DNA of 34,462 bases from Bacillota bacterium (GTDB lineage: Bacteria; Bacillota; Limnochordia; Darwinibacteriales; Darwinibacteriaceae): assembly GCA_012838305.1 (NCBI GenBank), contig DUPN01000021.1, positions 1-34,462 of the forward strand, read 5' to 3'. This document shows, one piece after another, positions 1 through 34,462 of this stretch. The first letter of the stretch is position 1. Each line of letters starts with the position of its first letter. The notes below the pieces were generated by a model, which worked only from the letters and a program-made list of their open reading frames with translations, was not told where the DNA came from and made no database searches. The position numbers were made by a program, and so were the translations under genes.

Positions 1-671
1 CGCACACCAGAATCCCCTCAGAATCAAAATGCGCTAAGATGTTCCAAGTAAGCAGAGGGACGGTGCAGCAGGCCTTTGAAGAACTGGTTGCGGAGGATTA
101 CCTGTACAGAGTGCCTAAGAGCGGAACCTACGTCAAACCGCCGATCATTAGGCGTCATTTTCATGTACTACCCAGCTATAGTGAAGATATCCGTGCCCGA
201 GGATTGTGTCCAGGGATCTTACTAGTCGAACTTGCCAAGGAGATACCTAATAGACACATTGCCAAATGCCTGAACCTAAATAGAGATAGCATCGTATGGA
301 AAATCAAACGAGTTCATACCGCGAATGCGGAACCTGTGATTCTATCTACATCGTATGTACCAACCCGGTTAGTGCCAGAATTGACTGAAGACGAGGTGTC
401 AGTTTCGTTATACAAAACGTTAGACTCCAAATATGGGAGTCGACCGACATGGGCACATGAAACATATATCGCAGAAAAAGCAGACAGGATTACTGCATCC
501 CTTTTGAATACTGAAGTGGATACCGCCGTGCTTAAGGCTGAGCGGATCTCTTACTCCAGTGGTGGTCAAATAATGGAGTATACCCTGAGTTTTATTCAAG
601 GAAACCGTTTTGAGATTCACATTGACATCAATGCTCCCTCAGGGCGGAAGGAGAGTGGTGGCGGTGTGTAA
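1..671 (+). CDS. GntR-family transcriptional regulator with UTRA domain (5' truncated)
   Basis: The reading frame is already open at the left edge. Residues encoded from base 3 (RIPSESKCAKMFQVSRGTVQ) match the recognition-helix half of a GntR winged helix, so the ATG at 39 is internal and the true start lies outside the window. The wing (YRVPKSGTYV) is followed by a UTRA effector-binding domain with the family's usual pattern of an 'I.R.....EP' segment, then 'YVP', then a closing beta strand. UTRA regulators of the HutC type typically bind a sugar or sugar phosphate and repress the adjacent catabolic operon. The stop codon overlaps the kinase start by eight bases, so this is probably the local regulator of the kinase/CUT2 operon. 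The ligand is unknown. Confidence 0.9.
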   Translation, partial: HTRIPSESKCAKMFQVSRGTVQQAFEELVAEDYLYRVPKSGTYVKPPIIRRHFHVLPSYSEDIRARGLCPGILLVELAKEIPNRHIAKCLNLNRDSIVWKIKRVHTANAEPVILSTSYVPTRLVPELTEDEVSVSLYKTLDSKYGSRPTWAHETYIAEKADRITASLLNTEVDTAVLKAERISYSSGGQIMEYTLSFIQGNRFEIHIDINAPSGRKESGGGV

Positions 672-2202
672 GGGTATTCTAACAGTAGGCATAGACCTGG
701 GAACGTCCTCGGTCAAGGCGTTAGCTATAGATGAAAACGGTGTTATCCGAGGACAGGCGCAACAGGATTATCCCACCTATAGACCTGCTCCCGACCGGGT
801 AGAGCAAGACCCGAAAGATTGGTGGATTGCTGTCAAGAAGGCCATTGAGGAGCTGGGCGCCAAGGTCGATTTGGGTCAAGTAGCGACAATCGCAATGTCG
901 GGGCAGTTGAATGGACTGGTATTGCTTGACAAAGACCTCAATCCTTTATGTAATTCTGCAATCTGGCTGGATCAGCGTGCAACAGAACAAGCTGATTTCT
1001 TGACGGCTCACTATGGCGATTCCTTACAAAAACTTGCCTTAAGTACACCCGGACCAATTCATGTTCTCAGCAAACTTCTTTGGTATAAAGACAATCAGTC
1101 AAACCTGTTGGATCGGACGCACAAAATCGTGTTTGCAAAGGATTTCATTACTCTGCGCCTAGCAGGTGTTTGCGTCACGGATAAGAGCGATGCTGGCGCA
1201 GCGTTCATGTTGGATTTGGAAAAACGAGATTGGGCTTGGGAACTCCTGTCTGAACTTGGCATTTCGTCGTCCATTTTGCCCTCTTTGCACGAGTCACCCG
1301 AGTTGGTGGGTCGCGTAACTGCTGATTGCGCCAATGAAACTGGGTTGAAGGCAGGTATTTCGGTAGTGGTCGGAGCAGGTGATATGGCTGCTTTAGCTAT
1401 AGGGACAGGCGTGACGACGCCTGATACCGCATGCGCAACCATTGGCACTGCCGGCCATGTGGCCTATTATCAAGAGATGGTTCCCGAGCAACTACCCTCA
1501 GGCTTATTCCTGATGTGCCATGCAGTGCCGGGCAAGTATTTCCTTCACGGATTGGTGATGACCGGCGGATACTCCTTAACGTGGTTTGTTGAGAATTTCA
1601 TACATGCAGAGAACACGCAGACAGCTTCGGAGAAAGCAAATGCTTACCGTATCCTGCTTGATCAAGCAGCTGAAGTGCCGGCGGGGAGCAATGGCCTAAT
1701 CTTTCTTCCGTTTCTTCAGGGGGCCTCTACTCCGTACAACAATCCCGATGCCAAAGCATGTTTCGCGGGAATAACTGCTTCCGCGACCAAAGCAATGTTT
1801 GCCCGGGCAATTTTGGAAGGAGTTGCCTATAACTTCAGAGATTCTTTTGAACTTCTGCAACAGATGGGTAGAAGGCCCAAACGGATAACAGTTGGAGAGG
1901 GGGGGAGTCGTCATCCTCTATGGCCGACGATTGTAGCAAGCGTTTTGGGCTTCCCTGTCAGTATGCTCACAGAATTGGAGTCATCGGCTTTCGGGGCAGC
2001 GATTATTGCCGGTGTGGCCGTCGGAGTGTGGCCGTCCTTCTCTGATGCATCACATAAGGCTATTCAAGTAGCAGACCATATTGCACCTGACCTAGAGGAT
2101 CACAGTGAGTACACGAAAAAATATCGCCTTTATCAGCAAGTTTATGCTGCAATGGAACCCTTATATTCTGACATGACGGTAGCAAACCAGAAGGGAGTTT
2201 AA
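664..2202 (+). CDS. FGGY-family carbohydrate kinase (xylulokinase-like)
   Basis: The protein has 512 residues, a normal FGGY length. The N-terminal phosphate loop GIDLGTSSVKAL is at residues 9-20. The putative catalytic aspartate is D240 in GAGDMAALAIGTG, and the C-terminal ATPase fold carries GGSRHPLW. It should phosphorylate a ketose or polyol with ATP; xylulokinase is the closest pattern I recognise, but FGGY specificity cannot be read from motifs. GTG at 664 is chosen because GGAAGGAG (646-653) lies ten bases upstream; GTG 655/658 and an upstream TTG at 610 are less well placed. It overlaps the regulator by eight bases and is followed after three bases by the creatininase-like gene, so the three are probably co-transcribed. 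Confidence 0.9.
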   Translation: MCKGILTVGIDLGTSSVKALAIDENGVIRGQAQQDYPTYRPAPDRVEQDPKDWWIAVKKAIEELGAKVDLGQVATIAMSGQLNGLVLLDKDLNPLCNSAIWLDQRATEQADFLTAHYGDSLQKLALSTPGPIHVLSKLLWYKDNQSNLLDRTHKIVFAKDFITLRLAGVCVTDKSDAGAAFMLDLEKRDWAWELLSELGISSSILPSLHESPELVGRVTADCANETGLKAGISVVVGAGDMAALAIGTGVTTPDTACATIGTAGHVAYYQEMVPEQLPSGLFLMCHAVPGKYFLHGLVMTGGYSLTWFVENFIHAENTQTASEKANAYRILLDQAAEVPAGSNGLIFLPFLQGASTPYNNPDAKACFAGITASATKAMFARAILEGVAYNFRDSFELLQQMGRRPKRITVGEGGSRHPLWPTIVASVLGFPVSMLTELESSAFGAAIIAGVAVGVWPSFSDASHKAIQVADHIAPDLEDHSEYTKKYRLYQQVYAAMEPLYSDMTVANQKGV

Positions 2203-2205
2203 TGT

Positions 2206-2976
2206 ATGACTAAGGACCATTCACCTTACGAACTGGAGTACATGACGAGACCGGAGGCGGCGGAGTGCTTCTCAAAATGGAAAACTGCGATTTTGCCAAT
2301 AGGCGCCACAGAACAGCATGGTCCTCATTTACCTCTGGGAACGGATTCCTTTATCGCACACCATGTCGCTGTCAAACTTGCGGAAAGAGTTCAGGCTGTG
2401 GTTTTGCCTGTTTTGCCCATGAGCTATTCTTGGGTTTGGAGGGACATACCGGGGTCCATGGTGCTGTCGGTTGATACTGTGAAGAACACCATCAAGGAGA
2501 TTGCCCATAGCTTACACCGTCAAGGTTGTGATCGGCTTGTAGTTTTTAGCGGTCATGGCGCCAATGACTCCGCCATGAAATACGCTGGCCGTGAGTTGGC
2601 GGATGAGATCCCGTTGGAAGTCTATTACTTCGTGTACCCCAATCTGCAACAGATCGCTAAGCGGTATGCGAAAGCCCCGCTTTGGCACGGCATGTTCCAT
2701 GCTTGCGAGTTCGAAACGTCTTGGATCCTTGCCATTCGGCCCGATCTATGTCATATGGACAAAGCTGTGGCGGAGTATCCGCCTGATGACGATGCTTTTC
2801 TATATCATTATTCGTCTTTGCCCATGGGTGCTCTAAGTTCAAGCGGCGTCTATGGTGATGCTACAAAGGCTACCAGAGAAAAAGGGGAGGTGACTTTGGG
2901 AGAAATCATTGAGTACATGGTTGATGTACTGGACAGGTCTGATTCTGTGAAAGACGTTTATAAGGGAGGAAAATGA
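2206..2976 (+). CDS. Creatininase-family metal-dependent amidohydrolase
   Basis: The protein has 256 residues with the creatininase fold signature. Probable metal ligands are E36, H38 and D47 in ATEQHGPHLPLGTD, followed by SGHGAN (H117) and the HACEFETS box (165-172). The family hydrolyses cyclic or linear amides (creatinine, formamides, mycofactocin precursor) and has many uncharacterised members inside sugar operons. No creatine pathway is nearby. Its position between a sugar kinase and a CUT2 importer suggests it acts on a carbohydrate-derived amide or lactone, but that is inference. It shares the four-base ATGA overlap with the binding-protein gene that follows. Cytoplasmic; no signal peptide. 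Confidence 0.88.
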   Translation: MTKDHSPYELEYMTRPEAAECFSKWKTAILPIGATEQHGPHLPLGTDSFIAHHVAVKLAERVQAVVLPVLPMSYSWVWRDIPGSMVLSVDTVKNTIKEIAHSLHRQGCDRLVVFSGHGANDSAMKYAGRELADEIPLEVYYFVYPNLQQIAKRYAKAPLWHGMFHACEFETSWILAIRPDLCHMDKAVAEYPPDDDAFLYHYSSLPMGALSSSGVYGDATKATREKGEVTLGEIIEYMVDVLDRSDSVKDVYKGGK

Positions 2977-4088
2977 AGAAGATGAGACGATTGCACATTC
3001 TGTTCACTGTGTTACTGCTTGTCCTGTTGGCGTCAAACGGTGTGCTGTTAGCTCAGTCTGCGGGCGAGATAAGTTCGGCGACAGAAGTACTGGGCTGGGA
3101 ATATGTAATATCCATTAGCGATGAAATGGTGGATACCTCGGCATTTGTCAAGGCTCCGCCATACAGAATTGGCTTCTTGACTGGGTTCCAGGGTAATACA
3201 TGGGCAATCCAGTTTACGAGGGAGCTATTTGAAGAAGCAGAAAAGTATGGTGACTTAATCGCAGAAATAGTGCATCTTGACGCTAACTTGGAAATCCCAA
3301 GACAGATTTCTTCGCTAGAGGACGTAGTGGCTAAGGGCGTGGACGCCATCGTGATTGATCCTGTGTCACCTACGGCTTTGGGCGGAGTCCTGGAAATGAT
3401 AAAGCAGAAAAACATTCCAGTTATTGCCGCTAGCAGTCAGATACCCCTGGAGCAAGTTACTGCCTGGGTCGGACGTAACGACTATGAGTACGGCAAGGTT
3501 ACGGCTATTTGGTTAGCGGAGAAAATGGGTTACAGCGGCAACATTATTGCTCTTTCGGGTGTCGCGGGCAATCCCGTTGCCGAGGAACGCTGGAAAGGTG
3601 CCAAAGACGTTTTCGATCAACACCCAGGGATCAAAGTGTTAACTAGACAATTCGCAGAATGGGGATTTGCTCAAGCCAAAGGAGTTATGGCCAGTCTGCT
3701 GCCAGCTTACCCTCAGATTGATGGTGTGTGGTCAGGCGGCGGAGCCATGACCCAAGGTGCGATGCAGGCATTCCAGGATGCAGGAAGAGAACTGGTGCCG
3801 ATGGTAGGAGAGGCTAACAATGGTTTTCTCCTGGACTGGATGAAGGCAAGTGATCAAGGATTTGAGAGCATTGCATTCAATAACCCGACCAACCACACAG
3901 CCATTGCTCTAAGGTTAGCTTTGAAGGCACTCCGGGGAGAGCCAATTCCCATCAGGGTAGACGCTAATGCGCCTTACATCCTGAATCTCGATACCGCCAA
4001 GCTCTATGCACGTCCGGATCTTGCAGATGGGTATTGGGTTGGCACATCGCTCAGTGAAGAAACGCTGAAGGAAATGTGGAGCGAATAA
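2973..4088 (+). CDS. CUT2 sugar ABC transporter substrate-binding protein (RbsB-like)
   Basis: The protein has 371 residues. It begins with a positively charged and then hydrophobic signal segment (MKKMRRLHILFTVLLLVLLA), with probable cleavage shortly after LLAQS. No lipobox cysteine is evident. The mature part is a type-I periplasmic-binding-protein fold, with IGFLTGFQGNTWA near the start and GVDAIVIDPVSPTAL marking the first lobe. It delivers a sugar to the permeases encoded downstream. The start at 2973 overlaps the previous stop as ATGA, with GGGAGG three bases upstream; the ATG at 2982 is a possible alternative. A strong stem-loop follows the stop codon. The ligand is unknown. Confidence 0.9.
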   Translation: MKKMRRLHILFTVLLLVLLASNGVLLAQSAGEISSATEVLGWEYVISISDEMVDTSAFVKAPPYRIGFLTGFQGNTWAIQFTRELFEEAEKYGDLIAEIVHLDANLEIPRQISSLEDVVAKGVDAIVIDPVSPTALGGVLEMIKQKNIPVIAASSQIPLEQVTAWVGRNDYEYGKVTAIWLAEKMGYSGNIIALSGVAGNPVAEERWKGAKDVFDQHPGIKVLTRQFAEWGFAQAKGVMASLLPAYPQIDGVWSGGGAMTQGAMQAFQDAGRELVPMVGEANNGFLLDWMKASDQGFESIAFNNPTNHTAIALRLALKALRGEPIPIRVDANAPYILNLDTAKLYARPDLADGYWVGTSLSEETLKEMWSE

Positions 4089-4107
4089 TACGTCTGGTGT
4101 GTTTTGA

Positions 4108-4138
4108 GGGGAGAATGCACTTTTTGTGCATTTTCCCC
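4108..4138 (+). promoter_or_regulatory. Intercistronic stem-loop after the CUT2 binding-protein gene
   Basis: A 13-bp stem (4108-4120 with 4126-4138, one G·U pair) closes a five-T loop. It starts 20 bases after the binding-protein stop and ends just before the ATPase ribosome-binding site. No U-run follows, so it is not a classical terminator. Such hairpins commonly protect the upstream message from 3' decay and raise binding-protein output over the membrane subunits. That role is inferred here. Confidence 0.75.
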
Positions 4139-4158
4139 ATTACAAAAGAGGTGTGTGC

Positions 4159-5667
4159 ATGGAAAACAGACGATGCCTACTAAAAATGGTGGATGTTGCA
4201 AAGAGCTTTCCAGGGGTTAAGGCGCTTGATGGAGTGAACTTCAGTCTTGAGGAAGGCGAAATACATGCTTTGGTTGGAGAAAACGGAGCTGGCAAGACAA
4301 CGCTTATGAATGTACTGGGGGGTGTACTTAAACCGGATTCGGGACAGATCTTCATTGAGGGCAAGGAAACAGATATCAGCAACCCCCTTGTTGCGCGCGA
4401 ACTCGGGATAGCGTTTATCCACCAAGAATTGAACCTTATTGATGAGCTTTCCGTTATGGAGAACCTCTTCGTTGGCAATGAACCTGTTACGAGAAAAAAG
4501 ACAATTGACTGGAGGGCTATGGAGCAACGCAGTCTCGAAATACTCGAGAAGTTGGGACTGGACCTTGATCCCCACCAAATAGTGAGAAGGCTGCCGATGT
4601 CCCTTAAGCAAATGATTGAGATAGCCAAAGCCTTGGTATTTGAGGCTCAGATCATTGTCATGGATGAACCCACATCATCGTTGACTGAGGGCGAAGCGGA
4701 GATACTTTTTAAGCTAATCAAGAATCTAAAGAGCCACGGTAAAGGAATCATATATATTTCCCATCGTATGGAAGAAATATTCGAGTTGTCCGATAGGATC
4801 ACGGTGCTGCGGAATGGATCTTACATCGCCACCAAGGACACGTCTTCAACAAACCACGACGAGTTGGTTGCCTTAATGATCGGTGGAGATCCCGGACAGC
4901 ATTTCCACAAAGACGAAAGTCTTAGGAAGGACGTAGTCTTGGACATTCGGAATCTCTCAGGTCATGATCTGGTAAAAGATATCACTTTACAGGTCAGAGC
5001 AGGAGAGATTTTGGGTATCGCAGGCTTAGTTGGAGCCGGCCGAACGGAATTGTTGGAAACCGTTTTTGGCATTTATCCGCCGCGCAAAGGGGAGATCTCC
5101 TTTCTGGGCAAGCCGTTTAAACCCTCTTCGCCTCGAGCATCTATTAAGGCAGGTATTGCCTATGTGCCCGAAGATCGAGTGGCGAAAGGACTATTTCTAG
5201 ATTTTGATCTTTACGAGAACATTGCTTTGGTGAAGTCTGAACGAGACGCAATTTATGGTCATACCCATCTTCCAAAAATGCGCACAGAAATGAACCCTGT
5301 CATAGGTACTATGGGCATAAGGACGCCCTCTCCGCGTCAACAAGTAAAGAATTTGAGCGGAGGCAACCGTCAGAAAGTTATTCTAGCCCGCTGGGTTTAT
5401 GCTGGAATGCGCGTGCTTTTGATCAACGAGCCAACGAGGGGTATTGACGTAGGTGCCAAGTCGGAGATATACCAACTGCTCAAGAGACTCAATCGCGAAG
5501 GAGTGGCGATTGTGATGGTTTCTTCGGATCTGTCTGAGATATTCGGTGTCAGCCATCGTATTGCTGTGATGCATGAAGGACGCATAGTCGCTGTCTACGA
5601 CGCTGATCAAACCGATCGGCAGCAGGTCTTAAGTAACATGACCGGCCTAATTCACAGTAAGGTATAG
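4159..5667 (+). CDS. CUT2 sugar ABC transporter ATP-binding protein (RbsA-like, two nucleotide-binding domains)
   Basis: The 502-residue protein has two tandem ATPase domains, as in RbsA/MglA. Domain 1 has Walker A GENGAGKTT and Walker B IVMDEPTSSLT. Domain 2 has the degenerate P-loop GLVGAGRTELL usual for this family and a good signature, LSGGNRQKVILARW. Two departures are visible: the domain-1 signature reads LPMSLKQMIEIAKAL in place of the LSVGQQQ-type motif, and domain-2 Walker B reads LLINEPTRGID with Asn where Asp is usual. It energises uptake through the two downstream permeases. ATG 4159 is chosen because AAAGAGGTG lies just upstream; a GTG at 4126 would place the start inside the hairpin. 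Confidence 0.93.
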   Translation: MENRRCLLKMVDVAKSFPGVKALDGVNFSLEEGEIHALVGENGAGKTTLMNVLGGVLKPDSGQIFIEGKETDISNPLVARELGIAFIHQELNLIDELSVMENLFVGNEPVTRKKTIDWRAMEQRSLEILEKLGLDLDPHQIVRRLPMSLKQMIEIAKALVFEAQIIVMDEPTSSLTEGEAEILFKLIKNLKSHGKGIIYISHRMEEIFELSDRITVLRNGSYIATKDTSSTNHDELVALMIGGDPGQHFHKDESLRKDVVLDIRNLSGHDLVKDITLQVRAGEILGIAGLVGAGRTELLETVFGIYPPRKGEISFLGKPFKPSSPRASIKAGIAYVPEDRVAKGLFLDFDLYENIALVKSERDAIYGHTHLPKMRTEMNPVIGTMGIRTPSPRQQVKNLSGGNRQKVILARWVYAGMRVLLINEPTRGIDVGAKSEIYQLLKRLNREGVAIVMVSSDLSEIFGVSHRIAVMHEGRIVAVYDADQTDRQQVLSNMTGLIHSKV

Positions 5668-5681
5668 ATTGAGGTGTTTGT

Positions 5682-6650
5682 ATGCGCAGAGTAAAGTCGA
5701 TTAGTGATTCCAAGAGGCAGCTCATCACACTCTATCTGACGGTCTTGGGAATGTATGCAATACCAGCCTTGTTCTCAGCACCCTTTCGGAGTGTCCAAAA
5801 TGCAACCAATATATTGAACCAGGCGGCACCGATCGGGTTTGTCGCCTTAGGCCAGACATTTCCTATTCTGATTGGAGGAATTGACCTCTCTGTTGGCTCC
5901 GTGGTAAGTCTAACGACGGCACTAGCAGCCGTTTATATGGCTACATCCGGAGGCATTTTCACAGGAGTTTGTCTTTGTCTGTTTGCCGCAGCTGTGGTAG
6001 GGCTGGTTAACGGTTTGGTCATAAACAAACTAAGGGTTGAACCTTTGATCGCTACGCTAGGAACGACCGGAGTGGTAAGCGGTATCACGCTTGCCATTAT
6101 GCCGTATCCAGGGGGCTATGTTCCTTCGGGGTTCACTAATTGGTGGTCTTACCGGGTCTTTGGGTTCTTCCCTTTGGCTTTTGTGTACTTCTTGGTAGGT
6201 CTTTTGATCTGCCATCTCATCCTAAACTTTACTAGATTTGGACGCCGAGTCTATGCATTGGGCGGAGACGAGCACAAGGCATCGGTCGCAGGTATCAAGG
6301 TCAAACGGATCAAAATGGGTGTTTACGTTCTAAGTTCGGTTTTCGCTTCCATAGGTGGTTTGGCGTTAGCTGCTCGGATGCGTTCCGGTGACCCCTTAGC
6401 AGGTAACCCGTTCACACTCTCTTCCATTGCGGCTGTTATAGTCGGCGGGACCAGTTTCACAGGTGGAGTTGGCGGGGTGATCGGCACGGCTGCAGGGGTG
6501 GCGATAATGGGCCTTTTAAGCGTCATTCTCAACATCTACGGAATATCCCCATTCTTTCAGAACGTATTAGCAGGGCTGATTGTTGTAGCGGCCGTTGTCT
6601 TTAATTCCATCCGATCAAGGTCGATACTTCAGGCGAAAGGACGTCAGTGA
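5682..6650 (+). CDS. CUT2 sugar ABC transporter permease (RbsC-like) 1
   Basis: The 322-residue integral membrane protein has the BPD_transp_2 pattern. It consists of a run of hydrophobic helices with the hallmark GGIDLSVGSVVSLT near residue 70 and a GGTSFTGGVGGVIGT loop in the C-terminal part. It forms the membrane channel with the following permease. The start is preceded by GAGGTG at a normal distance, 14 bases after the ATPase stop. Its stop codon directly abuts the next ATG, so the two permeases are translationally coupled. Confidence 0.92.
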   Translation: MRRVKSISDSKRQLITLYLTVLGMYAIPALFSAPFRSVQNATNILNQAAPIGFVALGQTFPILIGGIDLSVGSVVSLTTALAAVYMATSGGIFTGVCLCLFAAAVVGLVNGLVINKLRVEPLIATLGTTGVVSGITLAIMPYPGGYVPSGFTNWWSYRVFGFFPLAFVYFLVGLLICHLILNFTRFGRRVYALGGDEHKASVAGIKVKRIKMGVYVLSSVFASIGGLALAARMRSGDPLAGNPFTLSSIAAVIVGGTSFTGGVGGVIGTAAGVAIMGLLSVILNIYGISPFFQNVLAGLIVVAAVVFNSIRSRSILQAKGRQ

Positions 6651-7658
6651 ATGAGAATCTCTGTTGTACGTAAACTGGGCAGGACGGGTCTGATTTATAT
6701 ATCTTTAGTCATCGTGTTGTGTGTCTTGTTGGCGGCTTCAGGAATTCTTATCCCCGACACGCTTAAGGCGACACACCTTTTGGAGATCGCTCGCCAAAGT
6801 GTACCCTTGGGAATCACCTCTCTAGGGCAGACCCTGGTTATTCTGTCGGGAGGAATCGATCTATCTGTGGGTGAAATGATGACTTTGGCGAATATTGTGG
6901 GAGCGGATCTAATGCGGGGCAAGGATGAAATGGCCTTGAAGGCCATTCTCGTGGTCTCGCTGCTGGGGCTTGTTCTAGGAGGTATTAATGGCTGGGTTAT
7001 TGCGCAGACTGACGTTCCTCCCCTAGTAATGACTTTCGGTATGGGATCAATTGTGAAGGGCGCATATCTTCTTTATTGTGGCGGTGCGCCAAAGGGTTCT
7101 GTTTCCCCGATTCTGCGTACATTAGGTTCGGGAAGACTGGGGATAGTTCCGATCTCTCCACTGCTTTTTCTTGGCTTGTTCGGTGTTCTGCTTTTTTTCT
7201 CCAAAAGGACTACATGGGGAAGATCAACCTTTTACATCGGTAACAATTCCAAAGCAGCCTATTATGCAGGGATCCCAACAAAGTGGCGTTTAGTGTTGAT
7301 TTACGCGATCAGTGGGCTGATGGCTGTTTTTTCGGGCTTGATACTATCGGGATATATCGGCATAGCCAACTTTAGCGTTGGTGGAGATGCTTACAACATG
7401 AACTCTGTTGCAGCGGGGGTAGTCGGCGGTAACACCTTTAATGGACAAGGTGGATTGGGCGGTGCAGTACTGGGTTCGCTGATTATCACTTTGCTTACAA
7501 GCCTGATGACGTCTCTCGGAATAGGGCAAGCGGGCAAATCTGTCATGCAGGGAGTCGTTATTACCTTGATGGTCGCACTTTATACTTCACAAACCGACCT
7601 GGTGGGTAAGCTGAAGAGGTTCTATAAAGAAAGAGGGAGACGCCATGTTCCACAGTGA
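6651..7658 (+). CDS. CUT2 sugar ABC transporter permease (RbsC-like) 2
   Basis: This second, divergent 335-residue permease of the same family has GGIDLSVGEMMTLAN near residue 70 and GGNTFNGQGGLGGAVLGS in the C-terminal half. Two non-identical permeases next to one RbsA-like ATPase imply a heterodimeric channel, a common arrangement in Firmicutes CUT2 systems. It starts immediately after the previous stop (AAAGGACG upstream) and overlaps the following dehydrogenase gene by 14 bases. Confidence 0.92.
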   Translation: MRISVVRKLGRTGLIYISLVIVLCVLLAASGILIPDTLKATHLLEIARQSVPLGITSLGQTLVILSGGIDLSVGEMMTLANIVGADLMRGKDEMALKAILVVSLLGLVLGGINGWVIAQTDVPPLVMTFGMGSIVKGAYLLYCGGAPKGSVSPILRTLGSGRLGIVPISPLLFLGLFGVLLFFSKRTTWGRSTFYIGNNSKAAYYAGIPTKWRLVLIYAISGLMAVFSGLILSGYIGIANFSVGGDAYNMNSVAAGVVGGNTFNGQGGLGGAVLGSLIITLLTSLMTSLGIGQAGKSVMQGVVITLMVALYTSQTDLVGKLKRFYKERGRRHVPQ

Positions 7659-8433
7659 CCTGCAAGGAAAGGTTGCACTTATAACAGGGGTAAGTTCCGG
7701 CATTGGAAAAGCTTTGGCTCTCGCGCTGTACCGCGCAGGGGCAAGAATCGCTGGTTGTGCCCTGGATGGAGAGGGGCTTGAAACCCTTCGAAAGGATTTG
7801 GGCGGATCATATCTGGCTGAGGTCGATATTACTGATCAGACGGCGTTCCAGGACTTCTTTGGTGTTGCCACCGATCGCCTGGGATTGGCAGAGATCGTGA
7901 TTGCAAATGCAGGTGTAACAGATAGAAAACACCGATCTATAGCTGATCTGCCTATCGACGTGTGGCGAGCTATCATTGAGACAAACCTTACGGGAACGTT
8001 CATTACTCTGAAGACTGTTTTGCCCGAGTTGGCTCATGCAAGACGCGGTAACATTGCCGTTATAACGTCGCTATTGGGACAGAAGGGCTATGCCGCTGCT
8101 AACGATAGCGCCTATTGTGCCTCCAAGTTCGGTATTGAGGGACTTGTGGAGGTGGCCGCGGCTGAGTTCAGCAGACCATTCGGCTTGAACATTAACACGG
8201 TTTTCCCAGCTGCAAAAGTAGACACTGGTTTTTTCAGCCACTTAACAGAAGATGCCCGTAGTGAGCTTGCTCCTCCAGAAATTTTGAATGAGCTCGTACT
8301 TTATCTCTCTGCCTTGCCTCCATTTTCTCTTTCGGGTCACCAACTTAACGGAAAACGATGGGTAACGGATGCAAGTTACAGGGATGAAATCGCGAGGACA
8401 ATATCTAACAATAGAAAGGCTGATGACGTGTGA
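7645..8433 (+). CDS. Short-chain dehydrogenase/reductase (SDR)
   Basis: The 262-residue classical SDR has a Rossmann TGVSSGIG nucleotide loop (14-21), NAG at 88-90 and the catalytic set S142, Y157 and K161 (YCASK). Hydrophobic LALALYRAGARIAGCAL follows the glycine loop, and no acidic residue is obvious at the exact end of beta-2, so cofactor preference is unclear. It should oxidise or reduce a hydroxyl/keto group of the imported sugar. It overlaps the upstream permease by 14 bases and the downstream hydrolase by four (GTGA), which ties it to this operon. The C-terminal loop that sets substrate specificity does not match any subfamily I know. Confidence 0.9.
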   Translation: MFHSDLQGKVALITGVSSGIGKALALALYRAGARIAGCALDGEGLETLRKDLGGSYLAEVDITDQTAFQDFFGVATDRLGLAEIVIANAGVTDRKHRSIADLPIDVWRAIIETNLTGTFITLKTVLPELAHARRGNIAVITSLLGQKGYAAANDSAYCASKFGIEGLVEVAAAEFSRPFGLNINTVFPAAKVDTGFFSHLTEDARSELAPPEILNELVLYLSALPPFSLSGHQLNGKRWVTDASYRDEIARTISNNRKADDV

Positions 8434-9347
8434 GCATCGTCAATACTATCAAAGGACCTATACCAAGCCGTGAACTTGGTTTTACCTACACCCATGAACA
8501 CTTGGTCTGTTTCCCCCCGCGTCCAGCAATGAAGGACGATCCTGATTATCAGTTGCCTTCTACCAGTAAAGCAATTGAAGAGTTAGAATACTTCTATGCC
8601 GCAGGTGGAAGGACGCTGGTCGAAGGAACGGCGAGAGATTACGGTCGTGATGTAATGGCCATGAACGAAATTGCGCAAAAGACCGCGGTCAACATCATAT
8701 TCTGTACAGGCTACAACAAAAGTAGGTTTTATGACAACGAAACGCTAAAGGCCAGCGAAGGTGAACTGGCGGATCTTATGATTAAGGAACTCACGGAAGG
8801 TGTGGGTGACACCGGGTTGAAGCCTGGCTACATAAAGTGTGGATCATGGTACAATGTGATTACACCGGAAGAAGAGAAAGTCACTAAAGCTGCGGCGAAG
8901 GCCCATCTGGCAACAAAGGCACCGATTTGGGTGCATACTGAAGCTGGTACGATGGGGCTCGAACAACTGGATATTTTGGAGGCGGCAGGTGTCAATCTGC
9001 ACAAGGTGTGCGTTGGGCACATGGATCGGAATCCAGACTTGTGGCTTCACTGCGAAGTTGCCAAGAGAGGTGCCTACGTAGGTTATGATGGACCTGGAAA
9101 AGTGAAATACTTCCCTGACTCTGTTCGCATCGAACTGATCAAAGGAATGATTGCGAAGGGCTTTCAAGACAGGTTGCTCATTTCAGGGGATATGGGTCGT
9201 CAATCCTACTTGAGGGCGTATCACGGTGGACCTGGATTTGAGTATATCATTAAAAAGTTCATACCTCGAATGTTGGCAGAAGGAATAGCACAGTCTTATA
9301 TTGATCAGATTTGGGTTGAAAATCCCGCGGAATGGCTCGGGGTATAA
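8430..9347 (+). CDS. Phosphotriesterase-family metallohydrolase (lactonase-like)
   Basis: The 305-residue amidohydrolase-superfamily TIM barrel has the complete binuclear metal set of the Php/PTE family: H22 and H24 in THEH, the bridging lysine K136 (GYIKCG), H169 (WVHTEAG), H197 (VGHMDRN) and D254 (ISGDMGR). Characterised relatives include sugar-phosphate lactonases as well as organophosphate hydrolases. Downstream of a sugar dehydrogenase, a lactonase role is plausible: SDR oxidises, this enzyme opens the lactone. That link is inference. The start is GTG 8430, overlapping the SDR stop, with GAAAGG upstream. It is the last gene of the operon. Confidence 0.9.
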   Translation: MSIVNTIKGPIPSRELGFTYTHEHLVCFPPRPAMKDDPDYQLPSTSKAIEELEYFYAAGGRTLVEGTARDYGRDVMAMNEIAQKTAVNIIFCTGYNKSRFYDNETLKASEGELADLMIKELTEGVGDTGLKPGYIKCGSWYNVITPEEEKVTKAAAKAHLATKAPIWVHTEAGTMGLEQLDILEAAGVNLHKVCVGHMDRNPDLWLHCEVAKRGAYVGYDGPGKVKYFPDSVRIELIKGMIAKGFQDRLLISGDMGRQSYLRAYHGGPGFEYIIKKFIPRMLAEGIAQSYIDQIWVENPAEWLGV

Positions 9348-9767
9348 CAGGCATCAGGAATCTCAATTACAGCTATTGTAGTGAACGGATCTGAGAGTTA
9401 GCAGCTGAGAACGCGTGGCTAGATGAGTCTTGGATCCAATAGCGGTGCTTTTCCCCGGAAAAGGCGTTCAACAATCAATGCTGGATGCTAGCGTTTCTCT
9501 AAGGGCATCCGCCGGATCGCGCCATGTGTCCGGGTCCGTATCCGGCCAGGCGGATTACACGCAAACTAAGATCGCAACCATGCTTGCGGTCTTTTTGCTT
9601 TCAAGACGGTATCAGAGAACCACCAAGCAATCTCTTGCATCGCCGCAAGAGGGACCTTTGACAGCATCGGGAATCACGTTATTCGGTACCGGGCATTTTT
9701 TAGCAGGAATTGTTGGATTTGCGTAGAACAAAGGCACCTAATAGAAAACTCAAAAGGAGTGCGTAAA
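9348..9767 (+). other. 420-base intergenic region with nested hairpins, terminator and promoter-like sites
   Basis: I do not believe there is a protein gene here; the one long frame (9430-9726) has no recognisable sequence and no convincing ribosome-binding site. The stretch contains several inverted repeats: CTTTTC/GAAAAG at 9448-9463; GGATGC/GCATCC at 9483-9488 and 9505-9510; and an 11-bp bulged stem, 9507-9517 with 9540-9555. It then has an intrinsic terminator at 9568-9596, a TTGACA at 9658-9663 and a short element at 9706-9728 that recurs upstream of the ROK gene. The second and third helices share bases and cannot form together, a pattern typical of an attenuator. Confidence 0.55.
9568..9596 (+). 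terminator. Rho-independent terminator
   Basis: A 10-bp stem (9568-9577 with 9584-9593, one U·G pair) with a six-base loop CCATGC runs straight into a T-tract. It either ends the upstream CUT2 operon, with a 220-base 3' UTR, or works as the expression platform of a leader RNA for the binding-protein gene at 9768. Confidence 0.75.
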
Positions 9768-11288
9768 ATGAACCAAAAACGTAGGGTTTGTGTCGTTATG
9801 GTACTGTTTTCGTTGTTATTTGGGTTTAGCAGCGTTGTGACCGCAGATAACAACACCTTGATCATTGGGGGGTATGGTGAGGCTCTAGGTTTGGACCCTA
9901 GGATGGAAACGGATGTGCCTTCGTTTCAGAGAATCAACGTCATGATGGAGCCGTTGGTCAAATTCAATGTGGATATGGAGATTGCTCCTGGTCTAGCCAA
10001 GAGCTGGCATGTGAGTGATGACACGATGACCTTACGTTTTGTCCTGCAGGACGGTGTCAAGTGGCATGACGGAGTACCCTTTACCGCTGATGATGTGGTC
10101 TATACCTTTGAATGGGTACTGAACGCTGATAATGGAGCACCTAATAGAGGACTCTATGTTGATATCGATCGAATTGAGGTGGTCAGCGACACTGAAGTGG
10201 TCTTCCATTTGAAACAGCCAAATTCATTCCTGCTCAATAATATCGCCCGCATGCCTATTACTCCAAGGCATGATGGTGATCGCAACGACTTCAGGCAGAA
10301 TCCCATCGGCACTGGACCCTATAAGCTCGTCTCTTGGTCCCGTGATGACCGTATGATTTTTGTAGAAAACGAAGAATACTGGGGAGGTCGGCCCAACGTA
10401 CACAATCTAGTCTTTCGGACGATTCCGGAAGATGCAACCAGGCTATTGGCCTTGGAAGCCCAAGAGATTGATTTCTACCAAGGTAATGTGGTCGGACGTG
10501 AATTGGAGCGTCTTGAGGCGGATCCTACCATTATTGTTCAGCGCGCACCGGGCACGGGCTACGAGTACTTAGGTTTCAACACTCAGGTAGAAGCGCTATC
10601 GGATGTCCGTGTGCGGCAGGCTTTTTGTTACCTGATTGACCGCGAAGCGGTTGTTGCCAGGATCCTCTGGGGGGTAGGGTCGCCAGGTGTGGGACCTGTG
10701 TCGGAAGCTCTGCCTTGGTTCAACCCCGATGTACAACAATATGAGTACAATCCAGAGAGAGCGAAAGAACTCCTTGCTGAAGCGGGCTATGGCCCCGGTG
10801 ATCTGAAGCTAACGCTGCATACTGACGAAAGAGCGACTCGAAGCCGTGTCGCCGAAATGATTCAACATGAAGCGGAAAAGATAGGGGTGGAAATTGAAGT
10901 CATTTTAGAGGAGTGGGGAGCATATCTGACTCGGATCCAGCAAACAGGCGACTTTGAACTCTTCCTACTGGGATGGGCCGGCCAGCTTGATCCGGATAGG
11001 GCCATGATTCGCCAATTCAGTACTGAAGGTGCCAACAACTATGGAAAGTATTCTAACGAGCGGGTCGATTACCTGTTGAATTTGGGCCGAACGGTGCCTC
11101 CTGAATCCCAGGAGTCTCTGGACATTTACGGAGAGGCGCAGGAGATCATCGTACGAGAAGCGCCCTATGCTTTCACCAACTACTCAGCTGAGGTTGGACT
11201 TAACCACCCCTGGATCGGGAACTGGGAAGTTCATCCCTATGCCGCAGGAAGCTATCAAAACGCCCACCTGATCACCAAGAACAAGTAG
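9768..11288 (+). CDS. Family-5 ABC transporter substrate-binding protein (DppA/OppA type), orphan
   Basis: The protein has 506 residues. A signal peptide (MNQKRRVCVVMVLFSLLFGF...VVTA, probable cleavage before DNNTL) precedes a classic SBP_bac_5 body: LKLRFVLQDGVKWHDG-type strand (VLQDGVKWHDGVPFTADDVVY), the GTGPYKLVSW segment, and the C-terminal VRQAFCYLIDRE box. The family binds peptides, nickel chelates or oligosaccharides outside the membrane. No dpp permease or ATPase genes are next to it, so it must rely on a transporter encoded elsewhere. ATG 9768 has AAAAGGAG nine bases upstream; the GTG at 9759 overlaps that site and is rejected. It is bracketed by terminators and so probably monocistronic. 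Confidence 0.92.
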   Translation: MNQKRRVCVVMVLFSLLFGFSSVVTADNNTLIIGGYGEALGLDPRMETDVPSFQRINVMMEPLVKFNVDMEIAPGLAKSWHVSDDTMTLRFVLQDGVKWHDGVPFTADDVVYTFEWVLNADNGAPNRGLYVDIDRIEVVSDTEVVFHLKQPNSFLLNNIARMPITPRHDGDRNDFRQNPIGTGPYKLVSWSRDDRMIFVENEEYWGGRPNVHNLVFRTIPEDATRLLALEAQEIDFYQGNVVGRELERLEADPTIIVQRAPGTGYEYLGFNTQVEALSDVRVRQAFCYLIDREAVVARILWGVGSPGVGPVSEALPWFNPDVQQYEYNPERAKELLAEAGYGPGDLKLTLHTDERATRSRVAEMIQHEAEKIGVEIEVILEEWGAYLTRIQQTGDFELFLLGWAGQLDPDRAMIRQFSTEGANNYGKYSNERVDYLLNLGRTVPPESQESLDIYGEAQEIIVREAPYAFTNYSAEVGLNHPWIGNWEVHPYAAGSYQNAHLITKNK

Positions 11289-11312
11289 AGAGCCCAACGA
11301 GCGATGAAAGAG

Positions 11313-11347
11313 GGATACCAGGCTATACGCCTGGTATTCTTATATTC
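11313..11347 (+). terminator. Terminator after the orphan binding-protein gene
   Basis: An 11-bp stem (11313-11323 with 11329-11339, one wobble pair, loop TATAC) is followed by the T-rich TTATATT. It lies 24 bases after the binding-protein stop and between two convergent genes, so it could also slow transcription coming from the minus-strand phosphatase gene. Confidence 0.7.
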
Positions 11348-11400
11348 CTCAAGCATCCGTGATCTAAGGGCGGAAAATCATACGAGGAAACCTGAAGGGA

Positions 11401-12054
11401 CTAGTCTAAAAGGAGCTGGCGCAGCGCATCTACCGAAGGGACAATGGCGGTTGGGGCCAGAGCCTCGAGTTCCTCCTTCTCACCGTAGCCATAGCTGACA
11501 GCAATGACATCCAGACCATGGGCCTGGGCGCCGATTATGTCGAATTTACGGTCGCCAATCATTACCTTGTCTCCCGGACCGCCCCCGAGTCGCTGCAGTA
11601 CGGTGGCGATTAACTCGCTCTTATCCGTCCGTCGTCCATCGAGAAAACTGCCCACAACGAGCTCCTCCCGGAAATACTGATCGATGGCAAAGTACTCCAA
11701 TACCTCTAAGGCGTAGACTGTGGGTTTCGTGGTAGCAATAGCCAGCTTCTTTCCCTTTCTTGTGAGACCGTCTAGAAGCTCAGGGATGCCCGGATAAATG
11801 ACATTTTTGAAGAGACCATGTTCGTGGAAATGGGCGCGATAGAGGCGGATCGCCTCGGCCGTTTGCTCTTCGTCGAAGCCAAAATGCATCCGAAAGGAGT
11901 CCGCGAGCGGGGGACCAACAAAACTCCGCAAGACTTGGGGATCGCCCTCAATGCCAAAATGTTTCAGAATGTGTTGCAGCGATCCGATGATTCCCTCTCC
12001 GGGATCGCTTAATGTACCGTCTAAGTCAAATAGGATACAATTACGTTCCTGCAT
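11401..12054 (-). CDS. HAD-family phosphatase (phosphoglycolate phosphatase / PpaX-like)
   Basis: The 217-residue HAD subfamily IA hydrolase has motif I FDLDGTLSD with nucleophile D10 and acid D12, motif II threonine in LAIATTKP, motif III lysine in RTDKSEL, and motif IV MIGDRKFDIIGA. The helical cap domain lies between residues 15 and 85. Such enzymes dephosphorylate small phosphorylated metabolites such as phosphoglycolate, pyrophosphate or sugar phosphates; the substrate cannot be fixed from the sequence. It is the only clear minus-strand gene, convergent with the orphan binding protein and divergent from the ROK gene with about 206 bases between them. It may simply be a neighbour rather than part of the sugar pathways. 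Confidence 0.9.
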   Translation of the reverse strand: MQERNCILFDLDGTLSDPGEGIIGSLQHILKHFGIEGDPQVLRSFVGPPLADSFRMHFGFDEEQTAEAIRLYRAHFHEHGLFKNVIYPGIPELLDGLTRKGKKLAIATTKPTVYALEVLEYFAIDQYFREELVVGSFLDGRRTDKSELIATVLQRLGGGPGDKVMIGDRKFDIIGAQAHGLDVIAVSYGYGEKEELEALAPTAIVPSVDALRQLLLD

Positions 12055-12188
12055 ATAAACCTCCAGCTGATTGTTGATGTTTTATCCGCTACATGCTTCT
12101 ACATCAGAGATAGAATCCCTCTAGGACGGAATGAGCCCAACTGGGATGACGAAGCGGATTATTTTAATAAATATTTACGACCCGAGAA

Positions 12189-12211
12189 GGATTTATTGGG
12201 TTTGCGCAGAA
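12189..12211 (+). repeat. Copy 2 of a 23-24-base element also found at 9706-9728
   Basis: The sequence fits GGAWTT.TTGG.TTTGCG.AGAA and agrees at about 19 of 24 positions with the copy at 9706-9728. It lies 50 bases upstream of the ROK start; the other lies 40 bases upstream of the orphan binding-protein start. Both follow an A/T-rich stretch. It may be a promoter element or a regulator site. I found no third intergenic copy. Confidence 0.4.
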
Positions 12212-12214
12212 ATA

Positions 12215-12247
12215 GATAATTAACCCCTTTAATTAATGGGCTAAATA
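12215..12247 (+). promoter_or_regulatory. Possible ROK operator/promoter region
   Basis: Upstream of the ROK gene, GATAAT is followed by an imperfect inverted repeat, TTAACCC and GGGCTAA around the AT-rich core TTTAATTAA. ROK repressors commonly autoregulate through AT-rich inverted repeats, so this is a candidate operator. No good -35 box is seen, and the assignment is weak. Confidence 0.25.
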
Positions 12248-12260
12248 TGAGGTGGAGCAG

Positions 12261-13484
12261 ATGAATACTCGTTGGGATTCGAGTAAGGTACGCGACATAC
12301 ATACGAGATTGCTGCTAAGTGCAATCAGAGAGAAAACGTCAACCCGCACCGAACTGGCGAGGGCGACCGGCTTAAGCCTACCTACCGTCGGAGCTATTGT
12401 GAAGATATTGATAGAGGAAGGGTACATCGTCAACGAAAAACTCGGTGAATACGGTGGCGGACGGAAACCTATGCTTCTGAGGTTTGTCCCCGATGCGCGC
12501 TATATTATCGGCGTAAACTTGGGAGGGGCCAAAACCCAAGCTGTCTTGGCCGATCTCAATGGAAGCTTTGTGAGTGAAATCGTGTCTGGAAGCAGCACTG
12601 ACCTTGAAAAGAACGTGAGCGGGTCGGTGATCAGCTTAATTGAGCAGCTGCAGAAATGGGGCTTTTCATGGGAACGCGTAGCCGGGATCGGGGTTAGTGT
12701 GCGGGGATGCTTTGATATTCCCAACCGCTATTACTTCTTTCCGGGTGAACAAGAAGGCCACCGCTTACAGGACGATCTGGAAGATCATTTTCAAGTTCCT
12801 GTCGTCTTAGAAAGAAACGCTAATGCTGCCGTTTTATCGGAATGGGTTGGCCGGCAGGCCACAGGAGTCCGTAATTTGGCCTTTGTCAATGTGGGTAAGG
12901 GGGTCAGTTCTGGGATTGTCACAGATGCCCAGCTGTGCAGGGGCTTTTTGGGTAACGCTGGAGAGTTCGGGCATGTCGTAGTTGAAAACGCAGGCAAAAT
13001 CTGTCCTGATTGCGGACAAAGGGGGTGTTTAGAGACTGTCGTTTCTACGGTAGGATTAGTAGAAGCGGCGCGCGAAAACGGAGTGTTGGTTTTAGATGAT
13101 GGTGATGTCTCAGTGGGTTTCCTGCATTTGGTAAGCTTGGCGAGGAGCGGCGATCCAAAGGCACTTCAGTGTTTCGAGTATGCTGTTCAGACTCTGGGGC
13201 AAGCGCTAGTTAGTCTCATCAACATAATGAACCCAGAGTTGGTTGTTTTAGGTGGCGAGGTAGTGTGGTGTTACCCAGAATTGATGGACGCTTTGACCGA
13301 GTTTGTGTTGTCGCGTTGTTGGCCTTATTCGCGTCAAGGATTGAGGTTGGAGATGGCCCCCGAGGACAAGCATGTATTTTTGCACGGAGCGGTTACTTTG
13401 ATTCGTGACAGCCTCTTTGTCCCACACAATAACAGACTCGCAGGCAGTTCCAATGTGAATATCGGGATTGCCGGGCGAGGTTAG
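12261..13484 (+). CDS. ROK-family transcriptional repressor (NagC/XylR type)
   Basis: The 407-residue protein has an N-terminal winged helix (about 15-65, with TELARATGLSLPTVGAIVKIL as the recognition unit and the GGGRKP linker) and a ROK sugar-binding domain. The zinc-binding ROK motif CPDCGQRGCLE is at 248-258 and the sugar-contact GE..H at 234-238. Where ROK sugar kinases have the catalytic Asp of NDAN, this protein has Asn (ERNANAA, N186), which fits a regulator without kinase activity. It probably represses the genes that follow and is relieved by a sugar. ATG 12261 has TGAGGTGG upstream; a GTG at 12252 overlaps that site. Confidence 0.93.
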   Translation: MNTRWDSSKVRDIHTRLLLSAIREKTSTRTELARATGLSLPTVGAIVKILIEEGYIVNEKLGEYGGGRKPMLLRFVPDARYIIGVNLGGAKTQAVLADLNGSFVSEIVSGSSTDLEKNVSGSVISLIEQLQKWGFSWERVAGIGVSVRGCFDIPNRYYFFPGEQEGHRLQDDLEDHFQVPVVLERNANAAVLSEWVGRQATGVRNLAFVNVGKGVSSGIVTDAQLCRGFLGNAGEFGHVVVENAGKICPDCGQRGCLETVVSTVGLVEAARENGVLVLDDGDVSVGFLHLVSLARSGDPKALQCFEYAVQTLGQALVSLINIMNPELVVLGGEVVWCYPELMDALTEFVLSRCWPYSRQGLRLEMAPEDKHVFLHGAVTLIRDSLFVPHNNRLAGSSNVNIGIAGRG

Positions 13485-13516
13485 TATACGATCAAAATCT
13501 GCTTGGGAGTGGTTAG

Positions 13517-14419
13517 ATGGAGTTTTTATGCTGCTGGTTATATGCGATTGATAGATATGGTTTTCCACCTAGTATACCCGATACACTTTCCGCCTTGCGT
13601 GAGATTAAGCAGATGGGTTTTAGTTATGCCGAGCTGGAGGGGGTATCCGGCCCCAACCTCGTCTCTGTCTACGAACATCGTCACGAAATCAAAGACTTAG
13701 TGACAGAGATTGGCCTGCATGTGGCCAACTTCGTTCCTGTCATTCCGGAGTTAAGAGAGCTCGAGGAAGAAAAGTGGAGATACGGGCGGGAGATGTTCCA
13801 AAAAGGCGTGGAAGTGGCCAAGACGATTGGAGCAGAGTTTATCCAGATTGATAGCTTCCCTCCCTGTCTGGAATGCTTGGATGGTGTGCAGTACGATAGT
13901 GAGAACGTAACAAATTACGGGGCGCTTTGGCGGTATCGCCTCTCGCCTGAATTTAGTTGGGATCGACAGTGGGAAGTCTTTGTCAGCAACGCCAAATGGT
14001 GTGCGCAAAGAGCCCAAGACGCCGGCTTAAAGCTGATTGTGGAACCACGAGTGGGCGAAATAGTGAGCAACACAGATGCGATGCTGCGCCTGATCGAAGC
14101 GGTCGATGAGCCAAATTTGGGAGCCATTATTGATACGGCCCACCAGTATGCTCAAAAGGAGATCCTGCCACTGAGCATAGCGAAACTGGGCGATCGCCTG
14201 TTTTACTTGCATCTTTCAGATAACGATGGTTCTCGCAACGATCACTTTGTTCCTGGAGATGGAACGATAGATTGGGTTGGCTTCTTTGAGGCTTTGAAGA
14301 TCATTGGCTACCAGGGCTATGCGGGGTTGGATATCGCCAAGACCAAAGAAGAACTAAGTGTATCCTACTTAAAGGCCAGAGACATTTACGCCCAGTATGC
14401 GTCGGAAGCGGGACTGTAA
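13517..14419 (+). CDS. Sugar phosphate isomerase/epimerase (xylose-isomerase-like TIM barrel), paralogue A
   Basis: The 300-residue AP_endonuc_2/IolE-type barrel has the family's metal site: E176 (IVEPRVGE), D206 and H209 (IIDTAHQ), H232 (LHLSDNDG), an HFVPGDGTIDW segment and D272 at the last strand. It starts with the unusual MEFLCCWLYAI...YGFPPS, shared almost word for word with the gene at 18588. The two are paralogues in one operon and may act on successive or related sugars. It begins 32 bases after the ROK stop with GGGAGTGG upstream, so co-transcription is likely. The isomerisation substrate is unknown. Confidence 0.88.
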   Translation: MEFLCCWLYAIDRYGFPPSIPDTLSALREIKQMGFSYAELEGVSGPNLVSVYEHRHEIKDLVTEIGLHVANFVPVIPELRELEEEKWRYGREMFQKGVEVAKTIGAEFIQIDSFPPCLECLDGVQYDSENVTNYGALWRYRLSPEFSWDRQWEVFVSNAKWCAQRAQDAGLKLIVEPRVGEIVSNTDAMLRLIEAVDEPNLGAIIDTAHQYAQKEILPLSIAKLGDRLFYLHLSDNDGSRNDHFVPGDGTIDWVGFFEALKIIGYQGYAGLDIAKTKEELSVSYLKARDIYAQYASEAGL

Positions 14420-14517
14420 GTCGTCTTAAGATAGGTGGTGATAGTTAAACGTAAGTTGTTCAAGAGTTCGCGGTTGTGGAAGTAGGATCTCAGAATATCA
14501 AAGGAGGATTTCAACAA

Positions 14518-15792
14518 ATGTCAAAGAAGATGCGCGTTCTGTCCTTGGTTGGCCTGCTCATGCTTTCACTCGTGATGAGTGCTGCCGCCATGGCTGCACC
14601 GAAAACACTGAAGGTAACAGCAGAAGCTTGGTATTTCAACAAGTACGAAATGGAAGAAGCAGCTAGAAGATTCCAGGAGGATCATCCAGATGTTGATTTC
14701 GAGTGGTCAAAAGCCGGTGACTTTGAAGTAGCACCACTGATGTTGGCTTGGTCTCGCGATCGTTATATTGCGGATCTCGTGATTGTGGCCAGTCCCTCCG
14801 AAGCAGTTGCTTTTCAAGCCAGAGATCTGCTCCTCAGCTTTGATGATGTCTTGGTGGGCGAGTATGCCAAAGAGAACTGGCTAAAAGGGTTCTTGGATCA
14901 GTGTACAATTGGCGGACAGGTCTACGCCTTGCCTTCCGATGCAGAGGTCATGACCTTAATTGGACGCCGAGATTTTGCTGAAGAGGCTGGACTAACTGAT
15001 GATGAAGGCAACATCATTATGCCTAAGGACTTTGACGAACTCTACAGCTTCCTTGAGCAATTGACGATTAAGGACAGTAGCGGCAAGACAACCCGTTATG
15101 GCATGACAGTGAACTGGAGTCCAGAGTATACCCATTATGTCTATTTCTCCGGGCTGCAAGCGATGCGAGGCAGTATCTTTGACGAAAACGGCGCTTTAGA
15201 CTTTAGTTCCGATGAGGCCCTGGAACTGTTGACGTTCTGGCAAAAGGGTGTGGAAGAAGGGCTGATTTCAACGAGCTCCTTAGTGGATCACAGCGGTCCG
15301 CGCAACGATATGAAATCCGGTCTGGCCGCAATCCTTTGGGAAGACCATGCCCGGGTCATCGAAATTGGGCAAGTTGTCGGTCAGGATAAAATGCAGATTG
15401 TCAAAATCCCTGGTGCCGACGTTAATGGCACAGTATCTTATACCATGAGCTTGATGATCCCGAAAAACGCGGCACATCCAGAGCTAGCCAAGGCATTTGT
15501 GCTTGAGCAGTTCAACGCCGAATGGTTTGCACACGACTTGATGGACAGATGGGGCAAATTGTTAGGTTTGAAATCCAACATTGAGTCCCGCCTCGATGAT
15601 CCTATTTGGGAAACGGTCTTTGAACTAGCTGACAATTCCGTTGGGTTGCCCAAAACGGTTGATCATGCCAAAATGGTCGATATCATGACTGCGGAAATTC
15701 ATAACATGCTTAAGATGCAGCAGACCCCCAGTCAAACCTTGGCAAATATCCGGCAGCAAATTCAACCTCTAAATCTCGAGCCTATCGAATAG
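14518..15792 (+). CDS. CUT1 sugar ABC transporter substrate-binding protein
   Basis: The 424-residue SBP_bac_1-type protein has a signal peptide (MSKKMRVLSLVGLLMLSLVM, cleaved near AMAA), no lipobox cysteine, and then LKVTAEAWYFNKYEMEEAARRFQEDHPDVDF-like early strands. TIGGQVYALPSDAEVMTLIGRRDFAEEAGL is the hinge region typical of the family. It captures a mono- or oligosaccharide for the two following permeases. AGGAGG ten bases before ATG 14518 sets the start; an upstream GTG at 14476 has no such site. A strong hairpin follows the stop. Confidence 0.9.
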   Translation: MSKKMRVLSLVGLLMLSLVMSAAAMAAPKTLKVTAEAWYFNKYEMEEAARRFQEDHPDVDFEWSKAGDFEVAPLMLAWSRDRYIADLVIVASPSEAVAFQARDLLLSFDDVLVGEYAKENWLKGFLDQCTIGGQVYALPSDAEVMTLIGRRDFAEEAGLTDDEGNIIMPKDFDELYSFLEQLTIKDSSGKTTRYGMTVNWSPEYTHYVYFSGLQAMRGSIFDENGALDFSSDEALELLTFWQKGVEEGLISTSSLVDHSGPRNDMKSGLAAILWEDHARVIEIGQVVGQDKMQIVKIPGADVNGTVSYTMSLMIPKNAAHPELAKAFVLEQFNAEWFAHDLMDRWGKLLGLKSNIESRLDDPIWETVFELADNSVGLPKTVDHAKMVDIMTAEIHNMLKMQQTPSQTLANIRQQIQPLNLEPIE

Positions 15793-15807
15793 AGCTATGT
15801 TAGAGTC

Positions 15808-15835
15808 GGTTGGGGCCGCATGGACGGCCCCAACC
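15808..15835 (+). promoter_or_regulatory. Intercistronic stem-loop after the CUT1 binding-protein gene
   Basis: An 11-bp perfect G/C-rich stem (15808-15818 with 15825-15835, loop CATGGA) can be extended by TAGA/TCTA across a three-base bulge. It has no U-run, so it is probably an mRNA-stability or partial-termination element between the binding-protein gene and the permeases. Confidence 0.75.
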
Positions 15836-15862
15836 TCTAGACGCATGGGGGGGAGTGTCAAA

Positions 15863-16756
15863 ATGGCGAAACATGTGCGACGGCGGAGTAATTATCGTGT
15901 TCCATGGTTATTTGCTCTTCCAGCGGTTTTGTATATGGGAGCCTTTCTGTTGTATCCGCTGTTATCAGCTTTGAGAATAAGTTTTTCCGAGTATAACTTC
16001 GTCTACTCCGAGAAGCCTATTTTCAATGGACTGGCCAACTATGTTCAGCTCTTTAACGATCCACATTTTATTGTTTCTTTCAAGAATACAGTCTACTATA
16101 CTCTTGTTTTCTTCCCACTCTTTATGTTGTTATCCCTGTTTTTGGCATTGCTTTTGAACACAAAGATCAAGGGGACGAACATTTTCCAAGCAGCGATTCT
16201 TTTACCGATTGTCGTGCCACTTTCCTTGGCAGGTATTATGTTCACATGGATTTTCAGCCAAGACTTCGGCATTGTTAACCACATTTTGGCTAATGTCTTA
16301 CACCTCCCTCATCTACAGCGGTTTTGGCTCGGTGATGTGGAAACGGCCATGAACTCGCTGGTTGTTGTCGGACTGTGGAAGTATGTGGGTTTTGGCATCA
16401 TTCTATTCTTATCTGGATTGAAGGCAATATCCGAAGATATCTACGAAGCGGCCAAGGTGGACGGGGTGAATGCTTGGCAGAATCTGATCTACATTACTCT
16501 GCCCAATCTGAAAAGCTCCTTTTCTTTGGTGGGTATATGGGGGATTATTCAAGCCATCAAAGTGTACGATCAGGTTGTCGTTATGACAAACGGCGGCCCG
16601 GGGACGGCTACCTCTGTGCTCTACTTGTATGCTTGGAAGAACGCCTTTACATTTTTTAACATGGGCCTCGGGGAGGCAATCGCATTCTTTACAGCCGCCT
16701 TGGCCATTGTTGTTTCTGTCTTCTTCAATCTCGTGTTCAAGTCAGAGAAGAGGTGA
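15863..16756 (+). CDS. CUT1 sugar ABC transporter permease (MalF/LacF type)
   Basis: The 297-residue inner-membrane subunit has six predicted hydrophobic helices. It carries the EAA loop that contacts the ATPase, EDIYEAAKVDGVNAWQNL...ITLPNL, near residues 190-220, and a C-terminal MTNGGPG..T motif typical of CUT1 first permeases. ATG 15863 is supported by GGGGGAG about nine bases upstream; earlier in-frame starts (15797, 15845) lie in or near the hairpin. Its stop overlaps the region of the next start, indicating coupling. Confidence 0.92.
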   Translation: MAKHVRRRSNYRVPWLFALPAVLYMGAFLLYPLLSALRISFSEYNFVYSEKPIFNGLANYVQLFNDPHFIVSFKNTVYYTLVFFPLFMLLSLFLALLLNTKIKGTNIFQAAILLPIVVPLSLAGIMFTWIFSQDFGIVNHILANVLHLPHLQRFWLGDVETAMNSLVVVGLWKYVGFGIILFLSGLKAISEDIYEAAKVDGVNAWQNLIYITLPNLKSSFSLVGIWGIIQAIKVYDQVVVMTNGGPGTATSVLYLYAWKNAFTFFNMGLGEAIAFFTAALAIVVSVFFNLVFKSEKR

Positions 16757-16761
16757 GTCGA

Positions 16762-17601
16762 TTGCCAACAAAGACAAAATACTTTCGTTTCGTGGTTTTC
16801 CTAATCGGAGTTGTTGCATCTTTTGTTGTACTCGCTCCAATTTTCTGGATTATATTTACTTCCTTCAAGAGCGTAGAAGAAATCTATAGCATTCCCCTGA
16901 CCATTTGGCCCCGGCAATTTGTCTGGACGAACTACATCGCTGTCATCAAGGGTTTGCCTGAGTTCCCGATTTACTTTTTCAATACGGTCAAAGTAACACT
17001 CGGCACGCTCTTATTGGTCTTACCGTTAAGTGCCACGGCCGGTTATGCTTTGGGCAGATTTGATTTCCCGGGGAAAAAGGCCATCAACTTGTTTATCATT
17101 GCCATCTTGGCCATTCCCTATCTCGTGTTTTTGATACCTTTGTACATTGTTGAGGACATTCTAAACCTTCTTGACACGAACTTAGGATTGATCTTACCCT
17201 ATGCCGCACTCAATTTGCCGCTGGGAATATTGATCATGCAGGCTTCCTATAAGGAGATCCCCTCTGAGCTGGAGGATTCTGCGCGAATTGACGGGGCAAA
17301 CCCTTTTCAGACCTGGTTAATGGTACTAACCCCCCTGGTGATCACGGGTCTTGCTGCCGTTACCATCTTTACCTTTGTGGCCGTTTGGGAGGAGTACATG
17401 TTTGCCAGGACATTTATGCTCAGTACTTCGGCCCAGACTCTCTCCGTTGGTTTACCGTCGCTAAGGGTTGAGTCTAAGTCTTGGGCGTACGGTACACTAA
17501 GCGCAGCTTTAACCGTATCGCTTTTGCCCATCAGTGTCGTTTTTGTGGTACTTCGCAAGTACTTTATCGAGGGTGTTATGCGGGGATCGATAAAAGGGTA
17601 A
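16762..17601 (+). CDS. CUT1 sugar ABC transporter permease (MalG type)
   Basis: The 279-residue second CUT1 permease has an N-terminal membrane helix (FLIGVVASFVVLAPIFWIIF), FTSFKSVEEIY after it, and the EAA-like loop SELEDSARIDGANPFQTWL...LTPLV. I prefer TTG 16762 because GAGGTGA (16750-16756) lies five bases upstream. GTG 16753 is the alternative but sits inside that site. No ATP-binding subunit is encoded next to this pair, so a shared MsmX/UgpC-like ATPase elsewhere, or the ATPase at 25810, must drive it. Confidence 0.9.
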   Translation: MPTKTKYFRFVVFLIGVVASFVVLAPIFWIIFTSFKSVEEIYSIPLTIWPRQFVWTNYIAVIKGLPEFPIYFFNTVKVTLGTLLLVLPLSATAGYALGRFDFPGKKAINLFIIAILAIPYLVFLIPLYIVEDILNLLDTNLGLILPYAALNLPLGILIMQASYKEIPSELEDSARIDGANPFQTWLMVLTPLVITGLAAVTIFTFVAVWEEYMFARTFMLSTSAQTLSVGLPSLRVESKSWAYGTLSAALTVSLLPISVVFVVLRKYFIEGVMRGSIKG

Positions 17602-17626
17602 TTGGACTCTTGGAATGGAGAGGGCT

Positions 17627-18547
17627 ATGGCTGTTGACATTTCGATTGGGATAATTTCGCGCAGAATTCTAATGGTCTTCTCTCTTGCTCTTTTTGGGGT
17701 GCTAGCACGGAAAACGGGTGTTTTTCGCCAAGAGGCGAAGGATTCCATTGTGGACATCATGTTGTACATGACCCTCCCGCCCCTGGTCTTCGTTTCTATG
17801 ACCACAGAGATCTCTTGGGAACGTCTCCTTTCGGGGATATCTCTGCCCTTCCTGTCCTTAAGCGTGATTGTGCTGATGTTTTTGCTCGCCCATCTCCTAG
17901 GGAAACTGAAACTCATCTCTGACAGGAGAAAGAGTACGTTTGCCCTTCTTTGTGCCATGCCCAATGCTGGTTTTATTGGCTTTCCGGTGGTGTTAGCGGT
18001 TCTGGGGGAGGCTGGGTTTGCCTATGCTGTTCTGTACGATCTCGGTGTGACCATTTCATTTTGCTCGATAGCCATACTTGTTCTACAAGGCGGCCCCGTC
18101 CGCAAAGAGAGTTGGCTCAGCTTGCTTAACCCCGCTCTCGTTGTTGCTGTCTTAGCTGTTTTCTTCAATTGGGGTCAAGTGCAAATACCCGAGGTCATTA
18201 CAGTTCCGCTCCAAATCATGGGTAGTGCTACTGTACCTCTAGCCATGCTGATCATGGGTTTCTTGCTGAGCGGGCTGAAGGTTAACTGGGGAATGTTGGA
18301 TAGAGACTTAGTTCTGGTGTGCGTGTGCAAACTGCTGCTTTCTCCGCTCTTGGCCTACGTGCTGATGCTGCCGTTCGATCTGGATCCGATGGTTCGTATC
18401 GTGGCCCTGATGCAGGCAGCTATGCCCAGCATGGCCAGCACCCCGGTTCTCGTGGAAAAGTATGGCGGAGATGGAGACTTTGCAGTGACGGCCGTATTCG
18501 TTACCACTTTGTTGAGCATGGTGACTATCCCGCTGATTTTTCTGTAA
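17627..18547 (+). CDS. AEC-family (auxin efflux carrier-like) membrane transporter
   Basis: The 306-residue protein is hydrophobic throughout, with about ten helices in two five-helix halves. The first half has DIMLYMTLPPLVF and the AEC-typical CAMPNAGFIGFPVVLAV; the second repeats the unwound-helix pattern with QAAMPSMASTPVL. Bacterial AEC proteins move organic acids such as malate or other small anions. In this operon it could import or expel an acidic sugar derivative, which is inference. ATG 17627 has GGAG six bases upstream; ATG 17615 has no site. It sits 25 bases after the CUT1 permease. Confidence 0.88.
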   Translation: MAVDISIGIISRRILMVFSLALFGVLARKTGVFRQEAKDSIVDIMLYMTLPPLVFVSMTTEISWERLLSGISLPFLSLSVIVLMFLLAHLLGKLKLISDRRKSTFALLCAMPNAGFIGFPVVLAVLGEAGFAYAVLYDLGVTISFCSIAILVLQGGPVRKESWLSLLNPALVVAVLAVFFNWGQVQIPEVITVPLQIMGSATVPLAMLIMGFLLSGLKVNWGMLDRDLVLVCVCKLLLSPLLAYVLMLPFDLDPMVRIVALMQAAMPSMASTPVLVEKYGGDGDFAVTAVFVTTLLSMVTIPLIFL

Positions 18548-18587
18548 GTTCACGAAACTATTCGCACGAGTGGAAGGAGCAAGGACC

Positions 18588-19481
18588 ATGAAAATATCCT
18601 GTTGCTGGATGTATGCGATTGGCAACTATGGCTATCCACCCAGTATGGACAACATGTTCAGAGCAATCGGGGAAATGGCAGACTTAGGCTTCGAATACAT
18701 AGAATTAGAAGGGCTTGGCTACGAAAATCTGCAGCAAGTGATCGATCACACACCTCGCCTTAAGCAGCGTTGTGATGATTTTGGCTTGCGGGTGTCGAAT
18801 TTTGCTGTTTTGCTGCCCGATATTATTAGCATGGATTCCAGAACACAGGAGAAGGCGTTTGATATGTTCAGCCGCGGAGTTGAGACGGCCGCTTACATGG
18901 GTTCTCCCTATGTCTGGATTGACAGTTATTCACCTCCTTTGACAGTTCTCGAAGGTAGACTGTTATCGAATGAACTCGCCTTCGGCAACGAGCTTCGCGT
19001 TGAGGTTCCTGTGGGTTTCTCCTGGGATAGATTTTGGGATAATTATGTTCTGGCGGTTAAACGATGCACAGACATCGTCAAGTCCCACGGGATGGTCCTC
19101 TTAGTTGAGCCCCGAGTAGGTGAAGTGACAAGCAATTCAGAAGCCTTGCTGCGCTTGGCTGAGGCTGTTAACGATGACCATTTTGGAGTTATCCTGGACA
19201 CAGCACATCAACATGCTCAAAAGGAGCTTCTGCCCCTGTCCGTTCATAAGCTTGGAAAGTTACTGAAGTATGTTCATGTGGCTGACAACGATGGAAGAGA
19301 TAACCGGCATTTTGGCATTGGAGATGGCAATATAGATTGGGATTCGCTGTTTAAGAGCTTGAAGCAAATTGGTTTCGACGGCTTTTATGCAATTGATTTG
19401 GAGAAGCTTCCCGATCTGGGAACAAGGTTTGTTGAAAACAAGACGATCTTGCAGGAGTACGCCAAAAAGTATGACCTCTGA
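18588..19481 (+). CDS. Sugar phosphate isomerase/epimerase (xylose-isomerase-like TIM barrel), paralogue B
   Basis: The 297-residue protein is a clear paralogue of the gene at 13517, with the same opening CCWMYAI..YGYPPS. Shared blocks include FSWDR.W, LLVEPRVGE.TSN, VILDTAHQHAQKE.LPLS, a DNDG segment with H-F-GIGDGNIDW, and a terminal D on the last barrel strand. The metal ligands (E, D/H, H) are conserved, so both copies should be active. GGAAGGAG eight bases before ATG 18588 sets the start. The family suggests aldose/ketose isomerisation or 3-epimerisation; two diverged copies in one operon imply related but distinct substrates. Confidence 0.88.
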   Translation: MKISCCWMYAIGNYGYPPSMDNMFRAIGEMADLGFEYIELEGLGYENLQQVIDHTPRLKQRCDDFGLRVSNFAVLLPDIISMDSRTQEKAFDMFSRGVETAAYMGSPYVWIDSYSPPLTVLEGRLLSNELAFGNELRVEVPVGFSWDRFWDNYVLAVKRCTDIVKSHGMVLLVEPRVGEVTSNSEALLRLAEAVNDDHFGVILDTAHQHAQKELLPLSVHKLGKLLKYVHVADNDGRDNRHFGIGDGNIDWDSLFKSLKQIGFDGFYAIDLEKLPDLGTRFVENKTILQEYAKKYDL

Positions 19482-19548
19482 GTGAGACGATGAGGACGGT
19501 TTCCAGTGGTGAGGGGAATCGTGCGGAACGGAAGGACTCGATTCAGGC

Positions 19549-20388
19549 ATGCATATTCCACAATTGAGTGTTACTGTTTCTTCAATACGGTCGAGTTCAG
19601 CACCCATTGTTTTGCAGGGTGACTGGGGAGAGCAGATCGCAAAAGCAAAGGCGCTTGGCTATCATCAAGTTGAACTCCATATTAGGAACCCTAAGAGCAT
19701 AGATGCGGATTCGATTCTTCACGTTCTTGATCAGACCGCCGTGCAGGTCCCGGCCATCGGGACGGGACAGACATATTCTGTCGATCACCTTAGTTTCTCC
19801 TCGCTTGATATGGCGATTCGCCAAGCTGCGGTTCAACGGATCAAGGAGCAGATTAGGCTAGCTTCGTTCCTCAAGGCCCAGGTGATCATGGGATCCGTCC
19901 GAGGATCACTGCCCAAAGATGAGCCTGAGCAGAAAACGGCGTACTATGTCCTGGTTGATTGCATAAAGGATTGTCTGGACGAAGCGGAACGTTACGGGGT
20001 AGATCTGAGTTTAGAGGCAATTAATCGGTATGAAACCAATGTCTGGAATTCTGCAGCTGAGACCGCTGCTTTTATCCAGGGATTGGGATCGAAAAGACTC
20101 GGTTTACATTTAGATACCTTCCACATGAATATTGAGGAAGTATCTCTCGAGGAAACCATCAGGGAACATGGCAGAATATTGTCCCACATTCACCTGGCTG
20201 ACAGCAACCGATTGGCCCCAGGACAAGGACACATAGATTTTCTTCAAGTCATCGGCGCGCTAAAGGACGTGGGGTATCGCGGCTCTCTAGGTCTAGAGTA
20301 CTTGCCTTTGCCGGAACCTGAAACAGCGGCTACACAAGGACTGGACCATTTGCAGAGTATCTTGAAGACTGTATATTCTAGGCCTTAA
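19549..20388 (+). CDS. Sugar isomerase/epimerase, tagatose/psicose 3-epimerase-like TIM barrel
   Basis: The 279-residue protein resembles the D-tagatose/D-psicose 3-epimerase group more than its two neighbours do. It has catalytic and metal residues E156 (SLEAINRYE), D189 in LHLDTFHMNIEE, H215 in HIHLADSNR..PGQGHIDF, and E250 at the last strand. These two glutamates act as the acid/base pair in characterised members. It probably epimerises a ketose or ketose phosphate. GGAAGGA lies about 12 bases before the ATG, slightly far. It is one of four such barrels in the window but not a close paralogue of the others. Confidence 0.88.
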   Translation: MHIPQLSVTVSSIRSSSAPIVLQGDWGEQIAKAKALGYHQVELHIRNPKSIDADSILHVLDQTAVQVPAIGTGQTYSVDHLSFSSLDMAIRQAAVQRIKEQIRLASFLKAQVIMGSVRGSLPKDEPEQKTAYYVLVDCIKDCLDEAERYGVDLSLEAINRYETNVWNSAAETAAFIQGLGSKRLGLHLDTFHMNIEEVSLEETIREHGRILSHIHLADSNRLAPGQGHIDFLQVIGALKDVGYRGSLGLEYLPLPEPETAATQGLDHLQSILKTVYSRP

Positions 20389-20393
20389 GGCCT
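20380..20393. repeat. 14-base perfect palindrome over a stop codon
   Basis: AGGCCTTAAGGCCT is self-complementary and contains the TAA stop of the epimerase gene. As RNA it gives a five-base-pair stem with a four-base loop and no U-run. It may be chance, a weak 3'-end hairpin or a protein site. Confidence 0.35.
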
Positions 20394-20506
20394 GGGATGC
20401 ATACTATCACAGGAGTAGGGGGGTGTGCGGGCAGAGCTGTAGTTTCCTAAATAAGAGTTACTTTGAGATAGCTTGTTTGTGATGCAGATTCGTGGAGGTG
20501 GCAAGA

Positions 20507-21262
20507 ATGCTAAAAGAAATGCAGTTTGACAACATTACTGTGAAGGTTTTCCAGGATGCTGTGGAGCTTGGCCGTGCAGCAGCCCAAGAAACAAGCCAGT
20601 ACTTAAAAGGATTAGGGAAAGCTCCGATCAATCTCCTGTTTTCGACCGGTGCATCCCAGTTTACTTTCATGGATGGTCTTAAAGAACAGGAGATTGCCTG
20701 GGATCGGATCCATGCCTACCATTTAGACGAGTACAAGAACATTTCACCTGAACATCCCGCCAGTTTTAGGCTCTGGATTAGGCAGCGGATTGAAGAAGCC
20801 CTTCGTCCGCAAAAAGTGGAGTACATCCACGGCGATGCACCCAGTGCGCAAGAGGAATGTGAGCGCTACGCCCGTCTGTTAGAGAATAATCCAATCGATC
20901 TCGGATTCATCGGTATCGGTGAGAACGGGCACATTGCCTTTAACGATCCCCCAGTGGCCGATTTCGAAGACCCGCTTTTGGTTAAAGTGGTCGAACTGGA
21001 TGAAGCGTGCAGACGTCAGCAACTGGGTGAAGGTTGGTTTGCAACCTTGGAGGATGTACCCAAGGAAGCCCTTACTGTAACCATTCCTGGAATTATGCGC
21101 TGCAAGAAGATCATCTGTGTCGTTCCTGACGAGCGTAAAGCAATTGCCGTTAGAGATGCCTTGAAGGGGCCTATTTCTACTGCATGTCCCGCATCTATCC
21201 TGCGAACTCATTCCGACGTTACCTTGTACTTGGACAGGAGTTCTGCCTCGTTGATTCTTTAG
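20507..21262 (+). CDS. NagB-family glucosamine-6-phosphate isomerase/deaminase-like protein
   Basis: The 251-residue protein is slightly shorter than E. coli NagB (266). It has the phosphate-binding LLFSTGASQ, the HLDEY motif with catalytic-type D74, and GIGENGHIAFNDPP (136-149) with the ring-opening histidine. The E. coli Asp141 position is Asn here, a variant also seen in Firmicutes NagB-like enzymes. It may deaminate an amino-sugar 6-phosphate or isomerise a related hexose phosphate. No NagA or other amino-sugar gene is nearby, so the specificity is open. ATG 20507 follows GGAGGTGG. Confidence 0.85.
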   Translation: MLKEMQFDNITVKVFQDAVELGRAAAQETSQYLKGLGKAPINLLFSTGASQFTFMDGLKEQEIAWDRIHAYHLDEYKNISPEHPASFRLWIRQRIEEALRPQKVEYIHGDAPSAQEECERYARLLENNPIDLGFIGIGENGHIAFNDPPVADFEDPLLVKVVELDEACRRQQLGEGWFATLEDVPKEALTVTIPGIMRCKKIICVVPDERKAIAVRDALKGPISTACPASILRTHSDVTLYLDRSSASLIL

Positions 21263-21840
21263 GTCTGAATGGGGACCTGAACATGTTTCGACAACACAAG
21301 TCAACCCTTTTCCAGACACGTGTGAAGCGGACTCAAAGCAATTTGTGCAATGGTTGAGCTAGTAATTGGAGCAAAATATCAAGTTGATTTGGGGATGCCG
21401 CCTACGCTGCAAAATTCTGTGGAACATGCACGAATGGCTCGCCAGCTGCTGCACGTGTCTGGAGACTACATCAACGAAACGTTCTTACGGACTCAGAAAG
21501 ATCTTTCGCTTCCCTTCCTCCCAGCTAGGTAGTGGGTATTGATCCAGAAGGGCCCAATGCCCACGAGACGCCCGCTGTTTCCATAGGCCGAACGCTGTCT
21601 TTTTCGGGCGTCTCCTGGACAGGCTGCCGTTTTTTGGCATCTGGCTGGAAATCCAGTCTCTTTTTCTGTTCTCCACTTCGTCTCGCCTCCATCCTCTCTG
21701 TAACTTCACAAGTCTTTGATCCGAGATCGAAATGTTAAGAAATAATAGTTCGGACGAAGGAAGCAGGCATTCGTTGGAGAAGGATGTTGCATCAAGCGAT
21801 GCGACGGTGCTGAGCAACAAAAATGAGGAAGGTGACTTGA
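21263..21840. other. 578-base gap between the NagB-like and uronate isomerase genes
   Basis: There is no convincing + strand gene. A 60-codon frame at 21350-21532 has no recognisable domain. A perfect 10-bp inverted repeat (GAGACGCCCG 21565-21574 and its complement 21605-21614) encloses a 30-base spacer. A short CTGG/CCAG hairpin near 21645-21660 precedes CTCTTTTT and could be a weak terminator. The minus strand at 21480-21692 carries the degraded coding sequence listed separately. AATAAT near 21744 with a distant TTGATC could be a poor promoter for the uronate genes. Confidence 0.5.
21480..21692 (-). pseudogene. Antisense degraded coding remnant, possibly from a group II intron leader
   Basis: Read on the minus strand from ATG at 21692, the frame gives a basic, low-complexity start (MEARRSGEQKKRLDF). 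It later has GVSWALGPSGSIPTT, an in-frame TAG at 21525-21527, and LGGREAKDLSESVR in the same frame. The string SGSIPTT.LGGREAKDLSESV is one I associate with sequences just ahead of group II intron reverse transcriptases in Firmicutes, where Gln stands at the position now TAG. This is from memory and unverified. No reverse transcriptase follows, so it would be a truncated remnant. Recognisable similarity ends near 21480. Confidence 0.35.
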
Positions 21841-23085
21841 ATGATTACAGACTCTCAGCAGTTAAAGACAGTTCTGCAGAATGAACTGTCCGTTGTAAAG
21901 ATCACGGACGTACATACCCATGTGTTCCCGGCTGACTTTGGTTCGATGCTCTTATTTGGTATTGACGAGGTTTTAACTTATCATTACTTGATAGCAGAAT
22001 TTTTCCGATACAGCACCATGCCCTATGGAGAGTTCTTTGCTCTATCCAAGTCCAAGCAGGCTGATTTGATCTGGCAGACCTTGTTCTTGGATCACTCTCC
22101 CGTGAGTGAAGCCCAGCGCGGTGCCCTAACCGTCCTAAGACGCCTTGGGCTCGACGTGCAAAGCCGCTCCCTCGAGGAATATCGGGAATATTACCGTTCC
22201 AGAACCATGGCCCAGCAGATTGATACTGTCTTTGCCTTGGCTGGGGTGGAAGAAGTGGTCATGACAAATGACCCCTTTGATCCCCAAGAACGGGCCCTTT
22301 GGAAATCCGGTGCCGGCAAGGAAGACCCGCGTTTCCAGGCCGCACTGCGGATCGATCCCCTCTTAATGGACTATACGAACGCCTACAAAATCCTACAGGC
22401 CGAGGGATATGAGGTCGATGCCAGCTTGAGCGGGAATTCTGCAGCTGAAGTACGGCGCTTCCTGACCGACTGGATCGGGAGAATGGGCGCCCTATATATG
22501 GCGGTTTCTCTGCCCCCAGACTTTAACCTGTCCGATGATTCCCTGCGCACCCGCATTGTGAAAGAGTGCGTCCTGCCAGTAAGCCAAGGGCAAAATGTCC
22601 CATTTGCCATGATGATTGGGGTCAAGAAACTCGTCAACGAGCAGCTGCGTCTGGCCGGAGATTCCGTCGGGAAAGCGGATATCACGGTTATTGAAGAGCT
22701 GTGTACGCAATACCCGGATAACAAGTTCCTCGTCACCATGTTGTCCCGAGAAAACCAGCATGAGCTGGCTATCACCGCCCGGAAGTACCGCAATTTGATG
22801 GTCTTTGGCTGCTGGTGGTTCCTGAACAATCCCAGTATTGTCAAGGAGATCACTAAGATCCGCTTGGAGACATTGGGGTTGTCCTTTACTCCGCAACACT
22901 CCGATGCACGGGTTTTGGAACACCTTATTTATAAATGGGATCACTCCAAAGCCTTGATCGGAGAAGTGCTGGAGGAAAAATACACTGATCTGTTGGCTAC
23001 GGGCTGGACTTTGACGCCAGACGAGGTCCGCAGGGATATTGGAGCTCTATTTGGAGATAACTTCCACCGTTTCTTAGATCGTTGA
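21841..23085 (+). CDS. uxaC: Uronate (glucuronate/galacturonate) isomerase family protein
   Basis: The 414-residue amidohydrolase-superfamily barrel begins with TDVHTHVFP (metal ligands H25, H27) and the FGIDEVLTYHYLIAEFF segment characteristic of UxaC proteins. It is shorter than E. coli UxaC (470), which is usual for the Thermotoga/Firmicutes branch. UxaC converts D-galacturonate to D-tagaturonate or D-glucuronate to D-fructuronate in the cytoplasm. The neighbour UxaE uses exactly these products, which strongly supports the call. AGGAAGGTGA lies upstream of ATG 21841. It probably begins a transcript separate from the NagB-like gene because of the 578-base gap. Confidence 0.82.
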   Translation: MITDSQQLKTVLQNELSVVKITDVHTHVFPADFGSMLLFGIDEVLTYHYLIAEFFRYSTMPYGEFFALSKSKQADLIWQTLFLDHSPVSEAQRGALTVLRRLGLDVQSRSLEEYREYYRSRTMAQQIDTVFALAGVEEVVMTNDPFDPQERALWKSGAGKEDPRFQAALRIDPLLMDYTNAYKILQAEGYEVDASLSGNSAAEVRRFLTDWIGRMGALYMAVSLPPDFNLSDDSLRTRIVKECVLPVSQGQNVPFAMMIGVKKLVNEQLRLAGDSVGKADITVIEELCTQYPDNKFLVTMLSRENQHELAITARKYRNLMVFGCWWFLNNPSIVKEITKIRLETLGLSFTPQHSDARVLEHLIYKWDHSKALIGEVLEEKYTDLLATGWTLTPDEVRRDIGALFGDNFHRFLDR

Positions 23086-23170
23086 GCACGAAGAATGGCG
23101 TCAGGTGCCGAGCACTTGGCGTCTCGATTCTCTACTATACAGGAATACCGTAATTATGGGAGGAATGACT

Positions 23171-24667
23171 GTGTCAAATTGGATTGAAGTGGTTCAGCAA
23201 GCGCAAGATGTAGAGTCTTTGCGTGAGATGTTAACAAAGCAAAGAGAGGTGTATCCGGCTTCGGTGACCTTGGCCGGGGATCAGCTCCTATTCATGGTCA
23301 AAGAAGAGCAAGAGACTTCACTCGTTCTTGTCTCAAGCGGAGATGGAACCGATGATTTTCAAGGCGATACACGCAGCCTTGGCGCCTTTACTGCTAAGAA
23401 AGCTCCTTTAAACAACCAGAATGCCAATGCCCTGCGCTCTCTTTTTCCCTGGGCGGCTCCCCAGGCCTTTGGTCCTGGTGGGATCTCCATTGGCCTGGGC
23501 GATCGGCTAGGTCTCGCTTCCCCAGGGCATCTGCAGGCGATCGCCGGCACCCAGGTGCGTCCGGTTCTGGCGCAGCAATCCATGCGGGAGTTGGATCTAA
23601 CCAATCGTACGTATGCTGATGTCTTGGATGCGGCTACCTGGGCCGTATTCCAAGAGGGTTACCAGGATGGGTATGGGGCCGATGGCGACCACCTCAAGAA
23701 CATCAAGGATATTGGTGTAGCTTTAAACTTAGGCTTTAGCATGATTACCCTCGACTGCTCGGAGCACATTGACGATGAAGTCCTGGAGCTGGGGGAGGCT
23801 GAAGTCAGCGCTCGTTACAATCAGCTTCCCATCGAGAAACGGGAGGCCTTTGAAAAGCTCTACAAAGATCAGGATTATGTGCTGCAAGATGGTTCCATGA
23901 TCAAGATGGCACCGCAGAACTATGAGCGGATGATCTTAACCTATCATCAAGCCTTGGACTTTATGGAGGAAGTGTATCAGCAGGCCATCGCACCTTTGGA
24001 TCGCACCATCGATTTTGAGATCAGTATAGATGAAGTGGCTACACCTACCACCCCCCAGGATCATTTCTTTGTGGCTAGTGAGCTCAAGAAGAGGGGCATT
24101 AAGGCTTGGAGTGTTGCGCCTCGTTTTTGCGGTCGGTTTGAAAAGGGGATCGATTACATTGGTGATTTAGGGCAGTTTGAGGAAGAGTTTGCGGTTCACG
24201 CCCAGATTGCCAGCCACTTTGGATACAAGCTCAGCATTCACTCGGGAAGTGACAAATTCAGTGTCTTCCCCATCATAGGCAAGTATGCGGAAGCGGCAGG
24301 CTATCATGTCAAAACAGCCGGCACGAATTGGCTAGAAGCGCTGAGGGTGATCGCCAGGGTGAATCCGGATCTTTTCCGCAAGCTCCACGAAAAGGCCCTT
24401 GTCTCTTTGGAGGCCGCCCGGAAGTATTACAATGTGAGTTTGGATATGACCAAGATCCCCGAGCTTAGCTCGCTAGAAGACGAGGAACTCCCCCGGTTCC
24501 TTGACGAAAACGATCCCCGGCAGCTGCTCCACATCACCTATGGCTTTATGCTGCAGGACCCCGCTCTCAGAGGGGAGATCTATGGGGTATTGCTGGAAAA
24601 CGAGGCGGCGTATGCGCAGGCCCTAGTTACCCATATCGGTCGTCACTTAAGAACACTCGGTCTGTAA
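23171..24667 (+). CDS. uxaE: Tagaturonate/fructuronate 3-epimerase UxaE
   Basis: The 498-residue protein matches the UxaE family first recognised in Thermotoga maritima. Characteristic pieces are FGPGGISIGLGDRLGLASPGH, the repeated ISID..TPTTPQDHFF, and the conserved SIHSGSDKFSVFPIIGKYA followed by KTAGTNWLEALR. It interconverts D-tagaturonate and D-fructuronate, so galacturonate and glucuronate catabolism merge without the classical UxaB/UxaA branch. GTG 23171 is chosen because GGGAGG (23158-23163) is seven bases upstream; ATG 23165 is too close to it and ATG 23156 overlaps it. It sits 85 bases after uxaC. Confidence 0.88.
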   Translation: MSNWIEVVQQAQDVESLREMLTKQREVYPASVTLAGDQLLFMVKEEQETSLVLVSSGDGTDDFQGDTRSLGAFTAKKAPLNNQNANALRSLFPWAAPQAFGPGGISIGLGDRLGLASPGHLQAIAGTQVRPVLAQQSMRELDLTNRTYADVLDAATWAVFQEGYQDGYGADGDHLKNIKDIGVALNLGFSMITLDCSEHIDDEVLELGEAEVSARYNQLPIEKREAFEKLYKDQDYVLQDGSMIKMAPQNYERMILTYHQALDFMEEVYQQAIAPLDRTIDFEISIDEVATPTTPQDHFFVASELKKRGIKAWSVAPRFCGRFEKGIDYIGDLGQFEEEFAVHAQIASHFGYKLSIHSGSDKFSVFPIIGKYAEAAGYHVKTAGTNWLEALRVIARVNPDLFRKLHEKALVSLEAARKYYNVSLDMTKIPELSSLEDEELPRFLDENDPRQLLHITYGFMLQDPALRGEIYGVLLENEAAYAQALVTHIGRHLRTLGL

Positions 24668-24740
24668 AGCAACATGGCGGCAAAGGAGGTGTTTTTTCTC
24701 AATACATGCGATCGGCTTGATTTTGCGAGTAAGGAGTAAC

Positions 24741-24830
24741 ATGGTTAAAGCTAAGGGAGGAAAAGAGAATGAAGCGATTAGTGATCATTACGATTGTATT
24801 GGCTTTAGTCTTGTCTCTGGCCAGTGTTAG
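24741..24830 (+). CDS. Possible 29-residue leader peptide overlapping the binding-protein start
   Basis: ATG 24741 is preceded by AAGGAG at four bases and opens 29 codons ending in TAG at 24828-24830. It runs in another frame across the start of the Fbp-type binding-protein gene at 24769. The sequence (MVKAKGGKENEAISD...) is nondescript and, beyond 24769, is dictated by the real gene. It could be a translated upstream frame or a chance product of purine-rich ribosome-binding sequences. Confidence 0.2.
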   Translation: MVKAKGGKENEAISDHYDCIGFSLVSGQC

Positions 24831-25749
24831 TACCTTTGCACAAAGCGGTCGGCTATCCATTTGGAGTGCGGCTTCTGAGGAAGAAGCGCAGGCATTAGTA
24901 GAGCAGTTTAGGGTCTTGCACCCGAACATCTCCGTCGATATCATACGGGCAGGCTCAGGGGAGCTGCTTACTCGACTGATGGCGGAGTCGCCCAAGCCAA
25001 GCGGCGATATTTTGCTTGGTATCGCCAAGGAATCCCTTGATCAGGTCTATGATTTGCTTGTAAACTACAAAGCTCAGTATCATGATGACATCCCGGAAAA
25101 TCTTCGGGATACAGCGGAGGTACCGAAGTACTACGGTTTCTCCATGCCTTTACAGGCTTTTATGGTCAACACGAATCTGTTGGATCCGGAAGACTATCCA
25201 TTGAGCTGGGCAGATCTAGCCGATGAAAAGTATCGCGGCGAGATCATCCTGGCCAATCCTGCCCTATCGGGATCCGCCTATGCGCAGCTGTATATGATGT
25301 ATGATATCTACGGCTTTGACTTTGCTGTTGACGTTGCCAAAAACGCTGTTTTCACAGCTTCTTCCACCATGGTGCCCGAGTCGGTGGCCCGGGGAGAGTA
25401 TGCCATTGGAGTCACGGGTGAAGGTAACATTGCCCAGCACATTCTGGATGGATCTCCTGTCATAGCCATTTATCCTCAAGAAGGAACTGGGGCTCGTTTT
25501 GACGGCTCTGGCATCTTGTTGGGCGGTCCTAATTTGGAGAACGCCAAGCTGTTTATGGACTTCTTAACCTCAGAAGATGCCTATCGCATCATTCTGGAGA
25601 CCCGGTCCAGAAGGGTCGTTCATCCGAATCTACCCGGACCTGGCCCCTTGCCCGCTCTCGATGAGATCGTCTTGCGTGATTACGATGCTGCTGAAGCTGC
25701 CGAAATTCGCGAAGAGTTGACCATGCGTTTTGCGGACACTGTGTTCTAG
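24769..25749 (+). CDS. Fbp/Afu-type ABC transporter substrate-binding protein
   Basis: The 326-residue protein has a signal peptide (MKRLVIITIVLALVLSLASV, cleaved near TFA-QSG) and a type-II binding fold of the ferric/AfuA/2-aminoethylphosphonate class. It has LSIWSAASEEEAQALVEQF at the start, PSGDILLGIAKESL, and a WADLADEKYRGEIILANPALSGSAY block. Known members bind Fe(III), sugar phosphates (AfuA) or phosphonates. The genes around it are for uronates and sugars, with no siderophore or Fur-type site seen, so an organic anion or sugar phosphate is likelier. GGGAGG precedes ATG 24769. A large hairpin follows the stop. Confidence 0.88.
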   Translation: MKRLVIITIVLALVLSLASVSTFAQSGRLSIWSAASEEEAQALVEQFRVLHPNISVDIIRAGSGELLTRLMAESPKPSGDILLGIAKESLDQVYDLLVNYKAQYHDDIPENLRDTAEVPKYYGFSMPLQAFMVNTNLLDPEDYPLSWADLADEKYRGEIILANPALSGSAYAQLYMMYDIYGFDFAVDVAKNAVFTASSTMVPESVARGEYAIGVTGEGNIAQHILDGSPVIAIYPQEGTGARFDGSGILLGGPNLENAKLFMDFLTSEDAYRIILETRSRRVVHPNLPGPGPLPALDEIVLRDYDAAEAAEIREELTMRFADTVF

Positions 25750-25761
25750 GCACAGAAGACG

Positions 25762-25796
25762 AAGACCTAGCCCGGAATTATTCCGGGCTAGGTTTT
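25762..25796 (+). promoter_or_regulatory. Intercistronic stem-loop after the Fbp-type binding-protein gene
   Basis: A 13-bp perfect stem (25765-25777 with 25781-25793, loop TTA) extends to 16 bp by AAG/TTTT pairing on the outside. Its descending arm runs into TTTTA directly before the ATPase ribosome-binding site AGGAGG. It may partly terminate transcription or protect the binding-protein message. It is the third such hairpin in the window at an equivalent place. Confidence 0.8.
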
Positions 25797-25809
25797 AGGA
25801 GGCAAGGAT

Positions 25810-26928
25810 ATGAGCTCAAGCATTTCCTACAAGAATGTACAGAAGACATTTACCGGCAGTCAAGTAGTGCACGCCCTCAAGAAGGTGTCCTTTACCATAG
25901 AACCCGGGGAGCTTTTCTGTTTACTGGGCCCAAGCGGATGCGGAAAAACCACGCTTCTTCGTTGCACAGCTGGTTTGGAGACTCTCACGGATGGGCGCAT
26001 CTTCTATGATGACAGAGATGTAACAACGATACCGCCTTTTAGACGGAACATTGGTATGGTCTTCCAAAGTTTTGCTTTGTATCCACACATGAACGTGTTT
26101 GAGAATGTGGCCTATGGTTTACGAGTTCGCGGCATCGATGAAAAATCAATCAGGAACAAAGTGACCGACATCATGGAACTGGTGGGTCTACCCGATGTTC
26201 TTCGCCGCAACCCCAGCCCGACAGCTCTCTCCGGCGGCCAGCAGCAGCGGGTGGCCGTGGCCCGTGCCTTGGTCTATGATCCACAGATTTTGCTCCTGGA
26301 TGAACCCCTGGCGAATCTTGACGCTAAACTGAGGCGGCATATGCGGGCCGAAATCAGGCGGATTCAGAAAGTCACCAACGTGACCACGATCTTTGTGACC
26401 CATGATCAAGAAGAGGCCATGGCTATTGGCGACCGTTTGGCTATTATGCGGGACGGACTTATTGAGCAAATTGGGTCCTCGGATGAGATCTACCATAATC
26501 CGAATAACGCCTTTGTGTCCAATTTCATTGGGAAGATGAACTTCTTTACCGGTACAATTGGCTCCATTCGAGGTGAGCATTACCAGGTTCAGCTGGATGG
26601 ACGGAACTCGGCCCTGAGCTTTACTCCCAAGGTATCCTCTGAGCTGAAGGCTGCGGCTGTGGGTGACAGGGTCACAGTGGGCTTTCGGCCAGAGCATCTT
26701 CGAATCAAACCGAAAGCACCGGATCACGAGGTGCTGGGACGAGTCCGCATTATTCAGCATCTAGGTCAAATCATACGGTATGAAGTGGTCGTGGAGGAGG
26801 GTGCCGGCGAAAGAGTGATTGAAGTGGACATGCTGGGTACGGTGCCAGGAGTAGGAGAGGGAGACGCTGTTGCTATCGAGTTTTCTGAACGGGGCTTTTT
26901 GTTCGCTGAAGGGGGCGAGGTTGCATGA
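25810..26928 (+). CDS. ABC transporter ATP-binding protein (PotA/FbpC/UgpC class)
   Basis: The 372-residue protein has the full motif set: Walker A GPSGCGKTT (40-48), Q-loop in MVFQSFALYPHM, signature LSGGQQQRVAVARAL, Walker B ILLLDEPLANLD and the switch histidine in TIFVTHDQEEA. A C-terminal TOBE-type domain follows. It hydrolyses ATP for the importer encoded on either side. Because the CUT1 importer upstream lacks an ATPase and this class can serve several importers, dual use is possible but unproven. The start has TTAGGAGG just upstream; the stop overlaps the permease start as ATGA. Confidence 0.93.
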   Translation: MSSSISYKNVQKTFTGSQVVHALKKVSFTIEPGELFCLLGPSGCGKTTLLRCTAGLETLTDGRIFYDDRDVTTIPPFRRNIGMVFQSFALYPHMNVFENVAYGLRVRGIDEKSIRNKVTDIMELVGLPDVLRRNPSPTALSGGQQQRVAVARALVYDPQILLLDEPLANLDAKLRRHMRAEIRRIQKVTNVTTIFVTHDQEEAMAIGDRLAIMRDGLIEQIGSSDEIYHNPNNAFVSNFIGKMNFFTGTIGSIRGEHYQVQLDGRNSALSFTPKVSSELKAAAVGDRVTVGFRPEHLRIKPKAPDHEVLGRVRIIQHLGQIIRYEVVVEEGAGERVIEVDMLGTVPGVGEGDAVAIEFSERGFLFAEGGEVA

Positions 26929-28649
26929 GCCTCAAAATGCAGGACAAGGGAGGCGGCTGGTTGACCCGCCAGCGTCAGAAGGACTACACTCCGTACTTGG
27001 TGTTCACCATTCCCCTGGCCTTTCTCGTTATTTTCCTGTTCTGGCCCCTGGTTACCACGTTCATCAGGGCCTTTCTAGGTTCAGGATCCCGCTTCAGTCT
27101 TGGCCCTTTGACTGTCTCGAACTTCGAGCGTTTTGCTACCTCTAATCTTTATCGGGGAAGCCTGCGCAACTCATTTATTATCAGCTTCTCCGTGGTATTT
27201 TTTACGTTGCTCATAGGGGTCCCCATGGGGTACTTCGTGGCCAGAGTAAAAATGCCATTCAAGCGGTTGATTCTGTCCTTGGGAATACTGCCGATCATCC
27301 TGCCCTCCTTCGTGGGAGCATTCTCTTGGGTTATTCTCTTGGGAAGGCAAGGTTTTGTCAGGCACTACATCAACATGGTCTTGGGAGTCTTTGGGCTGGA
27401 ACTTCCGTCCATCTATGGACTATTTGGGGTCATCTTCACCATGACCGTAACCTACTACCCCTTTATCTTCCTTCTCAGTTATGGAGCGTTTGAGGCCGTC
27501 AATCCACTGCTGGAAGAGGCGGCGATGATCATGGGTTCCGGGCGCAGCCGGATTTTGCGTACCATCACATTGCCTCTGGTCATCCCGAGCCTTGCGGCAG
27601 GTTCCATCCTCGTCTTTATCCGGGCCATGGGGAACTTCGGTATCCCCGCCATGCTTGGCGGTGATCAGTATGTGCTGCCCACCCTGATTTATTTCCGAGT
27701 GAACGGGTTTTGGGATCTCAATGGAGCCGCCGCCATTTCCCTGATTAGCGTGGCGATCACCGGAGGAGCCCTTTTGCTGCAGAAGTTCATCGTGAGTAAG
27801 AGGGAGTACGAAACAATAAGTGCATCTCGCTCCGAGTACAAACTGCACAGTCATCCAGCAATCCGGATTATCGCCACCTTATACTGCGGGATCATCCTCA
27901 TCATCTCTCTGGCTCCCCAGATGACCATGTTCATCATGTCCTTTTTCACTCGTTGGGGCGCTGCGGGTCCGGAGGGTTTTACGCTAACCAACTATGCCAG
28001 AATTCCAACCATTGCCTCTCGGCCCATCCTCAATTCGCTCTTTCTGGCCACAACCGCCTCGCTCTTGTGTGCCATCCTGGGATCCCTAGTCGCCTATATC
28101 ACAGAGCGTAGAAAGCCCAGAGGGGCCCTGATCTTGGACTTGGCCATTATGGCCCCCTTTATCTTGCCTGGAACCGTTGTTTCGGTTGCTTTGATCTCAG
28201 GATTTGGCGGTGATTCGTGGCTGCCCCTGACCGGGACCTTCACGATCATCCTCATATCCTATATGATCCGGCGAACTCCCTACGTCTTCCGGTCCGTTGT
28301 AGCCAGCCTCTCGCAACTGGATCCGACCTTGGAGGAGGCATCCATGATTTCTGGAGCCAATTGGCTGTACACTTTTAGGCGAGTGAGTTTTCCCTTGATT
28401 TTGCCCGGCATCCTCTCCGGGACCATCCTGACCTTCGCCACGCTCTTGCAGGAGCTAAGTACCACCATCTTGCTTTACTCTTCCAACACGCGGACCCTGC
28501 CTATTCAGATCTGGGGCGCGGTGGCCGACGGAAAGTTTGGTGAGGCTAGTGCCATGTCCACACTCTTGATTGCCATGGTGTTTGTTGTCGTGTATGGTAT
28601 GAACCGTTTCTTAGGACAGTCGATTTCGTCCAGTTTTAAAGTAGGATAG
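26925..28649 (+). CDS. ABC transporter permease, duplicated FbpB/AfuB type
   Basis: The 574-residue membrane protein contains two fused permease halves, as in FbpB. The first EAA-type loop is NPLLEEAAMIMGSGRSRIL...TLPLVIPS near residue 200, and the second is DPTLEEASMISGANWLYTF...SFPLILPG near residue 470. Twelve or so hydrophobic helices are visible, with a charged linker (SKREYETISASRSEY) in the middle. It forms the whole channel of the transporter together with the ATPase dimer. It overlaps the ATPase gene by four bases. Confidence 0.93.
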   Translation: MSLKMQDKGGGWLTRQRQKDYTPYLVFTIPLAFLVIFLFWPLVTTFIRAFLGSGSRFSLGPLTVSNFERFATSNLYRGSLRNSFIISFSVVFFTLLIGVPMGYFVARVKMPFKRLILSLGILPIILPSFVGAFSWVILLGRQGFVRHYINMVLGVFGLELPSIYGLFGVIFTMTVTYYPFIFLLSYGAFEAVNPLLEEAAMIMGSGRSRILRTITLPLVIPSLAAGSILVFIRAMGNFGIPAMLGGDQYVLPTLIYFRVNGFWDLNGAAAISLISVAITGGALLLQKFIVSKREYETISASRSEYKLHSHPAIRIIATLYCGIILIISLAPQMTMFIMSFFTRWGAAGPEGFTLTNYARIPTIASRPILNSLFLATTASLLCAILGSLVAYITERRKPRGALILDLAIMAPFILPGTVVSVALISGFGGDSWLPLTGTFTIILISYMIRRTPYVFRSVVASLSQLDPTLEEASMISGANWLYTFRRVSFPLILPGILSGTILTFATLLQELSTTILLYSSNTRTLPIQIWGAVADGKFGEASAMSTLLIAMVFVVVYGMNRFLGQSISSSFKVG

Positions 28650-28665
28650 AGATGGAGACACAAAA

Positions 28666-29472
28666 ATGAGACCAAAAATCATGTTTTCTAGTAGGGTGTT
28701 CGGGAACAATACCCAGGCCATCTTAGACTATGCTGTGGCTAAGGGCTTTGATGGTGTGGAATGGTATCACAATAGTTTCCGGCTGCGTACCAACAAGAAG
28801 ATGCGTAATGCCTTCTTTAACACCCTGGATCAGTATCCGAAGCTGCACTACACCTTTCATCTGCCTACTGTGGATGTAGAGTTAGCTCACGCCGAGCCCC
28901 TGATAGCCCAGGCCTCCCTGGGCTATCTGAAAATGTACATTGAGTATCTGGCCCCCTGGTTACAGAGTCAGGACGAGCCTCCTGTTTTGACGCTGCACGT
29001 TGGATCCAATTCCATACCCGTAGACGAGCTGAACTGGGAGACTGCCCTGGCGCATCTGCGCGAGCTCGGTGAACTTGCCCGACAAAGAAACGCTAACCTT
29101 CTCTTGGAAAACCTTAAGGTTGGCTGGACAACGGATCCGAAGACACATTTGGCTATGGCTAACCATGCGGGTCTCGGAATTACCTTTGATACGGGTCATG
29201 CGGCCTCAAACCCTCTGGTGCGATCGGGAGAGCTTGATGTGGTTGAGTACATGGATCGGCTCAAGGATAGGATTCAGCATGTCCATTTTTATGCGTATGA
29301 GAGCATTGAAAAAGGCGGGCATATCCCTCCCGAGACTTGGGATGAGGTGGCCCAGACTTGGCGAAAGGTGCTTAGCCTGCCCCAGGTGCGTTCTGTGGTT
29401 TTTGAGTTATCTACACAACGGGAACTGGAGCAGACCTTCCATCTTCTCATGGAAAACAGGGATGAGTGGTAA
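28666..29472 (+). CDS. Sugar phosphate isomerase/epimerase family TIM barrel (fourth copy)
   Basis: The 268-residue xylose-isomerase-like barrel has an early strand-helix unit GFDGVEWYHN, LHVGSN, LLLENLKVGW (glutamate ligand), GITFDTGHAA (D and H ligands), HVHFYAYES and a final glutamate in VVFELS. It is more divergent than the three barrels upstream and resembles the endonuclease-IV-like branch. It lies 16 bases after the Fbp-type permease with GGAGA before the ATG, so it is probably the last gene of the uronate/importer transcript. The substrate may be what the importer brings in. No DNA-repair context is present. Confidence 0.82.
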   Translation: MRPKIMFSSRVFGNNTQAILDYAVAKGFDGVEWYHNSFRLRTNKKMRNAFFNTLDQYPKLHYTFHLPTVDVELAHAEPLIAQASLGYLKMYIEYLAPWLQSQDEPPVLTLHVGSNSIPVDELNWETALAHLRELGELARQRNANLLLENLKVGWTTDPKTHLAMANHAGLGITFDTGHAASNPLVRSGELDVVEYMDRLKDRIQHVHFYAYESIEKGGHIPPETWDEVAQTWRKVLSLPQVRSVVFELSTQRELEQTFHLLMENRDEW

Positions 29473-29521
29473 GGTCACTTCAGAGCGATGTTACTTTAGT
29501 TAGCCAGAGTGGGGGAGGCTA

Positions 29522-29980
29522 AGGAGACTGTTCCCTGTCAGCGAGAACCACAGTATTGGACGATTCGAGCCCAGGCGCCGCGCGAGAGAAGACATTGGCC
29601 ACAGCGAGAAACTGGTCTGGGCTGTTAACGAAGCTCGATTAGTGAATTTCCTTACTCCAAGGGATTGTCCCAGAGTCACTTTCTACGCCAAGGGCGACAC
29701 CACGCCAGAGGATATCGATCGATTCATAGGTAACTCCCGCGTGACTTCCGTCATTGCCATTGAACACGGTTGGTTGCACAGGATGAACGAGACCAGGCTA
29801 GCCGTTTACCGGATCCTGCCCAATTTGTGGCCGCTTGGGGATGCTGTCAAGTCATCAAGTCTGGGTTTCTCCATGTGCAGAATGAGAAATGCAATTTCAT
29901 CAGGGTCTTCGCGAAAGAATCGGGATTTTGGAATTCCTCCCCAACAAGCGGCTGTCCATCTTTGGTCTTGGCTAGGCTAG
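29522..29980 (+). pseudogene. Decayed DUF6886-family gene
   Basis: One open frame from 29522 reads RRLFPVSENHSIGRFEPRR, then KLVWAVNEARLVNFLTPRDC and PRVTFYAKGDTTPEDIDRF, and later NLWPLGDAVKSSSLGFSMCR. The order and wording match the small DUF6886 family as I remember it. Three signs of decay are visible: the expected ATG is AGG at 29522-29524 although a GGGGGAGG site is still in place; an expected His is Pro (CCT); and about 40 residues between VYR and LPNLWPL are missing. The frame then runs past the family's normal end. A GTG at 29642 would give only a headless fragment. The family's function is unknown. Confidence 0.6.
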
Positions 29981-30030
29981 ACAGGCAGCAGAATTACACA
30001 AGCATGCAGATAGAGGGCATAGTGACAACG

Positions 30031-30060
30031 AAGACTGGAATCCCCAGTCTTTCTTGATCT
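30031..30060 (+). terminator. Probable rho-independent terminator
   Basis: An eight-base-pair stem AAGACTGG/CCAGTCTT (30031-30038 with 30044-30051, loop AATCC) is followed by the mixed T-rich TCTTGATCT. It probably ends the transcript of the importer genes. The weak U-run lowers confidence. Confidence 0.55.
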
Positions 30061-30162
30061 TGGCATAAGAACGCAGCGACGTTCAAATTTTGGCTGCCTC
30101 CCTCCTTTCGCCCCCTCGGCCAGAAGTCCAAAGATGGGTTGTAACGCTAAACAAACATTTAC

Positions 30163-30190
30163 TTCACAAAAAGGAAATTGTCGTTATATG
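30163..30190 (+). promoter_or_regulatory. Candidate sigma-70/SigA promoter for the transketolase operon
   Basis: TTCACA (5 of 6 matches to TTGACA) is separated by 16 bases from TATATG (4 of 6 matches to TATAAT). It lies about 75 bases before the transketolase start and downstream of the terminator-like hairpin. The TTGT....ACAA repeat at 30139-30154 adjoins it upstream. Confidence 0.4.
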
Positions 30191-30263
30191 CAGAAAGATC
30201 TAGGTGGTCAGATGTCGTACAATCACGGTCTGTGGGAAGGTAACGATAATTGGGGGTGGTGGT

Positions 30264-31109
30264 ATGCAGAACCGCGATATGGACTACTTAAAGGCCCGTG
30301 CCCGGCAGGTTCGAGAAGGAATTGTGCGGGCCATCGGGGTGAACAACAAAGGTCATCTGGGCGGTTCAATGTCTTCTGCTGATCTAGTAACCGCTTTGTA
30401 CTTCTACAAGATGCGTCATTGGCCCGATGATCCTTCGAACCCAGATCGGGATCGCTTCATCTTCAGTAAAGGTCATTCGGTCTTGGCCCAGTATGCGGCT
30501 CTGGCCCTATGTGGATATTTTCCCCTGCAGGCCTTGCCTTCCACAAAAAAACTCGGTTCTTTCCTCCAAGGACATCCCGAGCGGGATCGAACACCCGGCG
30601 TGGAGGCCAACACGGGCAGTCTGGGTCAGGGTTTATCCATCGGCCTGGGCATGGCTTTAACCGGGCGCTTGGATAGCCGGGATTACAGGGTCTACGTGAT
30701 TTTGGGCGATGCAGAACTGGCCGAAGGACAGATCTGGGAGGCTGTCACCGCGGCAGCATTTTATAGGGTGGCCAATCTGGTTGCCATTGTGGATCACAAC
30801 AAGTTGCAGGCCACCGGTGTGATTTCCGAGATGTATGACGTCGGGGAGATCGGCCGGAAATTTGCTGCCTTTGGCTGGCGGGTGCTGGAGACTGACGGCC
30901 ATGACCTGGCATCCATCGCAGATGCCTTAGATGCAGCGGACGAGAACACGGGACAGCCTGTTATGATCCTGGCCCACACGGTCAAGGGCAAAGGAGTCTC
31001 CTTCGCTGAGAATGAACCAAGCTTCCATAATGGAGCCCTAACGGCTGAACAGTACGAACAGGCCTTAGGGGAAATCGTGAGTGGATGGGGTGAAGGAAAT
31101 GAAAAGTAA
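30264..31109 (+). CDS. Transketolase, N-terminal (thiamine-diphosphate binding) subunit
   Basis: The 281-residue half-transketolase has conserved GHLGGSMSSADL, FSKGHSVLAQYA, GSLGQGLSIGLGMAL and the thiamine-diphosphate/metal motif GDAELAEGQIWEA...DHNKLQ. It needs the C-terminal subunit encoded next, which it overlaps by 11 bases. Split transketolases move two-carbon ketol units. In sugar operons they serve dedicated pathways, for example apulose-4-phosphate or sulfo-sugar cleavage, as well as the general pentose phosphate route. ATG 30264 follows GGGGGTGG; an earlier frame start at 30204 has no such site. Confidence 0.93.
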   Translation: MQNRDMDYLKARARQVREGIVRAIGVNNKGHLGGSMSSADLVTALYFYKMRHWPDDPSNPDRDRFIFSKGHSVLAQYAALALCGYFPLQALPSTKKLGSFLQGHPERDRTPGVEANTGSLGQGLSIGLGMALTGRLDSRDYRVYVILGDAELAEGQIWEAVTAAAFYRVANLVAIVDHNKLQATGVISEMYDVGEIGRKFAAFGWRVLETDGHDLASIADALDAADENTGQPVMILAHTVKGKGVSFAENEPSFHNGALTAEQYEQALGEIVSGWGEGNEK

Positions 31110-32037
31110 GGCATGCCCCCGTGAGACCTATGGACGGGCTTTACTCAAGGCTGCGGAAGAAGACCGGCGCATTGTGGCGTTGGACGCCGACTTAAGCGGT
31201 TCAACCATGTCCTGCTATGTTCGGAGAAGCTATCCGGCTCGCTATTTTGAGATGGGCATTGGCGAGCAGAACATGGTGGCGACAGCGGTGGGATTGGCCT
31301 TGAGCGGCAAGATTCCCTTTGTCCATTCTTTTTCCATGTTTGTGACTGGTCGCGCCTTTGAGCAGGTTCGTCAGAGTGTGGCTTTACCGAAGGCCAATGT
31401 GAAACTTGTCGGTTCTAGTTATGGCTTCTCCGACTTTGGCGATGGCGCCACACACCAAACGGTGGAAGATGTGGCCATCATGCGGGCAATCCCGAACATG
31501 ACCATCCTCTCACCTATGGACCCTGGCGAGGTCGAAGAAGCGGTGCGTTTGGCCAGGGCGATCGAAGGTCCGGTCTATTTGCGGATCAGCCGCAGCGAAA
31601 TGGAGTTTTTGCCAAAAGAGATCCCCGGAAAGTCCATGCTCGAACCGTCCCTGATGGCCAAGGGGGAGGACATTACCGTCTTTGCCAATGGATTGATGAC
31701 AGCCGAAGCGCTCTTGGCACGTGAGACTCTGTTGGAGGAGGGGATCTCAGCACGGGTAGTCAATGTTTCCTGCCTCAAGCCTCTGCCTAAGGAGATGATC
31801 TTGCGCTGGACAGGTGATGTTGAGGCTGTGATCACCATTGAGGAGCATAGTGTCATTGGCGGTCTTGGGAGTGCCGTCCTGGAAGCAACCGCTCTGGAGC
31901 CGAAGCCAACCTTTGTGATCGGGATAGACGATGCATTTGGGCAGTCTGCCTGGAGTCACAGGGAGCTTCTGGAGCATTACGGACTTACCGCTGCTGCCAT
32001 TTGCAGGGCGGCGCGAGCTCTTTTGAAGAGGGGGTAA
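31099..32037 (+). CDS. Transketolase, C-terminal subunit
   Basis: The 312-residue partner subunit has the pyrimidine-binding domain with the catalytic glutamate in GIGEQNMVATAVGLAL, then the FVHSFSMFVTGRAFEQVR and DGATHQTVEDVAIMRAIPNM blocks. A C-terminal transketolase domain follows (VINVSCLKPLP-like strand and IEEHSVIGGLGSAV). It is encoded directly after the N-terminal half and the two form one enzyme. ATG 31099 is chosen with GGGGTGA six bases upstream; GTG 31081 is an alternative. Confidence 0.93.
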   Translation: MKSKACPRETYGRALLKAAEEDRRIVALDADLSGSTMSCYVRRSYPARYFEMGIGEQNMVATAVGLALSGKIPFVHSFSMFVTGRAFEQVRQSVALPKANVKLVGSSYGFSDFGDGATHQTVEDVAIMRAIPNMTILSPMDPGEVEEAVRLARAIEGPVYLRISRSEMEFLPKEIPGKSMLEPSLMAKGEDITVFANGLMTAEALLARETLLEEGISARVVNVSCLKPLPKEMILRWTGDVEAVITIEEHSVIGGLGSAVLEATALEPKPTFVIGIDDAFGQSAWSHRELLEHYGLTAAAICRAARALLKRG

Positions 32038-32043
32038 TGATCG

Positions 32044-32808
32044 ATGCAGGTCTTTAGTTTGGCGGGAAAAGTGGCCGTGGTTACCGGAGGCGCCCAGGGC
32101 CTAGGACAGGCGATGGCTTTCAGTCTAGCCGAGGCGGGGGCCGTAATCGTCATTGCGGACATTAACCAAGAGCAAGGAGAGGGAACTGTCTCCGCCCTGA
32201 GGGATGCAGGGTTTGAGGCAGTCTTCTATGCTGTGGATGTGGCCAAACGTAGTAGCGTGGACGATCTGGTGCAAGCTGTGGTCGGGCAATTTGGTCAGCT
32301 TGATGTGGTTGTGAACAGCGCAGGCTTGAACCGTCGTTATCGGATGGCGGATATCTCTCTGCAGGACTACGATACGATCATGGATGTGAACCTCAAGGGC
32401 ACATTCCATGTCTGCCAATCTGCAGGGAGGGCTATGTTGGAAAAGGGTACACCGGGCTCGATGATCAACATTTCGTCCATGTCGTCACACATCATCAATC
32501 GCCGCCGCCCAGTCGGTGTGTATTGTGCCTCCAAAGCCGGAGTGAATGGCTTAACCAGAGCATTTGCCGCGGAATGGGCACCCCATGGAATTCGGGTCAA
32601 TGCCATTGCCCCTGGGTATTTTCAAACACCCTTAAACGAGGCCTGGATCCATTCGGAACAAGGAACGGATGCCCTGTCCCAGACTCCCATGGGACGTTTT
32701 GCCCAGCCAGAGGAGATTGGGCCCACAGCCGTTTACCTGGCCTCTGATGCGTCCAGCTTTATGACAGGTCAAATCTTGGTGCTCGATGGGGGTTACACGA
32801 TCTGGTAG
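32044..32808 (+). CDS. SDR oxidoreductase, gluconate 5-dehydrogenase/KduD-like
   Basis: The 254-residue classical SDR has TGGAQGLG (14-21), D39 at the end of beta-2 (which favours NAD), NSAG, S144/S145, Y160 and K164 (YCASK), and the C-terminal VLDGGYTIW. The pattern is close to gluconate 5-dehydrogenase and 2-deoxy-gluconate 3-dehydrogenase. Fructuronate reductases of some Firmicutes are also SDRs, so it could be the missing step after UxaE, or it could act on the transketolase substrate. It starts six bases after the transketolase stop with GAGGGGG upstream, so it shares that transcript. Confidence 0.9.
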   Translation: MQVFSLAGKVAVVTGGAQGLGQAMAFSLAEAGAVIVIADINQEQGEGTVSALRDAGFEAVFYAVDVAKRSSVDDLVQAVVGQFGQLDVVVNSAGLNRRYRMADISLQDYDTIMDVNLKGTFHVCQSAGRAMLEKGTPGSMINISSMSSHIINRRRPVGVYCASKAGVNGLTRAFAAEWAPHGIRVNAIAPGYFQTPLNEAWIHSEQGTDALSQTPMGRFAQPEEIGPTAVYLASDASSFMTGQILVLDGGYTIW

Positions 32809-32843
32809 CTAGGCTCGAGAAGAATAGAAAAGGGGGAATTTCT

Positions 32844-34462
32844 GTGGTGCATGAGTATCATGTAGCGAAAACCGGCTCAGACTGGGGTTTGGGAACAAAG
32901 GAAGATCCCTTCCTGACCATCAGCAAGGCCGCGCGAGTGGCCCTGCCCGGTGACAGCATTACTGTTCACGAAGGGGAGTACAGGGAATGGGTTCGCCCCA
33001 AGAACAAGGGCTTGAGTGATTTGCGCAGAATCACTTACCAGGCGGCCCCAGGTGAAAAGGTCGTTATAAAGGGATCAGAACGCATCCAAAACTGGGTCCA
33101 GGTGGAAGGTTCCATTTGGAAAGCAGTTCTGCCCAATGCATTCTTTGGAGACTTCAATCCTTACCAGAGGCAGGTCATGGGAGATTGGCTCGTAGAAACC
33201 GATACAGGTGCACCAAAGCACCTTGGAGAGGTCTATCTCAATGGAATGTCCTTCTATGAGGCCGCCAGGCTTGAGGACCTGCAAAATCCCGTTCTCAGGG
33301 ACGAGGTAGTGGATAACAGGACGGGCAAGGTTGTTCCTGTGGTTAACAGGGAGCAGACAAGGTATCTTTGGTATGGAGAAGTCAAGGAAGAGGAGACCAC
33401 GATCTGGGCCAACTTCCATGAGCACGATCCCAATGAGCAGCTGGTGGAAATCAATGTGAGGCCGGCATGCTTTTATCCCGACCGACCGGGCATCGATTAC
33501 ATTACCGTACGAGGTTTTGAAATGGCCCAGGCAGCCACACCCTGGACACCGCCCACCGCTGATCAGCCTGGCCTACTAGGTCCCCATTGGAGTAAAGGGT
33601 GGGTTATTGAGGAGAACATCATCCATGACTCCAAATGCAGTGGCATTAGTATTGGTAAAGAAGTGTCCACGGGGGATATTTATCGCACGAAACACAAAGA
33701 TAAAGCGGGCTATCATTACCAAATCGAAGCGGTGTTCAATGCCCTGCATATAGGTTGGAGCAAGGAGAAAATCGGGTCTCATATCATTCGCAACAATCGG
33801 ATTTATGACTGTGGTCAAAACGGAATCGTGGGCCACCTTGGGTGTGTCTTTAGCCAGATCCATCACAACCACATTTACAACATTGGTCTGAAAAGGGAGT
33901 TCTATGGACATGAGATTGGCGGCATCAAGCTTCATGCACCAATTGACGTAGAGATCCACAATAATCGCATTCACGACTGTTCCATGGGAGTGTGGCTGGA
34001 CTGGCAAACCCAAGGGACCCGGGTCAGTCGGAATCTCTTTTATCGCAACAGCCGCGATCTCTACATAGAGGTGAGCCATGGTCCTTACATCGTCGATCAC
34101 AATATCTTTGCCTCCGACTACGCATTGGACAACTGGTCCCAAGGGGGAGCCTATGTCAACAATCTGATCTGCGGAAGGATAGCCCATGAAAAGGTACATC
34201 AACGGGCCACTCCCTATCACCTGCCCCACAGTACGCAAGTGGCTGGCTATGCGGCCATCTTCGGCGGGGATGATCGCTTCTACAACAATGTTTTCGTAGG
34301 CGCTGATCCCGCGGAGCATGCCGGAACCGCTTGTTACAACGGATACACCGTGTCGTTGGAGGAGTATCTGGAGAGAACCCACAGGGAACTAGATGATTTG
34401 CCGCTCTTCCCCGACGTGGAGCAGCCAGCCTATATCAATCACAATATGTACCTAAATGGCGC
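32844..34462 (+). CDS. Right-handed parallel beta-helix protein, GH141-like (3' truncated)
   Basis: A frame open from GTG 32844 (or 32847) to the window end gives at least 539 residues. AAGGGGGAA lies upstream. The start HEYHVAKTGSDWGLGTKEDP and LTISKAARVALPGD is the typical entry strand of carbohydrate-active beta-helix proteins. Later come repeating short units such as IIRNNRIYDCGQNGI, IHHNHIYNIG, IHNNRIHDCSMGVWL and VSRNLFYRNS, one per helix turn. The layout resembles GH141, which contains fucosidase and xylanase activities on plant polysaccharides, or a related lyase; this is a family resemblance from memory. No signal peptide is present, so it would act in the cytoplasm on imported oligosaccharides. 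Confidence 0.8.
   Translation, partial: MVHEYHVAKTGSDWGLGTKEDPFLTISKAARVALPGDSITVHEGEYREWVRPKNKGLSDLRRITYQAAPGEKVVIKGSERIQNWVQVEGSIWKAVLPNAFFGDFNPYQRQVMGDWLVETDTGAPKHLGEVYLNGMSFYEAARLEDLQNPVLRDEVVDNRTGKVVPVVNREQTRYLWYGEVKEEETTIWANFHEHDPNEQLVEINVRPACFYPDRPGIDYITVRGFEMAQAATPWTPPTADQPGLLGPHWSKGWVIEENIIHDSKCSGISIGKEVSTGDIYRTKHKDKAGYHYQIEAVFNALHIGWSKEKIGSHIIRNNRIYDCGQNGIVGHLGCVFSQIHHNHIYNIGLKREFYGHEIGGIKLHAPIDVEIHNNRIHDCSMGVWLDWQTQGTRVSRNLFYRNSRDLYIEVSHGPYIVDHNIFASDYALDNWSQGGAYVNNLICGRIAHEKVHQRATPYHLPHSTQVAGYAAIFGGDDRFYNNVFVGADPAEHAGTACYNGYTVSLEEYLERTHRELDDLPLFPDVEQPAYINHNMYLNG

Follow-up and report, generated by a model that had tools for sequence, protein, structure and literature searches.

The split transketolase encoded near the end of the window (the whole stretch of 34,462 nucleotides that was analysed) belongs to a separate branch of transketolases, which carries Ser at the position of His461 of Escherichia coli TktA and is linked, in relatives, to the gene for tartronate-semialdehyde reductase (TSR). 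The products of the two transketolase genes and of the adjoining SDR gene are tentatively predicted to act together in the breakdown of a plant-derived sugar acid, with a keto-aldonate as the ketol donor, a reading to which we give a little less than an even chance.

Transketolase genes of the window and their surroundings

The features concerned are as follows.

610..2202, + strand: FGGY kinase, a xylulokinase outside the transketolase unit (TIGR01312, 393 bits against a cut-off of 380)
19549: IolO-like epimerase (279 bits against a cut-off of 300)
23105..24667, + strand: UxaE tagaturonate epimerase, a possible pathway neighbour (PF16257, 614 bits)
24769..29472, + strand: cassette of binding protein (SBP), ATPase, fused permease and TIM barrel, outside the transketolase unit (four-gene match in loci L092-L095)
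28666..29472, + strand: PF01261 TIM barrel, fourth gene of this ABC-transporter cassette
29473..30263, no strand: decayed stretch of ~790 bp between the TIM barrel and TKN, with a DUF6886 fragment at 29642-29980 (PF21820, 89 bits, partial profile)
30264..31109, + strand: TKN, transketolase N-terminal (ThDP-binding) subunit (PF00456, Transketolase_N, 178 bits)
31099..32037, + strand: TKC, transketolase pyrimidine-binding and C-terminal subunit (PF02779, Transket_pyr, 135 bits; PF02780, Transketolase_C, 74 bits)
31417..31419, + strand: Ser codon at the E. coli TktA His461 position, signature of the TSR-linked branch (alignments with TktA, 6yaj and 110 deduplicated TKC rows)
32044..32808, + strand: SDR, ortholog of the final gene in the TSR-TKN-TKC-SDR operon of relatives (PF13561, 234 bits)
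32844..34462, + strand: GH120 beta-xylosidase, cut at the contig end (3vst, 888 bits; PF21258, GH120 insertion domain, 151 bits)

The split transketolase, in two adjacent open reading frames, and the SDR gene had both been recognised in the earlier note and are borne out by these matches; the scores of the domain matches of the window (TIM barrel, transketolase halves, SDR, FGGY kinase) lie far beyond chance. The TKN frame opens with GTG at 30204, with the likely start at ATG 30264, downstream of a GGGGGTGGTGG stretch, and TKC, with the likely start at ATG 31099, overlaps the 3' end of TKN. The best solved relative of TKN is the N-chain of 6yak (256 bits), and TKC matches the C-chain of 6yaj/6yak with 263 bits. 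In the alignments, TKN keeps the residues at TktA positions H26, H66, H100, D155, N185 and H261, and TKC keeps those at R358, S385, E411, D469, H473 and R520. With an N-terminal domain and a Pyr plus C-terminal domain on adjacent genes and with the catalytic residues in place, the pair is a split ThDP transketolase. The transketolase of 6yaj/6yak, the closest solved relative over both chains, shows the same division of domains but keeps His at the 461 position, where the window has Ser. It is the only transketolase of its organism (PMC7661550), whereas the organism of the window has a second, full-length transketolase, at C70.

Split transketolases as such are ordinary in the phylum: 263 of 398 sampled genomes matched the TKC model at E <= 1e-105, and the open frames, among the matches listed, were mostly about 310-400 aa. 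With the full-length enzyme present at C70, the split one is not the housekeeping transketolase, and the earlier suggestion that it is a dedicated enzyme probably holds, for a sugar-acid route.

The last gene had been taken for a GH141-like one and proved instead to encode a GH120 beta-xylosidase. The phmmer match to 3vst ('Xylosidase', XylC) spans residues 4-539, and the positions of XylC D382 and E405, which we take to be the catalytic Asp and Glu of the GH120 enzyme, are conserved. The gene is without its C-terminus because the contig ends at 34462, and it matches GH120 over the whole available length. It starts 35 bp 3' of the SDR stop and is probably on one transcript with SDR. An accessory transketolase of the pentose phosphate pathway, fed with xylose by this xylosidase, would be consistent with the adjoining GH120 gene, the xylulokinase in the window and the retained R358, S385, D469 and R520 positions, but is very unlikely in view of the full-length transketolase and of the tie between the Ser461 branch and TSR, which is unneeded for xylose. 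A tRNA-Glu call on the minus strand was rejected, as Rfam gave no confirmation.

The Ser461 branch and the operon of relatives

His461 of E. coli TktA contacts phosphate, and the branch of the window's transketolase has Ser there. In a tree of 51 rows (five duplicate loci and one weak match of <100 bits dropped; rows >400 aa cut to the last 400), the window TKC, with Ser as residue 461, lies inside a branch with support of 100/99 that includes 25 rows. TSR was located <=1.3 kb away in 21 of 32 Ser461 loci versus 0 of 61 other loci, an association that Fisher values overstate because orthologous loci are not independent samples. The count was based on 110 deduplicated TKC rows minus 16 edge-cut ones (six with Ser) and one gapped row, with six duplicate loci left out; residue 461 of L010, L023 and L029 was read from tblastn coordinates, L029 being too short to show it. 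The 11 Ser461 loci without TSR within 1.3 kb include L107, which has an AptB-like look and in which D469 is absent.

The operon GntR/FCD-TSR-TKN-TKC-SDR is conserved in six relatives (L060, L061, L062, L008, L064 and L067); L066 has TSR-TKN-TKC-SDR with the GntR match absent, and the operon was also found in L204, which is from another family and was picked by transketolase score alone. The transketolase halves of these operons are 58-83% identical to those of the window. The SDR of the window is 65-79% identical to the transketolase-adjoining SDR in L008, L060-L062, L064-L067 and L204, and 39% identical to E. coli IdnO; it is the proposed keto-aldonate-forming dehydrogenase, the SDR and Zn-ADH family models being too unspecific to name a substrate. 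At the genome level, TSR occurs in four of the five genomes of the window's family that have the core transketolase and in none of the 17 without it; among 72 genomes of the class, the respective values are 9/11 versus 10/61.

The reductase of the operon exceeds the TIGR01505 cut-off in 10 of the 11 cases tested, and five compared reductases are 55-66% identical to GarR, versus 29-34% to YgbJ and 36-37% to YihU. L009 has a glycerate kinase gene (PF02595) directly upstream of TKN, as do L027 and L029 on the basis of homology, and L024 has one 3.3 kb upstream; one glycerate kinase is present in the window's own genome. Acid-type transporters are found near the unit (GntP in L009, L014 and L016), TctCBA and Zn-ADH stand beside it in L012 and L015, and pentosidases adjoin it (GH120 in the window, an arabinofuranosidase-type gene in L070).

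Relatives carry TSR directly 5' of TKN, where the window has the decayed stretch. A tblastn search for TSR in the window gave nothing significant, with no remnant in the gap before TKN, and searches of its own genome (94.9% complete) yielded one 33% match at 40 bits and, the second time, none. A TSR gene beside the transketolase, typical of the Ser461 branch, is absent from the window and its assembly, so this copy of the operon may lack a part or be wired differently. A role for the TIM barrel at 28666 as a hydroxypyruvate isomerase substituting for TSR was rejected, since the protein has no similarity to E. coli Hyi and its gene belongs to another cassette; a search for hydroxypyruvate isomerase elsewhere in the genome gave only matches far under the cut-off. 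The copy could also be an orphan that has lost regulator and reductase, with the remaining genes decaying or used otherwise, as the degenerate stretch with its DUF6886 fragment and the genome without TSR would suggest. This is quite unlikely, since TKN, TKC and SDR are intact, the catalytic residues of the transketolase are kept and the xylosidase follows so closely; moreover, with the genome 94.9% complete, a TSR gene may have escaped assembly.

Comparison with apiose, sulfosugar and engineered transketolases

The earlier note had put forward, as a hypothesis, that the transketolase is AptAB of D-apiose degradation. The three families on which this was based are indeed present, but the FGGY kinase is XylB: it sits in another gene group, 28 kb from the transketolase, and shares 23% identity with the kinase of the E. 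coli apiose cluster. The TIM barrel is part of the ABC-transporter cassette, which is 68-89% identical in L092-L095 and stands there without a transketolase. The apulose kinase and apiose isomerase of an AptAB operon are therefore lacking beside the window's transketolase, and no conserved-neighbourhood link of the transketolase to an FGGY kinase or TIM barrel was seen. AptA/AptB are likewise split, and their E. coli sugar operon includes SDR genes; however, identity is 41% between TKN and AptA and 32% between TKC and AptB, residues 358, 461 and 520 differ, and AptA/AptB are linked to an FGGY kinase, whereas the branch of the window is linked to TSR. A tree placed TKC apart from AptB, which pairs with L058 (long-branch caution), and the grouping {window, AptB} was rejected (AU p 7e-9). 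An apulose-4-phosphate transketolase is accordingly extremely unlikely, even though the same 34 kb contain a split transketolase together with an FGGY kinase and several TIM barrels, and the tree leaves room, with weak support (54/47), for the AptB pair as sister to the whole branch; the unlinked XylB, the separate cassette and the GH120 identity of the glycosidase also speak against it. Loci L075 and L076 (RbsBAC - FBP aldolase II - FGGY - TKN - TKC) resemble an apiose operon at first sight but were not called one, since their 292-aa gene encodes a class II aldolase.

A sulfosugar transketolase of the SqwGH type is similarly split, with an altered head-group residue; its donor is acidic and unphosphorylated, and xylulose-5-phosphate is formed (PMC11659671). 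Compared by the motif given there, RAFDR (Ala 385, Asp 461 in place of His), the window differs in having Ser385 and Ser461, and the conserved neighbour of its branch is TSR, not sulfoacetaldehyde enzymes or other sulfonate pathway genes, which makes this identity scarcely credible. The engineered TktA R358I/H461S/R520Q cleaves 5-ketogluconate to tartaric semialdehyde (PMC12016104); it shares H461S with the branch of the window and uses a keto-aldonate, but is man-made and full length, with 358 and 520 altered, whereas the natural branch keeps both.

The proposed sugar-acid route

In the proposed route, SDR would oxidise the penultimate carbon of an aldonate to give HOCH2-CO-CHOH-...-COOH, and the heterotetrameric split transketolase would use this unphosphorylated keto acid as the ketol donor, transferring the HOCH2-CO- unit to glyceraldehyde-3-phosphate with formation of xylulose-5-phosphate and release of an acid semialdehyde. 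In relatives, the GarR-type reductase and then glycerate kinase would take the semialdehyde to phosphoglycerate; because of these two enzymes, the product would most likely be tartronate semialdehyde (reduced to glycerate) and the donor a 4-keto-pentonate. The GarL-GarR-GarK pathway of galactarate/glucarate likewise ends in a semialdehyde reductase and glycerate kinase, but there tartronate semialdehyde is released by an aldolase, whereas the proposed route would use a transketolase.

We infer the direction, donor, acceptor and products of this reaction, and the function of the TSR-less copy, from the operon of relatives, the Ser461-TSR association, the genome-level co-occurrence of TSR and the GarR-type reductase, with further support from glycerate kinases, acid-type transporters and Zn-dehydrogenases, the engineered TktA precedent and the adjoining pentosidases. 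The own genome without TSR and the 11 Ser461 loci without TSR nearby count against the route, as does, by reasoning, stereochemistry: the 4-keto acid from D-xylonate or L-arabinonate would be L-threo, not the D-threo usual for transketolase.

The presence of UxaE and an IolO-like gene in the window speaks for 5-keto-hexonates rather than 4-keto-pentonates. The donor would then be, for example, D-fructuronate, formed via UxaE from tagaturonate, or 5-ketogluconate, and a four-carbon semialdehyde of the tartaric semialdehyde type would be reduced to a tetronate by the GarR-like enzyme. UxaE is also located 3' of the transketolase-SDR unit in L064 and L065, the IolO-like epimerase lies at 19549 with a score under its cut-off, and fructuronate has the D-threo configuration at C3/C4. 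An engineered TktA containing H461S also works on 5-ketogluconate (PMC12016104). This variant is nevertheless rather unlikely, since curated cut-offs assign the reductase to the GarR type and glycerate kinases are its neighbours. Moreover, the enzyme family of the reductase acts mostly on beta-hydroxyacids, a preference that suits a C3 and not a C4 semialdehyde.

Returning to the pentonate route, it is possible, although on balance doubtful, that the Ser461 branch represents an aldonate catabolic route in Bacillota, Planctomycetota, Synergistota and Spirochaetota, in which a pentonate is dehydrogenated at C4, its two-carbon head passes to glyceraldehyde-3-phosphate and the tartronate semialdehyde left over is turned into glycerate; the sugar acid itself would need no aldolase, dehydratase or kinase. 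No description of such a route was found in the open-licence PMC literature, which does not prove its absence from print. If the route is real, 'transketolase' annotations overlook a sugar-acid pathway present in several phyla, and nature would have reached Ser461, the residue that engineers also picked for keto-aldonate cleavage by transketolase. The branch would then be a source of ready-made enzymes for the chemistry of tartaric semialdehyde or of tartronate semialdehyde, with the five-gene operon as a directly testable unit.

Layout and conservation of the transketolase unit

The contig carrying the split transketolase (G000:C79, 34,462 bp, the entire window) comes from a 2.68-Mb draft genome that is 94.9% complete, and the genes of the unit are arranged as follows.

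28666–29472: TIM-barrel gene (PF01261)
Between the TIM-barrel gene and TKN: decayed stretch
30264–31109: TKN, transketolase N-terminal subunit
31099–32037: TKC, transketolase pyrimidine-binding and C-terminal subunit
32044–32808: SDR
32844–34462: GH120 gene, cut

TKN overlaps TKC, the TKC–SDR spacing is 6 bp, and the GH120 start, preceded by GGGGG, lies 35 bp past the SDR stop. A DUF6886 gene fragment (29642–29980; PF21820, 89 bits, part of the profile only) occupies the position where relatives have the tartronate-semialdehyde reductase (TSR) gene, which is a sign of rearrangement.

Several assignments made in the earlier note were revised. The gene described there as GH141-like belongs to GH120, since its entire available length aligns with the GH120 xylosidase 3vst (888 bits); in this alignment, the positions of both catalytic residues of 3vst, D382 and E405, are retained. 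The FGGY kinase proposed for an apiose route passed the xylulokinase cut-off. The TIM barrel, considered a transketolase partner, instead closes a cassette (binding protein–ATPase–permease–TIM) that occurs without a transketolase in genomes G005, G007, G021 and G016; the transketolase operon of G016 is on a different contig.

The order [GntR/FCD]–TSR–TKN–TKC–SDR was found in relatives (loci L060, L061, L062, L008/L063, L064, L066 and L067, with no GntR match beside the L066 operon), whose TKC proteins are 60–78% identical to the window ortholog. UxaE follows the SDR in L064, and L065, cut by a contig edge inside TKN, goes on with TKC–SDR–binding protein–UxaE. When 72 genomes of the class were scanned with the branch model, 13 matches in 11 genomes reached at least 526 bits; three more scored 429–438 bits and the remainder 384 or below. 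TSR adjoins 11 of these 13, the exceptions being the window and the edge-cut L065. Among 398 phylum genomes, two more members were recognized by score, G294 (519 bits, with the full five-gene operon) and G167 (458 bits), both with adjoining TSR; the score gives no clean boundary, because L198, with Ser461 and TSR, reached just 400 bits. TSR also adjoins the transketolase in Planctomycetota, Synergistota and Spirochaetota (L009, L010, L012, L014, L015, L016 and L019).

Affiliation and active site of the transketolase

The split transketolase of the window is not the housekeeping enzyme and very probably not an apiose enzyme either. The genome has, besides it, one full-length transketolase (PF00456, 461 bits) and a DXS-like gene. 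Comparison with AptA/AptB of E. coli SE15, from the record named in PMC13001218, gave 41% identity for TKN and 32% for TKC, and the grouping of the window with AptB was rejected (p = 7e-9, 21-row tree), so the apiose reading was not supported. The 51-row tree places the window inside a 25-row branch (support 100/99), with AptB, a long branch, outside; the AptB pair as sister of the whole branch had support of 54/47, left unsettled by the 21-row tree, where the grouping of the branch with AptB alone gave p = 0.013. Membership of the window's enzyme in the Ser461 branch is nearly certain.

This branch has Ser at the position of E. coli TktA His461 and retains R358, D469 and R520, with mainly Ser at 385. 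Residues were counted in 110 deduplicated TKC rows minus 16 edge-cut and one gapped. Of the 32 Ser461 rows, 21 had TSR no more than 1.3 kb away, versus none of the 61 His, Tyr, Asp, Thr, Asn and Gly rows (Fisher value 3e-13, which is no probability for independent events because the rows are related). The 11 Ser461 rows without TSR include the window, L013 and L020 (TSR 4–6 kb off), L027 (glycerate kinase), and L107, a row without D469 that resembles AptB. The engineered TktA R358I/H461S/R520Q reportedly originates from Wang et al. 2022. This variant cleaves 5-ketogluconate, yielding tartaric semialdehyde (PMC12016104), and SqwH has Asp at 461 (PMC11659671); thus, in two separate cases, an altered 461 accompanies acidic unphosphorylated donors.

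Other split transketolases and other genes of the window

Another split-transketolase clade of the window's family (L049, L052, L054–L057) has Asp461 and Asn469, and three of its members (wider loci L098, L103 and L105) have an IolE-like TIM barrel about 3–4 kb off. The L075 and L076 operon, from the window's genus and family, reads RbsBAC–292-aa gene (a class II aldolase in L075)–FGGY kinase–split transketolase, putatively another carbohydrate route. TKC in L175 (Paenibacillus cellulosilyticus plasmid) adjoins CDP-glucose dehydratase, methyltransferase and glycosyltransferase genes, which suggests a transketolase for deoxysugar biosynthesis.

At 2206–9347 of the window, next to the xylulokinase, a ribose-type ABC transporter and an SDR are bracketed by creatininase- and phosphotriesterase-family genes, together a putative sugar or lactone operon. 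The 414-aa ORF directly ahead of UxaE (21841–23085) had no Pfam match; ARAGORN called a tRNA-Glu inside it (22507–22595, minus strand), unconfirmed by Rfam.

The neighbouring reductase and the proposed reaction

Ten of 11 tested neighbouring reductases passed the TIGR01505 (2-hydroxy-3-oxopropionate reductase) cut-off, the sole failure being that of L020, 4 kb from the transketolase. Five compared with E. coli paralogs were 55–66% identical to GarR, 42–47% to GlxR, 36–37% to YihU and 29–34% to the threonate dehydrogenase YgbJ. Among 22 genomes of the window's family, TIGR01505 was above cut-off only in G002, G010, G016 and G018, each having a branch transketolase with TSR inside its operon; the window's 94.9% complete genome, the fifth branch genome, had none above this cut-off. 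Across the class, TSR was above cut-off in 9/11 branch genomes versus 10/61 others.

Glycerate kinase genes lie 5' of TKN in L009, L024, L027 and L029, a GntP permease downstream in L009, L014 and L016, and an arabinofuranosidase-type gene (PF06964) immediately 5' of the regulator in L070. L012 and L015 read GntR–TKN–TKC–TSR–TctC/B/A–Zn-dehydrogenase (identities tested for TctC in L012 and for TctB, TctA and the dehydrogenase in L015).

A transketolase takes HOCH2-CO- off a ketose, and an aldehyde remains. If the released aldehyde were tartronate semialdehyde, the C3 substrate of GarR, the donor would be a C5 acid with its keto group at C4, and the SDR or Zn-dehydrogenase would oxidize the penultimate carbon of a sugar acid. 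The families of these neighbours include the gluconate/idonate C5 dehydrogenases IdnO and IdnD (window SDR 39% identical to IdnO, Zn-ADHs 26–28% to IdnD), a kinship that supports such an oxidation but does not prove it. The obvious plant pentonates have a stereochemistry at odds with what transketolases usually prefer. A 5-keto-hexonate donor, rather unlikely in our estimate, is kept in consideration because of UxaE and an IolO-like gene. The latter, a TIM-barrel gene at 19549–20388, is similar in sequence to the 5-keto-L-gluconate epimerase IolO (279 bits, below the cut-off of 300), so the middle of the window may encode a route of the inositol or 5-keto-hexonate type. We infer the reaction orientation, donor and acceptor, and tentatively prefer the 4-keto C5 acid as the donor, a reading that we hold at slightly less than even confidence.
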